A program made the translations under genes and the position numbers. This document shows positions 1 to 64,000 of a DNA stretch of 64,000 nt, piece after piece. Positions within the stretch are counted from its first letter, which is position 1; every line of letters starts with the position of its first letter. This DNA is from Pseudomonadota bacterium. GTDB lineage: Bacteria; Pseudomonadota; Gammaproteobacteria; Acidiferrobacterales; UBA6901. The notes beneath the pieces were generated by a model. That model did not search any database and was not told where the DNA came from. It worked only from the letters and a program-made list of their open reading frames with translations. The stretch covers positions 62,001 to 126,000 of the forward strand of contig JAJYEX010000003.1 of NCBI GenBank assembly GCA_021785515.1. Direction: 5' to 3'.

Positions 1-69
1 ATCAACTCCGGGCGGATTTCTCGAAAAATCCTCAACTTTGTTCCGGGGTAACCCATAACCCACTGATTG

Positions 70-1350
70 TTATCTCGAAAGAGTTAGATAGGGCCAGCTA
101 TACTTCAGCGTCAGGTAAACAGAACTGGACTTGGCCGGTATCATATTATTCGATCCCGGGCCGCCCGAGTCATATTTCACCCATATGTACTGGTATTGCG
201 CGCTTACCTTAAGGTTCCGTGTCCACTCCCATCGCAGTTCAGTCGAGGCACCGTAGTAGTCGCGATTTAGTTCAGTCACGCTGGTGCCTACTGCACGGAT
301 ACGGTAGGCATTGACGGATGCCAGGCCAAGCAGGCGCGGTGAGATCTGCCAATTATCGCCGAGCGTGCTGGAATCAATCAGGACCTGGGTTCCGGCACCG
401 CTGGGGGAGATGGATCTGCCAAAGGCCAGATTTACGGTGTTTCGTTCGAACTGCTTTGTCAGGGTCGCATTGTAGATCGTGCCGGAGTTCTTGCTGAATG
501 CTGTCTCGGCATAACATTGCCCGAAATAGGCCAATATGAATGGATTGCACTGCCTCTCGGCGCTACGGGTGCCTTGTGCGCCAACAGACAGACTGCCCGT
601 GAGCGTATTGGAAAACTGGTGGTTAAGACCAATCATGGCCGTGGACGTATTCGATTTGTCGTACTCCTGGGCAAACTGCAGTACCGGGACTTTGAAGTAC
701 GAGTAGCCTACGGACCCGATTATCTGGTTACGCGGGGTGACTTGATCGGACAACTGCACATTGACCGCGTTCTGACTGTAATTGAACAGCCCAGCCGTCG
801 CGGCTTTGAGGTAGCCGGCCCCATCGTACTGATAGCTGAGCTGGAGGTTCACGTTTGGGGTGACTATCCAGGTCCAGGTTGGAGAGAGGGTGCGTGTAAT
901 ACGCTCTACCTGTGTGTGGACCAGTCCGACATCAGCCACATAACTTGTGCCCGTCAGGACTGACTCCTTGGCGTAAGTTCCGGTGAGGGCCCAGGTGCTA
1001 CGGAGAGTCTGGTAATTGGATTGCAGGTTCAAATACTGGTTGTTCGTATTGAGGTCGCTGTGTCCCCCGTAGCGGGTACTTTGCCATTGAGCAGTCCCGC
1101 TCAGATTCCATGCCTCCTGTTGTGCGCTGACGTCCACGCTCGGGCTCAGAATCGTCCCCGTGACGGCTGGCCCGGGAACCGGAGTCAGCAAAATATTGTC
1201 GTTGTAGAGTTCCTGGAGGCTGACGGCAGGGGTTATCGACCACTCGGTCGATCTCGCAGCAGGAGCCGCGACAAGTGCCGCCACAAACCCAAGTATTGGC
1301 AGCAGCGCCGGCGGGATCAACCGGTGCGGAGTCGGGTGCATTCTGGTCAT
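70..1350 (-). CDS. Outer-membrane beta-barrel protein of an exopolysaccharide/PEP-CTERM type locus
   Basis: A 426-residue protein with an N-terminal signal peptide of about 34 residues (hydrophobic run PPALLPILGFVAALVAAPAA, then a small-residue cleavage site). The rest alternates short polar and aromatic strands (for example NQIIGSVGYSYFK and SSVYLTLKYSWPYLTL) as expected for an outer-membrane beta-barrel. It lies 157 bases downstream of a Wza-like exporter on the same strand. This is the arrangement of the outer-membrane proteins associated with PEP-CTERM/exosortase polysaccharide loci (TIGR03016-like), and family membership is inferred from that. The last residues are L-S-R rather than the usual terminal aromatic residue. 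It could instead be a generic EPS secretion porin. ATG start; a second Met three codons in is an alternative. Confidence 0.7.
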   Translation of the reverse strand: MTRMHPTPHRLIPPALLPILGFVAALVAAPAARSTEWSITPAVSLQELYNDNILLTPVPGPAVTGTILSPSVDVSAQQEAWNLSGTAQWQSTRYGGHSDLNTNNQYLNLQSNYQTLRSTWALTGTYAKESVLTGTSYVADVGLVHTQVERITRTLSPTWTWIVTPNVNLQLSYQYDGAGYLKAATAGLFNYSQNAVNVQLSDQVTPRNQIIGSVGYSYFKVPVLQFAQEYDKSNTSTAMIGLNHQFSNTLTGSLSVGAQGTRSAERQCNPFILAYFGQCYAETAFSKNSGTIYNATLTKQFERNTVNLAFGRSISPSGAGTQVLIDSSTLGDNWQISPRLLGLASVNAYRIRAVGTSVTELNRDYYGASTELRWEWTRNLKVSAQYQYIWVKYDSGGPGSNNMIPAKSSSVYLTLKYSWPYLTLSR

Positions 1351-1507
1351 GGCACTGCTCGGTTTAAGGGTATAGTGGAGGGCCGGTCCGGGTTATCGAC
1401 CGCCCTGGAATCGTGCCTGCGTGTGGAATCCGGCAGATTCGGGGCAGGCGTATCGAGCAGCAGTGCAGCGTGCCTGTGTGTTGCACTCCATCGGGCTACG
1501 CGGGTCC

Positions 1508-2095
1508 CTACGGTACCACCACCACGTCGCCCGATTGCAGGACAATATTCTGTCCAAGATGTTCACCGTCTTCGACCTGACCGTACTTGAACGGAATGGC
1601 TGTTTCCGTTCCATTTACCCGGCGCAGAATCTTGATGCTGTTCTCCGAGGCGAACGGGGTCAGTCCTCCCGCCTCACTGAGCACTTGCATGACGTCCAGA
1701 TTGCGATCGGCAACGAATGCGCCGGGCTGCTTCACTTCGCCGAGCACAAACACCTTGTTCCCATTCTCTTGTTTGACCGCCACCGTTACCACCGGGTCAG
1801 GCATGTACTTCGCGAGCGCGGTGGCCACTTCCTGCTGGACATCCGGAATGGTCCTGCCGGCTGCGTGGATATCTCCCGTCAAAGGAAAGGACACGGTACC
1901 ATCAGGAAGCACCAGTACGTCCCCATCGAGATCCTTTTCCTTCCAGACAGAAATGGTGAGCACATCACCCGGCTGGATGAGGTAAGGCGACTGAAATTTT
2001 GCGGTGGGCTGAGCCCGGTGTACATCCCGGGCAAAGGCGGGGTTCAGTAAGCCCAGCCCAGCGACGAACAGCACAACAAGAGCGCGGGATTTCAT
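1508..2095 (-). CDS. Wza-like polysaccharide export protein with one SLBB domain
   Basis: A 195-residue protein with a cleavable signal peptide (to about residue 22, ending N-P-A-F-A). The Poly_export domain (about 38-112) begins with the family hallmark Y-x-I-x-P-G-D-V-L-x-I-x-V-W and contains the D-G-T-V-S-F-P-L strand. One SLBB-type domain follows (about 115-195), including the V-L-G-E-V-x-x-P-G-A-F motif and ending G-D-V-V-V-V-P. Members form or line the outer-membrane channel for capsule/EPS export. It is short (one SLBB) and has no lipobox Cys, unlike classical Wza, and so resembles exporters of PEP-CTERM-associated EPS loci. It is probably co-transcribed with the downstream beta-barrel gene. 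Confidence 0.88.
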   Translation of the reverse strand: MKSRALVVLFVAGLGLLNPAFARDVHRAQPTAKFQSPYLIQPGDVLTISVWKEKDLDGDVLVLPDGTVSFPLTGDIHAAGRTIPDVQQEVATALAKYMPDPVVTVAVKQENGNKVFVLGEVKQPGAFVADRNLDVMQVLSEAGGLTPFASENSIKILRRVNGTETAIPFKYGQVEDGEHLGQNIVLQSGDVVVVP

Positions 2096-2602
2096 AATTT
2101 CGACGTTCTGCCTAGTGGGTTGTCTGGGAGGCGAGCCGGACCTGCCGCAAAATCGACTTCAAATTACCCATAATGTCATTATTAGGATAGCTTATGTTTT
2201 TATTGGACCAGATGCGCAATGTACCGTCAAGCCGATACGGTGCGCAGCTGGGTTCTGTGGATGAGCGGCCATTGAGCGGTCGGGCTGGCGTGGGTAAGGG
2301 GAGCGAGTATTCGATCCCGACAAGCCTGACAGTACACCACGGAAGGTTCCGGACGTTTCGCGACTTCTGCCAGGGTAGAAAGATGAACACATCCCCGCGT
2401 GACGCGCTTGGCGCTGGCTTAATGAGAACTTCCGTAGCCGATCATCCGCGGCGAATGGACAAATATTCGCCTAAGCTTGGCCTGCGACCGTGACATCTGT
2501 CCCGCGCACGGTACAGGTGACGACCGTTTCCGTCCCGGATGTGAGGTAATCCAGATGGAACCGGAAAGTGTGCGGGTGCTGATCCCGCTTGTCGCCCACC
2601 AT
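2096..2602. other. Intergenic region upstream of the exporter gene, no gene seen
   Basis: About 500 bases between the protease gene and the exporter gene, both on the minus strand. Open frames here lack family features and codon-like composition. A locally AT-rich stretch at about 2165-2205 probably holds the exporter promoter, but I could not fix a -35/-10 pair. Confidence 0.5.
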
Positions 2603-3181
2603 TCAACGGACCACTGTTACAGGCAGCCATCGGTGGATCAAACCCGCAAGGAACATCATAAACACGATGTTTGAGAGGGCGTGTGTGGCTATGAGCAAGG
2701 GAAAGTCCCGGGTGCGCTGGTACAGCCAGCCGTAAAACAAGGAGGGGATGAATACGAGGATCGCGGTGATCCATCCCCAGGTGATTCCGTGCATCAGGCT
2801 GAACAGGAGCGAGGCAAGGATGTTGGGCCACCAGCCCTGGCCTATGCGGGTCATGAAATAGGCGCGGAAGAACCACTCCTCCGGCAGCGCGGCCGTTATG
2901 ATCATGGCGGCCGTGTAGGTGCCATAGCCTGGTCTCCAGGTCAGCAATGCTGCTGCGGATAGCAGCACGACCGTCCAGCCAAGAAGATGGTATCGTCCAC
3001 ATGGAATCGCCGGCGGCTTCCAGTGCGGGTCTGTGAGCGGGAAGAACAGCATGATGCCGTCGAGTACGTAGACCCGCCCCGCATAGCTTGCAAGGGCACC
3101 ACCAGCCAGGATTACAGCACCCAGCCATGGGACCAGGTTTTGGCGGGACGCTTTCAATCGAAAAAATCCCCCTTCCGGCAT
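2603..3181 (-). CDS. mrtJ: CPBP-family glutamic intramembrane protease, JDVT-CTERM sorting type
   Basis: A 192-residue polytopic membrane protein with the CPBP/ABI (glutamic-type) protease motifs: E101-E102-W-F-F-R106, His131 in L-M-H-G, and H167-x-x-x-N171 near the last helix. It lies 118 bases downstream of a protein with a C-terminal Gly-Cys motif, one hydrophobic helix and a basic cluster. That matches the pairing of JDVT-CTERM surface proteins with their dedicated protease MrtJ, so the symbol rests on motif plus neighbour. It would cut the sorting helix of its neighbour in the inner membrane. The ATG lies in the loop of a strong hairpin (3161-3196). A TTG at codon 9, just past the hairpin, is an alternative start that would keep all catalytic residues. 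Confidence 0.82.
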   Translation of the reverse strand: MPEGGFFRLKASRQNLVPWLGAVILAGGALASYAGRVYVLDGIMLFFPLTDPHWKPPAIPCGRYHLLGWTVVLLSAAALLTWRPGYGTYTAAMIITAALPEEWFFRAYFMTRIGQGWWPNILASLLFSLMHGITWGWITAILVFIPSLFYGWLYQRTRDFPLLIATHALSNIVFMMFLAGLIHRWLPVTVVR

Positions 3182-3196
3182 ATGCCAGGAAGGGGG
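3161..3196 (-). terminator. Rho-independent terminator overlapping the mrtJ start
   Basis: On the minus strand a 9-bp stem (CCCCCTTCC paired with GGAAGGGGG) encloses an 11-base loop that itself contains the palindrome GGCATATGCC, followed directly by ATTTTTT. It is a textbook intrinsic terminator after the 665-residue surface-protein gene. The ATG assigned to the protease sits in the loop, so the element either ends the upstream transcript or acts as an attenuator of protease expression. Confidence 0.85.
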
Positions 3197-3299
3197 TATT
3201 TAGGTGCTAGACAGGATTCCCGGCCGACACGGGTGGCCGGCCTGGTTATGGACCACATCCCGCGCGTTGCCGGCAGTGCTGCTTCGGGCCGGGATATGC

Positions 3300-5297
3300 T
3301 TAACTCCGGCGCTTGCGGCGGTACCAGCCGAGCCAGCCAATGAAGCCCAGCAGGATGAACCAATCGCCGCGCTTGAACGGATTCACCGGCGTAGCGCTGA
3401 TCGAGCATCCTGCTACCCCGGTGTCGTGTGCCTGAATCGGCGCAGACGCCGCGACCTTGCAGGTCTCGCTGGCATTCAGATTGAAATTGGCGCTGAAGCC
3501 GATAAATGGTCCATTCGCCATGGGGATGCCATTGATCCCATTGTTAGTGCCGGGCGTAGAGGCCAGGGCCCAGCTTGCTTGCGGATCGACCTCGTAACCG
3601 GATGGTCCGCCCCAGGCTGGGCCAGTCCACATGCCATTCTCGGTTCCGGGACCCGATAGCCAGGAGGCGTTCTGGTTCCAGACCTCCGCTACGTAGATGT
3701 TGTCATTCCCGTGCCAGTCGAACAGCATAAGCGCGCCGACTTGTCCGGCACCGACGTTCATGGTAAGCCATGCTGCGTTACCGTTGGGGGCAGGATTCGG
3801 GGGCTGTATGGCGCAGGCAGTGGGCATCACGCCGTCGTGCAGTTCAGTGATGGAGCACCCGGTGTTGAAGGTGTAGGAACCTGGACCGAAGACCCGGATA
3901 TCGTGCGCCGACCAGTCGAATCCGAAGAATGGCTCCGGAGTTGCGGATGCCAGTGTCATGTTGAAATTCGTCCCATTGACCGCCGTATTCGTGCTTCCGC
4001 CCCAGGTGTACACCACGTCATTCGTGCCCCCGAACGGAGTTCCTGTCGGGGTCAGCATGGTGAAATTGCCTGCTGTGTAAGGAGTCGGGGCGGGTCCGCC
4101 ACCCGTGCAGTTGGTCGTTACGGGCGCCGCCATGGTGGTGAAGCTCCAGGTATAGGGGGATGTCATCGTTTGACCACCCCCGTTCAGGACTGCTCCGCCT
4201 GCCACAGTGGCCGTATAGCCGGTGCTGTATGTCAGCGCCGTCGTCGGCGTAAAGCTGAACTGGGTGGCATACGACCCTGACGCGCTCGGGCTCACCGTTC
4301 CGGGCACCACGGCTCCGCCGGTGACGCTCAGGCTGAAGGCCGAAGCCACTGTGTTGTCTTCTACCGGCTCATCGAAAGTGATCGTGACGGGCGGGTTTGC
4401 AAGCGGGTTGGCATTGGCCGTGCCAATGGTCGGAGAGGTCTGCGAAACGGTTGGCGGGTATTGAACGCCGTTGATGGCGGTCACGGTCATGCTAGTAATG
4501 TCGAAGTTGGCGTTATACCCGCCAAACGGCCCGGCAATCATCGGATTGCCGCCGATGCCGGTTGTCGCCACCGAGTAGCCGCTCGGAACAACGGTATCGG
4601 CTACGAGCGGAACGCCGCCGCTCGGGGTGCGCCCCATGCAGCTTGCGCCGTTGGTGCCCGTACAGGCTGCCCCGATCAGCGTCGTATTCCAGGTCGTGGT
4701 CGCGACGGGTACGGGGCCAATCGGGAACCCGCCGTTCTTCATGTAGTTGCTGGCGGGCAGCACGTCACCGGTCTGGGTCTGGCCGATCATCTGACCTCCT
4801 GTCAGACCGGACCCCATCGCGTTGAACAGACCGGAGCCATCCAGCACGATCGACACCGGAATACCGTTATTGCCGTTCCAGTTGAACAGCATGTTGCCAA
4901 GGATCAGTGTTCCGCTGCCACAGCCTGTGGGCACGGCGGCTGTGCCCCCCGTGCAGGTCCCGTTGCCGATGGCCGCCAAGGTGATACCGGTCGCCGCGGC
5001 CGGGCTGGTGCCATTGAAGAAGTTGAACGGCACCAAGGTACCCGAGCCGGTTCCCGTCGCCGTATTGAAGGTCATGCTACCCGAGATGTCGGTACGGTAC
5101 CCGGACCAGCTGTTGGTTGAGTAGCTGCTGTTGTCGAGCGGTGTTCCGGTCGATGTGAGCATCGTGAAGTAGCCCGAAAAGCCGAACGTGTAAGTCGTCG
5201 CGTGGGCCGGTTCAGGCGTGGCTGCTGCACCAAGAGTTAGGGCAACCGCTGCCGCTAGCGCGCTCCTGCTCAATTTTGCCCGTTGCATGCTGTTCAT
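3300..5297 (-). CDS. Large secreted surface protein with JDVT-CTERM-like C-terminal sorting signal
   Basis: A 665-residue protein. Signal peptide 1-33 (ends A-H-A). Ectodomain A at about 35-280 is rich in Thr/Ser/Asn/Gly. A bacterial Ig-like domain of the SbsA type lies at about 283-390 (S-P-T-I-G-T-A-N-A-N, then V-T-I-T-F-D-E-P-V). A second, diverged copy of the ectodomain follows at about 405-620. The tail has G-C631-S-I, a short spacer, a hydrophobic helix (W-F-I-L-L-G-F-I-G-W-L-G-W) and Y-R-R-K-R-R-S: the Gly-Cys/helix/basic layout of JDVT-CTERM. The protease gene is next downstream, so it is the presumed substrate. Ectodomain A is closely similar to the whole mature part of the PEP-CTERM protein at 22319-23203. 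It is probably expressed from the fadL promoter, 97 bases upstream. Confidence 0.85.
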   Translation of the reverse strand: MNSMQRAKLSRSALAAAVALTLGAAATPEPAHATTYTFGFSGYFTMLTSTGTPLDNSSYSTNSWSGYRTDISGSMTFNTATGTGSGTLVPFNFFNGTSPAAATGITLAAIGNGTCTGGTAAVPTGCGSGTLILGNMLFNWNGNNGIPVSIVLDGSGLFNAMGSGLTGGQMIGQTQTGDVLPASNYMKNGGFPIGPVPVATTTWNTTLIGAACTGTNGASCMGRTPSGGVPLVADTVVPSGYSVATTGIGGNPMIAGPFGGYNANFDITSMTVTAINGVQYPPTVSQTSPTIGTANANPLANPPVTITFDEPVEDNTVASAFSLSVTGGAVVPGTVSPSASGSYATQFSFTPTTALTYSTGYTATVAGGAVLNGGGQTMTSPYTWSFTTMAAPVTTNCTGGGPAPTPYTAGNFTMLTPTGTPFGGTNDVVYTWGGSTNTAVNGTNFNMTLASATPEPFFGFDWSAHDIRVFGPGSYTFNTGCSITELHDGVMPTACAIQPPNPAPNGNAAWLTMNVGAGQVGALMLFDWHGNDNIYVAEVWNQNASWLSGPGTENGMWTGPAWGGPSGYEVDPQASWALASTPGTNNGINGIPMANGPFIGFSANFNLNASETCKVAASAPIQAHDTGVAGCSISATPVNPFKRGDWFILLGFIGWLGWYRRKRRS

Positions 5298-5394
5298 GGT
5301 GTTCTCCTCTCCTCATTCTGCACCGGCAGGTATTTTTCCGGCCGGCGCTTGTATGTTGCTGGTTTCCCGAAAACGCTGTGTTTTCAGCCTCGGA

Positions 5395-6774
5395 TCAGAA
5401 TTTGATTCCGTAGCCCACACCGACGATATCCTGCTTCATGGCAATGGATGCGTTGGTACCATTGACCACTGAGCCTGACGGTCCAAACGCTGTGGGGCCC
5501 TTAAGCGTATAGGTAAAGGCGTGCTGGTAGTCCACAGTAACCTCGCCCTCCTTGCCGCCCAGATACTTGGTCAGGGCGTCGTGCGTGACCCGGGTGAAGC
5601 CGAAGGTCAGGTGGTACTCCGTGACGCCGGGTGCCAGCATGTTGAACAGGATCTGATTGGCCGGAATGGGATTTTTGCCATAGTTGATACCCCAGCGCAG
5701 GGTTACCCGGGGATCCCACTTGTAGTCCATACCGAACTTGTAGACGGTCTGGTTGTTCCAGCCGAATCCGAGCCCCATGGGTCCGCCGAGTCCGCAGACG
5801 GCCTGAGCCTGGGCCTGATTGGATGGGCAGTATGAGGGCCAGAAGTCGGACGGATTCGCCGCATCCGGCCCCTGGTCGCCGATTGCTGCAATGCTGTGCC
5901 AGAAAATCCGTTCCACGTCCACCGCCACGTCGACCTTCGGTGTGACCTTGTAGGCCAGGCCCGCCGCGAAGTTTTGCGGAATGTCGAAGCTGCCGTTCTG
6001 GGCGAACAGATCCGAGTACCTCTTGAAGCGGGTCATGTATACCCTGGAGTTGTAGTCGAAACCCAGGTTCAACCGCTGATGGAAGTACGTGCCCAGCCAG
6101 CCCAGCCGGATGCCGGCACCGTAGGACCAGTCCGGGCCCTTGTTTGTGAGATTCGAGGCATTTTGGTTTGCGGTGAAGCCCAAGCCGGCCGGAGCGGGTC
6201 CGAAGGCCTGCAGTCCGAAGGCGCGGAACACCTGGGCAGCCAGCGCGAGTGACACGCCAAAGCTGTTATGACGGTTCCACTTGTATGCCACGCTCGGGAG
6301 CATCTGCATCTGCATCAGCGAGACGCCCGCCGGATTGCTTGCCCGTCCCTGAAAATTGAAGAAGTAATTGGATTGCTGCTGCTGGTAGCTGGTGCCGAGT
6401 CCGGCACCCACGACCGCAAAGCCGTAGGCAAGGCGGGGGCTCGCCTTGTATACCCCGCCCATGTTGGGAATCAGGAAAATCTGGCCCTGGCTGCATTCAT
6501 CTACCGGCAGGGTAGCGCTGTTGTGGTAAATGCAGCGGACCGGACGGAACAGTTCACCGCCCATGTCAAAGCGGCTGCCCACCTGAGTCATGCCCGCAGG
6601 GTTGTACGCCGGAGCGAGTCCGTCCTGCGGAAAGGCGACGCCGACGCCGCCCATGCCGTTGGCCTTCTCGCCGTAACCGATCAGAAACATGCCGTTGGTT
6701 GCGAAGGCCCTGGCCGGCAGGATAAGCCCGATCGCAACCGCTGCGAGCAGCAGTCCTTTGGAACCCGATTTCAT
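5395..6774 (-). CDS. OmpP1/FadL/TodX-family outer-membrane transporter
   Basis: A 459-residue protein with a signal peptide of about 25 residues (ends A-R-A-F-A). The mature N-terminus T-N-G-M-F-L-I-G-Y-G followed by Y-N-P-A-G-M-T is the FadL hatch/NPA signature. Barrel-like strands follow, including P-x-x-F-A-A-G-L-A-Y-K-V-T-P-K and the C-terminal Y-G-I-K-F with terminal Phe. The family takes up long-chain fatty acids or hydrophobic aromatics through the outer membrane; the substrate here is unknown. It heads a minus-strand run continuing into the JDVT-CTERM protein and MrtJ-like protease. A purine-rich ribosome binding site (AGAGGAGAGAG) precedes the ATG. A second FadL-like gene is at 38231. 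Confidence 0.88.
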   Translation of the reverse strand: MKSGSKGLLLAAVAIGLILPARAFATNGMFLIGYGEKANGMGGVGVAFPQDGLAPAYNPAGMTQVGSRFDMGGELFRPVRCIYHNSATLPVDECSQGQIFLIPNMGGVYKASPRLAYGFAVVGAGLGTSYQQQQSNYFFNFQGRASNPAGVSLMQMQMLPSVAYKWNRHNSFGVSLALAAQVFRAFGLQAFGPAPAGLGFTANQNASNLTNKGPDWSYGAGIRLGWLGTYFHQRLNLGFDYNSRVYMTRFKRYSDLFAQNGSFDIPQNFAAGLAYKVTPKVDVAVDVERIFWHSIAAIGDQGPDAANPSDFWPSYCPSNQAQAQAVCGLGGPMGLGFGWNNQTVYKFGMDYKWDPRVTLRWGINYGKNPIPANQILFNMLAPGVTEYHLTFGFTRVTHDALTKYLGGKEGEVTVDYQHAFTYTLKGPTAFGPSGSVVNGTNASIAMKQDIVGVGYGIKF

Positions 6775-7734
6775 TTTCTCTCTCCTCTCTAGCGATGAAC
6801 CAGCATCTTTGAGTTATATGCAGTATTTATTTAACTTCCGTTCCATGCCCTACCGCGATGGGCGCCCAAGCGGGCTGGAGCGTGAATCCGGCAGTTTTGT
6901 TCTGCTTGGCAAGTGGCGCAGAAACGCATTTCTCACCGCCCCGATTGACGCGACACATCCACGCCAGCTACGGACTGGTTGTCAGTGACTTTCGGAGAAT
7001 GCGACCCAAAACCAGCGCCTACCCACAGGCTTTCGCGACATCACACAACGGCTTCGACTTTCTCTGCGTCGGGATCCCGGATGCGCGCCCGAAAATCCTA
7101 ACTGTCCTGCTGTTGTAATTTTGCCGCGTTCCCGAGGCTAGATCGAACGGTCTGTCTCCTCCGCGCCCCTTCTACTTGTGTATTTTCACGATGCAGTACG
7201 TGATGGCATAGTGAACAGCGATATGGTCGTTGTCAAGAGTCTTTCAGCCTGATTTCCGCACGAAAATGCACTCGATTTTGTGAATATTCCCGTACGATGA
7301 CATCGACTGATGCGGTATCACGCAGACGTTATTTCTGGTGGCCCACAACCAGAGGGAGAGGTTGGCTCCCCGAGATAAATGGTCGCCGCTGCCAAGAGGG
7401 TAGTGCATTTTCTTGGGTGTCGTTTCTCTAGTGCCAACTGGCCGGTGTTGCAGTCCCGCGGGGGCATAGGTATGGCATGTTGGTGCGGGATGTCGTCTGG
7501 GCTGACACACTGAATAGGCCAGCATTTGCCCAGCAGGAGAAGTCGGGAGCGGTGTGATCGCGTGGCGGGCTGGCTGGCGGAATCGTGGACGTTTTACTTA
7601 AACTTACGACATGTCGGGACAACGCCGGTTTTGTCGGCCGGCAGGCGGTTCGCCATCTCTCTTGCAGCGGTTGAGGAGGTCACATCGTTGTGGCAACCGG
7701 CTTTATCAGGTCTAGGACCCATTGATCACGGATT
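6775..7734. other. Divergent intergenic region, no gene seen
   Basis: 960 bases between the minus-strand fadL and the first TPR-glycosyltransferase gene on the plus strand. Short open frames on both strands have no recognisable domain. It should hold the promoters for both flanking units, but I could not identify a convincing sigma-70 or sigma-54 site, riboswitch or tRNA. Confidence 0.5.
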
Positions 7735-9648
7735 ATGGCTGACACCGATCCAAAGGTGCTTGCCCGGAAGCAGCAAGCGTTTGCCCTGTTCCATGCCGGA
7801 CGTCTTGCCGAGGCTCGGGATCTTTTGGACCGGCTTTGCCAGACCGGAATTGCTGATGCGCAGGTTTGGTACTGTCTTGGAATTGCGAACGGTCGGCTTG
7901 GCCACGTGGAGCAGGTGGAGCATTGCCTGCGCCAGGCGCTCGGTCTTGACCCGGGATTCAATGAAGCCGCTCTGCGCCTTGGGGAAATGCTCGTCTATGT
8001 GGGCAGATTTGGCGACGCGATCGAGGTGTTCAGTCGGCTGTGCGCAGGATTGCCGCTTCACACCGAGCTCTGGGTCCGGCTGGGTCAGGCTCAGGAGGCG
8101 GCCGGACGACATGATGACGCGCTGGCATCCTATCAGCGCGTCATCGAGATCAATCCCGCCAGCGCCGGGGCCTACGCCAGCCTTGGTAATCTCAAGTATT
8201 TCCTTGGCCGCTGGGACGACGCTGTCGCCGATTACGGACAAGGCGTCGCCGCAGACCCCCGCAGCCTGAAATCCGCGCTTGGCTACCACCTGTCGTTGCC
8301 GCAGATCTACCGGGACGCCGGACATCTACGGGAATCGCGGCAGCGCTATCAGGACGGCCTCGATCGGATCATCTCGTGCAGCGCTGGATTTCGCACGCTC
8401 CCGACGCTGATCGATGAGCTGCAGTGGAGCAACGGATTTTATCTTGCCTACCAGGGTCTGGACGACCGGGCGCTGCAGGAGCGCTTTGGCGGCTTCTTTA
8501 CCGACATGGCCCGGTCCGCATTGCCGCAATTTTTCCAGCCGGTTTCACAGCGGCCGTTGGCCGGCCGCCGCCTGCGCGTCGGCTATGCATCGCACTTTTT
8601 TCACCGCCATACCGTTTCGCAATATTTCAGCGGCTGGATCGAAGGCGCTGACCGGGACCGTTTCGAGACCGTGGTCTATCACATCAATCCGATTCCGGAT
8701 GAAACCAGCCAGCGGCTGGCGGCCGCCTGCGACCAGTACCGCGCCCTGAGCGGGTCGATAGCCGCGATCGCCAGCGCCATCAAGAACGACCAGTTGGACG
8801 TGCTCGTTTATCCGGCCATCGGAATGTATCCGAAGGAGATGTGGCTGGCCGCATTGCGGTTGGCGCCGGTCCAGTGCGCTGCATGGGGCCATCCCGTGAC
8901 CACCGGCCTGCCCAACGTTGACTATTTTCTGTCGGCAGACGCCATGGAGCCTGACTCCGGTGCACGGCACTACAGCGAGAAGCTGATCAAATTGGAAGGT
9001 ATAGGGGTGTGTTGTGAACAACCCAGCTGGACGAGCGACGCCACGCGAACGCAGCTGGGTCTGCCGGAGGACCGCAGACTTTATCTTTGCCCGCAGTCAC
9101 TGTTCAAGATCCACGTCGATACGGATGACCTGCTTGCGGGAATTGCGACGCGTGACCCACGTGCGCTGATTCTGTTTTTTGAGGATTACAAGGCACCGGT
9201 AAATGAGGCTTTCCGGCAGCGGATGAGGCGCGTATTTGATGCGCACGGACTCGACGTCGATAACTGCCTGCGCTTCCTCCCCCGCATGGGGCACGATGCC
9301 TATCTTGGAGTAAACCGGGTGGCCGACGTGATGCTCGACACCCCGCATTGGTCCGGGGGGCGTACGTCGATGGACGCGTTTGCGGCCGGTTTGCCGGTGG
9401 TTACCCTGCCGGGCCAGTTCAGCCGGGGGCGTCAGACTTACGGCATGCTGCGTGAAATCGGCCTGACCGAACTGATTGTGCGCGACCGCGGAGACTACAT
9501 TGAGCGCGCTGTCGCTGTGGCCAGTGACCACGGGCTGCGCGGGAGGCTATCGGCTCAAATCCGCGAGCGGGCGCCAGGCAGAATATTTTCGAACCAGCGG
9601 GCCGTCCGATCCCTGGAGGAATTTCTCAAGTCGCCAACGAAACTGTGA
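7735..9648 (+). CDS. TPR protein with divergent OGT-type glycosyltransferase domain
   Basis: A 637-residue cytoplasmic protein without signal peptide. The first 200 residues are TPR-like helical repeats (A-L-G-L-D-P-G-F-N-E-A-A-L-R-L-G and V-I-E-I-N-P-A-S-A-G-A-Y-A-S-L-G). From about residue 275 it has the GT-B fold of GT41 enzymes: R-L-R-V-G-Y-A-S-H-F-F-H-R-H-T-V with the conserved His, A-P-V-Q-C-A-x-W-G-H-P-V-T-T-G, L-C-P-Q-S-L-F-K, and V-V-T-L-P-G-x-F-S-R-G-R-Q near the nucleotide-sugar site. It would transfer a sugar from a UDP (or similar) donor to protein or glycan. The G-H-P-V-T motif puts it with the gene at 12127 and apart from the canonical OGTs at 19496 and 25426. Confidence 0.85.
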   Translation: MADTDPKVLARKQQAFALFHAGRLAEARDLLDRLCQTGIADAQVWYCLGIANGRLGHVEQVEHCLRQALGLDPGFNEAALRLGEMLVYVGRFGDAIEVFSRLCAGLPLHTELWVRLGQAQEAAGRHDDALASYQRVIEINPASAGAYASLGNLKYFLGRWDDAVADYGQGVAADPRSLKSALGYHLSLPQIYRDAGHLRESRQRYQDGLDRIISCSAGFRTLPTLIDELQWSNGFYLAYQGLDDRALQERFGGFFTDMARSALPQFFQPVSQRPLAGRRLRVGYASHFFHRHTVSQYFSGWIEGADRDRFETVVYHINPIPDETSQRLAAACDQYRALSGSIAAIASAIKNDQLDVLVYPAIGMYPKEMWLAALRLAPVQCAAWGHPVTTGLPNVDYFLSADAMEPDSGARHYSEKLIKLEGIGVCCEQPSWTSDATRTQLGLPEDRRLYLCPQSLFKIHVDTDDLLAGIATRDPRALILFFEDYKAPVNEAFRQRMRRVFDAHGLDVDNCLRFLPRMGHDAYLGVNRVADVMLDTPHWSGGRTSMDAFAAGLPVVTLPGQFSRGRQTYGMLREIGLTELIVRDRGDYIERAVAVASDHGLRGRLSAQIRERAPGRIFSNQRAVRSLEEFLKSPTKL

Positions 9649-9880
9649 ATTCAGGCGATGGACGTGTCCGATCGCAACCGACAGTGGCCAGGGCGGCATC
9701 GAACGGATTGTCCCAGTTCACGGTGTAATCTCGTGATGTTGCAAGGGAGTGCAATCCCGCAGTTATGGGCCGTCTTGCTCTGTGCGGTATCGGTGGATTT
9801 TCGTGGTATTCATGGGGCAAACTGGATAGGCAAGCGCAACGACAACCGGTTTTGCGCCAGTGTTCGTGGTGTCCTTAAAT

Positions 9881-12073
9881 ATGGCTGACAAGCAAGAACT
9901 TCTCGCCCTTTTGGGTGCCGGTTGCCTGAAGGAGGCCAGAGAGCTGGGCGTGACGCTGTGCGCGCAGTCGCCGGAAGACACCGAGGTATGGTTTTTGCTG
10001 GCCGGAGTTCAGGCCCAGCTCGGGGATATGGACGAAGTCATCCGTTGCTGCCGGCAGGTAGTGACCCTCGATCCGGGCAACAGTGCCGCGCGGTTTAACC
10101 TCAGCGTCGCACTACAGATGCGTCGATCCTTCAAAGAGGCGGCGGAGGGTTATCGCGGGTTGCTCGCAATCCAGCCCGATACGGTTCCGGTGCTCGCCAA
10201 CCTGGGGCTGGTGCTGCGCGAACTGGGCGATCTGGAGGAGGCGAACCGCTATTGTCGCAGGGCGCTGGAACTTCATCCTGATCTTCCGGAGGTCCGGAAT
10301 ACTCTGGGCCTGCTGTTCATGGATCAGGGCGAGTACGGGCAGGCGATCGACTGGTTTCGCCAGGCAGTGACCTCGCGCCCGGGGTACGCGGAGGCGCACT
10401 TCAATCTCGGGCTCTGCCGGCAACGGACGGGGTCCAACTTCGAGGCGCACGATTGTTTCCGGGCAGCGATCAAATTCCGGCCGGATTATTTCGAGGCCCA
10501 TTGCAGTCTTGCAGGCGTGCTGGTCGCGCTCGGCAAGGTACCGGATGCCGTGCTCTGTTACGAGCGGGCGATCCGTATCCGGCCCGACGCAGCGCAGGTA
10601 CATCGGGATCTGGGGGCCCTGCTTGCGTCCCAGCGCCGCTGGAACGAGGCGATACCCCACTACCGGCGCGCCGTCGAACTCAAGCCCGATTTCGCTGACG
10701 CCTGCTATGAGCTCGGCAACGCTCTGCTGGACGCAGATCCCGACCCGCGCAATATCAGGGAGGCGTCGGAGTGGTTTTCGCGGGCCTTGAGACACAAGCC
10801 TGAATCGGTCGAGATCCATCTGAGTCTGGCGCTCACCTTGACGGATCTGGGGCGGGTCTCGGAAGCCGAGACGCACTACCGGCGGGCGCTCGAGCTCAAG
10901 CCCGATACTGTTCTCGCCACTGCGGGCTTGGCCAGTCTCCTGGAGCATAACGGCGATTTCGAGCAAGCCTTTGCGCTGGTCAAGCCGATGGTCGATGCCG
11001 GGACCGACAATCTTTACATCGTGCTGGCCTATGCTGCGCTCGCGGGGCGGTTCGACTGTCGTGCCGAGGCGTCAACACGTCTGGTAAAAATGCTGCAACA
11101 GCCGCGCGATGTGCAGCAGCAGGCGGATGGCCATTTCGCCCTGGGGAAGCTGTACGATGAGATGCAGGACTATCCGCAGGCCTTCGAGCATTACCGGCGG
11201 GCCAATTCCTTTGCCCGCATGCCGTTTGATGAGTCGCAGTACCGGCGGGATTTTGATTCACTGATTGCCACCTTCGCTCCCGGGCGCATGCGACGCCGGG
11301 CGCGCGCGTCCAACCGTTCCAAGCGGCCGGTGTTTATCGTCGGGATGCCTCGATCGGGAACGAGTCTGACGGAACAGATTCTCGCCAGTCATCCTGTGGT
11401 CTATGGCGCAGGAGAGCTGCCGGATATCACAGACATCGCGCGCGGGTTCCCGGCGAAAATAGGTAGCGCCAAGCCCTATCCGCATTGTTACGATGACCTG
11501 ACGCCCCGCAATTGCGACATCATGGCGCAGCGTTATCTGGACCGTCTGACGGGTCTGTCGAGCGACGCCGAGCGTGTCGTAGACAAGATGCCGCACAACT
11601 TTTTGTTTCTGGGGCTGATCGACATCCTGTTCCCGGGCGCGCGGGTTATCCACTGCCTGCGTGATCCGATCGATACCTGTCTGTCGATCTATTTTCAGCC
11701 CTTTAACGCGAATTTCAAGAAGCTTCACCCCTACGCCAGTGATCTGCGGAGTCTTGGCCGGTACTACCGGCAGTATATGCGCCTGATGGATCACTGGAGA
11801 CGCGTCATGCGGATCCCCATGCTGGAACTGCGCTACGAGGAACTCGTGGCGGACCAGGAGGCGATGAGCCGGAAGCTTGTGGAATTCTGCGAGCTGGACT
11901 GGGATGACCGGTGCCTGCGCTTTCATGAAACGGCCCGTCTGGTCAAAACAGCAAGCTATGATCAGGTGCGCCGCCCCATGTACCGGAAATCCGTAGCGCG
12001 CTGGAAGCGATACGAGCAGTTCCTGGGGCCTCTGACGGAGGCCCTGGAAATCGACGCCGCCTCACGGTCGTGA
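9881..12073 (+). CDS. TPR protein with PAPS-dependent sulfotransferase domain
   Basis: A 730-residue protein. The ATG at 9881 is chosen because it gives M-A-D-K-Q-E-L-L, matching the M-S-D-K-Q-Q start of the paralogues; a GTG at 9860 is less likely. Residues 1 to about 410 form roughly ten TPR repeats. The sulfotransferase domain has the 5'-phosphosulfate loop F-I-V-G-M-P-R-S-G-T-S-L at about 481-495 and the 3'-phosphate motif R-V-I-H-C-L-R-D-P-I-D-T at about 585-597, as in the Sulfotransfer_3 family. It would move sulfate from PAPS to a protein Tyr/Ser or a sugar. It is followed after 53 bases by a TPR-glycosyltransferase; the same pairing recurs at 17331/19496. Confidence 0.88.
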   Translation: MADKQELLALLGAGCLKEARELGVTLCAQSPEDTEVWFLLAGVQAQLGDMDEVIRCCRQVVTLDPGNSAARFNLSVALQMRRSFKEAAEGYRGLLAIQPDTVPVLANLGLVLRELGDLEEANRYCRRALELHPDLPEVRNTLGLLFMDQGEYGQAIDWFRQAVTSRPGYAEAHFNLGLCRQRTGSNFEAHDCFRAAIKFRPDYFEAHCSLAGVLVALGKVPDAVLCYERAIRIRPDAAQVHRDLGALLASQRRWNEAIPHYRRAVELKPDFADACYELGNALLDADPDPRNIREASEWFSRALRHKPESVEIHLSLALTLTDLGRVSEAETHYRRALELKPDTVLATAGLASLLEHNGDFEQAFALVKPMVDAGTDNLYIVLAYAALAGRFDCRAEASTRLVKMLQQPRDVQQQADGHFALGKLYDEMQDYPQAFEHYRRANSFARMPFDESQYRRDFDSLIATFAPGRMRRRARASNRSKRPVFIVGMPRSGTSLTEQILASHPVVYGAGELPDITDIARGFPAKIGSAKPYPHCYDDLTPRNCDIMAQRYLDRLTGLSSDAERVVDKMPHNFLFLGLIDILFPGARVIHCLRDPIDTCLSIYFQPFNANFKKLHPYASDLRSLGRYYRQYMRLMDHWRRVMRIPMLELRYEELVADQEAMSRKLVEFCELDWDDRCLRFHETARLVKTASYDQVRRPMYRKSVARWKRYEQFLGPLTEALEIDAASRS

Positions 12074-12126
12074 CCGGTTGCCGGCGCACAGGACGTATTC
12101 GATGAGGACCGAAAGAGTTTTGCGGC

Positions 12127-14415
12127 ATGTCCGATAAGCAGCAGGTTCTCGCCCTTTTGCACCGCAACGAACCCCGGGAAGCGCGGAAACTGTGCGCAGC
12201 GGTCTGCGCGCGTGACCCCACGGACGCCGAAGCCTGGTTTCTGCTCGGCGGTATTTGCGGGCAGCTCGGCGATTACAAGGAGGCCGAGAGCTGCTGCCGG
12301 CGCGTTCTTGCCATGGCTCCGGGCATGGCGGTCGTTCATTACAATCTGGGCGTTGCCTTGCTGAATCAGGGCCGGACCAAGGAAGCAGTCGGCAGTTTCG
12401 AGGAGGCACTGAAACTCAAACCGGATTTTGCGGAAGCACATCATGATCTTGCGAACGCGTTGCAGCTCGAGAACCGTATCGATGCGGCAGAAGCCAGCTA
12501 TGCAACGGCCATCGCCATCAGGCCATCCTTCGCGGAGGCGCACAACAATCTCGGGCGCCTGCTGCAGGGGCAGGGAAAACTCCCCGCGGCGATCCACTGT
12601 TTCCGCCATGCTGTGGCGTCACGGCCAGACAACGCAGTACTGCATTTCAATCTGGGAAACGCGCTGTGGGAGCATCGATTATTTGAAGAGGCGCTGGGGA
12701 GCTACCGCATGGCGATCCGGATCAACGCCGGATTTACGGAGGCCCACCGGAATCTTGCATCCGTGCTGCTGGCGCTGGGAAGGCGGGATGAAGCGTTTTT
12801 GACCTATCAGGCAGCGGTTCGTGGCAACCCTGATTCGGCGGACTTGCACATGGCTCTTGCCGACTTTTTCTATACCGGAGGGCGGCTCGACGAGGCAGTA
12901 AGGGAGTGTGAAGCGGTCCTGAGACTCGACAGTGGCGCGGTTCAGGCATACCGACGCCTTGCCGGCATATGCTACGAGCGCGGGGAGGCTGCGCTCGCGG
13001 CTGAATATTACGGGAGGCTGGCCGGGTTTCCTCATGAAGATGGGGCCAGAATTCAGCTGGCCACCATTCTTCCGTTGATTGTGCCAGACAAAAAAGCCGT
13101 CGACACGTTGCGCGATTCCCAGAGCCGCAGCATGGACGCGTTGCTGGATGAAGATCTCCAGGTCGCGGACCCGGTGCGCGAGCTCGCCTATACGAATTTC
13201 TTTCTGGCCTACCATGGAAGAAATGACAGGGAATTGCAGACAAAGCTCGCACGGCTGTATCTACGCGCCTGTCCCTCGCTGACCTATACCGCGGCGCATT
13301 GCCGGCAGCCAGAGCAGCGGATCCGGCGCGCGAAGATAAGGGTCGGATTTCTGTCTCGCTTCTTCCGGAATCATAGTATCGGCAGGACGTCCAAAGGGCT
13401 CATCGCGCTGTTCTCGCGAGATCTGTTCGAGGTGTTTGTCATTTTTCTCGATGCACCCCGGGATGAGACCGGACAATTCATCGAGCGCCATGCCGACCGA
13501 TCCATCGTGCTTCCGGCAGATCTGGCGACAGCGCGCGAGCGTATTGCCGAACAGGAGCTGGATATCCTGTTCTATCAGGACATCGGCATGGACTCCTTCA
13601 CGTCCCTGCTCGCCATGGCGCGTCTGGCGCCCGTCCAGTGCGCGTCGTTCGGCCATCCGGTGACATCGGGGATTCCGACAATCGACTATTACATCTCGAC
13701 AGAGGACTGGGAGCCGCCGGATGCTGACCAGCACTACTCTGAAAAGTTGATCCGGCTGCGGAACGTCGCTTCGGTGGCGTACTACTACAAGCCGGAAGTT
13801 CCCGCCTCCCTGAAAGGCAGGAGTTACTTCGGCCTGAATGAAGAGGATCACATTTACCTCTGTCCGCAGACACTGTTCAAGTTTCATCCGGATCTTGACG
13901 ACGTGCTTTCGGGAATTCTTCGTGCCGACCCCAGGGCTGTGATTGTCCTGATCGAGGGGGTTCACAAACCCTGGGGAGAGCAGCTTAGAACTCGCTTCAG
14001 GGCGACGATTCCGGACCAATGGGAAAGAATCCTATTTCTGCCGCAGCAGCGCGGTGGCGATTTCATCAACCTGATTGCGGTGGCGGACGTCATGCTCGAT
14101 ACCGTGCATTTTTGCGGGTTCAATACGACGCTGGAAGCGTTTGCCGTAGGGACGCCGGTGGTGACGCTCCCCGGGCGGTTCATGCGCGGGCGGCACACGG
14201 CAAGTTTTTACAAAAGACTCGGGATTGCGGACTGCGTTGCGCACACGAGTGAAGAATACATAGATATTGCAGTGCGCTTCGGGACGGATCCGGATTACCG
14301 GTCGCAGATCGGGAGCCGGATCCTGGCGGCCAGCGACGCCATCTGGGAAGACATCACGGTTGTGAGGGAATTTGAGAGATGTTTCAGTGAGCTGTTTCCC
14401 GGGGGCGGCGGCTAA
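12127..14415 (+). CDS. TPR protein with divergent OGT-type glycosyltransferase domain
   Basis: A 762-residue protein starting M-S-D-K-Q-Q-V-L. TPR repeats cover about 1-300 with clear consensus (A-L-K-L-K-P-D-F-A-E-A-H-H-D-L-A-N-A-L). The GT41-like catalytic region starts at about 402 with K-I-R-V-G-F-L-S-R-F-F-R-N-H-S-I and continues through A-P-V-Q-C-A-S-F-G-H-P-V-T-S-G, L-C-P-Q-T-L-F-K-F-H-P and V-V-T-L-P-G-R-F-M-R-G-R-H. It shares the G-H-P-V-T and R-G-R-H/Q features with the 7735 gene. Its N-terminus is very like those of the two TPR-sulfotransferases, which implies domain shuffling. It runs convergently towards galE with only about 70 bases between. Confidence 0.87.
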   Translation: MSDKQQVLALLHRNEPREARKLCAAVCARDPTDAEAWFLLGGICGQLGDYKEAESCCRRVLAMAPGMAVVHYNLGVALLNQGRTKEAVGSFEEALKLKPDFAEAHHDLANALQLENRIDAAEASYATAIAIRPSFAEAHNNLGRLLQGQGKLPAAIHCFRHAVASRPDNAVLHFNLGNALWEHRLFEEALGSYRMAIRINAGFTEAHRNLASVLLALGRRDEAFLTYQAAVRGNPDSADLHMALADFFYTGGRLDEAVRECEAVLRLDSGAVQAYRRLAGICYERGEAALAAEYYGRLAGFPHEDGARIQLATILPLIVPDKKAVDTLRDSQSRSMDALLDEDLQVADPVRELAYTNFFLAYHGRNDRELQTKLARLYLRACPSLTYTAAHCRQPEQRIRRAKIRVGFLSRFFRNHSIGRTSKGLIALFSRDLFEVFVIFLDAPRDETGQFIERHADRSIVLPADLATARERIAEQELDILFYQDIGMDSFTSLLAMARLAPVQCASFGHPVTSGIPTIDYYISTEDWEPPDADQHYSEKLIRLRNVASVAYYYKPEVPASLKGRSYFGLNEEDHIYLCPQTLFKFHPDLDDVLSGILRADPRAVIVLIEGVHKPWGEQLRTRFRATIPDQWERILFLPQQRGGDFINLIAVADVMLDTVHFCGFNTTLEAFAVGTPVVTLPGRFMRGRHTASFYKRLGIADCVAHTSEEYIDIAVRFGTDPDYRSQIGSRILAASDAIWEDITVVREFERCFSELFPGGGG

Positions 14416-14487
14416 TCCCTATGCACGCCCATGCGCGTACGCGGGACAGGGAGGCATCGGCAGCCGGGACCGCCAGGCGCATGGGGG

Positions 14488-15471
14488 TCATCGTCCGTGC
14501 TCACGCCTGTGCCAGGCCCACGCAGTTTTTATAATCGAATCGAGATCCTCGTAACGCGGCCGCCAGCCGAGATCCCGCCGGATTCGGGAGGAATCGGCGA
14601 TCAGGACCGCCGGATCGCCGGGGCGGCGGGCAGCGGCAGCGGCCGGGATAGGGTGTCCTGAAATGCGCCGGGCTGTGTCTATGACCTCGCGCACCGAATA
14701 ACCCCTGCTGTTGCCCACGTTGTAGACCATGTTTTCGCTGTGTTGCATCAGCGAGCGCAATGCCAGGAGGTGCGCCTGGGCGAGATCGCTGACGTGCACG
14801 TAATCCCGCACGCAGGTTCCGTCGACAGTCGGGTAGTCAGTGCCCAAAATCTCGATTTCCGCCCGTAACCCGGCCGCCACCTGCAATAGCAGCGGAATGA
14901 GATGGGTTTCCGGCCGGTGCCGCTCGCCCAGTGTTCCGGAAATATCGGCGCCAGCAGCATTGAAATAGCGTAGCGAGATGTAGCGCAGCCCGTGAGCCAC
15001 CGCGCAGTCCCTAAGTAGATGCTCCACGGCGAGCTTGGTTTCGCCGTACGGATTGGCAGGGTGGCAGGGATGATCTTCCATGATCGGGGTGTGTTCCGGC
15101 TCGCCGTAAACCGCAGCAGTCGAGGAAAAAATGAGACGCACGACGTTATGCCGGATCATCGCATCGAGAAGCTCAACGGTGCGGGCCAGGTTGTTGCGGT
15201 AATAGGGGAGGGGCTGCCTGACAGACTCTCCCGCCAGCGAACAGGCAGCGAAATGCATTACCACATCAAAACGGTGCCGGGAAAACAGGGTCCGCAACAG
15301 CGCCGGATCCCCCATATCGCCCTCGACGAACTCACCGCCCGGCAGGAGTTCGCGATGGCCGCGGCTCAGGTTGTCGAGCGTGACGACACCGTAACCGGCA
15401 GCGAGCAGCTCCTTGACCATGTGCAAGCCGATATAACCGGCGCCGCCTATCACCAGCACGTTTGTCGTCAT
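14488..15471 (-). CDS. galE: UDP-glucose 4-epimerase
   Basis: A 327-residue short-chain dehydrogenase/reductase of the extended type. The start chosen gives M-T-T-N-V-L-V-I-G-G-A-G-Y-I-G, placing the NAD-binding G-x-x-G-x-x-G at the N-terminus as usual; an upstream in-frame start would add 35 unlikely residues. It also has S-S-T-A-A-V-Y-G and the catalytic Y-x-x-x-K in N-P-Y-G-E-T-K. F-N-A-A-G-A and the G-T-C-V-R-D-Y-V-H-V stretch are typical of GalE. It interconverts UDP-Glc/UDP-Gal (or the GlcNAc forms) and so supplies donors for exopolysaccharide or for the neighbouring GT41-type enzymes. It is oriented against them. Confidence 0.93.
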   Translation of the reverse strand: MTTNVLVIGGAGYIGLHMVKELLAAGYGVVTLDNLSRGHRELLPGGEFVEGDMGDPALLRTLFSRHRFDVVMHFAACSLAGESVRQPLPYYRNNLARTVELLDAMIRHNVVRLIFSSTAAVYGEPEHTPIMEDHPCHPANPYGETKLAVEHLLRDCAVAHGLRYISLRYFNAAGADISGTLGERHRPETHLIPLLLQVAAGLRAEIEILGTDYPTVDGTCVRDYVHVSDLAQAHLLALRSLMQHSENMVYNVGNSRGYSVREVIDTARRISGHPIPAAAAARRPGDPAVLIADSSRIRRDLGWRPRYEDLDSIIKTAWAWHRREHGR

Positions 15472-16050
15472 TGTGCGGACCTCGAAGGGTTGCTTTCTGC
15501 GACGGGTTGAACACCACGATCGGGCGCCGATTTTGATGGGATCACCGCAAGTACCGGGCAGCTTGCGGCGAGCCAAATGAAGGATTTTTTAAGGAGTCTT
15601 GTTTCCGTGATGCGATCTCCACTGTTTGCGGCGAGCTGACACCTGGTCTTGGCGACGATCGCCGGATAACAAAATATCACACCGGCAGGGCCTAATGTAG
15701 GCCATCGGGCACAGCAATTTCGGTGCATTGCCCAAGATGAGAGCCGGTGCCTGATGGCGCAATGACCCATCGCGGAATGGCGCACTTGCGGCGATTCCCC
15801 GTGGAGATTCATCTGGGGAATGATCATGTGTCTGCCGGTCCGTGTGCCCGAGAGACGGCCTTACCGCCGAAAGACCCATCATACGGCGAATGCCGTAGGA
15901 TCCGAGTGCATTCGCTTTTCGCACGATAAGCCGTAGCGCGGTGCAATGAGGTGGGCGCGCCTTCCCGGGTAGAGGGGACGTCTGCTTCCGGATGTTCGGG
16001 TAATTTTCTGCCGTGAGATCTGTCTTTCGTGCTTGTGGCCGCTTACGCGC
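15472..16050. other. Intergenic region, no gene seen
   Basis: About 580 bases upstream of galE, downstream of the minus-strand gene ending at 16051. No open frame with recognisable protein character and no obvious hairpin with a T-run. Presumably it carries the galE promoter. Confidence 0.45.
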
Positions 16051-16839
16051 TCATCTGTTTTTTACGTACGGAACCGTCGATCTGAAGGGCGGGCGTTTAA
16101 GGTTTGGCAAGCCCGGAATGGTCCGTCCGGCAAGCCGAAGATAACTGGGATCCCCGATGGTTGCGGCATAACACAGCCAATAGTTCATCGCATAAATCTC
16201 GGCCGGCGTATACGAAATCTGGTCATCATGGCTATTGAGCGGGTCAGCCTCGACGGCTTCCCGATTCGGGACGCTCGGAAAATCCCGGTCGAACTGTTCC
16301 TCAAGAGCGCGCCATTCGTTCCGATAAGTCATAGGCGCGACGCCCGGTTTCATGCGGCCGAAGCCCGGGTAAGCGTTAGAGTATTCGGAACAGCCGCGTT
16401 TGAGCGTAATCGCGATTTCAGGAGAGATCGCGTCTCCCACCGCTTTCCGGATGATCTTGCGCATCTCCCGACTTTCTTCGATCCCCCGGCAGAATACAAA
16501 ACCCTTATATTCCCCAGAACAGTCATCCCGTGTTTCGACCATGCATTTTCTGGCGTTGTTGCCCGGCAGCACGATCTCCTCGAAGACCATCAGCAGCTTG
16601 AAGAGCTCCAGCACGCTGCGGGGTTCTACCAGGATCTTGTAGCATTCAAAACAGTACTGCGGGATGGCGCGGTATCGTTCGAATACCTTCAGGTGCCGGA
16701 TGCAGCCGCCAGGATGGGCGTCTTTCCACAGGTTGGTCGGTATACCGCGGTAGACCTGAAGCGAGCCGAAACCACCAAATACGCCTTCAGAAGCGAGTGC
16801 GGGCTGAAATCGCGTGATGACTTGTTCGTCCGGGATCAT
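16051..16839 (-). CDS. Conserved-looking hypothetical protein with several Cys residues
   Basis: A 262-residue protein starting M-I-P-D-E-Q-V-I; the frame is open 17 codons further but that extension is basic and unlikely. No signal peptide or membrane helix. Codon use and composition look real. Cys residues cluster as C-I-R-H-L-K, Y-C-F-E-C-Y-K, R-K-C-M-V-E-T, D-D-C-S-G and F-V-F-C-R-G, and the C-terminal half is aromatic-rich (Y-A-M-N-Y-W-L-C-Y-A). The C-x-x-C in Y-C-F-E-C-Y could bind metal. I do not recognise the family. It lies inside the glycosyltransferase/sulfotransferase array, so a role with those enzymes or their client is possible but unproven. Confidence 0.6.
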   Translation of the reverse strand: MIPDEQVITRFQPALASEGVFGGFGSLQVYRGIPTNLWKDAHPGGCIRHLKVFERYRAIPQYCFECYKILVEPRSVLELFKLLMVFEEIVLPGNNARKCMVETRDDCSGEYKGFVFCRGIEESREMRKIIRKAVGDAISPEIAITLKRGCSEYSNAYPGFGRMKPGVAPMTYRNEWRALEEQFDRDFPSVPNREAVEADPLNSHDDQISYTPAEIYAMNYWLCYAATIGDPSYLRLAGRTIPGLPNLKRPPFRSTVPYVKNR

Positions 16840-17330
16840 CGGTGACTTCCTCGTGCGCAATGGCCAGTATGCTGGCCTGGAAATTCTCATGGACGCGGCC
16901 AGCTTGCGCGTCGGCGCAACGGCGTTGAAGAGGACAAATGTCTGCGTAATCCAGTGTACGAACCGCAGGTGCGGTCATTCGTCAAAACCTCGGAACCTAC
17001 GCTCGCTACTAGCGTATCTTAAATCCCATTTTCCTGGAAAAATTGGAGCCCGCTTAAGGCCCCAAGGCCGATTCCCCCTCATCTGTCGCGGACTCGGGCA
17101 GCCTCTCATTTACACGCGCCAGATTGCAGCATGGACGCGGTCCAAGCCGCCATAGCGGCTCGCTGCAGCGCGGCCATTCCAATCATCAGTTTCTGGGGCT
17201 GTGATGGATTTATGGTCCGGTTATCGGGCAATATTATAGAGGGTCCGTCGGCACTTGTGGGTTGAACGCCGGTTCCGTCATCCGCCGCCGCAGACGGAAG
17301 GCTATTACGCGGCAATGGAATTTCTCGAGC
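16840..17330. other. Divergent intergenic region, no gene seen
   Basis: About 490 bases between the minus-strand hypothetical gene and the second TPR-sulfotransferase. The right part is locally AT-rich (about 17215-17245) and may hold the sulfotransferase promoter. No RNA gene or convincing open frame. Confidence 0.45.
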
Positions 17331-19493
17331 ATGTCCGATAAGCAACAGATCCTCAATCTCCTGCACGGCAACCGGATACCCGAGGCACGAAAGCTGTGCG
17401 CGACGCTTTGCGCGCGCAATGGAACCGATGCCGAGGCCTGGTTTCTGCTTGCCGGGATTTGCGCGCAACTCGGCGAACTGGACGAGGTGGTCCGCTGTTG
17501 CCGCCAAGTCGTCGCGATCGAGCCCGGGAACGTCGGTGCCTGGTACAACCTTGGGGTGGCCCTGCAGAGCCGCGGGAAGTCGGGGGAGGCAGCAGGATCC
17601 TATCGCCGGCTGCTCGAGATTCAGCCTCGCCATGCCATGGCTCTGGCAAACTTGGCATTGGCGTTGCGGGAGCTGGGCCAGCGGGATGAAGCCATGGAGT
17701 GCTGCGCGCGGGCTATTGCGCTCCAGCCTGATCTGGCCGAGGCGCACAATACGCGCGGGCTGCTGTTCAGGGATCGGGGAGCTTCCGATAATGCTATCCA
17801 GTGCTTTCAGCGGGCGTTCACACTTCGGCCCGGTTACGCGGAAGCCTGTTTCAATATGGGGCTGTGCTATTTATCGGGCAACGATTCCGGCCGGGCTGAA
17901 ACCTGTTTCCGGGACGCAATCCGGATTAATCCCGGCTACGCCGAGGCTCATCGCGGGCTGGGTGGCGTGCTGGCTGCGTCGCAAAGACCTGATGAGGCGG
18001 TATTGAGTTTCCGGCGAGCCATAGAGCTCCGGCCGCAGTGGGCGGAGGTGCATGCGGAGCTGGCTGGCATCCTCATCTCCCAGCGCAAATGGGACGAAGG
18101 CATCTCACATTACCGGCACGCGGTTCGCATCAAACCGGAGTTTGGGGAGGCGCATAACAATCTCGGCAATGCCCTGCTGGATCGGGATCAGGGGCCGCGA
18201 TACGGGGAAGAGGCGGTGGACTGTTTCCGTCAGGCTTTACGTTGGATACCGGAGGCTCCGCAGATCCACCTCAACCTGGCCGCGGCCTTGTGTGACCTGG
18301 GGCGGGACCGGGAGGCGCAGGCGAGCTACCGCCGGGTCCTGGAGCTCAAACCCCGGGATCCGCTCGCTACCGCCGCGCTTGCCAACCTTCTGGAGAGGGT
18401 GGGAGATTTCGATTCAGCCATGGGTCTGGTGCAGCCGCTGATCGATACCGGGCATGATGAGGTGCAGCTGGTGCTGAGCCATGCGGCTTTGTTACGGCAT
18501 CAGAACCGGCGCGAGGAGGCCATTGCGCTGCTGGAGCACGCTCTAGAACGGCCCATGGAAGACAAGCACCGGGTGGATGCGCACTTTGCCCTGGGACGGC
18601 TGCATGATGAAACTGGAAACTATCATCAGGCGTTTCATCATTATCATGAGGGAAATGCGCTGGATGCCAAGGAATTTGACGAACCTGCAGACCGCCGGGG
18701 GTTTGATGCCCTGATCGCTGCATTTTCTCCCGAGCGAATCAATCGCCGGCCACGTGCGTCGAATCGGTCCAGGCTGCCCGTCTTCATCGTGGGTATGCCG
18801 CGTTCGGGAACAAGTCTTGTTGAACAGATCCTGGCCAGCCATCCCTTGGTTCACGGTGCCGGAGAGCTCACTGCAATCTTTGACATTTCATCGGAGCTCC
18901 CGTCCGTCCTCGGCACAACGCTATCCTATCCGCAGTGCCTGGATCAGTGTACGTGCCAGGGGCTCGACCGGGTGGCCATGCGGCATCTCGACTATCTCAG
19001 CCGCTTGGGGGGCGGAGCGGCGCGCGTCACCGATAAGATGCCCCACAATTTCATGGCTCTCGGGCTCATCGATCTGCTGTTTCCGGGTGCGCGCGTGATC
19101 CACTGCATGCGGGATCCGGTGGACAACTGCCTGTCGATTTATTTTCAGCGCTTCAATGATTTTCACGGATATGCCCGTGACCTTGGGTCGCTCGGTCGCC
19201 ACTACGGACAATACCGGCGCCTGATGGCGCACTGGAAGTCGGTGCTTCGGATTCCGGTCATGGACCTGCAGTATGAGAGTCTGGTGGAAGACCAGGAGGC
19301 GGTCAGTCGCAGCATGGTGGAGTTCTGTGGTTTGGAATGGGATGAGCGCTGTCTGCATTTCTACGAATCGCGCCGATTCGTCACCACGGCGAGCTACGAT
19401 CAGGTGCGCCGTCCGATCTATCGCAAATCGGTGGCACGCTGGAAGCGTTATGAGCGGCATCTCGAACCGTTGCTGCGCGCGCTGCAGGACTAG
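17331..19493 (+). CDS. TPR protein with PAPS-dependent sulfotransferase domain
   Basis: A 720-residue protein, a paralogue of the gene at 9881. The start gives M-S-D-K-Q-Q-I-L-N-L-L. About ten TPR units cover residues 1-400 (A-I-A-L-Q-P-D-L-A-E-A-H-N-T-R-G-L-L-F and similar). The sulfotransferase motifs are F-I-V-G-M-P-R-S-G-T-S-L at about 480-492 and R-V-I-H-C-M-R-D-P-V-D-N-C-L-S at about 587-601. The C-terminal S-Y-D-Q-V-R-R-P-I-Y-R-K-S-V-A-R-W-K-R-Y, also in the paralogue, is typical of bacterial Sulfotransfer_3 proteins. The stop codon is 2 bases before the next gene, a TPR-OGT, so the two are almost certainly co-translated and may act on one substrate. Confidence 0.88.
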   Translation: MSDKQQILNLLHGNRIPEARKLCATLCARNGTDAEAWFLLAGICAQLGELDEVVRCCRQVVAIEPGNVGAWYNLGVALQSRGKSGEAAGSYRRLLEIQPRHAMALANLALALRELGQRDEAMECCARAIALQPDLAEAHNTRGLLFRDRGASDNAIQCFQRAFTLRPGYAEACFNMGLCYLSGNDSGRAETCFRDAIRINPGYAEAHRGLGGVLAASQRPDEAVLSFRRAIELRPQWAEVHAELAGILISQRKWDEGISHYRHAVRIKPEFGEAHNNLGNALLDRDQGPRYGEEAVDCFRQALRWIPEAPQIHLNLAAALCDLGRDREAQASYRRVLELKPRDPLATAALANLLERVGDFDSAMGLVQPLIDTGHDEVQLVLSHAALLRHQNRREEAIALLEHALERPMEDKHRVDAHFALGRLHDETGNYHQAFHHYHEGNALDAKEFDEPADRRGFDALIAAFSPERINRRPRASNRSRLPVFIVGMPRSGTSLVEQILASHPLVHGAGELTAIFDISSELPSVLGTTLSYPQCLDQCTCQGLDRVAMRHLDYLSRLGGGAARVTDKMPHNFMALGLIDLLFPGARVIHCMRDPVDNCLSIYFQRFNDFHGYARDLGSLGRHYGQYRRLMAHWKSVLRIPVMDLQYESLVEDQEAVSRSMVEFCGLEWDERCLHFYESRRFVTTASYDQVRRPIYRKSVARWKRYERHLEPLLRALQD

Positions 19494-19495
19494 GC

Positions 19496-21811
19496 GTGTC
19501 TGCTTCGCTCGAAAAAATCCTGGGACTGGTCCGGCAGAACCGATGGCAGGACGCCCGGCTGATGGCCGAGGATCTGAGCCGGCGGGAGCCGCTCAATGCA
19601 CAGCTGTGGTTTCTGCTCGGCGCGATTCACGGACAGTTGGGAGCGTTCGCAGAAGCAGAGGTCTGTTGCCGCCGGACTGTTCAGCTCGAACCGCGTAATC
19701 CGGCGGCACATTACAATCTGGGTATCGCCCTTCTGAGACAAAACCGGCCGAAAGAGGCCGGCGACCGGTTTTCCGAGACCATCCGGCTCAGTCCTGGACT
19801 GGCCGTAGCCTATCAGGACCTGGGTAATGCCCAGGCGATGCAGGGGGCGTTGGAAGCCGCGGCAGACAATTACCGGAAGGCGATAACTTTAAACCCGTCT
19901 CTGACCGAGGCCCACTACAACCTCGGACACGCCCTGCAGCAGCTTGGCCATACCCATGAAGCCATGGAGAGTTACCGCAATGCCGTGCGGGTGCAGCCGG
20001 ATCATGCCCTGGCGCACTATAACCTCGGTACGGTGTTGTGGGAGCAGGGGGCAGTCGAAGCCGCTGTGCAATGTTACCGGGAGGCCGTTCGTGCCCGGCC
20101 CGATCTGATAGATGGATGGCAGAACCTCGGTGCCGCGTTGCAGCTGCTGGGCCGTCTTGCCGAGGCGACCGAGAGCTACCGACGTGTCCTCGCCCTGAAA
20201 CCGGAGCACGGGGAGGCCCATGTTAATCTGGGACTGACCTTGTGGACAGCAGGGCGATTTGAGGAGGCGATTGAGTGTTGTGCGAGAGCCATCGCCCTGC
20301 GACCGGGATTCGCCCTGGCACACAATGCCATGGCGCTGGTCCTGCTTGAAATAGGCCGTCTGGACGAGGCGGCCGGACATTGCCGCAGGGCAATCGCGGA
20401 CGAACCCTCGGTGGCAGAACCGTATAACACCCTGGGAACGATTCTCAACTTTCAGGGACGTCCGCAGGAAGCGCTAGAGCATTATCGCCAGGCTCTGGGG
20501 ATGGACCCGTCATTGGCGCGCGCCTCGTCGAATCTGTTGTTCACGCTCAACTATCTGGACGGTCTCGACGGAGACGCCATGCTGGCGGAACACCGGAAGT
20601 GGGCGGGGCAACAGGCGGACTATGCCGGAGCACGATTCACCACGCACGCGAATGATCCCGATCCAGATCGCCGGTTGCGCATCGGCTACGTGTCGCAGGA
20701 TTTCTGCCAGCATTCCGTGGCCCTGTTCTTCGAGCCGGTTCTGGCTTCCCATGATCGGGGGAACGTTGAGGTGTACTGCTACGCGAGCGTTGCGCGCCCG
20801 GATGCGACCACCCAACGTCTAAAGGGGCTTGCCGACCACTGGCGTGATATCGCGGCTATCAAAGACGTCGAGGTAGCCGAACTGGTCCGTCAGGACGGTA
20901 TCGACATCCTGGTGGATCTGGGGGGACACAGCGCCAACAATCGCCTCTCCATTTTTGCCAGACACCCCGCACCGGTGCAGGCGACCTATCTCGGGTACCT
21001 GAATACGACGGGCCTGACGGCAATGGATTACCGCATTACCGATGAATGGTGTGATCCTCCGGGCGTGAGCGATGCGCTGCATACGGAAACGCTGGTGCGG
21101 ATCCCGGGAGGGTTGTTGTGTCTGGATGTCCCTCATGACAGTCCGGAGGTGACCGGACTCCCGGCCTTGAAAACGGGCCACATTACCTTTGGCTGTTTCA
21201 ACAATTGCACCAAGATCACATCCGGGGTCATTGCGGTATGGAGCAGGGTTCTCAAGGCGTTGCCTGATTCGTATCTGGTGCTCAAGTCGAAGTCTTATGC
21301 GGATATGGTTACCCGGCGCTACTACACCGGGCTGTTCGAAGAGCACGGGATCAGTGCGGAACGCGTCGGGATCGAAGGTAACAGTGACTGGCGTGGTTAT
21401 CTCGAGAGTCACCACCGCATCGACATCGCGCTCGACCCCTTTCCGTACGCGGGCGGTACCGTCACCTGTCACGCCTTGTGGATGGGCGTTCCGGTCGTCA
21501 CCCTGGCCGGACGCCTGGGTTTTGCGCGCACCGGGGTCAGCATTCTCTCGGCGATCGGTTTGCAGGAACTCATCGCGGATTCGTGTGACGACTACGTGGA
21601 GCGGGTCCTCGGACTGGCCCGCGATCTTGATCGGCTGGGCGAGCTTCGGGCCAGTCTGCGACAGCGGATGCAGCGGTCGACGCTGATGGACGCGAAGCGT
21701 TTTGCGGGTGCTCTCGAGAACCAGTACCGGTCGATGTGGCGCCAGTGGTGCGCTGAACGGGGCGCAGTCGCCGTAACGCGTATGGGTAACTCGCCTTCGG
21801 ATGAAATCTGA
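19496..21811 (+). CDS. TPR protein with canonical OGT/SPINDLY-type glycosyltransferase domain
   Basis: A 771-residue protein with GTG start 2 bases after the sulfotransferase stop codon. About ten consensus TPRs cover residues 1-355. The GT41 catalytic region begins at about 391 with R-R-L-R-I-G-Y-V-S-Q-D-F-C-Q-H-S-V, then A-P-V-Q-A-T-Y-L-G-Y-L-N-T-T-G, the donor-binding region with V-L-K-S-K-S, and the hallmark D-P-F-P-Y-A-G-G-T-V-T-C-H-A-L-W-M-G-V-P-V-V-T. These are the signatures of protein O-GlcNAc-type transferases (OGT/SPY). The sugar donor and acceptor cannot be read from sequence. The closest relative here is the gene at 25426. Confidence 0.9.
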   Translation: MSASLEKILGLVRQNRWQDARLMAEDLSRREPLNAQLWFLLGAIHGQLGAFAEAEVCCRRTVQLEPRNPAAHYNLGIALLRQNRPKEAGDRFSETIRLSPGLAVAYQDLGNAQAMQGALEAAADNYRKAITLNPSLTEAHYNLGHALQQLGHTHEAMESYRNAVRVQPDHALAHYNLGTVLWEQGAVEAAVQCYREAVRARPDLIDGWQNLGAALQLLGRLAEATESYRRVLALKPEHGEAHVNLGLTLWTAGRFEEAIECCARAIALRPGFALAHNAMALVLLEIGRLDEAAGHCRRAIADEPSVAEPYNTLGTILNFQGRPQEALEHYRQALGMDPSLARASSNLLFTLNYLDGLDGDAMLAEHRKWAGQQADYAGARFTTHANDPDPDRRLRIGYVSQDFCQHSVALFFEPVLASHDRGNVEVYCYASVARPDATTQRLKGLADHWRDIAAIKDVEVAELVRQDGIDILVDLGGHSANNRLSIFARHPAPVQATYLGYLNTTGLTAMDYRITDEWCDPPGVSDALHTETLVRIPGGLLCLDVPHDSPEVTGLPALKTGHITFGCFNNCTKITSGVIAVWSRVLKALPDSYLVLKSKSYADMVTRRYYTGLFEEHGISAERVGIEGNSDWRGYLESHHRIDIALDPFPYAGGTVTCHALWMGVPVVTLAGRLGFARTGVSILSAIGLQELIADSCDDYVERVLGLARDLDRLGELRASLRQRMQRSTLMDAKRFAGALENQYRSMWRQWCAERGAVAVTRMGNSPSDEI

Positions 21812-22318
21812 GACAGCCCCTTGGCTGGCTAAGCTATGTTTCAACTGATTCTAATATACGTACGCGACGTTACGGTAAATTCCATTATCTGTCGGGATTT
21901 CTTACATCATCGGATCAATTTAACTTATTGATCCATAGATAACCGCAAGAAATAAGCTCCTATAATTCCGCGTCGACATTCGCCAACAGACCCTGTGCCT
22001 ATGCGGCGGGCTGTATATTTCGGTTCCGCTGGAGCTTCAATTCCTAAGTGGCTGAAATGTAGAAATTTGTGCATGACAGAAGATAGTTGGGGATTTCATA
22101 GTGTCTGTCGAGAATATTTACACTTTCTTCTCCGTTACCGTATCGAAAGAGCCATAAGTATACCTAACCCATTGATCTTACAGTCAATGGTTTGCATTGG
22201 CACGCGGATTGCTTTGTCTCCCCTGCCGGTCGGGACCAGGATGTTTCGCCGGTGCTTTGTGCTAGAGGACTAAATCTCTCGAGCGATTTATACCTTCAAA
22301 CTTTATGTGGAGGAGCAA
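21812..22318. other. AT-rich intergenic region with sigma-54 promoter
   Basis: About 500 bases, clearly richer in A+T than the flanking genes, upstream of the PEP-CTERM protein gene. Apart from the sigma-54 promoter at 22198-22213 I see no gene. The upstream part could hold enhancer sites for a sigma-54 activator. Confidence 0.6.
22198..22213 (+). promoter_or_regulatory. Sigma-54 (RpoN) promoter of a PEP-CTERM gene
   Basis: TGGCACG, four bases, then TTGCT: an exact match to the -24/-12 consensus TGGCACG-N4-TTGCW. The predicted start of transcription is near 22224, giving a leader of about 95 bases before the ATG at 22319. PEP-CTERM genes are known to be controlled by the PrsK/PrsR two-component system acting with sigma-54, which fits the location. 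Confidence 0.8.
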
Positions 22319-23203
22319 ATGAAAAAAGTAGCAATCAAAGGCGCAGTGAAGAAGACCGCCCTGTGCCTGGCCGTAACGGCTGCCTTGGGCGTCTCGGGTG
22401 CCGCCAACGCGGAGGTGGTCAACTTCAACTGGAGCGGCCTGTTCACGATGTTGACGTCAGCCGGAACCCCGCTGGTCAACAGCAGTGCCTCGACCAACAG
22501 CTGGTCAGGAACCCGCACTGACATTTCCGGCACCATGAGCTTTAACACGGCGACGGGAACCGGATCGGGCACTCTGGTGCCATTCAATTTCTTCAATGGC
22601 AGCACCCCGGCCGCGGCAACCGGCATTAACCTGCAGGCCATCGGCAACGGCACCGGCGGCGCCGGAACGTTGGTGCTGGGCAACATGCTGTTCAACTGGA
22701 ACGGCAACAACGGCATTCCGGTATCGATCGTGCTGGATGGCTCCGGTCTGTTCGACGCGATGAATTCCGGTCTGACAGTCGGTCAGACGATCGGCCAGAC
22801 CCAGACCGGTGACGTGCTGCCCGCCAGCAACTACATGAAGGCTGGCAAGGAGCCGATTGGCGTCGTACCCGTCGCGACCACGACCTGGAACACCACACTG
22901 GTCGGGCCGGCCTGCACCGGCACCAACGGCGCAAGCTGCATGGGGCGCAGCCCGAGCGGCGGCCTTCCGCTCATAGCCGATACCGTTGTTCCGAGCGGCT
23001 ACTCGGTGGCGACAACCGGCATCGGCGGCAATCCGATGATTGCCGGGCCGTTTGGCGGATATAACGCCAACTTCGACATCACCAGCATGACGGTCAGCAG
23101 TATCGTCAATCCGGTGCCGGTACCGGCCGCTGTCTGGCTGCTGGGATCAGGCCTGCTGGGTCTGGTGGGTGTCGCCCGGCGTAAGCGTTCGGACCAGAGC
23201 TGA
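22319..23203 (+). CDS. PEP-CTERM protein sharing its ectodomain with the JDVT-CTERM protein
   Basis: A 294-residue protein. The ATG at 22319 is preceded by GGAGGAG; an in-frame GTG 12 bases upstream overlaps that site and is rejected. Signal peptide 1-31 (ends A-N-A). The mature domain is Thr/Asn/Gly-rich. The C-terminal sorting signal is V-P-V-P-A-A-V-W-L-L-G-S-G-L-L-G-L then R-R-K-R, a PEP-CTERM variant cut by an exosortase not in this window. The mature region aligns almost residue for residue with residues 35-280 of the protein encoded at 3300-5297 (shared stretches include T-G-S-G-T-L-V-P-F-N-F-F-N-G and N-W-N-G-N-N-G-I-P-V-S-I-V-L-D-G-S-G-L-F). It follows a sigma-54 promoter and precedes a strong terminator, so it is monocistronic. 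Confidence 0.9.
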   Translation: MKKVAIKGAVKKTALCLAVTAALGVSGAANAEVVNFNWSGLFTMLTSAGTPLVNSSASTNSWSGTRTDISGTMSFNTATGTGSGTLVPFNFFNGSTPAAATGINLQAIGNGTGGAGTLVLGNMLFNWNGNNGIPVSIVLDGSGLFDAMNSGLTVGQTIGQTQTGDVLPASNYMKAGKEPIGVVPVATTTWNTTLVGPACTGTNGASCMGRSPSGGLPLIADTVVPSGYSVATTGIGGNPMIAGPFGGYNANFDITSMTVSSIVNPVPVPAAVWLLGSGLLGLVGVARRKRSDQS

Positions 23204-23251
23204 TCTCGCTCCTAGCAGGAGATTGAGTTCCAGGTTCAAGCTGAGCAGCAC

Positions 23252-23284
23252 ACAGGCGGGACGGTCTTCGTCCCGCCTGTTTTC
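23252..23284 (+). terminator. Rho-independent terminator after the PEP-CTERM gene
   Basis: A perfect 12-bp stem (ACAGGCGGGACG / CGTCCCGCCTGT) with a 5-base loop (GTCTT), followed by T residues, 49 bases after the stop codon. Confidence 0.88.
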
Positions 23285-23435
23285 CTCAGGCTACAGCGCA
23301 GGCTAGAAGAAAATCCCCAGGACCACAGGTCTGGAAGGGATCACCTGCCAGGATGTTGCCGTCACGAGAGTCGTTGCATGACAGGCGGGGTTTACTTGTG
23401 CTGTCAGGCAAAGGATTCCGGAAGGAGGGGTACGT

Positions 23436-24104
23436 GTGAATACTGCACGAGGAAAGATCTGGATACTCGGGCTGATCGGGTTGCTGGCGAGTACCGCGCC
23501 CCTGACAGCCGCGTGGGCGAGCCCGGTCAGCATCAGCAGCATGCTGGTCAATAATGCGTCGCTGACCCTGTCGAACCTGGTTATCAACGGCGTGAGTGCC
23601 GGGCCCTACAGCTTTTCCGGACCGGTCGTGCCGCCCGCGGATATTCTGATGGGGCAGTATCAGGATCCCATCTACACCGCCACCGTTACGACCTCCGGGG
23701 CAAGCGGATCGGTCACAATCTATTCTACCGGCGCCTACAATGAGCCGGCTCCGAGCGGAACAGTCGATGCGAGCAATACCGCCAATCCGGTAAAGGTCAA
23801 TTTCAGCAGTTTTCGTCTGGGCGTGGACATCACGTCACCGTTTTCGCTGACGTTTGATGCGCCGGCCTGGCCCGTGACGCAGCTGAACAACAGCAGCACG
23901 TTCAATAGCGCCGACAACGCGTACACCGTGAGCTGGGCCAACAATTTTAACGTAAGCTCAACGCTCGGGACGGTGAGCGGCACGGTCAACGTGACCCTGG
24001 GTGGCACGCTGACGCCGGTTCCGGTGCCGGCAGCGCTCTGGCTGTTCGGTTCCGGCCTTATCGGCTTGGCGGGGGTGGCGCGCGGTCGCCGGTCCGTGTC
24101 GTAA
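23436..24104 (+). CDS. PEP-CTERM sorting-domain protein
   Basis: A 222-residue protein with GTG start preceded by GGAAGGAGGGG. Signal peptide 1-28 (ends A-W-A). The mature part is Ser/Thr/Asn-rich beta-type sequence without a known enzymatic domain. The C-terminus is V-P-V-P-A-A-L-W-L-F-G-S-G-L-I-G-L-A-G-V-A followed by R-G-R-R, the exosortase recognition layout: Pro motif, helix, basic cluster. It is expected to be exported and then released or anchored after exosortase cleavage. It lies downstream of the terminator of the first PEP-CTERM gene, so it should have its own promoter, which I could not locate. Confidence 0.88.
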   Translation: MNTARGKIWILGLIGLLASTAPLTAAWASPVSISSMLVNNASLTLSNLVINGVSAGPYSFSGPVVPPADILMGQYQDPIYTATVTTSGASGSVTIYSTGAYNEPAPSGTVDASNTANPVKVNFSSFRLGVDITSPFSLTFDAPAWPVTQLNNSSTFNSADNAYTVSWANNFNVSSTLGTVSGTVNVTLGGTLTPVPVPAALWLFGSGLIGLAGVARGRRSVS

Positions 24105-25425
24105 GCCGATGCCAACCTGCGTGCAGACTTGCCCATGGAGCAATAGTGCTAAGGTTTGGAGAGAGAGGAGATAGGGCGCAAACGCCCTAAGATAAGCAGT
24201 GAGTTGAGATAAGCAGCCAAAGTTAAGAAGACTGCAGATGATGCGAGTGGCACTTTAAGAAAAAGAAGTGGAGAAGCGGGCGGTATGTCCGCCCGCGATC
24301 TCCCGATCCGCGCGGCGGAGCATGTTACGGTAGGCGCCAGGTTGATCGGTGTGGCCGGATCGGAACGCTGATCTGTTAGTGGCCGCACTGCGGTGGTGCC
24401 GCACGGATCAGCCCAGGACGATTCCGCGAGGATCCATAGCATACGGTGGACGGGATGGTTTTCGGAGGAGGAGCGTGCATAGCCCGTTTGCAGGGCCGGG
24501 AAGAACAAACACCGATCACGGAAGCGAGGGATGTGGGGTATGTGACCGCATGTGCATACCCCGTCTTTTTTGCCACCGGCAGGCTGCCCCAAAGGGAGCA
24601 GGCGAAAATCCCGGCGTCGGAAGATGATCGCGTGCGGTAGACCGTACATCCGGAAGTTTTCCGGTACCGGGTAAAAATTTCCGGTTTCCACGAGGCGCCG
24701 GCATGTTGTTCCCGGCCGTCGCCATGGTGCTGTGCCGCCCGTCGCAAGACCCGCCCTGGGCCTCAATCGGATAACCGCCACGACAATCCGGGGATTGGAT
24801 GGGTATGGCTGCGCAGTACCGAAGTTGAACAGGATGCTGGGGTTTGGCTACGGTGTAAAACGAGGAGGCCGTCCTACGTCGCCGGTTGCCGCCCTTCTTG
24901 CCGGAGAGGGCTTTCCGGGATTCGATTTACGCCGTCCGCAGTTTCAAGCAGAAGGTGCGGCGGATCCATTGTGTGCTCAAACTGACGAAACGCACGGCGT
25001 TGCGGCACCAACTTTAAAGAATATCCTTTGGAGGTTTGAGTGCCAGCCGGTCGATCGAACGGTCGAACTGAAGCCGATTCTGCGCCAATGGGCCAGCTGC
25101 CTCGCGGTGCGACGCCCCAGCAAATACTTCGACCTCATCTAAGACTGGGTTGAGACGACGGTGCGCCGACATGAGAGGCTTTCTGTGCCGCGACGCGAGA
25201 CGTCGTGTCTGCAGGTCAGAGATTGGGGGCGATGATGGCCACCACGCCCCCCGTCGACCTGGAAAGTCGGGGGCGACTTGGTCAGAATGGTCCAGTTCAG
25301 GAACAATGCAGCACGTGGTTGCCGTTCCATCGGCGCGAAGCGGGGTCGTCGCAGTAATACTGAGAACGCTGGATTGGTCGGCCGAGTCCTGTAAGGGTGG
25401 TCACAATGACAAATGCAATGCCTCC
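24105..25425. other. 1.3-kb intergenic region with hairpins and a short direct repeat
   Basis: No open frame on either strand has protein-like character. I see a 7-bp hairpin (TAGGGCG-CAAA-CGCCCTA, 24172-24189), a 10-base direct repeat AGATAAGCAG at 24190-24199 and 24207-24216, and an 8-bp hairpin (GCGGGCGG-TATGT-CCGCCCGC, 24276-24296). The last is followed by a pyrimidine-rich run only on the minus strand, so it is not a clear terminator for the plus-strand gene. It could carry a small RNA or degraded coding sequence. Confidence 0.4.
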
Positions 25426-27495
25426 ATGCCGGTAACAAAACAGCACATCATCGCGCTGGTTCAGGGGCGACAGCTGGAAGAGGCGAAACTGCAGTGTGAG
25501 CAGTTCTGCCAAGAACACACTGGTGATGCCGAAGCATGGTATCTGCTGGGTGCAATCAACGGTCAGCGTGGGGACCTGCTTCAGGCGCGTGAGTGTTTCG
25601 AGCGGGCGGTTGCGATCAACCCCGCCATGCCTGTGGCGCATTTCAACATCGCCACCCTGCTCCAGAACGACGGTCGCGCCGACCAGGCAGCGGTGTACTA
25701 CCGCAGGGCGATCGATTTCAACCCTTCCTATGTGGAAGCGCATTTCGGGCTGGCAACCGTGCTCCAGGGCCAGGGCAATCACGACGGGGCGGCAAAGTGC
25801 TACCGGACGGTAATCGCGCTGAATCCTTCATCGTTTCAGGCTCACGTCAATCTGGGCATCGTGCTGCAGCAGATGGGTGACCAGGAATCGGCAGCGGCTC
25901 AGTATCGCGCGGCTGTGAGATGCAATCCGGAAAGTCCTGAGGCACACAATAACCTCGGCGCGACGTTGCAGGCGTTGAATCGCCCGGAAGAGGCCGCGCA
26001 GAGCTACCGTAAGGTCCTGGAGCTGGATAGCGGCAGCGCCCGGGCCCAGGGCAATCTCGGATTGGCGCTTTGGCAAGCAGGCCGGCTCGAAGAAGCGGAG
26101 GCGCATTGCCGGCAGGCGCTGGTGCTCGACCCGGGCTGTGCCGAGGCCTGCAACACGCTCGGCCTCATTCTGTCGGATCAGGGACAACTGGATTGCGCCG
26201 TTACGCAATTCCGCCGGGCCTTTGAAATCGATGCCAATTCTGCTCAGGCACGCGGGAACCTGCTATTTACGCTCAACCATATGGCCGGTGCCGACGCAGC
26301 GGTGACTTTTGCGGAACATCTGCGCTGGGGCGAGCAGCACGCTGACCCGCTGCTCAGGCGGTCTCGCGGTCCTTCCCGTGATCACACAACCGGGCGCCGG
26401 CTGCGGATTGGCTACGTGTCGCCGGACTTCCGTTTTCATTCTGTCGGGTTTTTCATCGAGCCCGTGCTGGCGGCGCACGATCGCACGGCGGTCGAGGTTT
26501 ATGGGTATGCCAGCGTCGCCCATCCGGACGCCATGACGGCCAGGATGCGCGAGCGGGTCGATCAGTGGCGCGACATCGTTCGACTGGATGATGAACGTGC
26601 GGCTCAGCTGGTGGAAGACGACCAGATCGACATTCTGGTTGATCTCGCCGGACACACGGGTGAAGCACGACTTGGTGTGTTTGCCCGGAAGCCGGCGCCG
26701 GTCCAGGCAACCTATCTGGGTTACCTCAACACCACCGGCATGAAGGCGATGGACTACCGCATTACCGACGCCTGGGCCGACCCGCCAGGGCAGGCTGACA
26801 GTCTCCACTGCGAAACCCTGGTCAGATTGCCCAGTGGGCTGCTCTGTTTCAGTGCGCCAGCCGGATGCCCGGAGGTTGCGCCGCTTCCGGCCGATTCCGC
26901 CGGTCACATTACATTCGGATGTTTCAGCAACAGCCGCCGGATCGGGCCGACTGTGGTTGCAACGTGGAGCCGCATTCTCCGGGCGCAACCCGACGCCCGT
27001 CTGGTGCTTAAATCAAAACAGTTTTCTGATGATGCGACGTTGTCACGCTATCGTGAATTGTTCAGCAAACAAGGAATCGAGGCGCCACGCATACAGTTTG
27101 AGAAAGGTAGCGGCTGGATCGAATATCTGGAGAGTTACGGACGCATCGATATTATGCTGGATCCGTTTCCGTACGCTGGCGGAACGGTTACGTGCCAGTC
27201 ATTGTGGATGGGGGTCCCGGTAATTACCCTGGCGGGGCGCATCGGCTTTGCGCGCACCGGGGCAAGCATCCTCTCGACCATCGGGTTAACTCAGCTGATC
27301 GCGCACGACGAAGCGGATTATGAGAGCAAGGCACTGGCTCTCGCCCGGGACCGCAACGGACTGCGCCAGCTACGGTCAGCACTTCGTCAGCTCATGCAAG
27401 AATCGCCTTTGATGGACGCAAAGCGCTGTGCCGCATCCCTGGAGGCGAGCTATCGGTGGATGTGGGAACGCTGGTGTAACCAAGAGCAGGGGTAG
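25426..27495 (+). CDS. TPR protein with canonical OGT/SPINDLY-type glycosyltransferase domain
   Basis: A 689-residue protein. The start chosen gives M-P-V-T-K-Q-H-I-I-A-L-V-Q, parallel to the paralogues; the frame is open 92 codons upstream but that part is Arg-rich and unlike protein. TPRs span about 1-290. The GT41 domain starts at about 323 with R-R-L-R-I-G-Y-V-S-P-D-F-R-F-H-S-V and includes Y-L-G-Y-L-N-T-T-G, V-L-K-S-K-Q and D-P-F-P-Y-A-G-G-T-V-T-C-Q-S-L-W-M-G-V-P-V-I-T, the strongest OGT match in the window. It is the last of the six TPR enzymes and stands alone after the two PEP-CTERM genes. Confidence 0.9.
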   Translation: MPVTKQHIIALVQGRQLEEAKLQCEQFCQEHTGDAEAWYLLGAINGQRGDLLQARECFERAVAINPAMPVAHFNIATLLQNDGRADQAAVYYRRAIDFNPSYVEAHFGLATVLQGQGNHDGAAKCYRTVIALNPSSFQAHVNLGIVLQQMGDQESAAAQYRAAVRCNPESPEAHNNLGATLQALNRPEEAAQSYRKVLELDSGSARAQGNLGLALWQAGRLEEAEAHCRQALVLDPGCAEACNTLGLILSDQGQLDCAVTQFRRAFEIDANSAQARGNLLFTLNHMAGADAAVTFAEHLRWGEQHADPLLRRSRGPSRDHTTGRRLRIGYVSPDFRFHSVGFFIEPVLAAHDRTAVEVYGYASVAHPDAMTARMRERVDQWRDIVRLDDERAAQLVEDDQIDILVDLAGHTGEARLGVFARKPAPVQATYLGYLNTTGMKAMDYRITDAWADPPGQADSLHCETLVRLPSGLLCFSAPAGCPEVAPLPADSAGHITFGCFSNSRRIGPTVVATWSRILRAQPDARLVLKSKQFSDDATLSRYRELFSKQGIEAPRIQFEKGSGWIEYLESYGRIDIMLDPFPYAGGTVTCQSLWMGVPVITLAGRIGFARTGASILSTIGLTQLIAHDEADYESKALALARDRNGLRQLRSALRQLMQESPLMDAKRCAASLEASYRWMWERWCNQEQG

Positions 27496-28499
27496 GCCGG
27501 ACAGCGGGAACCGTAGGCGCGCGATTGCGCTCAGCGGCGTGCCCGGTTGCGGACGCATCACGTATTTTATCGGTATTTGCCCCGGAGAAGCGCGCGGAAC
27601 ACGGCGAGAGCGCCTGCTCCGGGTTTCCGGTTTCCCAGGGAACACCTCAGCGACCCAGCTTAACTGGCGCCAATCTGGCGCCACTTCGGCCGTGAGCGGA
27701 CACCGCGACTGCATCGTGACAGGCGACAAGGATCTGCCGGGGTCTGGGAAAGTTCCAGGGGGATACCGATTCTCTCGCCGGCGGATTTCTGGCGCAATGG
27801 GGGCGCGTAACCGTGATTCATCTTTCATGCGCGGAGTCTGTCTAGGAATGGGGCCGCTACCTGTGTGGTCCCGGAAAGGATGAGAGCCTTGGTGCGGCGG
27901 GATCCGTACGCGGCGGGGGGCCGTATCGTGGTCGCGCTGTTCAAAGTGGGGTTGTTCTCTCCGGTAGTGACATTTCCCCCCGGAAGCGGTATATAGCGTT
28001 CATCACCGTCAAAGAGTGACGGCCATGCTGAGGAAGACTCCTCACAGGACAATGCAGGCAGGGATCGCCGGCAGTCGCATCGCGTTATCCCTTCCTTCAA
28101 TTCAAGCGGGTTCCCGGCGCTGGTCGGGACGATTCCGTGTGGGCGTTGCCGCAAAGGGGTCCTGCACTGCAGGGTGGCCGCATCGATTTCGGACCGCCCG
28201 CGCACCCGCTATAAAAAACCCTTTTCTTTCTCTGTCGCCCGGCCAAGGTCGGCACCGAGGCGATTGCAAGACACCGGAAGTTAGGTCGCGCTGGATCCAG
28301 GAAGGATTCGATCGCAACGTCCCGGCGGAGGTAGTCCTGGGTGGCCGCAGGCCTACCCTGCACGGCAGGGCCGATGGCCGCCGGCGACAGAGAACCTGCA
28401 CAGTGTTGGAGTCACGGCGCAGATTGCGCAGGCAGTGAAAGAGGCTTGTGGGCAACCGGCTGTTTGAAGCCCGCTTGGCAGTTTATCTGGAGGGATCCG
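27496..28499. other. Intergenic region before the T4SS operon, no gene seen
   Basis: About 1 kb between the last TPR-OGT and the VirB2-like gene. Open frames on both strands are Arg/Pro-rich shadows without domains. It should contain the T4SS operon promoter. No relaxase, coupling-protein or oriT-like inverted repeat cluster was evident. Confidence 0.45.
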
Positions 28500-28820
28500 A
28501 TGAAACCGCTCATGCTGATCTTGTTGTCCCTATTTGTCCTGTTGTCCACCAGCCCGCCGGTGCGGGCCGACCGCATCATCCTGCCAAGCTACGCGCAGGG
28601 CTCGGACCTGCGTGGCGCCATCGAGGCGCGCGGCCGGGCCATCAGCGATGTCCTGGCCTTTGTCGCCGGCATAGTCGGCATCATCGGAATCATCGTGGGT
28701 GCCATCAAAATGGGGGCCGGTGACCCGGAAGGCGGCAAACGTCAGGTGATCTGGGGTGCGCTGGGCATACTGGTTGCCGCGCTGGCCTACGGCATTGCCG
28801 CCCTGGTGGCCGGACAATGA
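28500..28820 (+). CDS. virB2: VirB2/TrbC-like T4SS pilin
   Basis: A 106-residue protein: signal peptide 1-24 (M-K-P-L-M-L-I-L-L to V-R-A), a short loop, then two hydrophobic helices (about 50-72, rich in Ile/Val/Gly, and about 84-103) separated by a Gly-Asp-Pro-Glu-Gly-Gly-Lys turn. That is the architecture of VirB2/TrbC pilins, which are cleaved and assemble the pilus. It is first in the operon and overlaps the next gene by ATGA, as virB2-virB3 often do. Preceded by GGAGGGATCCG. The symbol is by position and topology; primary sequence in this family is poorly conserved. Confidence 0.75.
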   Translation: MKPLMLILLSLFVLLSTSPPVRADRIILPSYAQGSDLRGAIEARGRAISDVLAFVAGIVGIIGIIVGAIKMGAGDPEGGKRQVIWGALGILVAALAYGIAALVAGQ

Positions 28821-29089
28821 GCGCCTTTAACCGCCGCTATGAACCGCGCGAGTTGTTCGGTGTGCCGGTCATCACTGCGGTCGCAGTCGTAGCCGCGCTT
28901 CCGCTGTTGCTGTGTACCTTGCTGCTGCCCGAGGCCGTGCGCCCCGTGACCGGCATGCTGATGCTTGCCGCGCTCGCTGTGGCCGGTGCCGGTTTGTGGC
29001 TTGGCGACGAGCTGCCATTCATGACCTTGATGTTCGCCGCCTGCCGCGAGCGCGGCCGGGTAACGAGCGAAACCTGGACGGACGACTGA
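28817..29089 (+). CDS. virB3: VirB3/TrbD-like T4SS inner-membrane protein
   Basis: A 90-residue protein with two hydrophobic helices (about 18-40 and 46-66) after a polar N-terminus containing R-R-Y-E-P-R-E-L-F-G-V-P, like the R-P-x-x-x-G-V-P motif of VirB3. VirB3 is a small inner-membrane partner of the VirB4 ATPase, and the gene is placed directly before virB4 as usual. ATGA overlap upstream and one-base overlap (TGATG) downstream show strict translational coupling. Confidence 0.75.
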   Translation: MSAFNRRYEPRELFGVPVITAVAVVAALPLLLCTLLLPEAVRPVTGMLMLAALAVAGAGLWLGDELPFMTLMFAACRERGRVTSETWTDD

Positions 29090-31470
29090 TGCGGCACGCC
29101 CCCCGACTCTATCCGCGCTTGCGCCAGTACCCTGCGCTCTACACCTGGTCGCATCTGCTGGGTGAGGACGTGCTTGCGCACAGCGATGGAGCGGTGTCGG
29201 TACTCATTGAATGGTCAGGCATAGACGCCGAACTCCTGTCTGAAATGGAACGCGCCGAGGTCTGGACGGCACTTGATAACGCGCTGGCGGCGCTGGATGT
29301 GGGGTACTGCGCCGAGTTTCACTGGTGGCGGGAATGGGACGCGAGTCTGGCCGATGAGTACCTAGAGCGTGGGCAGGACCTGCGCCGCGGCAGTGCGCTC
29401 GCCACCGCCATACGCAGCGCCCAGGCGGAACACTTGCGGCGTTACGGGATCCGCAACACGGTGGCGGTCGTGCTGGTCCGTCTGCCCCGGCGCAGGCCGT
29501 TCCTGGGAACCCGCCACGCGTTACGGCAACAGGCTACGGAGGCCGAAGCCCTGCGTGTCCAGGCGGAACACCTGCTCCCGCATCTTCCGCAGGCCCGCAT
29601 CGCGCCCGCCGGGCAATACCTGCAGCGCATCGTGCAGAGCTACGACCGTGATGCCTTCGAGCGGGGCGCGCGCGTGGTATACGATCCCCAGCTGCTGCTT
29701 TCCGAACAGCTGCTGCGCACCGCACCCGGCGTCGCGGATGCCCGGGTGCGGATGGGGGATCGGTTCACCCAGGTGGCGCTCTTGCATCTCTATCCGCAGG
29801 CCAACCCGGCCTGGTTCTTGACGCTCGCCTCGCTGCCGCTCGCAATGCACGTTGTCGCCATCCTGTGTCCGCTCGACACGCGTACCGCGATGCGCGCGGC
29901 CGAGCGCCAGAGCGACCTGGCCGAGGGCACGCTCGGGCGTCGCGGCCGTGACCGCCAGCTGCAGGCGGTGCGCGATCTTGCTGATTTCCGTACCTACGTC
30001 GCCGAGCACAATCTGCGGGTCTACCGCAACAGCTACATCGTGCATCTGCACGGGACCCCTGAGGAGCTGACCCAGCAGGGCCGCCTCGTGGGGGACCGTG
30101 TCATGGCAGGGGGTGGCCAGCTGCGCGTTGCCGAGTACGTGCAGCTGCCGTACTTTCGCGCCGGCCAGCCAGGACAGGGCTATCGTGCGCCGATGTTCCG
30201 GGCGGACCACGGGCGCCAGCTCGCCCACATGCTGCCGGTTCAGGTGTACCGCAGCGGCGAGAGCGCACCGGAATCCCTGCGTCTCGGGGCCTCAGGCGCG
30301 CTCATCGGCTTCAGCCTCTCGAACCAGCCCGTGGCGCACAGCTTTACGGTGGCCATGACCGGCGGCGGCAAAGGGGTCGACAAGGTGGCCACGATTGCCG
30401 AGACCTATCCGTTTGGCACCGACTGGTACATTCTGGAGATCGGCGGGTCGTACCGCTGGGTGGTGGAGGGATTCGGGGGGTCCTATACCACCATCGATCC
30501 GCGGGAAACCGCGGTCAACCCCCTGCCACCCTATTCGGTTGCCGAGCCGAACACGGCGCTGCCGCTCGACGCCCTGATTGCCGGCGGCACGCTCAATGCG
30601 CTCGCGTTTCTGCTGACCGATGGATGCACCGAATTCGATGTGCACGAAAGCGCGGCCGCCGAGCAGGCGCTGCAGCGGCTCTATGCCGGACCCGACCCGA
30701 CCGCCGAGGCGCCGGTGCTGCCGGACTACCTCTACTGGCTGGAGCATAGCGATTTCGAGAGCACGGAGCAGCGCGCGGCGGCACAGCGCATGGCGGCCAA
30801 TCTGCACAGCTTTCTCGCAACGGCCGCCGGTCGCGTTTTTGCCCGGCGCGACAATCTGCAGCTGAGCGAGGGCATCACCGGTTGTGATCTGAAGGAGGTG
30901 GACCGCGCCAGTCCGCGGCTGTTGCGCTTTTACCTGGTGTTTATCGCTTTGCGCTTCAAGCACCTGGCATTTGCGCGGCGCAATGATGCGCGGGTGCTGC
31001 TCGATGAGATGCACAAGTTTGTGGCGGATGCGCCCCAGATCGTGGGGCGGCTCATCTCGGAGCTGGCGCGCATGGGGCGCAAGGACCGTGCGGCGGTCGA
31101 CCTCGTCACCCAGGGCATCCGGGAAATCGACTGTCTGGAAAAGGAGATTCTCAACAGCATGCCGCTGCGCTCGCTGCTCTACCGCAGTGACGAATGGGAG
31201 GAAATCGCGCAGCGCATCAATATGCCGCCGGGCGCGCTCGCCGTCTGGCGGCGCTTCCGCTACCCGCTGAATGATCCCTGGCGGCCGGCCATCCGATCGG
31301 TGGGTCCGGACTGCTATCACCTGCATCTGAGCTTTCCGGACCTGATCCTGGACCTGGCCTCGACCTCGCCCGCAGACCTGGATCTCAAGAATGAGATTGG
31401 CGCGGCGACCCGTGATCCGCTGGAGCGGCTGCGTCGGCTGCGCGCGCGGCGCTCGGAGGCAGGGGCATGA
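29089..31470 (+). CDS. virB4: VirB4-type T4SS ATPase with unusual Walker A
   Basis: A 793-residue protein, start M-R-H-A-P-R-L overlapping the virB3 stop. The N-terminal VirB4/CagE-like domain spans about 1-400. The ATPase domain has a Walker A region M-T-G-G-G-K-G-V-D-K at about 422-432 and a clear Walker B R-V-L-L-D-E-M-H at about 632-640, followed by a sensor-like L-V-T-Q-G-I-R-E-I-D. The residue after the Walker A lysine is Gly instead of Ser/Thr, so Mg-nucleotide binding may be altered. VirB4 powers pilus biogenesis and substrate transfer. It is the only T4SS ATPase in the operon: no VirB11 or VirD4 is present. Confidence 0.88.
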   Translation: MRHAPRLYPRLRQYPALYTWSHLLGEDVLAHSDGAVSVLIEWSGIDAELLSEMERAEVWTALDNALAALDVGYCAEFHWWREWDASLADEYLERGQDLRRGSALATAIRSAQAEHLRRYGIRNTVAVVLVRLPRRRPFLGTRHALRQQATEAEALRVQAEHLLPHLPQARIAPAGQYLQRIVQSYDRDAFERGARVVYDPQLLLSEQLLRTAPGVADARVRMGDRFTQVALLHLYPQANPAWFLTLASLPLAMHVVAILCPLDTRTAMRAAERQSDLAEGTLGRRGRDRQLQAVRDLADFRTYVAEHNLRVYRNSYIVHLHGTPEELTQQGRLVGDRVMAGGGQLRVAEYVQLPYFRAGQPGQGYRAPMFRADHGRQLAHMLPVQVYRSGESAPESLRLGASGALIGFSLSNQPVAHSFTVAMTGGGKGVDKVATIAETYPFGTDWYILEIGGSYRWVVEGFGGSYTTIDPRETAVNPLPPYSVAEPNTALPLDALIAGGTLNALAFLLTDGCTEFDVHESAAAEQALQRLYAGPDPTAEAPVLPDYLYWLEHSDFESTEQRAAAQRMAANLHSFLATAAGRVFARRDNLQLSEGITGCDLKEVDRASPRLLRFYLVFIALRFKHLAFARRNDARVLLDEMHKFVADAPQIVGRLISELARMGRKDRAAVDLVTQGIREIDCLEKEILNSMPLRSLLYRSDEWEEIAQRINMPPGALAVWRRFRYPLNDPWRPAIRSVGPDCYHLHLSFPDLILDLASTSPADLDLKNEIGAATRDPLERLRRLRARRSEAGA

Positions 31471-32093
31471 GAAACGCCGCCCGGATGCTGGCCGGTGTGC
31501 TGCTGTGTGCCGCGTTTCCGGCGCACGCCTTTCTCGGTGTGGGCGACGTGAGCTTCGATCCGCAGAGCTACGGGGAACTGGTGTCCATATACGGCGAACT
31601 GCAACAGTCGGCGGCGACCCTCGATGATCAGCTTCATACGCTCAAGGTGCTCCGGATTCAGATGCAGCGGGCGCAGCAGAGCGATCCCCGGGTGCGCAAC
31701 CCCAGACTGAATGCGCTGGCCAGCGCGCTTGGCGGGGTGTCGCCGTCCGTTCCGCTGAGCGCGCTCAAGACGCGTATCGACGCGCTGCGCGCCGCGGATC
31801 CGGCCGGTGCCGGGGTGTACGCGGTCGAACTGCAACAGCTCGCCGGTCTGCGGCAACTGGCACGCCTGCGGCAGGCGGCTGACAGCAATGTCCGGCAGTC
31901 CACGACCGACCTCGGTGTGCGCGCCAGTGCCCGGCTCACTGCGCAGTCCACGGCGACGCTGGCCGCCCTTGCCGTGATGGCCCAGCAGCGGGCCCGGGTC
32001 TCGGCGCTGCAGCAGGCCAGGGGGCAGGCGGATGAGCGGGGCGTGGTGGCGGCATCCGGCACGATCTATCGCGCGCTGGGCACCGTGCCATGA
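31467..32093 (+). CDS. virB5: VirB5/TrbJ-like T4SS protein
   Basis: A 208-residue exported protein: signal peptide 1-21 (ends P-A-H-A), mature N-terminus F-L-G-V-G-D-V-S-F-D-P-Q-S-Y, resembling the V-F-D-P-x-N-Y start of TrbJ/VirB5 proteins. The rest is predicted alpha-helical and Gln/Ala/Leu/Arg-rich, as in VirB5 minor pilins that sit at the pilus tip. Flanking ATGA overlaps couple it to virB4 and the VirB6-like gene. The assignment rests on position, signal peptide and helical nature. Confidence 0.68.
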   Translation: MRNAARMLAGVLLCAAFPAHAFLGVGDVSFDPQSYGELVSIYGELQQSAATLDDQLHTLKVLRIQMQRAQQSDPRVRNPRLNALASALGGVSPSVPLSALKTRIDALRAADPAGAGVYAVELQQLAGLRQLARLRQAADSNVRQSTTDLGVRASARLTAQSTATLAALAVMAQQRARVSALQQARGQADERGVVAASGTIYRALGTVP

Positions 32094-33181
32094 GCGGTGT
32101 CGTAGAGCTCATCGACAGTCTCGACCCCCAGCCCGTCTACGACGCTTCCGCCGTGGCGGCGCGCTACGTCGCCGCGACCTGCACGCCGGTCCTTCTGATC
32201 ATCGCCATCTACCTGCGCACGCTTCGCACTGAGCTCGATGCGCTGTCCGGGGCGGGCCGCTGGACCCGCACACTGCTCGACATCGCGCTGTGGGGCACGG
32301 TGCTTGGCGTGTATTTTGCGGCGGCGACGCTGCTCGCCGGATTCATGAACGCGGTTTATCACAGCCTGGACCGGATCGGGTCGCTCAAGCTGATCACCGG
32401 TCAGCTCGCCCGGCTCATTGCCGCGGCCGACGCCAAGGGTAGCGGGGCCGGAAGCGTGGCGGGGCTGGTCGACAATCTGGCCGCCAATCTGGTGAAGGCC
32501 GTGATGTTTATGTTTTATTACCTGACGCTGCTTATCGTGGCGTTTCTGGCGGCGTTTCTGAAGGTGGCGCAGGCGATCGCCTACGGCGTGGCGTTTGTCT
32601 GGGGCCTCATTGCCATTCCGCTGTCGATCGCAGGCGGCACGCGCCTGCTTCGTCCCTGGGGTCAGCTGCTCGGCACGGTGCTGGCATGGCCGGTCGTGCA
32701 GGCGCTGATGCTGGCCCTGTTTGCGCCGGTGTTCCAGCATGCCGCGGCAACGCTCGTCGCGGCCCGGGCGGTGACCGCAGCCGATACCGGCGGCATGATC
32801 TACATGCTCTACAGCGTGCTCAATCTCATCGTGTCGGCGCTGTTGCTGGCGGCGCCCTTCCTGGCCCATGCCCTGGTCGCGAGCGGCGCCGTCGGGGGCC
32901 TGGTCGGCCCCTTCACAACCGCTGCAGTGGCGGCGGGCACGGGGCTTGCGCGGCGCGTGGAACTGACCTCGGGGGCCGCCGCATTCTCCCGCAGTCCATA
33001 CGCCCCTGTCGCTGAGTCCCAGGTGCCAGGTCGGCGCCCCCCGGATGCCGCGCGCCCCGCGGCCGAAGCGCCATTAAGCGTGGTTTCCGGGGCCCCGTCG
33101 GTTGCGCACCCGAATGGCCCGCGCCGGCGCCCCAAGGCCCACCGGACCGGAACGTCCCGTGACCGCCCCAAAGCGTCTTGA
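32090..33181 (+). CDS. virB6: VirB6/TrbL-like polytopic T4SS membrane protein
   Basis: A 363-residue protein with five to six hydrophobic helices (about 22-42, 62-84, 135-165, 170-190, 200-220 and 240-270) and a conserved-type W at the start of the fourth (A-F-V-W-G-L-I-A-I-P). This fits VirB6/TrbL, the inner-membrane channel component. The last 70 residues are Pro/Arg/Ala-rich and probably disordered. ATGA overlap with virB5; its 3' end overlaps the start of the VirB8-like gene. Confidence 0.72.
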   Translation: MSGVVELIDSLDPQPVYDASAVAARYVAATCTPVLLIIAIYLRTLRTELDALSGAGRWTRTLLDIALWGTVLGVYFAAATLLAGFMNAVYHSLDRIGSLKLITGQLARLIAAADAKGSGAGSVAGLVDNLAANLVKAVMFMFYYLTLLIVAFLAAFLKVAQAIAYGVAFVWGLIAIPLSIAGGTRLLRPWGQLLGTVLAWPVVQALMLALFAPVFQHAAATLVAARAVTAADTGGMIYMLYSVLNLIVSALLLAAPFLAHALVASGAVGGLVGPFTTAAVAAGTGLARRVELTSGAAAFSRSPYAPVAESQVPGRRPPDAARPAAEAPLSVVSGAPSVAHPNGPRRRPKAHRTGTSRDRPKAS

Positions 33182-33815
33182 GCCGAATGAACTGCTTGGC
33201 CGGCACGGTCCGACCGGGTGGCTCATCCTGCGCCTGCAGCGCTACGCGCTGACCGGCTGGATCGCCTTTTTCCTGCTGCTGGCCGTATTCATTCTGCTGG
33301 TGTTCGCCAGCACGCTCGCACCGAAGCCGGTGGTGGCGGTCAATGCCGCCGGGCGCGTGCTGGGGCGCATGGAGTATCTGGGTCCCGACAGCCGCTCGAA
33401 CATCGAGATCGCGGCGGCCGCCAAGCGCTTTCTCGACGACTATCTCAGCCTCAACAGCGCCACGATCTTCGATGACTACGCGGCGGCGCTCAATATGATG
33501 TCTCCGGCGCTGCGCCGCAGCGCGATCCATGCGTTGCGGCGTGACCACAATCCAGATGGAGGAGACTATCTGGCCCGCGTGCGGGCCGCAGGCGTGCGCT
33601 CGCGCCTGAGTTTCGATGCCCGGCCGCAGGGCGTGCGCATTCTTGAGCGCCGGGGACTGACCGCACGGGTGCGGCTTAAGGGAAAAATCCATGTCCACGA
33701 CCGCGAAGGGCAGGCCACTGTTCGACCCTTCGACATCACGCTGAATCTGGTCATCATCGCGCGCTCCCTGCATAACACCGCGGGACTTGAGGTGACCGGC
33801 ATCGAGGAGCGCTGA
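33159..33815 (+). CDS. virB8: VirB8-like T4SS inner-membrane assembly factor
   Basis: A 218-residue bitopic protein: cytoplasmic N-terminus, one transmembrane helix (G-W-I-A-F-F-L-L-L-A-V-F-I-L-L-V-F, about 31-50) and a periplasmic domain starting L-A-P-K-P-V-V-A-V-N-A-A-G-R-V-L-G. This is the topology of VirB8/TraE, a nucleation factor of the T4SS. GTG at 33159 is my best start; it overlaps the upstream gene by 23 bases. A TTG further upstream would add a Pro/Arg tail. Identification is by topology, size and operon position. Confidence 0.7.
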   Translation: MTAPKRLEPNELLGRHGPTGWLILRLQRYALTGWIAFFLLLAVFILLVFASTLAPKPVVAVNAAGRVLGRMEYLGPDSRSNIEIAAAAKRFLDDYLSLNSATIFDDYAAALNMMSPALRRSAIHALRRDHNPDGGDYLARVRAAGVRSRLSFDARPQGVRILERRGLTARVRLKGKIHVHDREGQATVRPFDITLNLVIIARSLHNTAGLEVTGIEER

Positions 33816-33816
33816 C

Positions 33817-34716
33817 ATGGCAGGGCGCGGTGTGGCAAACGCAGGCCTGGTGCTGCTGCTTATCTTGTCGCAGCGGACGTTGGCCGGTCCGCGGCAACGG
33901 CGGGTGGTGCTGAAGCCCTATACCACGCTCAGCGTTCGTATTGTCCCCAATCTGGGGACGCGCTTCATCTTTCCGTTCGTGCTGGACCGTCCCGGACCCT
34001 GGATTCCGTTTTCGCTCGATCTGACGAATCCCGCGGTGTTTTCCTCCCATCGGGATTCGGGCCGCAATTTTTTCATCATCACGGCGCGCCGTGGAGCCGA
34101 GCAGCGGCGTTCCTACGGCACGCTCTACGTTACCGTCTGCGGCTACGAGCTCAGCATTGCGCTGAGCACCACGACGGATCGCGCAAGCGACGTGAGTGAC
34201 GTGATATTCGAGCGGGATGCCAAGGCGCAAGCCAGCCGGATCCAGCGCGCGGTCGCACGCCGTACCCGGGCACTTGAGGCGCGTTACCGCCGCAAGCTTG
34301 CGGCTCTGCACGAGGAGGTGGTGGCCCGCACCCGCAGCCGCATTGGCGTGCTGGCCCTCGACCGGCCGCGGCGGCGACGTATCGAGGAAGAGCAGGAGCG
34401 GATGCTCAATGGCGACCGCGTGGCGCTCTATGTTCCTGAGTCGCTCAGTTTCGGTCCTTATACCGCGTTTGTCTTCAGGCTGCGCAATGACAGCGCGGTC
34501 CACAGTCTGAAGATCGACAGCGCGCTGCTGTTTGAAATCAGCGCCGCCAGCGGCCGGGTACAACCGCTATCCGCGGCCTCCCGCCTGCCGCAGCGCATAG
34601 CCCCGGGCAGGGAGGGGCGCGGCGTGCTCACCGTCATGCAGGCTGGCCTCGACCCCCGCGACCGGTTACGCCTGGAGGTGCTGACGGATCAAGGTTCCCT
34701 GGAGGCGCAATGGTAG
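33817..34716 (+). CDS. VirB9/TraK-like T4SS periplasmic or outer-membrane protein
   Basis: A 299-residue exported protein with signal peptide 1-23 (ends T-L-A). The N-terminal part is beta-rich. A basic, Arg-rich helical segment at about 135-190 (many R and E, probably coiled coil) is followed by a beta-rich C-terminal domain, A-L-Y-V-P-E-S-L-S-F-G-P-Y-T-A-F-V-F-R-L-R-N. Its slot between VirB8-like and VirB10-like genes and the two beta domains suggest VirB9/TraK. The Arg-rich helical insert is unusual, so I leave the symbol empty. It overlaps the next gene by 7 bases. Confidence 0.6.
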   Translation: MAGRGVANAGLVLLLILSQRTLAGPRQRRVVLKPYTTLSVRIVPNLGTRFIFPFVLDRPGPWIPFSLDLTNPAVFSSHRDSGRNFFIITARRGAEQRRSYGTLYVTVCGYELSIALSTTTDRASDVSDVIFERDAKAQASRIQRAVARRTRALEARYRRKLAALHEEVVARTRSRIGVLALDRPRRRRIEEEQERMLNGDRVALYVPESLSFGPYTAFVFRLRNDSAVHSLKIDSALLFEISAASGRVQPLSAASRLPQRIAPGREGRGVLTVMQAGLDPRDRLRLEVLTDQGSLEAQW

Positions 34717-35561
34717 TGCCGCGCTGGCTGGGCGCATTGATGCTCATGGCCGCGATGCCCGGCGCGGCCGCCATCACGCCAGCGCAGCTTCATGCCCTGG
34801 TGCGCGCCGCCGCGGCGGTGAATCAGGCCCGTGCCCGCCGGCTGCATCCCGGAGACCTGGCAGCCCTGCTGCCACCGGCCTCAGGCGAGCGGACGGGCGG
34901 CGAAGTGAGCCACGAAATGCCGCGGTCGCAACCGGGCGCGCTCCCGCGCAATCCGGTGCCGGCGCCGAAGCGCATGGCCAGACTCGCGGCGCCAGCCCGC
35001 CAGACGCTTTATTCGGATGCCGTGATGCCCGACCGCCGTCATCCTTTCGGAATCCGGTTGGGCACCTGGGTGCAGGCGCGCCTGCCCACCCGGGTCTCGA
35101 GCGTCGATCCCGGTCTCGTCGAGCTTGTTGTCAGCCGGGCGGTGCATGGCAGCTGGCAGACGCTGGCAGCGGGCACGTTGCTGTTCTGCAGGCAGGAGCT
35201 CAACAGTGCGGCCCGACGCCTGGAGCTTCTGGCCGTGAAGGGGATCACTCCGTCCGGACTGGAGTTCCGGATGCAGGGACGGGTATTCGACACCGCCCGG
35301 ATTCCGGGGCTTGCGGGAATGATGACCCGAGACCCGGCCGGCATCCTCAGGCGCAGCGCCAGCGCCGGGGCGCTGGCCGCCGGCGGCAACGCGGTCGGAG
35401 GGCTGGTGGCGCAGGGCGGAGCGGGTGCGACGGCCGCCGCCGCGGCCGGCGGTTCGCTGCTGAGCGCGGCCGGACGGTGGATCGGCCCGGCTGACCGGCG
35501 GCGTTCCATCATCTATGTCGCACCGCAGCCGGTGCTGGTGCGGGTGACGGCGACGTTCTGA
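34710..35561 (+). CDS. VirB10/TrbI-like T4SS core protein, short form
   Basis: A 283-residue protein with a signal-like hydrophobic N-terminus (to about 21), a Pro/Ala-rich linker, and a C-terminal domain matching VirB10: G-T-W-V-Q-A-R-L-P-T-R-V-S-S-V-D-P-G-L-V-E (about 113-135), L-A-A-G-T-L-L-F-C-R-Q-E and R-L-E-L-L-A-V-K-G-I-T-P-S-G, then a Gly/Ala-rich helical antenna-like stretch (about 205-260). VirB10 spans both membranes and senses ATP energy. This copy is shorter than usual and lacks the cytoplasmic N-terminal part, so it may be periplasmic or outer-membrane only. Confidence 0.7.
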   Translation: MVVPRWLGALMLMAAMPGAAAITPAQLHALVRAAAAVNQARARRLHPGDLAALLPPASGERTGGEVSHEMPRSQPGALPRNPVPAPKRMARLAAPARQTLYSDAVMPDRRHPFGIRLGTWVQARLPTRVSSVDPGLVELVVSRAVHGSWQTLAAGTLLFCRQELNSAARRLELLAVKGITPSGLEFRMQGRVFDTARIPGLAGMMTRDPAGILRRSASAGALAAGGNAVGGLVAQGGAGATAAAAAGGSLLSAAGRWIGPADRRRSIIYVAPQPVLVRVTATF

Positions 35562-35607
35562 TGCGCTGGATGCCGGGGTCCGGCAAGGGGACAGGGAGGA
35601 ATTCGAA

Positions 35608-36189
35608 ATGAAGCGGAAATGGATGCGGGCAGTGGTGCCCATGATGTGCGCGTGCAACCCGGCAGCGGGCGCGCCGCTGCGGCTCGGGCTTACCGCAGGT
35701 GCGGCGCGGCTGTCGGTCGCCGACCCGGATGGTCCGACCGCCAAGGCCACCGCCCCCGATTTCGGCGTGGTGGCGATGCTGGGTTGGGCCCGAGACACCC
35801 GGCTGCAGCTGGCTGCGGACCGGCAGGCCGCCACGCTGGCCGCCAGCACGACCGACGTCGGTGAGCGGGTTGAGCGCACCGGGGTGAGCCTGTCCTACCA
35901 GGAGCGCTGGCGCCTGAGTTACCACCTGAAGCCCTGGCTGGGCATCGGTCTGGGCTACGCGCACGAGGTCGACACCTTGCGCCACACCATCGATAGCGGC
36001 GGTTTTCTGGCCGCCGCCTATCCGGACCGTGCGCAGGGCGTCTACGACGCGGTGGTGACGGCAGACGAGAGCTGGCGGTGGATCCGGGGTTGGCGCATCG
36101 GCATGGTGTTGTGTTACCAGGCACCGCTCACTGCCCATGCCGCCACGGCCCTTGGGGCCAGTGTGATGCTAAGCCGCCGCATTTTCTGA
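35608..36189 (+). CDS. Small outer-membrane beta-barrel-like protein linked to the T4SS operon
   Basis: A 193-residue protein with signal peptide (to about residue 22, ends A-A-G-A), preceded by AGGGAGGA. The mature chain has about eight amphipathic strands (for example L-R-L-G-L-T-A-G-A-A-R-L-S-V and W-L-G-I-G-L-G-Y-A-H-E) and ends M-L-S-R-R-I-F with the terminal Phe typical of outer-membrane barrels. It lies 46 bases after the VirB10-like gene and 19 before the lipoprotein, so it probably belongs to the operon. No precise family recognised; an OmpW/OmpA-like eight-strand barrel is the closest description. Confidence 0.6.
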   Translation: MKRKWMRAVVPMMCACNPAAGAPLRLGLTAGAARLSVADPDGPTAKATAPDFGVVAMLGWARDTRLQLAADRQAATLAASTTDVGERVERTGVSLSYQERWRLSYHLKPWLGIGLGYAHEVDTLRHTIDSGGFLAAAYPDRAQGVYDAVVTADESWRWIRGWRIGMVLCYQAPLTAHAATALGASVMLSRRIF

Positions 36190-36208
36190 CTGCAGAGGAG
36201 TGACCCCC

Positions 36209-37780
36209 ATGCGCCTGCCCGCGATCATTGTATTCGGCAGCAGTCTTCTGCTGCTGTCGGCCTGCGGTTCCGGACCGGGCGCGCTGCCGCCGGAGCGCCC
36301 GGATGCCGTGATTTCGGGCGTGGCGTTCGATGGCCCCGTCATGCATGGCCAGGTATCGGTGTACGGGTTCGGGTCCGGAGGTGCCGGCAGTCTGCTGGGT
36401 AGCGCAACCACCGACAACGAGGGCCGCTACGCCATGACCGTCCGCGCGCCCGACCAGCCGGTTCTGGTGACGGTGACCGGTGGAACCTATGTGGATGAAG
36501 TCAGCGGCCAGACCATCCCGTTTCCGCAGGGCGCGGCGCTCACCGCCGTGGCCAACTACCAATCGGGAACGCCCTTGACCGTGGCCATCACGGCCTACAC
36601 GCAGCTTGCGGCCGGACTCGCCCAGTATTACATCGCCGATCAGGGCATGACCGCGGCCGCGGCGGTCGACCAGGCCAACCAGATGGTGTCGCAGCTTGTC
36701 GGCGTCGACATCATCGCCACGCTGCCGGTCGATATCACCGACCCGGCCAATGCGGCACCCGCCCTGACGCCGGGGCTGCGCTATGCTTTTGCCGTGGCCG
36801 CGATCTCGAGCTGGACCGATTACGCCGCCACCGTTGATCAGGTGTCGCCGGGCCAGGCGCCGTTCAACGCCCTGTCGTTCGCGCAGCTCATGTATGACGA
36901 TATCGCCGCTGACGGAATGCTTGACGGTTACAGTGCCGATGCCAGCGGCAACCCGGTGCCGGTCACGCTCGGCACGTTCGCGCTGAATGAAGACGTCTAC
37001 CGGCACGGGCTGGCGGTGCAGATGATCCGCGTGGCGCAGAGCGCCATCAACCGGACGTCCGTGACCGCATCGGAGCTGGCGGCGGCGGCCGAAGCCTACA
37101 ACGACAGCACCAGCCCGGTGTTCGGCGGGCGTCCGGTCATTCCCTTCGCCGGGGGCGGACCGGGCATCAGCCTGCAGGCTCCGACCGGCTGGGTAGGGGG
37201 TCCGCAGGCCCTGACGCCGACGCTCGCGCTGACGCTTGACGACGCGTTCGGATTTGCGGCACCGCCCGAGATTCTGCTGGACGGCGCACCGCTCGCGGTG
37301 ACCGATCCGGCGCCCCCTCCGGTGCTCGGCGGTGACTATGTATTCACCGCGGATCTCAATGCCGCCGCCATCCCCGATGGACGCCATGTGCTGAGCGTAT
37401 CGGCGACCGATTACATCGGGGCGGTCGCCACCGCCGACTTTCCGCTCAACGTGGACCATAGTCCGCCGCAGTTCTGCGTCAACAGCTACTGGGCCGGGAG
37501 CAGCGGCTTCTACCCGCTGCCGCAGGGCAGTGCCGACTGGAGCGGGAACTACCGCGATGATCTCTCCGGTGTCGTGTCGATGACGGTCAATGGCTACCAT
37601 CCAGTCCTGACGCCCCCGAGCGGCACCGCCGGCAGCTGGGTCATCCCGGACAGCAGCAGTCTCGTCCTGCCGGATTTTGACATCACGGTCACGGATGCGG
37701 CCGGGAACGTGGATCATTTTACCTATACCCAAGGGAATAGCTCCTTCGCCGGTCCCGCCTGTCTCACGGGATGGTATTGA
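36209..37780 (+). CDS. Large lipoprotein with Ig-like/carboxypeptidase-regulatory-like domains
   Basis: A 523-residue protein. The ATG at 36209 has GAGGAG upstream; a GTG 9 bases earlier is in frame. Lipobox L-L-L-S-A-C gives a lipidated Cys after the signal peptide. An N-terminal beta domain (I-S-G-V-A-F-D-G-P-V to D-N-E-G-R-Y-A-M-T-V) resembles carboxypeptidase-regulatory-like modules. A helical middle (about 120-300) is followed by Ig-like strands in the C-terminal third (L-S-V-S-A-T-D and I-T-V-T-D-A-A-G-N-V). It looks like a surface adhesin or binding protein. Its position as last gene of the T4SS run suggests it is a substrate, pilus accessory or outer-membrane anchor. Function unknown. 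Confidence 0.72.
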   Translation: MRLPAIIVFGSSLLLLSACGSGPGALPPERPDAVISGVAFDGPVMHGQVSVYGFGSGGAGSLLGSATTDNEGRYAMTVRAPDQPVLVTVTGGTYVDEVSGQTIPFPQGAALTAVANYQSGTPLTVAITAYTQLAAGLAQYYIADQGMTAAAAVDQANQMVSQLVGVDIIATLPVDITDPANAAPALTPGLRYAFAVAAISSWTDYAATVDQVSPGQAPFNALSFAQLMYDDIAADGMLDGYSADASGNPVPVTLGTFALNEDVYRHGLAVQMIRVAQSAINRTSVTASELAAAAEAYNDSTSPVFGGRPVIPFAGGGPGISLQAPTGWVGGPQALTPTLALTLDDAFGFAAPPEILLDGAPLAVTDPAPPPVLGGDYVFTADLNAAAIPDGRHVLSVSATDYIGAVATADFPLNVDHSPPQFCVNSYWAGSSGFYPLPQGSADWSGNYRDDLSGVVSMTVNGYHPVLTPPSGTAGSWVIPDSSSLVLPDFDITVTDAAGNVDHFTYTQGNSSFAGPACLTGWY

Positions 37781-38230
37781 GGCAAAGGGCTAAACCGACT
37801 CCAAACCCGGGGCGCCCGACCGTGCCGGGTTTTCTCGGGAATGCTCCCCTCCCCGGCGTGGGGGAAACCCCCAGGTCGGCGGGGTGCCCGGGTCGGTCGT
37901 GCCTGGGCCGTCGATATAGTATTATGGTATCGAACCGGCCAATTCGGCGGATTCCGGCATGCCGGGCCGGGACACCGGCGCGCCGCAGGGGTCAGTCGGG
38001 CCATGATGTCACACGACGAAGAGCTGCAGGGGGCGGTGCTGCCCAGGTCCCCATCGTGCATTACCACCCGGGCAGGCGGGCCAATCTGGACCCCGCAGCC
38101 CAAGAAAAGTTCTCCATTTGCCCCCGGATCTGCTATACCTCTTGGTTAAGGAGACTTATATGCCACAAAGGCGGCTAAGTGACTGGCCAGAATCGGATAA
38201 CGTACTTTAATCTGAGGAGGATACATCTAC
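37781..38230. other. Intergenic region between the T4SS run and fadL2
   Basis: 450 bases with no protein-like open frame. An AT-richer patch near 38125-38165 probably carries the promoter of the downstream fadL-like gene. No terminator with a clear T-run was found after the lipoprotein gene. Confidence 0.45.
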
Positions 38231-39472
38231 ATGTCGATCAGAAAAACAAAGTTGGCCCTGGCTGTTGCGGGCCTGTTCATGGTGCCAGCCGTTGCCTTCG
38301 CCACCAACGGCATCCTGCCGGTGGGCAACGGCATGGTTTCCCAGGGTATGGGCGGGGCGGGGATAGCGAATGCGAGTGAAGCGGCGTCCGGCATGGATAA
38401 TCCTGCCCTGATCAGCCAGACCGGCGATGCCATCGGTGCCGGCTGGTCCATTTTCAGCCCGGAGCGCAAGATCGATACCACCGGCGTACCGGGCTATGGC
38501 CCCTATAGCGGAGTGGTCAAGAGCGACAGCACGATGTTCGCGATCCCGCAGGCGGCCTTCACGGCGAAGATCAACAGTGACATGAACTGGGGCATCATGG
38601 CCTACGCCATGGGCGGCATGAATACCGACTATCCGACGGGGCCGTTTCCAGGCGCACCAGGCGGATCGACCTCCCAGATGGTTAACCTTCAGGGCGTGAT
38701 TGTGGCGCCGACACTGAGCTACGACTTTACCCCGGACATCGCGGGGGGTATCTCGGTACTGTTGGGTTATGAGACGCTCACGACGGACAACCTCTTCGGC
38801 CAGGGCTCGGCCGGCACCGGGCAGCGTACTGCTACCGGCGTAGGCGTCAAGCTGGGTATCAATGCGAAAGTCACCGATGCAGTGGATCTCGGTGCCGTGT
38901 ACCAGCCCAAGCTCAGCATGGCCGACCATAGCAACCAGGATTCCTTCGGGACGCTCATGCGTAATTTCGGGCTTACGGGTAGCAGCGGCCTTGATCTGCC
39001 CGCCGAGTACGGCGTCGGCGCGAAGTTCGCCGTGGCGTCGAACGTGGACCTCCTCACGGATGTGATGTACGACGACTGGGCGGGTGTCGATCTCTACAAG
39101 TTCTTCGGCTGGAAGAGCGAGCCGGTGTACAAGATCGGTGCCGAGTACCGTCCGACGGACAGCGTGGCGCTGCGTATCGGCTACGACTACGGCAAGTCGC
39201 CCATCCAGGGCGGGACGCCGGCCGTGAACGGCAGCATGGATGCCGTATTTGCCAACTACCCGTTCCCGGCGATCAGCCAGAGCCACATCACGCTCGGCAT
39301 CGGCTACAAGCTGGATCGCAAGGCCACGCTGAACGCCTATTATCTGTATGCGCCGTCAGTCACGGAGACCGCCACGATGACCTCGCAGACTTCGGGCGGG
39401 CCGGTTCCCGCCGGCACCAAGGTCAGCATGTCCCAGACCGCCTTCGGTCTCGGTGTCAACTACGCATTCTGA
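38231..39472 (+). CDS. OmpP1/FadL-family outer-membrane transporter
   Basis: A 413-residue protein with signal peptide 1-24 (ends A-F-A). The mature N-terminus T-N-G-I-L-P-V-G-N-G-M-V-S-Q-G-M-G-G-A-G and the M-D-N-P-A motif are characteristic of FadL/TodX, and the C-terminus ends L-G-V-N-Y-A-F. It imports hydrophobic compounds across the outer membrane. A strong ribosome binding site (GAGGAGG) precedes the ATG and a strong terminator follows, so it is monocistronic. It is only moderately similar to the copy at 5395-6774. Confidence 0.9.
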   Translation: MSIRKTKLALAVAGLFMVPAVAFATNGILPVGNGMVSQGMGGAGIANASEAASGMDNPALISQTGDAIGAGWSIFSPERKIDTTGVPGYGPYSGVVKSDSTMFAIPQAAFTAKINSDMNWGIMAYAMGGMNTDYPTGPFPGAPGGSTSQMVNLQGVIVAPTLSYDFTPDIAGGISVLLGYETLTTDNLFGQGSAGTGQRTATGVGVKLGINAKVTDAVDLGAVYQPKLSMADHSNQDSFGTLMRNFGLTGSSGLDLPAEYGVGAKFAVASNVDLLTDVMYDDWAGVDLYKFFGWKSEPVYKIGAEYRPTDSVALRIGYDYGKSPIQGGTPAVNGSMDAVFANYPFPAISQSHITLGIGYKLDRKATLNAYYLYAPSVTETATMTSQTSGGPVPAGTKVSMSQTAFGLGVNYAF

Positions 39473-39509
39473 CAAGACCCGGCGCGGTTGAGCCGGACCG
39501 CTGTTGCTC

Positions 39510-39543
39510 GGGGCTGCGGAAAAACCGCAGCCCCATTTTTTTT
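39510..39543 (+). terminator. Rho-independent terminator after fadL2
   Basis: A perfect 10-bp stem (GGGGCTGCGG / CCGCAGCCCC), loop AAAAA, followed by A and eight T residues, 37 bases after the stop codon. Confidence 0.93.
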
Positions 39544-39999
39544 GTGGGCGCGTTTGGCGTATCGCAAGTCTCCGTCACGAAGGGTCCGCCCGCGCCATCC
39601 CGGCAGCATGTCGGGGGTTTTGACATTGGTGTCCGTTGTCACGGTAAGCATTGATATGATTGATTCTCAGAATTTTTTTATTTCCAGCACCGAGAACCAG
39701 CCGAAAATCCTGCCATTCTACCGTCGGTATTCTTTACGCATTCATTGGGTATTGGCGCTGAAGGGTGGGATGCGACGTAACAATATTTGGCATAACAATA
39801 GATTACGTACGACCTAATACGCAGGCATGAATTGTGCTTCTGTTAATGTTTGCGGTGTCGTTAGATCCTAAGCAGCCAACAAGAAGAATTTCTACGCACC
39901 GCACACCTTTTGAGCGGTACCAGGGATGAAAGACGCGTGGTTTAAATCGTACGCCGCCGCGGCAGGCGTCCGTACGTTACTAGGACTAGGTGGGGTGCC
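39544..39999. other. AT-rich intergenic region upstream of a PEP-CTERM gene
   Basis: About 450 bases, locally AT-rich between 39640 and 39900. No gene-like frame and no sigma-54 consensus comparable with the one at 22198. It presumably contains the promoter of the gene at 40000. Confidence 0.45.
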
Positions 40000-40740
40000 A
40001 TGGACTTCAATCGCAGATCCGGTTTCGGATTTTTCCTCTTCGTTATCCTTGCCGTGTTTGGCGTTTCCTCAGTCGCGGATGCCAGCACGGTGACCGTCAA
40101 TCTGTGCGCCTCCGGCGGGGGCTGCTGGAATGGCGTATGGGGCGCGAATACGGTCAGCAGCTGGTCCAACATCGCTGCCGATGTGGCCGGCTCGACCGCA
40201 GTGATCCGCGCACTGCAGGTCAATCCCGACCCTGTGGTGACCAACGATTCCATAATCACCAATAACACCGTATCGACGCAGGACTATTCGATGACGACCA
40301 CCCTGGCCACGGGCGCGGTCGCACCGTCCACGGTCACAAGCGGCAGTGTGGGCATGTCGCTCACGTCAAATGACGGCAGCCCGGCTACGGGCAGCAGCGT
40401 AAGCGGTGCGCCCATATACACGGCACTGATCGATGGATCTCCGTTTCAGACACTGCTTTCGAACTACAGCCAGACGGCGCCGGCCGGCGGCACCCAGGTC
40501 TTTTCCGCCGACTTCGGTCTGCCCGGCGTGACCTTCCCAGGGCCTGCCGTGGGTTCCAGCATCGGGATTGAAATCCAGTTCGCGCTTACTCCGGGCGCGA
40601 GCATGGCCTTCACCAGCAATTTCCAGGTCCAGCCAGTTCCCCTGCCGGCATCGCTCATCCTGTTTGGCTCCGGCCTCATCGGGCTGATCGGTCTTGCAGC
40701 CATCACGCGTCGAGCGCGCCCCGACCACGCCTGGCACTAG
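40000..40740 (+). CDS. PEP-CTERM sorting-domain protein
   Basis: A 246-residue protein with signal peptide 1-28 (ends V-A-D-A), a Ser/Thr/Asn-rich beta mature domain and the tail V-P-L-P-A-S-L-I-L-F-G-S-G-L-I-G-L-I-G-L-A then R-R-A-R. That is a PEP-CTERM variant with an 8-residue extension after the basic cluster. Three Cys in the mature part, two of them in L-C-A-S-G-G-G-C-W-N near the N-terminus, may form a disulphide. Client of an exosortase encoded elsewhere. No homologous domain recognised. Confidence 0.85.
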   Translation: MDFNRRSGFGFFLFVILAVFGVSSVADASTVTVNLCASGGGCWNGVWGANTVSSWSNIAADVAGSTAVIRALQVNPDPVVTNDSIITNNTVSTQDYSMTTTLATGAVAPSTVTSGSVGMSLTSNDGSPATGSSVSGAPIYTALIDGSPFQTLLSNYSQTAPAGGTQVFSADFGLPGVTFPGPAVGSSIGIEIQFALTPGASMAFTSNFQVQPVPLPASLILFGSGLIGLIGLAAITRRARPDHAWH

Positions 40741-41060
40741 AGGCGGGACGAGTGGCGCGGGCATGGTTGCCCCGCTGCGCCCGCCGGGGTAGGACGTCGG
40801 GGCGTCCGTCGTGCGAGGGACCGTGCCGCAGTCGCCCCAAACCGTTTTCCCCGCCGAACAGGCGCGATGAGACGTGCCGTGTGATCGTCGAACATCCCTT
40901 CGATACCTGGCAGCGGGTGCAACCCGCGGTCGGTGCATGCGTCCGCCCATCCTGTACAAGTTTCTGCGCCTTGTCAGCGCGTATCACCCTGTAGAAGCGG
41001 GCATCGCGGCATGATCGGGTCGCGCTTGTTGCGCATACGACATCACAAAAACCCGTTTAG

Positions 41061-41204
41061 TTACGCGTACAACCCGGTGCAGCGCAGGAATTCAAGGAAG
41101 AAGGCCATCTGGCCGAAGCGGGTGGCCGCGGTCTTACCGTCCCAGCGCACCGGAATGCGGCCGCGGGGCCCCTCGACCCCGACCGCCTGACTGATCGCCG
41201 ACAT
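41061..41204 (-). pseudogene. N-terminal remnant of a DDE transposase
   Basis: A 47-codon frame M-S-A-I-S-Q-A-V-G-V-E-G-P-R-G-R then I-P-V-R-W-D-G-K-T-A-A-T-R-F-G-Q-M-A-F-F-L-E-F-L, ending in an early stop. The G-x-I-P-V-R-W-D and F-G-Q-x-A-F-F-x-E-F-L pieces resemble the N-termini of a common group of IS DDE transposases, recalled from memory. No downstream catalytic domain or terminal inverted repeats were found, so only the 5' end of an old insertion remains. Confidence 0.5.
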
Positions 41205-41366
41205 TGCCGAATGTGTCCGTCTTTCCGCCTCTTTCATTGGGTGCGCGCCGTCGTCACGGAGTGCGCTGCGGAAACGGTGGCTTACACAAACATGGCGGTT
41301 TCAATCTGCGTTTCCGGGGCGATGAATTCTTCGGGATCGCCCGTGGCCCGAACAGCGGGTTGATCC

Positions 41367-41405
41367 AACAACCCTGTTGTTCATATAGTTGGCATAATTC
41401 AACTA
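41367..41405 (+). promoter_or_regulatory. Two inverted repeats upstream of the Phd-type antitoxin
   Basis: AACAAC-CCT-GTTGTT (41367-41381) and TAGTTG-8 bases-CAACTA (41386-41405), ending 3 bases before the ATG at 41409. Phd/YefM antitoxins autorepress through paired palindromes at this position, so these are likely operator half-sites. Confidence 0.6.
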
Positions 41406-41408
41406 ATT

Positions 41409-41702
41409 ATGTCAGCCACTATGATTCGCGAAACCTCCGCCATGGCCGTGCGCCAGAAGTTTGGCGAGCTTCTCAACGAGGTTCAGTACCGGCACGACCG
41501 AGTGCTTATCACCAGGGCCGGCAAACCGGTGGCGGCGCTGATCGACGTGGCATTGTTCGAGAAGCTGCGCAAACTGGATGGGGATTTCGACCGCCTGCTT
41601 GATGGGATCAGGCAGGCATTCACCGACGTGTCGCCGGAGAAGGGTATGGCGCTCGTTGATGAGGCCGTGCATGCCGCCCGGAAGAAGCGTCGACGCAGGT
41701 GA
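41409..41702 (+). CDS. Phd/YefM-family antitoxin
   Basis: A 97-residue protein whose first 60 residues match the Phd/YefM fold: I-R-E-T-S-A-M-A-V-R-Q-K-F-G-E-L-L-N-E-V, R-V-L-I-T-R-A-G-K-P-V-A-A-L-I-D. The C-terminal tail (about 60-97) is the toxin-neutralising region and ends in K-K-R-R-R-R. It overlaps the PIN-domain toxin gene (GTGA), the standard antitoxin-first order. Likely autoregulated through the inverted repeats just upstream. Confidence 0.88.
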   Translation: MSATMIRETSAMAVRQKFGELLNEVQYRHDRVLITRAGKPVAALIDVALFEKLRKLDGDFDRLLDGIRQAFTDVSPEKGMALVDEAVHAARKKRRRR

Positions 41703-42106
41703 GGGTGGTGCTCGATACGAACGTGCTTTTGTCGGGGCTTATGTGCCCGGACGGTACGCCGGGCAGGATCATTCAGGCATGGCGTAAAGCGCGGTTCGAG
41801 CTGAGTTTGTCAATCGAGCAGCTCGCTGAAGTTGGCCTGGTTTTGAGCTACCCCAAGATCCGCAAGATACTGAAATGGGGCCATGCCGCGATCGAGCGCT
41901 TTGTCCAGCAACTGTACCTGAGATCCGCTTTGGTCGAGGTTGCCAATGTCGCGGCTTCTGTGCCGAGAGATCCCAGGGATGATTTTGTCCTGGCGACACT
42001 GATCGCGAGCCCGGCCGAATGCCTCGTTACCGGAGATGCGGATCTGCTCGTGCTGCGCGACCGTTACCCCATTCTCACGCCAACTGAGTTGGTCCAGCGC
42101 CTGTAA
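41699..42106 (+). CDS. PIN-domain toxin (COG1569-like)
   Basis: A 135-residue protein, GTG start overlapping the antitoxin stop. The PIN acidic residues are visible: D6 in V-V-L-D-T-N-V-L, E44 in L-A-E-V, the Asp pair in P-R-D-D-F-V-L-A-T, and D in T-G-D-A-D-L-L-V-L. PIN toxins are Mg-dependent RNases. All key residues are present, so it should be active. A PIN toxin paired with a Phd-type antitoxin is a known hybrid arrangement. Confidence 0.88.
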   Translation: MRVVLDTNVLLSGLMCPDGTPGRIIQAWRKARFELSLSIEQLAEVGLVLSYPKIRKILKWGHAAIERFVQQLYLRSALVEVANVAASVPRDPRDDFVLATLIASPAECLVTGDADLLVLRDRYPILTPTELVQRL

Positions 42107-42364
42107 TCGCACAGACCCGCTGTGACCGGCAGCCTGCGTGCGTAGCCCGCTGCTGATTCCATGGCAAGTCTGCCACTGCCTTCGTGGATGGATGCGCCAA
42201 ATCGGTCATACGCCAAGCGGGTGTGGCATGCGATGCGGCGTGCCTGCGGCCGGAATCGAGCCACTTGACCGATACGCTGTCAGCGGTTCTTGCCGCATTG
42301 CGCAAACAGTGACACGCCACCCGCCAACTGCAGTCCGTTTCAATATGCCGGTATAATCGCGGCC

Positions 42365-45046
42365 ATGTCGATTGCCGCCACTGGCTTTCTCGCACCGCTG
42401 CTGACTCCGCACGGTCACCTGCTGGCGGTTGCGGATGCCGATGCGTCATCCTTGCCGGCTGCACTGCAACGGCGTCTCGCCGATGCCTTCGCCGCGGGTG
42501 TCGGGCATGGCCTGTTACATCTGGGAGCGGCCGAGGTTGGCAGCATCCTGCCTCCCGCCTGGGCCTGGTGGCGTGAGTTTGCCGCGCGCTATGTGACCGC
42601 GTTGTGCGCTACCCCCGAGGGCGAGGCTATCGCCACCCCTGACGATCAGACCCTCAATGCCCTCATCGCTGACGCCCCGCCGATGACCGGTGTGGAATAC
42701 CTCACGGCAGCGGTGTTGACCGCCTTTTGGGCTGATCTCGATGTGGCTTTACGCGATGAACTGGCCGCATCGAAAAGTTCATTGCAGGACTTTCTCAAGG
42801 CCCGTCACCCGGTCTGGAACGTGGTTGGCCGGGTGCATTTCAATCTCGCGGAAAACCGCAGGGATCCGGAGGCGCCATTCGCCTTCGTCGCGACGTACAC
42901 CGCACGCCTGTCGGCGCATGGCACGGCCCAGCATCTGCCCTTGTCACGGGCGCTGGCGGAGTTCTCCGACGGCAAGAGCCAGGCGCGGCTGCTGTCCCTG
43001 CTGATGCCGGTGCAGCGTGCCGCCGAGCAATGCAGCTGGCTGCGCGCGATGATCGACTCCGGCGAAATCTATCACCCGCTGCGCTGGCTGCCCGCCGATG
43101 CCTATCAGTTCCTTGCTGATGTGCCCAAGCTCGAGGCGGCCGGCATCACCGTGCGTGCTCCCGGCACGTGGCAGGCAGGCCGTCCCGCCCGGGCGCTGGT
43201 CAGGGCGAGCGTCGGCGCACGGCCGCCTTCGCTGCTCGGAAAAGATGCACTGCTCGATTTCAGCATGGAGGTCACCCTCGATGGCGAGCGGCTCAGCGCT
43301 GCCGAGATCAAGGCGCTGCTGGCCGGTGGCAACGGCCTGCAACTGCTCCGCGGGCGGTGGGTCGAGGTGGACAGCAAGAAGCTCCGGCACATGCTGGAAC
43401 GGTTTCAATCCATCGAACAGGTGGCAGCCCGCAGCGGCCTGTCCTACGCCGAGGCAATGCGTCTGGTGGCGGGGGTCTCGCTGCATGAAGGCGGCGATTC
43501 CGCGGCCGCCGACTGGTCCCAGCTGGTCGCCGGCCCGTGGCTGGCCGATACCCTGCAGGGGTTGCGTCAGCCGGAGGGTCTGGCGCAGGTCAGTCCCGGT
43601 CCGGAGCTCAAAGCCACGCTCCGCCCCTATCAGGAAATCGGCGTTCGCTGGCTGTATCTGCTCACCCGGCTGGGGCTGGGGGCCTGTCTTGCCGACGACA
43701 TGGGGCTCGGCAAGACCATCCAGGTGCTCTCCCTGCTGCTGGTGCTCAAACGCGAGCGCAGCGAGTGCTGCCCCAGCCTGCTGGTCGCCCCGGCGTCGCT
43801 GCTGGCCAACTGGGCTGCGGAAGCCAGGCGCTTTGCCCCGGGCCTGCGTCTTTTGATTGCACACCCCTCGCAGCTTCCGGCCGCGGAGCTGCGGGCGCTG
43901 GACGCCGCGCAATTGCACGGTGTCGATCTGGTCCTGACGTCCTACGGTTCTCTCCTGCGTCTGCCGGCCCTGGCGGATGTGCGCTGGCGGGTGGCGGTGC
44001 TCGATGAGGCCCAGGCCATCAAGAATCCGGGAGCGAAGCAGACGCAGCAGGTGAAGAAGCTGACCGCACAGTCGCGCATCGCACTGACCGGCACGCCCGT
44101 GGAAAACCGCCTCGCCGATCTGTGGTCGATATTCGACTTCACCCACCCCGGTCTGCTCGGCACGGAGAAGGTTTTTGCCACCTTTGCCAAACGATGGGCC
44201 AAGGCGGAACACTTCGGGCCATTGCGTGCCCTGGTGAAACCCTACATCCTGCGGCGCCTGAAGACTGACAAGCGGGTGATCACCGACTTGCCGGACAAGA
44301 CGGAACTCAACGCCTGGTGCCACCTCAGCCCGGTGCAGGCCGCACTTTATCAGCGTGCGGTAAAGGATCTGGCCGTCGCGCTGGAGGGTGAGGAGGGAAT
44401 CGGTCGCAAGGGCATCGTGCTTTCCTTCCTGATGCGCTTCAAGCAGATATGCAATCATCCCTCGCAATGGCTGGGTGACGGCGCCTGGAGCGCGCAGGAC
44501 AGCGGCAAGTTTGCGCGCCTGCGCGAACTTGCCGAGGTGATTGCCGCCAAGCAGGAAAAGGTGCTGGTGTTTACCCAGTTCCGGGAAACCACGGAGCCGC
44601 TGGCGGCCTTTCTGGGCACGATCTTCGGCCGCGCCGGGCTGGTGCTGCATGGGGCCACGCCGGTGGCCAGGCGCCGCGCGCTGGTCGAGCGGTTTCAGGA
44701 GGACGAGCTGATACCCTTTTTCGTGCTTTCGCTCAAGGCGGGCGGCGCGGGACTCAATCTGACCGCTGCCTCGCACGTCATCCACTTCGACCGCTGGTGG
44801 AATCCCGCCGTGGAAAATCAGGCCACCGATCGCGCTTTTCGCATCGGCCAGCGGCGCAACGTGCTGGTGCACAAGTTCGTCTGCCGTGGCACCATAGAAG
44901 AGCGTATCGACCAGTTGATCGAATCCAAACAGCAGCTGGTCAAGGATGTGCTGGAGGGCGGTACGGAGCTGTCGCTCACCGAGATAAGCGACCGCGAGCT
45001 GCTCGACCTGGTGAAGCTCGACATTCACGCTGCGCAGGACGGCTGA
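42365..45046 (+). CDS. SNF2-family DEAD/DEAH-box helicase/ATPase
   Basis: An 893-residue protein; the ATG at 42365 (M-S-I-A-A-T-G-F) is preferred over an upstream in-frame start. An N-terminal bacterial SNF2-associated region spans about 1-410. The ATPase core has Walker A D-M-G-L-G-K-T at about 445, D-E-A-Q-A-I-K-N-P at about 546, L-T-G-T-P-V-E-N-R at about 577, and helicase C motifs S-L-K-A-G-G-A-G-L-N-L-T (about 790) and Q-A-T-D-R-A-F-R-I-G-Q (about 820). Such proteins translocate on duplex DNA and remodel DNA-protein complexes. A SWIM zinc-finger gene follows 16 bases later, as is common for bacterial SNF2 pairs. Confidence 0.93.
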   Translation: MSIAATGFLAPLLTPHGHLLAVADADASSLPAALQRRLADAFAAGVGHGLLHLGAAEVGSILPPAWAWWREFAARYVTALCATPEGEAIATPDDQTLNALIADAPPMTGVEYLTAAVLTAFWADLDVALRDELAASKSSLQDFLKARHPVWNVVGRVHFNLAENRRDPEAPFAFVATYTARLSAHGTAQHLPLSRALAEFSDGKSQARLLSLLMPVQRAAEQCSWLRAMIDSGEIYHPLRWLPADAYQFLADVPKLEAAGITVRAPGTWQAGRPARALVRASVGARPPSLLGKDALLDFSMEVTLDGERLSAAEIKALLAGGNGLQLLRGRWVEVDSKKLRHMLERFQSIEQVAARSGLSYAEAMRLVAGVSLHEGGDSAAADWSQLVAGPWLADTLQGLRQPEGLAQVSPGPELKATLRPYQEIGVRWLYLLTRLGLGACLADDMGLGKTIQVLSLLLVLKRERSECCPSLLVAPASLLANWAAEARRFAPGLRLLIAHPSQLPAAELRALDAAQLHGVDLVLTSYGSLLRLPALADVRWRVAVLDEAQAIKNPGAKQTQQVKKLTAQSRIALTGTPVENRLADLWSIFDFTHPGLLGTEKVFATFAKRWAKAEHFGPLRALVKPYILRRLKTDKRVITDLPDKTELNAWCHLSPVQAALYQRAVKDLAVALEGEEGIGRKGIVLSFLMRFKQICNHPSQWLGDGAWSAQDSGKFARLRELAEVIAAKQEKVLVFTQFRETTEPLAAFLGTIFGRAGLVLHGATPVARRRALVERFQEDELIPFFVLSLKAGGAGLNLTAASHVIHFDRWWNPAVENQATDRAFRIGQRRNVLVHKFVCRGTIEERIDQLIESKQQLVKDVLEGGTELSLTEISDRELLDLVKLDIHAAQDG

Positions 45047-45062
45047 TCATAGAAGGAGTTCG

Positions 45063-46058
45063 ATGAGCTATTTTCGCTGGAAACCTTATGTTCCCGTGGC
45101 CCAGCGCCGCAAAAGGGCGGAAAAGGCGGCCGTCAGGGCGAAGAAGGCGGGGGCCGATCTGGCGCCGGTGGCCGCTTCCCGCGGAGCCATCGCCAAGACG
45201 TTCTGGGGCAAGGCCTGGTGTGACAACCTGGAACGGTACAGTGACTACGCCAACCGCCTGCCGCGCGGGCGCACCTACGTGCGCAACGGTGCGGTGATCG
45301 ATCTCGCAGTCACGGAAGGCGCGGTGCAGGCGCGGGTGATGGGGTCGCGTTTGTACACGGTGCGGGTCAGCGTCGCTGCGGTTCCCGCGAAGCAATGGAA
45401 GTCTGTCAGCGCCGATTGCGCGGGCTCGATCGATTCACTGGTCGAGCTGCTGCAGGGACGGTTATCAAAGGCGGTGATGGAGCGCATCTGCGCGCCGAAC
45501 ACCGGCCTGTTTCCGGCTCCGAAGGACATCGAATTCAGTTGCAGCTGCCCGGACTGGGCCTCCATGTGCAAACACGTGGCCGCAGCGCTTTACGGCGTGG
45601 GCGCGCGTCTCGATGGACAGCCCGAATTGATTTTTGCTCTGCGGGGTGTCGACGCCCGGGACCTTGTCACGCAGGCGGGCGCCGGACTTCCGAAATCAAA
45701 ACATGGTCCGGGAGCCGGCAAGGTGCTCGATGATGCCCTGCTGGGTGATGTGTTCGGCATCGAGATGGCGGATGTCGCGCCGCAGGCGAACCCAATGACC
45801 CGGCGTCCCAAATCGACGGCGACCAGGGCGGTCCCCACGGCACCCCGTCAGGCAGCGACCACCGGGAACAGGAAAGCCGCCAGGACGCCTGCGGCCGTTC
45901 AAGAGTCGGCGAAGGCAAAAGCGCCAGCCCGGTCTTCCGCCAGACCGCGCGGGTCAGCAACCCGCCAGGTAAAGGTCGCAGGCCCGAAACCTGCGCCTAG
46001 GGCGAAGGCCGCAACGCCCGGCGCGGTCCGCGGCCGATTGGCGAAGAGAGCATCGTGA
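45063..46058 (+). CDS. SWIM zinc-finger protein paired with the SNF2 ATPase
   Basis: A 331-residue protein with AGAAGGAG before the ATG. The N-terminal region includes W-G-K-A-W-C-D-N-L-E-R-Y-S-D-Y-A-N-R-L-P-R-G-R, typical of this family. The SWIM motif C-S-C-P-D-W-A-S-M-C-K-H lies at about 160-171 (C-x-C-x6-C-x-H). The last 90 residues are Lys/Arg/Ala/Pro-rich and probably bind nucleic acid non-specifically. It is presumed to load or target the SNF2 ATPase. The function of such pairs is still poorly defined. Confidence 0.9.
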   Translation: MSYFRWKPYVPVAQRRKRAEKAAVRAKKAGADLAPVAASRGAIAKTFWGKAWCDNLERYSDYANRLPRGRTYVRNGAVIDLAVTEGAVQARVMGSRLYTVRVSVAAVPAKQWKSVSADCAGSIDSLVELLQGRLSKAVMERICAPNTGLFPAPKDIEFSCSCPDWASMCKHVAAALYGVGARLDGQPELIFALRGVDARDLVTQAGAGLPKSKHGPGAGKVLDDALLGDVFGIEMADVAPQANPMTRRPKSTATRAVPTAPRQAATTGNRKAARTPAAVQESAKAKAPARSSARPRGSATRQVKVAGPKPAPRAKAATPGAVRGRLAKRAS

Positions 46059-46124
46059 TGGCGGAGGGGAGAAGTCCGCGCTCCCTGGTCACCCATTTCC
46101 AGCGACGGCCACGACGACGGCTCT

Positions 46125-47093
46125 TCAGACGGACGACCGAGGACGCCGCGCCGCCGCCACCACCGCCAGCCCCAACAGGCCGGAACCGAAAAGCCAGATT
46201 GCGGCAGGCAGGGGAACCGGGGAGTCGTACCCCAGAACCCTCATTTCCGAGACGTCCCCGCTGGAGACCGGGTAGAGCAAGCCGGGGCTCGCAAAAGCAT
46301 TATAAGCGTCCATCGTCGATCCCGACCAATCCCCGTAGTCACCACTGGAGTTGGTGTTGAACGTGTTGATCACGGTCTGGCCGCCATCTATCGAGAAGTT
46401 CGTTCCGTTGACAGGATCAAAGGCTCCGTTCGAGTCATACCGGAAGAGATCGAGAGGGGCGTAACACGGAGCCGTACCGGTAAGCGAAGAACATGCAGAC
46501 GAATCCTGCAGGCTGATGCGGCCCATCACCTCGCTGATTTCATGCTCCGCCACGCCGGTAAAGTCGTATTGGCCGGAAGAGGGGGTGGTACCCGAATTGA
46601 AATCCCAGGAGGAGCTGCTGCTGAATCCTACCGCTCCGCCAGAGACCGGGGCGGCACACCCGCCCTTCGCATTGGTGCCGCATTCCATTGCCTTCACCTC
46701 AGCGTCGGAAATCAGGATATTGGTGGTGTTCGGATTGCTGGTCGGGCTGCTGGTGTAGTAGGCAGACAAGCCGGGGTTGCCGCTCATCAGGTTTATCATC
46801 CCGTTGAACGACGTGCTGTAAAGACCGGATATCTCGCTTTCACCCAGCGCATTCGACGACAGGCTTGATCCCCCCACCTCGCCCCATCCGACGCTCAGGT
46901 CGATCGTAATGGGATTGGTGAATGTGCTGTCGTAATAGTTGATGGCGTCCTGGAACGCCGTCGTGAATCCGGCCGGAGCGTTGTTGACGCTCGAGTCGTA
47001 GGTCACGTTGAAACTCAGGGCCTGAACCGATCCGGATGTCGCCAAACCGATCAGCAAAACGGCAAGCGCGACGTTCTGACGCCACGTAGACAT
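46125..47093 (-). CDS. PEP-CTERM metalloprotease-like protein (NF038122-like)
   Basis: A 322-residue protein. The start at 47093 has GGAGGAGG upstream; the frame continues 50 codons further without a ribosome site. Signal peptide 1-25 (ends S-V-Q-A). The mature part is metzincin-like with G-V-A-E-H-E-I-S-E-V-M-G-R at about 185-195, where the fifth position of the zinc motif is Glu rather than His. The tail V-P-L-P-A-A-I-W-L-F-G-S-G-L-L-G-L then R-R-P-R is a PEP-CTERM signal. I recall similar proteins grouped as NF038122 metalloproteases. Whether this variant is an active protease is uncertain. Six Cys may form disulphides. Confidence 0.78.
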   Translation of the reverse strand: MSTWRQNVALAVLLIGLATSGSVQALSFNVTYDSSVNNAPAGFTTAFQDAINYYDSTFTNPITIDLSVGWGEVGGSSLSSNALGESEISGLYSTSFNGMINLMSGNPGLSAYYTSSPTSNPNTTNILISDAEVKAMECGTNAKGGCAAPVSGGAVGFSSSSSWDFNSGTTPSSGQYDFTGVAEHEISEVMGRISLQDSSACSSLTGTAPCYAPLDLFRYDSNGAFDPVNGTNFSIDGGQTVINTFNTNSSGDYGDWSGSTMDAYNAFASPGLLYPVSSGDVSEMRVLGYDSPVPLPAAIWLFGSGLLGLAVVAAARRPRSSV

Positions 47094-47211
47094 GAATCCT
47101 CCTCCGCGCGGGGGCGCATGCAGCGCCGTTTCGGATGATTGAATTCCCGCTGTCTGATTTTGATTATGGAAACTGCTTTTTGCGACGATTATGCGCGCCA
47201 GCAGCCCCTTG

Positions 47212-47227
47212 AGCAACTGACGTGCAT
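47212..47227 (-). promoter_or_regulatory. Possible degenerate sigma-54 promoter
   Basis: On the minus strand ATGCACG-TCAG-TTGCT, matching TGGCACG-N4-TTGCT except at the first two positions (one of the two -24 Gs is missing). It lies about 120 bases upstream of the PEP-CTERM metalloprotease-like gene, a distance like that of the perfect site before the PEP-CTERM gene at 22319. Confidence 0.35.
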
Positions 47228-47364
47228 CCGCCGCCCGATGCATGGCTTAGACAGAACCCATTGAGGTCAATCCGCGACCCGAGGTGTCCCGACGTTGAAT
47301 CCTGGAATGCCGACCGGTCCTTGAGAGAACCGGCGCAAAGCCGCGTACGGGAATGCCTTTTATT

Positions 47365-47598
47365 TCAGCTTTCTGCACTGTGTCCGGGGCCACCCCGGAT
47401 CAAACCCGATCCTGAGTCGGCAACCACCTCAAACGTCCAGCCCTGCCGGGCGCAGTAGAGTTCCGGCACCTGCTTCTGCCGCTCCAACTCACGCGGCCCG
47501 GTGACCAGCAGCGCGACATGCGCCGCTGCACCGCCTCGCGCCGCTTCGTGTTCAGCAAGGCGCTGGCGTTTCAAGAAGATAAAGACTGCAAGTGACAT
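47365..47598 (-). pseudogene. Remnant of an IS607-type serine recombinase
   Basis: Within an open frame of 77 codons, residues 37-66 (about 47401-47490) read E-L-E-R-Q-K-Q-V-P-E-L-Y-C-A-R-Q-G-W then T-F-E-V-V-A-D-S-G-S-G-L. This is the pattern of the catalytic domain of IS607-family serine recombinases (L-E-R-Q-x-x-x-L-E-x-Y-C-x-x-x-G-W-x-x-E-V-I-x-D-x-G-S-G). The catalytic Ser region upstream and the rest of the domain are missing or scrambled, so it is a decayed fragment. No TnpB partner is seen. Confidence 0.55.
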
Positions 47599-47653
47599 TC
47601 CGAATTGCGAACGTGCGATCCTTAATGTCTGGCAACTGACCAGGGAATTCCCG

Positions 47654-47878
47654 ATGGCGAGGAACTTCTATACTGCGATTCTGGAGCGTGAAGACGATCT
47701 GTACGTTGCCTTGTGCCCGGAATTCGATATCGCGAGTCAAGGGCAGACCATAGAAGAGGCCACCGCCAATCTCAAAGAGGCGGTAGAACTGTTCCTGGAA
47801 ACAGCCGACCCTGCCGAAGTCCAGCAGCGTCTGCATGCCCCGATACTTGTGACGACCTTCGAAGCGGCACAGGGGTAA
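47654..47878 (+). CDS. hicB: HicB-type antitoxin
   Basis: A 74-residue protein with the partially degraded RNase-H-like HicB fold: F-Y-T-A-I-L-E-R-E-D-D-L-Y-V-A-L-C-P-E-F-D-I-A-S-Q-G-Q-T-I-E-E-A-T-A-N-L-K-E-A-V-E-L-F-L-E is the classic family pattern. It starts at the ATG at 47654; upstream in-frame sequence has no family similarity. The downstream hicA is frameshifted, so this antitoxin may be an orphan. hicB is normally downstream of hicA, but the reversed order also occurs. Confidence 0.85.
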   Translation: MARNFYTAILEREDDLYVALCPEFDIASQGQTIEEATANLKEAVELFLETADPAEVQQRLHAPILVTTFEAAQG

Positions 47879-48105
47879 ACTGCGCGTCCTGTCAGGGCGC
47901 GATGTCTGCCGTATGTTGGAAAAGCAGGGATTTGTGGAGGCGTCGAAGACAAGGCAGCCACATCGTCATGCAACGCCGGACGCAGACAGGCAGTATCACC
48001 GTTCCCGTTCCCGTTCCCGTTCCGGATCGCCCGGAGCTCAAAATTGGTACCCTGCTTTCCGTCACCCGGCAAAGCGGGTTGCCCCGCAGCGTATTCGAGT
48101 CCTGA
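47877..48105 (+). pseudogene. hicA: Frameshifted HicA toxin gene
   Basis: Frame 1 (from about 47877) reads K-L-R-V-L-S-G-R-D-V-C-R-M-L-E-K-Q-G-F-V-E-A, the N-terminal half of HicA. From about 47941 the match continues in the next frame: R-R-Q-G-S-H-I-V-M-Q-R-R-T then V-P-D-R-P-E-L-K-I-G-T-L-L-S-V-T-R-Q-S-G-L, including the catalytic G-S-H. One extra base (or two lost) between about 47940 and 47948 breaks the gene. No ATG or GTG precedes the first half; the join with hicB (GGGGTAAACTG) looks like a lost GTG. A GTTCCC hexamer run at 48001-48024 expands the normal V-P-V-P. Confidence 0.78.
48001..48024 (+). repeat. GTTCCC hexanucleotide tandem repeat inside hicA
   Basis: GTTCCC three times plus GTTCCG, in the frame reading V-P-V-P-V-P-V-P. 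HicA proteins usually carry V-P or V-P-V-P here. Multiples of six keep the frame, so this run alone does not inactivate the gene. Confidence 0.85.
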
Positions 48106-48288
48106 TCACTCAGGCTGAATGGGTGGGATCCCGGCCGCTAGGTTGCGTCGACGGATCATCTTCCGGTCCATAGCTCACCGGTCGACTTTCCATGCCCACC
48201 GTTTGTTGATTTTGGCTGGTGTAACGCGTTTAAGAAAACCCGACATTTTCTGGCGATCGACACGTTGCGATGGGGCGAGGCATCCTGC

Positions 48289-49341
48289 CTACGGTGCACC
48301 AGGATACGCCGGCAGCGCAGCGGCGCCCGCAACGGCACGACGCACCAGCGTCGCCAGCAGCGGCAATTTGTAGCTGTTCTGCGACAGTGGCGTGGCGCCG
48401 GTCAGCGCAGCCTCGCCCGCCGCAGCGGCCGTATCGCTGCTGATCCGGGTCCCGACCAGCAGGGCTTCGGCCTGGTGTGCCCGCCACGGAGCCGGAGCCG
48501 CCGCGCCGAGCACGATGCGCGCCGCGCGACAAATGCCGGCCGCGTCGATGTCCAGCAGGGCGGCTGCGGCAGCGAGAGGCCAGTCGAACGCCGCCCGTTC
48601 GGCAACCTGCAGGTAGCGCGTGCGGCTGGACGGCGGCAGCGGCGGCAGCCACACCGCCGTGAGGAGTTCCCCGATGGCGAGGATGTTCTCGCGGCGCATG
48701 TCGGCTTCCGGCAGGACGAAAAAGTCCTCCAGTGCAACCCGGCGACGGTGACCGGCTGAATCGGCAAGCTCCACCTCCGCCCCGAGGGCGAGCAGCGCTG
48801 TCGCGGGCGTCGAAGCATGCACGATGGCGCAGCCGTTGTTGGCGAATACGGCGTGATAGCGGTTATCGCCGCGGAACGCAAAGCAGTGCGCGCCGCCCTT
48901 GCGCAGGCAGTGGTGGGCGGCGGAACGGAAATACCAGCAACGGGGACGCTGCAGCAGGTTGCCGCCCAGCGTGGCGCGATTGCGGATCTGGGGGCTTGCC
49001 GCCTGGGCGGCGGCTTCGACGAGGGCTGTGTGGCTGCGCCGCAGTCCCGCGTGCGCCGCAATGTCGCCCAGCGTGGTCAGGGCGCCCAGGCGTACGCTGC
49101 CGTCGGGCCGGATCTCGATACCCGAGAGGTCCGGCAGCCGGCTGATGTCGATCAGGCACGCCGGACGGACCAGACCCTCTTTCATGAGGTCCAGCAGATC
49201 GACCCCGCCGGCCTTGACGAGGGTGGCCTGGGCGTCCCCGGGCGTGCCGGTGAGCGTGACCATGGCCTCGGCGGTGGTGTGGGTCGAGGCGGCCGCCGCT
49301 TCTTCCGTCGAGGTGGCGCGTTGCCAGGCAAAATCCTCCAT
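48289..49341 (-). CDS. paoB: Aldehyde oxidoreductase FAD-binding subunit (PaoB type)
   Basis: A 350-residue FAD-binding subunit of the xanthine dehydrogenase family: L-V-K-A-G-G-V-D-L-L-D-L-M-K near the N-terminus, then I-R-N-R-A-T-L-G-G-N-L-L-Q at about 119-131 for FAD binding. Four Cys (135 in R-C-W-Y-F-R, 145 in H-C-L-R-K-G-G, 153 and 171) sit where PaoB/HcrB-type subunits bind an extra [4Fe-4S] cluster. It is the last gene of the minus-strand set 2Fe-2S, Mo, FAD; its start touches the stop of the Mo-subunit gene. It moves electrons from the Mo site to the final acceptor. Confidence 0.88.
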   Translation of the reverse strand: MEDFAWQRATSTEEAAAASTHTTAEAMVTLTGTPGDAQATLVKAGGVDLLDLMKEGLVRPACLIDISRLPDLSGIEIRPDGSVRLGALTTLGDIAAHAGLRRSHTALVEAAAQAASPQIRNRATLGGNLLQRPRCWYFRSAAHHCLRKGGAHCFAFRGDNRYHAVFANNGCAIVHASTPATALLALGAEVELADSAGHRRRVALEDFFVLPEADMRRENILAIGELLTAVWLPPLPPSSRTRYLQVAERAAFDWPLAAAAALLDIDAAGICRAARIVLGAAAPAPWRAHQAEALLVGTRISSDTAAAAGEAALTGATPLSQNSYKLPLLATLVRRAVAGAAALPAYPGAP

Positions 49342-51689
49342 CAGCGATGTCCTCCCGGTATCCGCCCCAGGGCGCCGAGCACTGCGGACGGCGTCATGGG
49401 CAGGGACCGGATGCGCACGCCGGTGGCGTTGTAGACCGCATTGGCGATGGCCGCTGCCGTCGCGATGTTGGCCGGCTCGGAAATGCCGTAGGCATCCGAG
49501 GCGCTGAGTCCCTGGTAATACTCGAGCAGCACCACCTCGATCTCGGGAACGTCGCGCGCTCCAAGCAGTTTGTAGTCGACCAGATTGGCGTTGAGCATCC
49601 AGCCGGTATGGGCGTCGAGGACCCGTTCCTCCATCAGGGCATAGGAAATCCCCATGAGTACTCCGCCCTGCACCTGACTCTCGAGCAGCATCGGGTTAAT
49701 GGGGCGGCCGCAATCATGCACTGCCACCACCCGCAGCACGCGGATGACGCCGCTTTCCGTATCCACCTCGACTTCCGCGAACTGCACCCCGCCCAGATCA
49801 TTCAGGGCAATGGCCGCATCCCCCGAACGGCTGCGGAATCCGGCATAGTCATCGGACCGTCCGGCGGTTGCGCTGATGCGATCGGTGCGCAGCATGGCCG
49901 TGGCCTCGCGCCAGGACAGCTGTCGTCCCGCATCATTGCGGCTGCGGATCACCCGATCCTGCAGCTCCAGGGACTGGGGATCGACCTGCCAGGCCGATGC
50001 GACCGTGCGCAGCAGCGCCTCCCGGATCCGCCAGGCGGCAGTGCGTGCCGGCGGGGTGATGGAGGCCGTCGTGCGGCTGCCGTATGAAGGGGGCCCCGAG
50101 GGAAACGCAGTGTCTCCGATGCGCAGGTGCACCTCTCGCGGTTGCAGGCTGAGTTCCTCCGCCACCACCTGTGCCAGAATGGTGCCGACCCCGGTCCCGA
50201 TGTCCTGCACGCTGGACAGTACCTCGACGGTACCGTCCCGCCACAAACGCACCTCGCAGGCGGAGTTGATCTGGACATTGGCGGGCCACAGGGACTGGGC
50301 CATGCCGATGCCCCGCTTGACCGCTCCCGCGGTGCTGGCCGGTGCCTGGCGCCGGGTCCAGCCTATCCGTTCGGCGCCGATACGGCGTTCCTCCCGGCGT
50401 ACCGGGCTGGCATCGATCCGGTCGCGCAGCACAATCGGATCGATGCGGAGTTTTTCCGCGAGTTCATCGATGCTCTGTTCCAGGGCAAAGGCGCCCTGGG
50501 TATTGCCGGGACCGCGCATCGCGCAGCCGGGCCCGGTATGGGTGAAGACATCGTAGTGCGCGAATTCCAGGTTCGGACAGGCGTACATGGCGCTGGTGAT
50601 GCCCCCGACGGTGGCACCGAAGGCGATGCCTGCGCCGCCCTGGGACTTAAGCGAGATCGCCGTCAGCGTGCCGTCCTGCCGGGCGCCGATGCGCAGGCGC
50701 TGTTCGCTCGACGGACGGTTCCCGGTGTCCATCTGCTCTTCATCGCGGCGGTGGACCAGCCGTACCGGCGCGCCCGCCTGGCGCGAGAGCGCCGCCGCCA
50801 CGCGTCCGTATACACCCATCTGCGACTTGGATCCGAAGCCACCGCCCATCGCCTGCACCTGCACCCGCACCCGGGACAGCGGCAGGCCGAAATAGCGGGC
50901 GAGCTGGGCGCGTACGCCGGCGGTGAACTGGGTGGACATCCACACGTCCAGATTACCTTCGTGCCAGGAGGCGACGATCGCGTGCGGCTCCAGGCAGCAA
51001 TGCGTTTGCACCTGGGTGTGGTAGACGCCGTCCACCACGACCGCGGCGTCGGCAAAACCGGCGGCGGTGTCGCCACGGCTGTTGCGGGTATCGGGTCCGA
51101 GCACATTGCCGTCGAGAGGATAGGCCGAGGCCGAGGCGGGCAGGCCGGCCACCGGCACTTTTTCGAGTTCCTCCCGGTGATAGACGGCTGGTGCACCGGG
51201 CTGCCGGGCCAGGTCCGGATGAACGACGAAGGACAGGGGCTCGTAGTGCACGGCAATCCGCCGCAGGGCCGCTTGCGCCTGGGCCGGGTTCTCTGCAGCC
51301 ACCGCCGCGACCGGCTGACCGATATAACGCAGGATTGTGGGTGCACCGGCAAGCAGTGGTTCGGCCACCTCAAGCACTGCCCGCACGCCGGGTGCGGTTG
51401 CGGCGCGGGCCAGATCGATGGAACGGATGCGGGCATGGGGGTGCGGCGAGCGCAACACGGCGGCGTACAGCATGCCGGGCAGCGCCACATCCACGGTATA
51501 GCGGGCCGTGCCGGTGACCTTGGCCTGCGCATCCCAGCGCGACACCCTTTTGCCGATCTGCCGGAGCCCGGAATTGGGAGCGAGCGCCGGTGGCTCGTCC
51601 GCCGGAATCTCCCGCTCCACCTGATCCAGACCCAGGTGGGCAAAGCCGACCGGGAATTGCGCGCGCCGGCGCGGGTTGTCGTCATTCAC
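49341..51689 (-). CDS. paoC: Aldehyde oxidoreductase molybdopterin-binding subunit (PaoC type)
   Basis: A 782-residue protein; GTG start (V-N-D-D-N-P-R) overlapping the end of the 2Fe-2S gene by 8 bases. The N-terminal a/b hammerhead has R-Y-T-V-D-V-A-L-P-G-M-L-Y-A-A-V-L-R-S-P-H-P-H-A-R-I. Mo-cofactor regions include Q-A-M-G-G-G-F-G-S-K, the M-R-G-P-G loop and G-S-R-T-T-A-S. The catalytic Glu of the family is present in Y-G-I-S-E-P-A-N near the C-terminus. It oxidises aldehydes or N-heterocycles, most likely with molybdopterin cytosine dinucleotide by analogy with PaoABC. No XdhC/PaoD-type insertion chaperone is in the window. Confidence 0.9.
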   Translation of the reverse strand: MNDDNPRRRAQFPVGFAHLGLDQVEREIPADEPPALAPNSGLRQIGKRVSRWDAQAKVTGTARYTVDVALPGMLYAAVLRSPHPHARIRSIDLARAATAPGVRAVLEVAEPLLAGAPTILRYIGQPVAAVAAENPAQAQAALRRIAVHYEPLSFVVHPDLARQPGAPAVYHREELEKVPVAGLPASASAYPLDGNVLGPDTRNSRGDTAAGFADAAVVVDGVYHTQVQTHCCLEPHAIVASWHEGNLDVWMSTQFTAGVRAQLARYFGLPLSRVRVQVQAMGGGFGSKSQMGVYGRVAAALSRQAGAPVRLVHRRDEEQMDTGNRPSSEQRLRIGARQDGTLTAISLKSQGGAGIAFGATVGGITSAMYACPNLEFAHYDVFTHTGPGCAMRGPGNTQGAFALEQSIDELAEKLRIDPIVLRDRIDASPVRREERRIGAERIGWTRRQAPASTAGAVKRGIGMAQSLWPANVQINSACEVRLWRDGTVEVLSSVQDIGTGVGTILAQVVAEELSLQPREVHLRIGDTAFPSGPPSYGSRTTASITPPARTAAWRIREALLRTVASAWQVDPQSLELQDRVIRSRNDAGRQLSWREATAMLRTDRISATAGRSDDYAGFRSRSGDAAIALNDLGGVQFAEVEVDTESGVIRVLRVVAVHDCGRPINPMLLESQVQGGVLMGISYALMEERVLDAHTGWMLNANLVDYKLLGARDVPEIEVVLLEYYQGLSASDAYGISEPANIATAAAIANAVYNATGVRIRSLPMTPSAVLGALGRIPGGHR

Positions 51690-52242
51690 GGGAAGTTCCT
51701 TTCTTGCCTGCGCCCAGGGCGAGCATCGCCTGAACCACATGAGGGTAGGTGCCGCAGCGGCAGAAGTGCCCGCTGATCGCCTGCTCGATGTCCGCACGGT
51801 CCGGGCGGGGGTTGCGCGCCAGCAGCGCCGCGCAGGACATGATCATGCCGGGCGTGCAGAAACCGCACTGCACGGCATCATGGGCAATGAAGGCCTCCTG
51901 AACCGGATGCAGGGTGTCTGGCCCGGCCAGGCCTTCGATGGTGGTGACCGGGCGTTCGCCCACCTCGATGGCCAGGACGCTACAGGAGGCGACCGCAAGC
52001 CCGTCCAGCCAGACCGTGCATGCCGAGCAGGCGCCGTGATCGCAGGCAATCTTGGTTCCGGTAAGACCGAGCGGGCCGCGCAGCGCCTCGGCGAGGGTGG
52101 TGCGCGGTTCGATCACCACCTTGTGTGCGTGCCCATTCACGTGCAGGACGACGGCCAGCGGGCCGGGGCCCGCCATGCCGGGAGCTGCATCAGAATCTTT
52201 CTGGAATTCCGTGCTCATCGGGAGCGCTTGACGACCTTCCAT
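51682..52242 (-). CDS. paoA: Aldehyde oxidoreductase [2Fe-2S] subunit (PaoA type)
   Basis: A 186-residue two-cluster ferredoxin subunit. The plant-type [2Fe-2S] ligands are C67, C72, C75 and C87 (A-C-D-H-G-A-C-S-A-C-T). The second helical [2Fe-2S] domain has C126-G-F-C129 and C161-R-C163 (H-F-C-R-C-G-T-Y-P). This is the standard small subunit of the molybdenum hydroxylase family and is first in the operon. A second ATG eight codons in is an alternative start. No twin-Arg signal is visible, unlike periplasmic E. coli PaoA, so the enzyme is probably cytoplasmic. Confidence 0.92.
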   Translation of the reverse strand: MEGRQALPMSTEFQKDSDAAPGMAGPGPLAVVLHVNGHAHKVVIEPRTTLAEALRGPLGLTGTKIACDHGACSACTVWLDGLAVASCSVLAIEVGERPVTTIEGLAGPDTLHPVQEAFIAHDAVQCGFCTPGMIMSCAALLARNPRPDRADIEQAISGHFCRCGTYPHVVQAMLALGAGKKGTSRE

Positions 52243-52800
52243 GAATGTCCCTGACCGGCCGCAACGGATGCGCAGTCAGGATTCTTGCAATATATCGGCC
52301 GGCGGGCCGGTCCTCAAGATCCGTTTCCCGCCTGGCGGGTCACCGCACTCCTGATCATGCGCCGGTACAGACCGGCGCGCAACGCCATCCCGTACGGATC
52401 GGCGAAGCCAGACATTTGGGGTGCGGTATCAACATGAAGCACCGTTGAGCGGGGGGCGATGTATCCCATCGGAGTACACGCGGATCGGGGGGGGGTACTG
52501 GGTCCATGGCACCGGCGCTCGGTATCGTTACGGCAGCCGGGATTCCACGCCCAGGCGCCTGGAGCCGTGTGCGGACCGAGGGAGGCGATGCCGGGGCGCG
52601 CCCAACGACGGTCCGCCCATGCCCAGGATGTGGTTCAATCCGTCCAGTGACTTGATATTGAAACCGGACTGGAACGATGTCAGGCTGTGCGCGGTTCCGG
52701 TGCGCGGCAATGGTCCAATACCGGGCGCATCAATTTCGGTTTCCCGGTTCCAGCATGCCCGTGTTGTTGCTCGAATTTTGCCATCTCGGAGGAGGACGTT
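52243..52800. other. Divergent intergenic region with a G9 tract
   Basis: 560 bases between the divergent paoA and the DUF302-like gene. No gene-like frame. A run of nine G lies at 52487-52495. Promoters for both directions should lie here; none identified with confidence. Confidence 0.45.
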
Positions 52801-53748
52801 GTGAATAAGAATGCGTGGCAGGGGGTTCTGTATGGAGCAGTGCTCGGATTGATGGTGGCCACACCGGCGCAGGCGGACCGGCTCAAGCCCTACATCATGG
52901 GCAATCCGCCACCGCCTGGCATGAGTACCCTCGATATCGAGAATCTCGTCGAGTTGCAGCTGATGTCGCAGGGTTTCGATGTGGCCGGTCACTACACGCC
53001 GTATCCCTCGGCCCGCGTGGTGGTCATTACCAACCGGGAACTGAAGACCGCCGCGGCCCGGGCCCGCAATGGGGGCTTCGGGGCGGGCGAGCACGTGGCG
53101 ATCACCCGGGTGAACGGGAAGGTTCAGGTGTCCTATGTGAATCCGGCCTACATGGGTGTCGCCTATGGACTGGGCCAGCTGCCGGGGGTGACGGCCAAGC
53201 TCAAGAAGGCGCTGGGTGACCAGTTTGCTTTCGGGTCGAAGGACGGGATCTCGGCCAAGGATCTCGGTCCCGGTGAATATCACTATATGATGGGCATGCC
53301 GTACTTCAACGACGTCGATACACTCGCTCACTACACCAGCTATGCGGCGGGTGTTGCGACCGTGGAGCACAATCTCGCCATTCATGCCGGGGGCACGGTC
53401 AAGGTGTACGAGATCCATATCCCCGGCAAGCAGGAGACCGTGTTCGGGGTGGGCATCAACAAGGGGGCTCATCCCCATTCGGATGCGAAGAACACCGACC
53501 AGAAGATCATGTCGGTCATCGACTACAGCCCCAACCGTGCCACCGCCTTCCTGCCGTATGAAATGATGGTAGAGGGACGCACGGCGATCGCGCTACCCGC
53601 GCGCTACCGAATCGCGGTATTCTTTCCGGACACGCGCATGATCGGGACACACGGATTCACCAACATCATGAGCGCACCGGGCGCGATTCTGGACTCGCTT
53701 ACCGACGTCGCCAGACCGAACCCGGCGGACGTCGCGTCGGCACCCTAG
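52801..53748 (+). CDS. Secreted protein with DUF302-like N-terminal domain
   Basis: A 315-residue protein with GTG start after GGAGGA. Signal peptide 1-24 (V-N-K-N-A-W to A-Q-A). Residues about 38-125 resemble DUF302: T-L-D-I-E-N-L-V-E-L-Q-L-M-S-Q-G-F-D-V, A-R-V-V-V-I-T-N-R-E-L, then V-N-G-K-V-Q-V-S-Y-V-N-P-A-Y-M-G-V-A-Y-G-L, the end-of-domain pattern. The C-terminal half has several His/Tyr/Met-rich stretches (Y-H-Y-M-M-G-M-P-Y-F-N, Y-E-I-H-I-P, K-G-A-H-P-H-S-D-A) that could bind metal or haem. I do not recognise the full-length family. Periplasmic by signal peptide. 80 bases separate it from the next gene. Confidence 0.65.
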   Translation: MNKNAWQGVLYGAVLGLMVATPAQADRLKPYIMGNPPPPGMSTLDIENLVELQLMSQGFDVAGHYTPYPSARVVVITNRELKTAAARARNGGFGAGEHVAITRVNGKVQVSYVNPAYMGVAYGLGQLPGVTAKLKKALGDQFAFGSKDGISAKDLGPGEYHYMMGMPYFNDVDTLAHYTSYAAGVATVEHNLAIHAGGTVKVYEIHIPGKQETVFGVGINKGAHPHSDAKNTDQKIMSVIDYSPNRATAFLPYEMMVEGRTAIALPARYRIAVFFPDTRMIGTHGFTNIMSAPGAILDSLTDVARPNPADVASAP

Positions 53749-53829
53749 TCGCGGCTTTTGCGGCGAGGCCGGTCTGTCCGCGAGGGGGCAGTGCGGCCGG
53801 ATTGTGGCGTGCGGACTGGAGCGGGGACC

Positions 53830-54231
53830 ATGAAACGCATCAATGTGACGGACATCGGTCAGCTCCGTAATGAGCTCAACAAGTACCGCAAGGGCAGGAA
53901 GCTCGATATCCGCCAGTTCAATCAGGCGGCACGACTTGCCTGGCTGGGCAAGGCGGTGATGATGCCGCTGGATCCGGAGGATCCGGACACCCGGTCATTT
54001 CTTGTCTATCTGGACCATCCCGATCCCTTTTCCGGCCATTTTCTCAATGTGGACGAGGATCTGGTCGGGCACATTTTTGTGCTGGATGCGGAACAGGGCC
54101 AGTATCTTGCCGAGATCGTCGAGCAGGGCGTGCGCGAGCGCGCGGCGCTCTACCAGGATCTGGACCGGCGCGAGTTTTATTTCGGGAAGTTCTATCGCCC
54201 CGAGTCCGAAGATCCGGACCAGGGGCGCTAG
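53830..54231 (+). CDS. Hypothetical protein upstream of lipoate ligase
   Basis: A 133-residue soluble, acidic protein, start M-K-R-I-N-V-T-D-I. No signal peptide, membrane helix or Cys. It contains Y-R-K-G-R-K-L-D-I-R-Q-F-N-Q-A-A-R-L-A-W-L-G-K-A-V and H-I-F-V-L-D-A-E-Q-G-Q-Y-L-A-E-I-V-E-Q-G-V-R-E-R and ends with an acidic tail. Family not recognised. It ends 19 bases before the lipoate ligase start, and the operon context suggests a role with lipoylated proteins. Confidence 0.65.
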   Translation: MKRINVTDIGQLRNELNKYRKGRKLDIRQFNQAARLAWLGKAVMMPLDPEDPDTRSFLVYLDHPDPFSGHFLNVDEDLVGHIFVLDAEQGQYLAEIVEQGVRERAALYQDLDRREFYFGKFYRPESEDPDQGR

Positions 54232-54250
54232 CGGGTCTCCATCCGATCCC

Positions 54251-55303
54251 GTGCAAGCGCGTTTTCTCGACCTGGGTACCCTTGCGCCGCAGGCCCTGCA
54301 CGCCGCCTATCACGGTCTGGCCCTGGCCCAGGACGAGGGGGCGCGGCCCATTCTGGCCTGGGCGCGCAGCGCTGCGGCGCATGTCTGCATCGGCCAGACG
54401 CAGTCGGCGCCCGAAGAGCTTGACCTGGAAGCCTGCGCGCAGGCGCAGGTGGCCGTGGTCCGGCGGACCCTGGGCGGGGGGACGGTGCTTCTGGATGACG
54501 AACAGCGCTGCGTGTTCTTTATTCTGCCGTTGACGCTCGCGGCAGCCCGTCCCCAGCGCATCTTCCGCTACTGTCTGGACCCGCTGGCCCGCACATACCG
54601 TTCGTTCGGTATCGACGCCCGTCAGGTGGGACGCGCGGATTTGTGGGTATCCGACGCCAAGATTGCCGGCAGCGGTGCGGCGACCCTCGGGCACTCGATC
54701 GTGTTTGCCAGCAGTTTCATTCTGCGGTTTCCGGAAGCGCTGTTCTGCCGCCTGGTTCGTGCCCCGTCGCCGGAGTTCCGCGCGTGGCTGGGTGCGGCGC
54801 TACCCTGCGCCTTTACCTCCTGGGCCAGGGTCGGTGCCGTTCCGGATGATGCGATTCTCGTGCAGATATTGCGCGCCGCGGTGGCGGCCGATCTGGGCTG
54901 GGATCTGGAGCCGGACCTGCCCTCTGCGCAGGAGCGGCATGCCATGCACGAGGCCGAAGAGGAACTGCAGGCGGACGATGCCAGTGGCGATGCCGTGGAA
55001 GAACGCCGGCGCATCCGCAACGGCATCAAGATCAACGCCCGGACCTTTCTCGTCGAGTCGCGCGATGGGGACGATTGGTTGCGGGTGCTGCTGGCAAACG
55101 GACGCATTGCGCGGATCGATACGCACGATGCGGTCGCGGCCGCGGCCCTGGAGCGCTGTGTGGGCAGGTCAGCCCGTTTTGCAGACCTGGAAGATGGCCT
55201 GGGCCGGGTGCTGACGCCATCGGCGGCGCGCCACTGGGCGCGGCGCGTCGAACTGTGTCTGACGGGTGCCGGCGCCGACGATGCGGCTGCGGAGAACGAC
55301 TGA
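54251..55303 (+). CDS. Lipoate-protein ligase family protein with C-terminal extension
   Basis: A 350-residue protein, GTG start. The biotin/lipoate ligase (BPL_LplA_LipB) fold is shown by V-V-R-R-T-L-G-G-G-T-V-L-L-D-D-E-Q (about 72-88), the lipoate/octanoate-binding R-R-x-x-G-G-G motif, and the catalytic Lys in S-D-A-K-I-A-G-S-G-A at about 136-144. After about 235 an acidic linker leads to a domain (G-I-K-I-N-A-R-T-F-L-V-E-S-R) of unclear type. It would attach lipoate or octanoate to a lipoyl domain. No lipoyl-domain protein lies in the window. Related ligases serve the sHdr sulfur-oxidation lipoate proteins, a possible but unproven link. Confidence 0.8.
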   Translation: MQARFLDLGTLAPQALHAAYHGLALAQDEGARPILAWARSAAAHVCIGQTQSAPEELDLEACAQAQVAVVRRTLGGGTVLLDDEQRCVFFILPLTLAAARPQRIFRYCLDPLARTYRSFGIDARQVGRADLWVSDAKIAGSGAATLGHSIVFASSFILRFPEALFCRLVRAPSPEFRAWLGAALPCAFTSWARVGAVPDDAILVQILRAAVAADLGWDLEPDLPSAQERHAMHEAEEELQADDASGDAVEERRRIRNGIKINARTFLVESRDGDDWLRVLLANGRIARIDTHDAVAAAALERCVGRSARFADLEDGLGRVLTPSAARHWARRVELCLTGAGADDAAAEND

Positions 55304-55686
55304 TGGGTGAACCGACCATTGCGAAACGGCTTGAGCGCCGCTTCATTCTCCTCACCGCCGATGCCATCATCGAGGAGCGCCTGCGCTCGGCCGTACCGTC
55401 GGGCTGGGAGATGCGGACCACGCAGGACCTCGAAGAGATCGGGGACTGGGCGGACATTCTGCTCTACCGGTTTATTCTGCTCGATCTCGACGAGAAGGGG
55501 GCTTTTGATCCGGTGGAGGTTATCCGCGACCTGCGCACCCGGTACATGGTGCAGACCGCGGTATTCTGCTTTGGCGGTGATGCGCCGCTGCGCGATGAGA
55601 TGCGCTTGAACCGCGCCGACCGGTTTTTCGGGCGCGACGAGATCGTGGAGCGCCTTGGATCGTTTATCGGTCAGTACGGATGGTGA
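55303..55686 (+). CDS. Degenerate response-regulator receiver-like protein
   Basis: A 127-residue protein overlapping the ligase stop (TGATG). Its alternating pattern fits a CheY-like fold: F-I-L-L-T-A-D-A as strand 1, F-I-L-L-D-L-D-E as strand 3 with the phospho-acceptor-like Asp, V-Q-T-A-V-F-C-F-G-G as strand 4. The acidic pair after strand 1 is reduced to one Asp, and the conserved Lys region reads A-D-R-F-F-G-R-D. It therefore may not be phosphorylated in the normal way and may act as a protein-interaction module. It has no output domain. Translational coupling ties it to the lipoate ligase. Confidence 0.55.
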   Translation: MGEPTIAKRLERRFILLTADAIIEERLRSAVPSGWEMRTTQDLEEIGDWADILLYRFILLDLDEKGAFDPVEVIRDLRTRYMVQTAVFCFGGDAPLRDEMRLNRADRFFGRDEIVERLGSFIGQYGW

Positions 55687-56044
55687 TGTCGCCTGGCCGA
55701 GGCCGCCGTAGTTACCGGAAACAGCCCGCTGTCAGACTGTTGAGTTGCACAAAAAAATGAATCCACGATTGCACGGGTTACGTATCCATTCGGATCGTTG
55801 GCAGTGCTTTGAATAACTGCATGAATCGATCGAGCTGGACGGGTCAGTGTTCGATGCAAAGGAAGGGAGTTACTGGGTCAGCTCAGCGCGCAAATCAACA
55901 GCCCTGCGGGTATCTGAGGCATCCGCTACCGCAGAAATGCGGTTCAAACGGGTCTCGTTCGCGCTCGCATGGGCTGGCTGTGGTGGTTGGGGTCTGCGGT
56001 AACGATACAACGTCAGTCTGACGCGGTAGCGCTTGACTTAAATA
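55687..56044. other. Intergenic region upstream of tumE
   Basis: About 360 bases without a gene. It includes a 6-bp inverted repeat CGTCAG-T-CTGACG (56011-56023) and a TTGACT (56033-56038) that could be the -35 box of the tumE promoter. Confidence 0.5.
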
Positions 56045-56076
56045 CCCGCATGTTGGTACACGCACCAACATGCGGG
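56045..56076 (+). promoter_or_regulatory. 13-bp perfect inverted repeat over the tumE start codon
   Basis: CCCGCATGTTGGT (56045-56057), six bases, then ACCAACATGCGGG (56064-56076), a perfect 13-bp palindrome. The tumE ATG (56070) lies in the right arm. At DNA level it is a likely operator; in RNA it would fold into a stable hairpin hiding the start codon. Confidence 0.85.
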
Positions 56077-56366
56077 CGCGACTCCTCTTCAGGGACAAGA
56101 AGATCCTCGCCAATGGCGCCATCGTAGAGATGGTAATCTGGCAACTGCCGGCCGCCAGCGCCGATCGTCCGCACGGCTATAAGTATCGGCCCTATTACGG
56201 AAAAGGTGGTCGACGGCTCGTAGGTTACGACAATGAACGAAGTAAGGGCGACCACAAACATGTCGGTCAGCGCGAGGAACGTTACCAGTTTGTGTCAATC
56301 GATCAACTGATTGAAGACTTTCTGACCGACATTGAACGAGTGGAGGCGAAACAATGCGCAAAGTGA
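56070..56366 (+). CDS. tumE: TumE-family (DUF6516) toxin
   Basis: A 98-residue protein matching the TumE/DUF6516 pattern: A-R-L-L-F-R-D-K-K-I-L-A-N-G-A-I-V-E-M-V-I-W-Q-L-P, H-G-Y-K-Y-R-P-Y-Y-G, R-L-V-G-Y-D-N-E-R-S-K-G-D-H-K-H and the C-terminal F-V-S-I-D-Q-L-I-E-D-F. It lies directly upstream of, and overlaps, a winged-helix gene, which is the known toxin-first order of TumE/TumA. The molecular target is not well established. Expression is probably gated by the palindrome covering its start codon. Confidence 0.85.
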   Translation: MRARLLFRDKKILANGAIVEMVIWQLPAASADRPHGYKYRPYYGKGGRRLVGYDNERSKGDHKHVGQREERYQFVSIDQLIEDFLTDIERVEAKQCAK

Positions 56367-56701
56367 TTATTCGAACGGAAGGGCTTCGCTCGGGACTGGA
56401 GCGATTCAGGACCGTTTGGAAGACGGGCAAATTCCAAGGCGAGTCCATTACCTTCGAGTCGGAGGAGGTGATGCTGAAGACCCTGACCAGCAAACGCTGG
56501 CAGGTGGTCAATGTACTGCTTGCTCATGGGCCGATCAGCGTTCGGGCCATGGCCCGGCGGCTCGGCCGCGATGTGAAGAACGTGGACACCGATGTGACGG
56601 CGCTCAAGGCAATCGGCCTTGTGGAAGACCACGAGGCCGGCATCTGGGTTCCTTTCGACGAAATTGATTTCATCCTGTCAGCTTCCAGAAAGGCAGGATA
56701 G
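56354..56701 (+). CDS. tumA: TumA-type winged-helix antitoxin (HVO_A0114/MarR-like)
   Basis: A 115-residue DNA-binding protein. After an N-terminal helix pair (L-R-S-G-L-E-R-F-R-T-V-W-K-T-G) comes F-E-S-E-E-V-M-L-K-T-L-T-S-K-R-W. A winged helix-turn-helix follows at about 45-105: V-V-N-V-L-L-A-H-G-P-I-S-V-R-A-M-A-R-R-L-G-R-D-V-K-N-V-D-T-D-V-T-A-L. It overlaps tumE by 13 bases. It probably neutralises TumE and represses the operon at the upstream palindromes. Confidence 0.85.
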   Translation: MRKVIIRTEGLRSGLERFRTVWKTGKFQGESITFESEEVMLKTLTSKRWQVVNVLLAHGPISVRAMARRLGRDVKNVDTDVTALKAIGLVEDHEAGIWVPFDEIDFILSASRKAG

Positions 56702-57029
56702 CTGTCGCAGAGAAACCAACCAGTCTCAACGATAATCAGTTCGATACGCATCCAGGCGTTTCGTTAACATGTTGGAAAAATGGCGAGTCGTCCGTTCGCG
56801 TGGTACTCCAGCCTGGCTATTTGAATGGACGCGTCACTTCCGAAACCTGACAGATAGGCGACGCGTGCTGTTCGGCCTGAGCGGCCAGTCGCGCTGCATC
56901 CCCAGCAGGTCTGCTTGCTGTTCCGAAGCCGTCTCTCAAGTAGCGGTTTGCGGAAACAACGAGTGGCAGTTGGCCCTGCCGTACGATTTGCGATCCTCAA
57001 GGAGTGCGACACCGGCGGACATGCCGCCG
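56702..57029. other. Convergent intergenic region, no gene seen
   Basis: 328 bases between tumA (plus) and vapC (minus). Both strands are open in places but without recognisable protein features. No terminator with a T-run seen. Confidence 0.4.
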
Positions 57030-57431
57030 CTATGACGCCGTCCAATCCTCGACCCGAAGCCCATCGATCTGAGAAAACTCTCGGCGGTTGTGCGTGACGA
57101 TGATTACGTCCAGCGCATGTGCGTGGCTTCCGATGAGCGTGTCGAGGGGCCCGATCGGTCTGCCGCGGCGCTCAAGTAACGCCCGGGTGTCTCCGTATTT
57201 CGTCGCCGCACGCTCATCGAATGCGGCCACCTCAAGCGCCAACAGGAACTCAGCCAGAGCCTCGCGTGCATCCTTGGGACGACTGCTCTTTGCCGCTCCG
57301 AACGCAAGTTCGCCCAACGTAATCGAGGAGATGCCGACTTGGCCGATCGATTTGCCGCGCAGTTTCTTGAGCGCGACCGAATGCTTCTTGATGATGGCGA
57401 TGCAGGTATCCGTATCGAGCATCCATTTCAC
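57030..57431 (-). CDS. vapC: VapC-type PIN-domain toxin
   Basis: A 133-residue PIN ribonuclease with D6 (W-M-L-D-T-D-T-C-I), E41 (L-G-E-L-A-F-G), D97 (G-P-L-D-T-L-I-G-S-H-A) and the T-H-N-R-R-E-F motif typical of VapC enzymes of the initiator-tRNA-cleaving group. All acidic residues are present, so it is probably functional. Its ATG overlaps the vapB stop (ATGA). Confidence 0.93.
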   Translation of the reverse strand: MKWMLDTDTCIAIIKKHSVALKKLRGKSIGQVGISSITLGELAFGAAKSSRPKDAREALAEFLLALEVAAFDERAATKYGDTRALLERRGRPIGPLDTLIGSHAHALDVIIVTHNRREFSQIDGLRVEDWTAS

Positions 57432-57661
57432 GGAAGCGAGTCTCGTTGCTCTGCCTCACGCGGCTGTTCGCGGCTGCTCATGAAGTCCGCCGGAAACTTG
57501 TCCAGGCTCTGCACGAGAGTGTCCCAGGATCTAGCTTTGGGCAGAAGCACGACTGCATTGCCAACGCGCTTGATCAGTACTTCATCCCCAGCGAAGCGGA
57601 ACTCCTTGGGCAACCGCACAGCTTGGCTATCACCGTTTTTGAACAATTTGGCGGTTTTCAC
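57428..57661 (-). CDS. vapB: VapB-type AbrB-fold antitoxin
   Basis: A 77-residue antitoxin; the swapped-hairpin DNA-binding domain is V-K-T-A-K-L-F-K-N-G-D-S-Q-A-V-R-L-P-K-E-F-R-F, the standard N-terminus of this VapB/VagC group. I choose GTG at 57661 because GAGG lies nine bases before it and the family begins there. An in-frame ATG 15 bases upstream overlaps that ribosome site and abuts the AT-rich promoter, leaving no room for its own. The C-terminal part binds VapC. Confidence 0.88.
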   Translation of the reverse strand: MKTAKLFKNGDSQAVRLPKEFRFAGDEVLIKRVGNAVVLLPKARSWDTLVQSLDKFPADFMSSREQPREAEQRDSLP

Positions 57662-57676
57662 GGCGGTAATCCTCAT

Positions 57677-57703
57677 ATAATATATATTAATAATATATAT
57701 GTA
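57677..57703 (-). promoter_or_regulatory. AT-only promoter/operator of vapBC
   Basis: A stretch made almost only of A and T (alternating TA with a near-palindromic core around TATTAATA) directly upstream of vapB. It offers several -10-like TATWAT hexamers. Its dyad symmetry and position fit autoregulation by VapBC. Confidence 0.55.
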
Positions 57704-58101
57704 CCGCGGCGTTCCGTCCAGCGTCGCACAGACCCTTCCGGGAAGTTCGGGGACGGCAGAAAAATTCCCTGAAAAGGCGAATTCCCCCGCTTTGTTCTGG
57801 AAACCCGACGGTTCGCCGATGCAAGCAATTCGGCCTTTGCTGACAGTGGCGTTGGCTCAGTCGAATGACCGGTGTCGCACAGGTTGCTGACATTGACGCA
57901 GAACAGTAGCTGGGCGACTGCGTTCGTCAATGGTGAAGGATCGCAGATGGCCGATGCTGACCCATCAACTCGTCGAATTGCTTAACGACCGCTGGTCAGG
58001 TCTGCAAATTTCTGGCGGCGACCGGATGCAGTCGATCCGACAAAACAAAAGCGCGGCACGCCCTCCTGTCACGAGTCACTTGATCCGTCCTGGACAGAGT
58101 A
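57704..58101. other. Divergent intergenic region between two vapBC modules
   Basis: About 400 bases without a gene; composition more AT-rich than average. Holds upstream sequences for the divergent vapBC modules. Confidence 0.4.
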
Positions 58102-58117
58102 TTACTTTTACAAGTAA
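58102..58117 (+). promoter_or_regulatory. Inverted repeat upstream of the second vapB
   Basis: TTACTT-TTAC-AAGTAA, a perfect 6-bp dyad 24 bases before the ATG, next to a TGGACA box at 58091. Likely operator for autoregulation by the AbrB-fold antitoxin. Confidence 0.6.
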
Positions 58118-58141
58118 GAATCGCATTTTGAGGAGGCCGTC

Positions 58142-58369
58142 ATGCGAATTACCAGTAAAGGTCAGGTCACCATTCCCATTGACGTCCGGCAAAAGGCGGG
58201 CCTGCTGCCTAATACCGAAGTGGAGTTCGTCATCCGGGGCAATACCGTCATCGTCCGAAAAGCGGAGAAAACTCCTCGTCGCGGCCGTCGCCTGCTCGCG
58301 GTCATGCGCGGCAAGGCTTCCAAGCGTCTGCGTACTGATGAAATCATGGCGATGACCCGCGGCACCTGA
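58142..58369 (+). CDS. vapB: AbrB/MazE-fold antitoxin (VapB type)
   Basis: A 75-residue protein: M-R-I-T-S-K-G-Q-V-T-I-P-I-D-V-R-Q-K-A-G-L-L-P-N-T-E-V-E-F is the textbook SpoVT-AbrB domain. A basic linker (R-R-G-R-R) and a short C-terminal toxin-binding tail follow. GAGGAGG precedes the ATG. The VapC-like toxin starts 14 bases downstream. Different subfamily from the vapB at 57428. Confidence 0.9.
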   Translation: MRITSKGQVTIPIDVRQKAGLLPNTEVEFVIRGNTVIVRKAEKTPRRGRRLLAVMRGKASKRLRTDEIMAMTRGT

Positions 58370-58383
58370 GAACGAGGCCGCTG

Positions 58384-58788
58384 ATGGCCGATATCTTGGT
58401 CGATAGCAACGTCATTCTTGATGTTGTTACCGAGGACCCGAAATGGTACGAATGGTCTGCGGGTCAACTGGAACGGTTGACAGAAAGGTACACACTCGTT
58501 ATCAATCCCATCATCTATAGCGAAATCTCCATCGGTTTCGACCGAATCGAAGACCTCGATCACGCTTTGCCGCGGGATTTTTTCCGTCGCGACTCCTTGC
58601 TGTGTGAGGCGGGATTTCTCGCCGGAAAATGTTTCGTCAGATATCGCCATTCGGGCGGCAGACGACGCTCGCCGCTGCCGGATTTTTACATTGGCGCACA
58701 CGCCGCGATCCAGGGCATGGCGTTGTTGACGCGCGAAGCGAATCGGTACAAGACATACTTTCCGAAACTGACACTAATTTCACCGTGA
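58384..58788 (+). CDS. vapC: VapC-type PIN-domain toxin
   Basis: A 134-residue PIN RNase: D7 (I-L-V-D-S-N-V-I-L-D), E47 (I-I-Y-S-E-I-S-I-G-F), D100 (L-P-D-F-Y-I-G-A-H-A) and a C-terminal L-L-T-R-E-A-N-R-Y-K-T-Y-F-P in place of the final Asp motif. The preceding segment R-H-S-G-G-R-R-R-S-P-L-P-D-F is the usual basic loop of this subfamily. Partner of the AbrB-type antitoxin just upstream. Confidence 0.9.
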   Translation: MADILVDSNVILDVVTEDPKWYEWSAGQLERLTERYTLVINPIIYSEISIGFDRIEDLDHALPRDFFRRDSLLCEAGFLAGKCFVRYRHSGGRRRSPLPDFYIGAHAAIQGMALLTREANRYKTYFPKLTLISP

Positions 58789-59053
58789 CTGTCCGCTGCT
58801 TGGTGATGCGAACGGCCGGTCCCGGCCGGCAGCACCAGTACGGGAAGTGCACCGCATTGCAGACATGGGCAAATGCATCGGTAGGCCAAGGGCAGCTTTC
58901 AAGAAGGTAAGCCGAACGCGTACTACCGGCCAGGAGCTGCCTGTCGATCAATCTTAATCACTGTAGAAAAGCTGACTTTCAACGTTTGCATAAAACACAC
59001 AAAGCAATAAGCGCTCCAGTGAGAAAAAAGGTATGGAAAAGTCGCGCGGGTCT

Positions 59054-59914
59054 TTATTGCAGAGCCGCCATGGTCTGCTCATATTCGGCAATCACCTGTG
59101 CACCGAAAAGCACGATGATGCTTGCGGCTTCGAGGGTTAGCAAGCCAATGATTACCGTGGCGAGTGACCCGTAAACGACGTTGACGGGCGAGAGATGGGT
59201 GAAATACCACACGAGGACGGAACGCGTGATCTCCCACAAGACGGCAGCGGCGATGCCCCCGAGGAGCGCATGTCGCAGTGAGATCCGATTCAGGGGCATG
59301 GCGAAATAAATCGAACTCAGCATCAGGGCCGCTCCCAGGAAGCCGAACGTATGGAGAAGCTCTGGATACAAAGAAAGGGAATAACCAAAAAGGGCGACCT
59401 TTGTCTGCACGATGGCCTGGATTGTTCCGGTCACGAGCGTGACCACCAGCAACCCCACGCCAAGAAGCGAAATATAGACGTAGGGAAGCAGCACTGAGAC
59501 AAGGAAATGCCGGCGGCGCAACTTGACGTTTCCATGGAAAATAACGGTCATAGCCTTTTCCAGCACGCTGAAGGCCAGGGAACTGAAGAAAAGCATATCG
59601 GCGATGAGCACATAGCCGATGGTCGTGCGTTTTGCGAGGAATACCCGGATCTGGGTGCGCAGCGATGCCGACTCGCCGGGCAGGAGCATGCGCAAATAGT
59701 GCGCCCCGGTCGCCAGCAGCAGCCGCTCGGGCAAGAACTTGGACAGGATCACGGCCAGGAGCGTGACGAGAGGGATCAAGGACAGAAGGAGGTAATATGC
59801 GAGGGCGCCCGCAAGAAGAAAGCCGTGGTTGGTGTTGAAGCGTCTGAACGTCCGTATAAGGAATCGGTCGACCCGAAGGGCGTTGCGGCGCTTCTCGTGG
59901 GGCGTGATAGGCAT
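59054..59914 (-). CDS. YihY/virulence factor BrkB family membrane protein
   Basis: A 286-residue inner-membrane protein with about six hydrophobic helices and the YihY hallmarks L-A-G-A-L-A-Y-Y-L-L-L-S-L-I-P-L and the late Y-G-S-L-A-T-V-I-I-G-L-L-T-L-E-A-A-S-I-I-V-L-F-G-A-Q. The family was once called RNase BN by mistake; its role (possibly lipid or polymer export) is unsettled. I use the ATG at 59914; a TTG at 59974 would add 20 residues. No strong ribosome site for either. It stands alone within the toxin-antitoxin belt. Confidence 0.88.
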   Translation of the reverse strand: MPITPHEKRRNALRVDRFLIRTFRRFNTNHGFLLAGALAYYLLLSLIPLVTLLAVILSKFLPERLLLATGAHYLRMLLPGESASLRTQIRVFLAKRTTIGYVLIADMLFFSSLAFSVLEKAMTVIFHGNVKLRRRHFLVSVLLPYVYISLLGVGLLVVTLVTGTIQAIVQTKVALFGYSLSLYPELLHTFGFLGAALMLSSIYFAMPLNRISLRHALLGGIAAAVLWEITRSVLVWYFTHLSPVNVVYGSLATVIIGLLTLEAASIIVLFGAQVIAEYEQTMAALQ

Positions 59915-60369
59915 TGGTTGATCGTCTATTTCACACCTAATATATGTTCTTGTTTTAGAGTCACATAAGCGCAAATCGCCTGCGTCGGGATTCTAACAAA
60001 AATTGTGCTGACAGGGGGCAAAACGGATCCAGCACCGATCGAGCCGTTTTATCCCAAAGCGAGCGATGCTCGGGGCGCGCGGAATGCCTTCTATTCATGC
60101 ATCCGGCAGCGTGAGACGCCCCGGCGGTCGTTGATTTCTCGTGGCTTGAGCGGCGGGCAATGGCCGAACTGCTCGCGCACACCATGATGCGGGGTCGGTC
60201 CGTAATTGGTTTTGGGATCACAGGGTATGGCCATAAGGGTTTGGCGGCGCCTTCGGTCAATTTTCCCGATGAGCCCGGTTCGTTCTGTCAACTGAACACG
60301 GTCCACGGTTGTGTACAAATTTCAGTTCTCGCGGCTAGGCTAAGGGAACAGAATTTCGAGGGCATCGCG
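59915..60369. other. Divergent intergenic region, no gene seen
   Basis: About 450 bases between the YihY-type gene and the RelB-like antitoxin gene. No protein-like frame, RNA gene or clear repeat. Confidence 0.4.
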
Positions 60370-60579
60370 ATGAATACGAGGCTAAGCAGACTCCCGATCG
60401 AAAAGCGCATCAGGCTCGTGGAGGAATTATGGGATAGCATCGCCGCGGATCAGAAGGTGCTGCTCCTGACGGTCGAACAAAAGGCTGAACTCGATAGACG
60501 TCTCGATGCCTATGAGGCCGACCGAAACCAGGGCCGCTTGGCGGGCGAATCGATCTCTGATATTCGCCGCAAGCGGTGA
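60370..60579 (+). CDS. Addiction-module antitoxin (RelB/StbD-like)
   Basis: A 69-residue protein: L-P-I-E-K-R-I-R-L-V-E-E-L-W-D-S-I-A-A-D is the hallmark of the short 'putative addiction module component' family (TIGR02574-like), followed by L-T-V-E-Q-K-A-E-L-D-R-R-L-D-A-Y-E-A-D. It overlaps a RelE/ParE-type toxin frame (ATGA) that is broken, so it may be an orphan antitoxin. Confidence 0.8.
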   Translation: MNTRLSRLPIEKRIRLVEELWDSIAADQKVLLLTVEQKAELDRRLDAYEADRNQGRLAGESISDIRRKR

Positions 60580-60699
60580 TGCTTGAGGTCCTGCTCCGGC
60601 CGGAAGCCGCGCAGGACTTGGCCGACGCGGCTGCATGGTACGAAGAACAGCGGCCCCGGACTGGGGCATGAATTCCTGGATGGAGTCGAGGCGACGTGA
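60579..60699 (+). pseudogene. Frameshifted and truncated RelE/ParE-type toxin
   Basis: Starts M-L-E-V-L-L-R-P-E-A-A-Q-D-L-A-D-A-A-A-W-Y-E-E-Q-R-P, the N-terminus of RelE/ParE toxins. A one-base shift near 60655-60660 (GGCCCCGG run) ends that frame at 60671. The family pattern continues in another frame as G-L-G-H-E-F-L-D-G-V-E-A before a stop at 60699. The remaining two thirds, including the catalytic C-terminus, are absent. Non-functional. Confidence 0.75.
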
Positions 60700-60985
60700 T
60701 CAAGTGTTGCAGAAACCCCATTGAGGGTCTGCACGGAAAGGACGGTGCCGACATCCGTCTCGGTGCCTTGCCGCTTCCAGGCCACTTCCGTTTCAGTGGT
60801 TCCCTGTTCCGTCTGCCAGAGTAAGCCGACGGATAGCGAGATCAAATCTGAATCTGGAATGTTGACAGGGAAGGCCGGCGGCTGCGACCGGCACACGCAA
60901 TGCCAAGCGATACTCGCCGCATGCGCGACAAGCGCCGATGAGTGAATCCGGATTTAGCTGGCGCAGGGGCGTGGCCCCTGCCCGA

Positions 60986-61306
60986 CTAGCCGATCCAGTC
61001 GTGCTCCATGACATCCAGGCGGATGTCCTGGCTGAAGGATTCTCCAGCGGTTTCGACGAAAAGCGTCGCCACCCGCACACCCGGGGTATCGAAGCTCAGA
61101 TCGCATTCGAAGCTGCCCGGCAGTTCAATGCTCTGGTTGCACGGAATCGTGCCGTTCACTTCCACCTTCGCGCGCGCGGTACCCTGGCCATCGAGCCGGG
61201 CCTGGACGCGAAACGGCCTCTTCGGCACGCTGCGGTAGACCTGGGGGTCACGGTTCGGGTTGTACTGGAGGTTGTTGAGCTTGAGGGATCGAACCAGTTT
61301 GGTCAT
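60986..61306 (-). CDS. Small hypothetical protein
   Basis: A 106-residue protein without signal peptide. It is predicted mostly beta (V-Q-A-R-L-D-G-Q-G-T-A-R-A-K-V-E-V-N-G-T-I and V-R-V-A-T-L-F-V-E-T) with two Cys. It starts M-T-K-L-V-R-S-L-K-L-N-N-L. Family not recognised. Divergent from the 61437 gene. An 8-bp hairpin (GCAGGGGC-GTG-GCCCCTGC, 60963-60981) lies just past its stop codon but lacks a T-run. Confidence 0.6.
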   Translation of the reverse strand: MTKLVRSLKLNNLQYNPNRDPQVYRSVPKRPFRVQARLDGQGTARAKVEVNGTIPCNQSIELPGSFECDLSFDTPGVRVATLFVETAGESFSQDIRLDVMEHDWIG

Positions 61307-61436
61307 CTGATGAGGCTCCGGTGATGACGATGCGGCGGAAAACTATCGCCGACGCCGACTGTCAAGTATTATAAGTATTCCCTAATATGACGGCAAGGCC
61401 GGCGGTCCGGCCGGCCGGTGCCTGCGGACGGAAAAC

Positions 61437-61853
61437 GTGCCCGACCAGCCCATACTGGAACAGGTCTTCGAACAGGTGGACGGACGCCTGCGCGCGCTCG
61501 AGCAGGCGCTGCGGGAGCGCAGCAGCCCGTCGCTGTCCGTCCTCATCGACGACAGCCTCGATCTGGTGCGCCAGCTGCTGCGCGCGCACCTCGCCAGCCG
61601 CACCGAGGCCGTGCCGGCGGGCGCCGACGGGGATATTCTGGAACTGTTCAAGCAGTTCGTCCGCGGAGACCCCAGTCTCAATGCCGTGCGCGACAATATC
61701 CGGGAGCTGGTCTACTACCGCAATTGCATTGACATGAATCGCGAAGACGCCCTGCCGGCGCGCCCGGACGCCATGGCGGTGCGCACCGTCCGCCATATCT
61801 ATCTGTATCTGCACAGCCGCTGGGAACAGCAGCCGCGGCCTGCGCGGAACTAG
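61437..61853 (+). CDS. Hypothetical helical protein upstream of a histone-deacetylase-family gene
   Basis: A 138-residue protein with GTG start (M-P-D-Q-P-I-L-E-Q-V-F-E-Q-V-D-G-R-L-R-A-L-E-Q-A-L). Predicted all-helical, with heptad-like Leu spacing in the first 60 residues and a Tyr/Arg-rich C-terminal part. One Cys; no membrane segment. Not recognised. It ends 19 bases before the deacetylase-family gene on the same strand, so it is likely co-transcribed. Confidence 0.6.
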   Translation: MPDQPILEQVFEQVDGRLRALEQALRERSSPSLSVLIDDSLDLVRQLLRAHLASRTEAVPAGADGDILELFKQFVRGDPSLNAVRDNIRELVYYRNCIDMNREDALPARPDAMAVRTVRHIYLYLHSRWEQQPRPARN

Positions 61854-61872
61854 GCGGCCGGAGCCCGGCCCC

Positions 61873-63060
61873 ATGGATGCCCTGAATGAATGCCGGATTT
61901 CCCCGACGGCTGCGGCGGTCTTCATCGGGGCAGACGAGTACCGGCGTCACAGCTATGGCGCCAATCATCCCCTGTCGATCCCCCGGGTGTCGCTCACCTT
62001 CGACCTCATCAATGCCTATGGCGCCATGTTGCCGCAGGAGTACCGCCACGGGCGCCTGGCCTCCGACGCTGAACTGTGCGGCTTCCATACGCCGGAATAC
62101 GTGCAGGCGCTCAAGCGCTGCGAAGCGCTTGGCGGTGTCAGCGACGCCTATCGCCAGAGGCATAACATCGGAAATCTGGAAAACCCCTGGTTTCCCGGAT
62201 TCTTCAGCACGCCGGCGCTGGCGACGGGATCGAGCGTGCAGGGCGCGGAAGAAGTGCTCGGCGGGCGCCGGGCCTTCAGTCCCGCCGGCGGCATGCACCA
62301 CGCGCGACCCGACCGCGCCCAGGGGTTTTGCTATTTCAACGATGCCGTGCTGGCCGTCCGGCGCCTGCGGCAGGCGGGGCTGCGGGTGCTCTACGTGGAC
62401 ATTGATGCGCACCACGGCGACGGGGTCGAGGAAGCCTTCGCCGGCGATCCGGATGTGTTCACCCTGTCGCTGCACATGGACACCCGTTATGCCTACCCGT
62501 TTCGCGGCGGTGCCGTGACCGATCAGGGGGCGGCGTCGGGTGCGGGGACCTGCCTTAACCTGCCGCTGCCGCGTGCGACCAACGACAGTGAGTACGCGCT
62601 TGTGTTCGAGAGCCTGTGGCCGGCGGTGTTGTCCGTGTTTTCGCCTGGAGCCGTGGTGCTGCAGGCCGGCACCGATGTGCTCTATGGCGATCCCCTCGGC
62701 AAGCTGCGGGTGTCGACCCAGCAGTTTCTGGCGGTGGTGGCGAGCATCGTCCGGGACAGCCCGCGCCTGCTGGTGATCGGCGGCGGCGGTTACCATCCGC
62801 TGCTGCTCGCGCGCTGCTGGGCGGGAGTGTGGGCGCTGCTGTCGGGGCGCGAGCTGCCGGTGGCGCTGCCCGCAGCCGGGCAGGCGCTCATGCGTGCAAC
62901 GGGCTGGGAGGACGACGATGACACCGACGAAGCCGAGGAGCGGCGGGAAACGCTGCTGCGCGCACGCCTCGACGCCGACCGTCGCGGACCGGTGCGCGCC
63001 GAGGTCTACGCGCTGCTCGACCAGGTGCGGCGCCTCCATCCATTGATGGCCAGTCTGTGA
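61873..63060 (+). CDS. Histone deacetylase family protein (AcuC/class I-like)
   Basis: A 395-residue Zn-dependent deacetylase: the G-G-M-H-H-A-R-P active-site His pair at about 140, the Y-F-N-D-A-V stretch, the Zn ligands in D-I-D-A-H-H-G-D-G-V at about 176-185, a further Asp in G-T-D-V-L-Y-G-D-P-L-G at about 266, and the catalytic-Tyr loop G-G-G-G-Y-H-P at about 303. All key residues are present. Bacterial members deacetylate acetyl-lysine (AcuC on acetyl-CoA synthetase), acetylpolyamines or small molecules. The GTGA overlap with an aldo/keto reductase suggests a metabolic pathway rather than only protein deacetylation. Confidence 0.92.
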   Translation: MDALNECRISPTAAAVFIGADEYRRHSYGANHPLSIPRVSLTFDLINAYGAMLPQEYRHGRLASDAELCGFHTPEYVQALKRCEALGGVSDAYRQRHNIGNLENPWFPGFFSTPALATGSSVQGAEEVLGGRRAFSPAGGMHHARPDRAQGFCYFNDAVLAVRRLRQAGLRVLYVDIDAHHGDGVEEAFAGDPDVFTLSLHMDTRYAYPFRGGAVTDQGAASGAGTCLNLPLPRATNDSEYALVFESLWPAVLSVFSPGAVVLQAGTDVLYGDPLGKLRVSTQQFLAVVASIVRDSPRLLVIGGGGYHPLLLARCWAGVWALLSGRELPVALPAAGQALMRATGWEDDDDTDEAEERRETLLRARLDADRRGPVRAEVYALLDQVRRLHPLMASL

Positions 63061-64000
63061 GCGAGGGCGCAGCGCCGGTCGGGGCAGGGGACGCGGTGGC
63101 GGGGTATGCCACGGCAGCCGCGACCCGGGCCTATGCGGCAGATGCCCGTTGCGCACCCGGCCACTACAGCGATTTTCCGGGCAGCGGACTGCGGCTGAGC
63201 TCCATCGGCATCGGCACCTTTCCGGGGGCGGCGACGGATGCGGTGGATCGGCAGATCGCCGCGATTGTTGCGCGCGGTCTGCAGGGCGGGATCAACGTCA
63301 TCGATACCGCGAGCCATTATCGCTACGGCCGGTCACTGCGGGCGGTGGGTGCGGGCCTGCGTACGGCGATGCAGGCCGGGGTCGAACGCGACGGCCTGTT
63401 TCTCATCTCCAAAGGCGGGTTTCTGCTGTTTCCGGACGGCCCCCCCGGGGATCTGCCGGCCTGGTTCGACCGGGAGGTGGCCGCCCGCGGACTGGGGACC
63501 TATGCCGAGCTGGCCGCCGGTGCGCACCTGCTGTCGCCGGCCTACCTCCGTCATCAGCTGGACCTGAGTTGTGCCTGGCTCGGGGTGCGCACGCTGGATG
63601 CATTCCTCATCGACCAGCCGGAGGTGCAGATTGCCGCGGTCGGCAAGGCGCAGATGCTGGAACGGCTGGAGGCGGCGTTCGCAGCGCTCGAGGAAGCGGT
63701 GCAGGCGGGACAGATCCGGTACTATGGCATATCGAGCTTCCACGCCCTGCGGGTCCACACGGACGATCCGGCCTTTCTGTCGCTGGCCTCGCTGCTCGGG
63801 CTGGCCGGGAAGGCGGCGTCCCGGGTCTGGGCCGATGAGCGCGCCCCGCACCACCTGAAACTCATCCAGCTGCCCTTCAACCAGGTCATGCCCGAGGCCT
63901 TTACGCGCTTCAACCAGGTCACCGGACAGGGTAATGAGGCCTCGGTGCTGCGGGCCGCGATGCAATTGAGCCTCTATGTCATGGCGAGCCACACCCTGTT
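63057..64000 (+). CDS. Aldo/keto reductase, cut by the window end
   Basis: At least 314 residues, no stop before the window end. The GTG start overlaps the deacetylase stop (GTGA). The TIM-barrel AKR pattern begins at about residue 45: L-S-S-I-G-I-G-T-F-P-G, then I-N-V-I-D-T-A-S-H-Y-R-Y-G-R-S with catalytic Asp and Tyr, and catalytic Lys in F-L-I-S-K-G-G-F. The usual His position reads F-L-I-D-Q-P rather than L-H. The first 40 residues are Ala-rich and may indicate a later true start. It would reduce an aldehyde or ketone with NAD(P)H. Confidence 0.85.
   Translation, partial: MSEGAAPVGAGDAVAGYATAAATRAYAADARCAPGHYSDFPGSGLRLSSIGIGTFPGAATDAVDRQIAAIVARGLQGGINVIDTASHYRYGRSLRAVGAGLRTAMQAGVERDGLFLISKGGFLLFPDGPPGDLPAWFDREVAARGLGTYAELAAGAHLLSPAYLRHQLDLSCAWLGVRTLDAFLIDQPEVQIAAVGKAQMLERLEAAFAALEEAVQAGQIRYYGISSFHALRVHTDDPAFLSLASLLGLAGKAASRVWADERAPHHLKLIQLPFNQVMPEAFTRFNQVTGQGNEASVLRAAMQLSLYVMASHTL

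Follow-up and report, generated by a model that had tools for sequence, protein, structure and literature searches.

Two genes with a common domain

The window, by which we mean the whole stretch of 64,000 nucleotides analysed here, holds two genes coding for surface proteins that share a domain and end in unrelated C-terminal tails (Table 1). The genome to which it belongs is called the window genome; the others are designated by codes (G018, G041, G045, G047, G050, G054, G055, etc.).

Table 1 Positions in the window of the two domain genes, of their parts and of the adjoining genes.
Feature	Position	Strand	Basis
Long surface protein of 665 aa, made up of a signal peptide, two domain copies separated by Big_5, and a Gly-Cys tail	3300..5297	-	ORF
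Signal peptide region of the long protein, ~residues 1-33, of the long type	5199..5297	-	Judged by eye; identity to other long proteins
Domain copy 1, residues 35-276	4470..5195	-	Identity of 84-85% to the short protein (22319-23203)
Longest DNA tract identical to the PEP gene, 85 nt	4519..4603	-	Matches 22974-23058
Second identical DNA tract, 52 nt	4737..4788	-	Matches 22789-22840
Ig-like Big_5, residues 281-388	4134..4457	-	PF13205, 3.7e-16
Domain copy 2, diverged, ~residues 394-616	3450..4118	-	HMM matches at 394-578 and 584-616
Gly-Cys tail: GCSISATPVNPFKRGDW, hydrophobic stretch, RRKRR	3303..3419	-	Alignment of Gly-Cys tails
Myxosortase-family (MrtJ-like) intramembrane protease, 192 aa	2603..3181	-	NF033192 56.3 bits, Mrt_core 55.5 bits, both below cut-off
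Short protein of 294 aa with a PEP-CTERM tail of VPLPA type and one domain copy; putative donor of the converted tracts	22319..23203	+	ORF, TIGR03370
VPLPA-CTERM tail, residues 266-290	23114..23188	+	TIGR03370
OmpP1/FadL-like outer-membrane protein adjoining the Gly-Cys-tailed protein	5395..6774	-	PF03349, 1.7e-15

The sequence-only reading of this DNA held that residues 35-280 of the long protein are nearly the same as the mature PEP-CTERM protein, and the alignments bear this out: the first domain copy is 85% identical to the short protein over the domain in one alignment and 84% in another, and the two stretches that it quoted (T-G-S-G-T-L-V-P-F-N-F-F and P-M-I-A-G-P-F-G-G-Y-N-A-N-F) are both common to the two proteins in a local alignment. 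The nucleotide identity is 79% (630/795, counted over the whole local alignment and including the poorly matching signal peptides). The second copy in the long protein is 32% identical to the short protein, while a third copy in the same genome, located on another contig and carrying a PEP-type tail (C14:3713-4567), has an identity of 72%. The earlier reading was silent on both of these copies, the diverged one after Big_5 and the one on C14, as well as on the missed JDVT-CTERM model described below.

In the proteins scanned, no Pfam or NCBIfam model scores above its cut-off over the shared domain, and of the NCBIfam models, floc_PepA (NF033554) alone matches across the short protein, with 21.5 bits for a cut-off of 80. 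The name "choice-of-anchor" is used for surface domains occurring with several unrelated anchoring tails. The models of this kind gave no match in the long and short proteins of the window or in four further short proteins scanned; choice-of-anchor U does match the long proteins of G138 and G140, at two places per protein, and the best-scoring places (residues 1007-1053 and 911-945, respectively) lie outside the domain copies. The predicted structure of the whole long protein is poor (mean pLDDT 45.8, pTM 0.30), and the prediction for the domain alone (pLDDT 59.5, pTM 0.62) shows nine strands. A Foldseek search of the PDB with the predicted domain gave no match at E ≤ 0.001 (best 0.085), and a profile search of PDB sequences reached an E value of 0.33 at best. 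The best VIA-align Z score, 7.5, is in a range deemed uninformative (2f1t, rmsd 4.1 over 135 aligned; 6czh, rmsd 3.1 over 100 aligned). PHROGs gave no match for either protein.

Tails and their predicted processing enzymes

The C-terminus of the short protein, VPVPAAVWLLGSGLLGLVGVARRKR, scores 32.4 bits in TIGR03370 (cut-off 25.35), so that the exosortase-type signal attributed to this copy is indeed present, and is of the VPLPA-CTERM kind; in the Pfam PEP-CTERM model the score is 17.1 bits, under the cut-off of 20.7. The only PF09721 match of the window genome is an exosortase passing the XrtD model TIGR04152 (537 bits, cut-off 400), which is coded on the same contig, approximately 33 kb ahead of the first position of the window. 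The short protein is predicted to be a substrate of this single exosortase. XrtD is found above cut-off in 13 of the 15 genomes examined, the exceptions being G018, where the Gly-Cys form is the only form of the domain found, and G057, which has a PEP-tailed copy and in which neither XrtD nor the protease described below was found (2.0 Mb assembly, completeness not given). TIGR03370 was run on the domain copies of five of the 13 genomes with PEP-type tails, the remaining tails being judged by eye. The cut-off was passed by copies from the window genome, G138, G194 and G041; one copy from G140 scored 21.4 bits, and another relative from G140 gave no match at E ≤ 0.05.

The long protein has its Gly-Cys motif at residues 630-631, followed by a hydrophobic stretch that begins near residue 645 and by RRKRR. 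A gene for a CPBP/Rce1-type protease (PF02517, 3.1e-16) lies directly downstream, in agreement with the earlier assignment of a Gly-Cys/helix/basic tail with an intramembrane protease of its own. The motif EEWFFR and the residues H131, H167 and N171, which we take to be the catalytic residues of a CPBP protease, are conserved in all six homologues compared. The labels JDVT-CTERM and MrtJ given by the sequence-only reading can be kept only in the form "-like", since both tail and protease resemble this system but miss the curated cut-offs. The protease scores 56.3 bits in NF033192 (MrtJ, cut-off 75) and 55.5 in Mrt_core (cut-off 100). The tail has no match to the JDVT-CTERM model NF033191 (E ≤ 1 for the whole protein, E ≤ 10 for the tail alone) and scores 11.1 bits in the MYXO-CTERM model TIGR03901 (cut-off 20). 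Six of the seven aligned Gly-Cys tails were run against NF033191, where the best one, from G041, reached 13.3 bits versus a cut-off of 27. In G045, a close homologue of the protease, likewise below the NF033192 cut-off with 57.8 bits, is found about 2 kb from a target that passes JDVT-CTERM (39.1 bits, cut-off 27).

A model of the Gly-Cys tail has one match in the window genome at E ≤ 1, which suits a protease that has a substrate of its own, and the protease and this one target are adjacent genes. Further, weaker matches to the tail model (E 4e-7 to 7e-10) are found in G041, G045 and G047. Judged from these sequences, the tail and the protease probably work like the JDVT/MrtJ pair, as a diverged branch of it and not as a member by the curated thresholds; they form a coherent group just under the curated models. 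The long protein is the predicted substrate of the adjoining myxosortase-family protease.

Gene neighbourhood

The two domain genes are opposite in orientation and 2-17 kb apart in the window genome, G054, G050 and G138, and in the first three of these TPR proteins or their blastp homologues are coded between them. The run of TPR proteins in the window (7735-27495) is located between and beside both domain genes. Five of these proteins were scanned, of which three have a GT41 glycosyltransferase and two a sulfotransferase domain; the TPR, GT41 and sulfotransferase proteins may modify surface proteins. According to a blastp comparison of neighbours, a FadL/OmpP1 homologue adjoins the Gly-Cys- or JDVT-tailed target in each of the eight genomes of the order that have the full protease (window 5395-6774 and loci L054, L055, L056, L058, L059, L062/L077 and L078). 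The FadL-like protein of the window has a weak match to the PorV family, below cut-off (25.6 bits of 90), PorV being a shuttle of type IX secretion. On the other side, the window contains genes resembling those for export in PEP-CTERM systems (TIGR03027, 138.8 bits for a cut-off of 180; TIGR03016, 44.7 bits for a cut-off of 90.85). Directly after the short gene there is a second protein with a VPxPA-like tail (23436-24104), with 38.1 bits in floc_PepA (cut-off 80), and a protein of similar appearance is coded on contig C6.

Distribution of the domain, the protease and the tails

The domain was found in seven of 57 genomes of the order (E ≤ 0.001) and in 10 of the 369 class genomes that were sampled (E ≤ 1e-6), and several of the matches span nearly the whole model. 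It is thus not the widespread low-complexity repeat that was named as the finding which would deprive the specific swap of meaning. The full protease (E ≤ 7.7e-78) is present in eight of the 57 genomes of the order, and six more have weak matches only (E 1.5e-6 to 7e-4). All seven genomes with the domain are among these eight, the eighth being G045, which has the protease without the domain (E ≤ 0.001). In the class, five of the 369 genomes have the protease (E ≤ 1e-20); it occurs together with the domain in four (G000, G041, G050 and G140), and in G421 the protease is matched and the domain is not (E ≤ 1e-6).

The tails found on the domain are VPLPA-CTERM, Gly-Cys, dockerin type I (PF00404, 6.4e-11) and another membrane tail. 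Gly-Cys tails occur in nine genomes (the window genome, G018, G041, G047, G050, G054, G055, G138 and G140) and PEP-type tails, on short proteins, in 13 (the window genome, G041, G047, G050, G054, G057, G138, G140, G145, G179, G194, G293 and G365). Both are found together in seven (the window genome, G041, G047, G050, G054, G138 and G140). The tails of G058 are outside these counts, one copy being cut by the contig end and a weaker second copy lying on contig C36. In G055, a small domain fragment that looks decayed was observed (L063:1447-1773); all other matches in this genome are within the long protein.

In the comparison of tails that had been proposed as a check, the two types coexist in seven genomes, but G194 adds a dockerin and another membrane tail, and tails therefore vary by lineage. 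The long forms in this genome (L154-L156) end in dockerin type I or in the other, unclassified membrane tail, and of seven class genomes it is the only one without an Mrt_core match (E ≤ 0.001). Between lineages, the tail that is used may follow the machinery at hand. G138, where a Gly-Cys tail is found without a match to the protease profile, fits this idea poorly. In G140 (L118:5701-6862), a gene for a myxosortase-type protease adjoins a domain relative with a PEP-type tail and none with a Gly-Cys tail. The Mrt_core matches in G138, G145, G179, G293 and G365 say little, since Mrt_core also matches eight of 14 control genomes; none of these five genomes was reported by the protease profile at E ≤ 1e-20.

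Tracts of probable gene conversion

A codon alignment of 13 sequences, which omits the G041 copies, G047_short3 and L022, is the basis of the tract, permutation, diagnostic-site, tree and signal-peptide tests. The longest run of agreement between the long and the short gene of the window comprises 46 polymorphic sites, with 85 identical nucleotides, and synonymous change is seen in 6 of 90 codons in the tract versus 34 of 84 outside (P = 7e-8). The corresponding genes of G050, which belongs to another family, share 263 identical bases, with synonymous change in 0 of 82 codons in the tract versus 61 of 114 outside (P = 4e-19); windows of 20 codons are 37-83% identical before this tract and 60% after it. 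In nine control pairs, no synonymous drop is found at the same columns (P > 0.1). Synonymous change is thus depressed in the tracts and not at the same columns of other pairs, which is the pattern by which we recognise gene conversion. Among 10,000 shuffles, none attained the longest agreeing run of either pair (P ≤ 0.0001; Bonferroni values of 0.003 for 28 pairs and 0.001 for 10 pairs), and two further pairs, G047_short2/G047_long and BP4_short/G055_long, gave Bonferroni values of 0.014, which passes the 0.05 threshold, and 0.050. A misassembly is unlikely as the source of the G050 tract, because that genome consists of one contig of 3,958,814 bases. A tree uniting the first domains of the six long proteins in one clade is rejected (p-AU 7e-62), and one uniting four of them (the window genome, G054, G055 and G018) is not (p-AU 0.21). 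Since the tracts of the window genome are interrupted by a few differences and this four-member clade is not rejected, the case for this genome rests on the tracts.

We consider it very likely that the domain is common to two surface proteins which are old and anchored separately, and that gene conversion between their genes has re-copied it, and the copying seems to have happened independently in the family to which G050 belongs. The homogenisation is sporadic, since the long and short copies are not especially close to each other in G054 (69%), G047 (56-60%), G140 (33-34%) or G194 (44-52%). In G138, the copies resemble one another most (60% identity, versus 44% or less to the 14 other sequences compared), without a recent tract. 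In G041, a Gly-Cys-tailed protein and a PEP-tailed one, coded about 29 kb apart, have 80% identity over 183 residues, and no recent tract was seen between the two genes. The same genome has a gene with two tandem domain copies that are 99% identical over 537 bases (L062:12706-14106), which we read as a fresh internal duplication or conversion.

The PEP-tailed gene is likely to be the donor in both the window genome and G050, because the diagnostic residues in the tracts are of the short type. For the window genome, these are residues at which the long proteins of G054 and G055 agree with each other and differ from three agreeing short ones. In the tract, 9 of 16 are of the short type and 2 of the long type; with G018 as a third long reference, five diagnostic residues are left, 3 of the short type and 0 of the long. 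The signal peptide of the same protein has 6 long-type residues and 1 short-type (n = 14), and the segment before the tract is mixed, with 3 of each (n = 8, without the G018 reference). The diagnostic sites for G050 are based on one long and two short sequences from a single other genome, and assign the tract of its long gene to the short type (12 short, 4 long, n = 20), together with the segment before it (32 short, 1 long, n = 45); the signal peptide is mixed (3 short, 4 long, n = 16), and the segment after the tract is of neither type (0 and 0, n = 4).

What moved and what stayed

A source other than the paralogue in the same cell, that is, a domain gained from a relative by horizontal transfer, is very unlikely. 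Sampling is sparse, with the domain in seven of 57 genomes of the order, and one scan of genome contigs gave seven loci, which would suit such a gain; however, among the sequences compared, the nearest relative of each converted domain is a paralogue in the same genome, about 17 kb away in the window genome and about 10 kb away in G050, and we have rejected this explanation for that reason.

The sequence-only reading suggested a recent swap of tails, in which the gene was duplicated and one copy gained the other sorting tail. A domain that is 84-85% identical next to unrelated tails does look like the product of such an event, but the remainder of the long protein does not. The long proteins of the window genome, G018, G047, G050, G054 and G055 can be aligned beyond the first domain, with 45-82% identity in the Ig domain, 49-82% in the second domain and 35-88% in the tail, and each of the six has the protease directly downstream. 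Pfam finds Big_5 in the three of these that were scanned (the window genome, G055 and G050). Big_5, the second domain and the tail are thus found again in the long proteins of further genera and families. In seven genomes, a long form with a Gly-Cys tail is present together with a short one with a PEP-type tail, and the identity between the two proteins of the window falls at both ends of the domain, not just at the tail. The signal peptides, too, match the tail types. That of the long protein is 44-53% identical to those of the long proteins of G054, G055 and G018, versus 27% to that of the short protein of the window, 36-42% to those of five of the six other short proteins and 33% to that of G050_short; that of the short protein is 65-71% identical to those of three short proteins. 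A recent tail swap is contradicted by this conserved architecture and most unlikely: it is the first domain that has moved.

Strong purifying selection keeping old paralogues alike without recombination is highly improbable, being possible for short conserved motifs outside the tracts, such as the stretches around GNMLFNWNGNNGIPVSIV that most copies of domain 1 retain, and contradicted for the tracts themselves, where synonymous sites are nearly unchanged too (0/82 and 6/90) and where nine other pairs show no drop.

Gene conversion between the two genes would then have acted on the following arrangement. The short protein, made of a signal peptide, the domain and the VPLPA-CTERM tail, would be sorted by XrtD. 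The long one, made of a signal peptide, the domain, the Ig domain, the diverged domain and the Gly-Cys tail, would be handled by the adjoining protease, the Cys of the tail being lipidated before the protease cuts, as passages of PMC11980579 propose for MrtX. The first domain of the long gene would have been partly overwritten by the PEP-tailed copy. The view that a single cell sends the same domain to its surface by two unrelated anchoring routes stands as far as tails and enzymes are concerned, which the sequences support, while anchoring and cleavage are predictions.

The two ectodomains could be kept alike because both bind a common partner, or bind to one another, each at its own distance from the cell. 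We infer that the domain has a single binding partner, perhaps the domain itself, and is displayed in two settings: a three-domain protein anchored to the cell and a single-domain protein sorted by the exosortase. The fact that the ectodomain was copied in two families points to a possible need for the two proteins to remain compatible. More speculative, and in our view rather doubtful, is the idea that the ectodomains are matched by design, an exosortase-sorted protein on the matrix side and a lipid-anchored one on the cell side pairing via the domain and being kept matched by gene conversion from the PEP-tailed to the Gly-Cys-tailed gene; if true, this would amount to concerted evolution spanning two protein-sorting machines that are unrelated. 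For the question why several C-terminal sorting systems coexist in one cell and whether they deliver to different places, the two proteins are a natural matched pair, with nearly the same ectodomain on an XrtD-type and a myxosortase-type tail, so that the effect of the tail can be separated with little confounding by the protein.

Comparison with known systems

The half of the locus belonging to the VPLPA-CTERM/XrtD system (TIGR03370, TIGR04152) passes both curated cut-offs and presents nothing unusual. The other half resembles JDVT-CTERM/MrtJ (NF033191, NF033192) in pairing a protease gene with one adjacent Gly-Cys-tailed target, and in occurring in a group of gammaproteobacteria; passages of PMC11980579 describe pairs of MrtJ and a single target as sporadic in beta- and gammaproteobacteria. 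It differs in that the protease stays at 56.3 of 75 bits and the tail is without a match, the JDVT target of G045 having ...FDP... where the tail in the window has ...RxDW.... PepA, the flocculation-associated PEP-CTERM protein (NF033554), has a weak match to nearly the whole short protein (and 21.2 bits for the short protein of G138), but the score is far under the 80-bit cut-off and stems in part from the shared PEP-type tail.

The use of different sorting systems within a single protein family has been reported: passages of PMC3237569 describe families whose members bear GlyGly-CTERM, LPXTG or PEP-CTERM tails. In those passages, the alternatives are found in different genomes, whereas here both are present in one genome and joined by recombination. 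In the parts of the literature covered by our searches, no paper joining PEP-CTERM, exosortase and gene conversion was found, nor was there one on this among the matches listed in wider searches. The domain is therefore of a known kind with an unusual mode of evolution, in that families with several tails have a precedent (PMC3237569, in the passages cited) and a precedent for the gene conversion was not found in that literature. The choice-of-anchor domains of NCBIfam (e.g. NF041766, choice-of-anchor U) are likewise single surface domains with several unrelated tails; the present case differs from them in having two tails in one genome and a domain exchanged between the genes by gene conversion. 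On the grounds of the sequences compared, the shared domain is a new domain of the choice-of-anchor kind, and its gene conversion across sorting systems is the unusual part.
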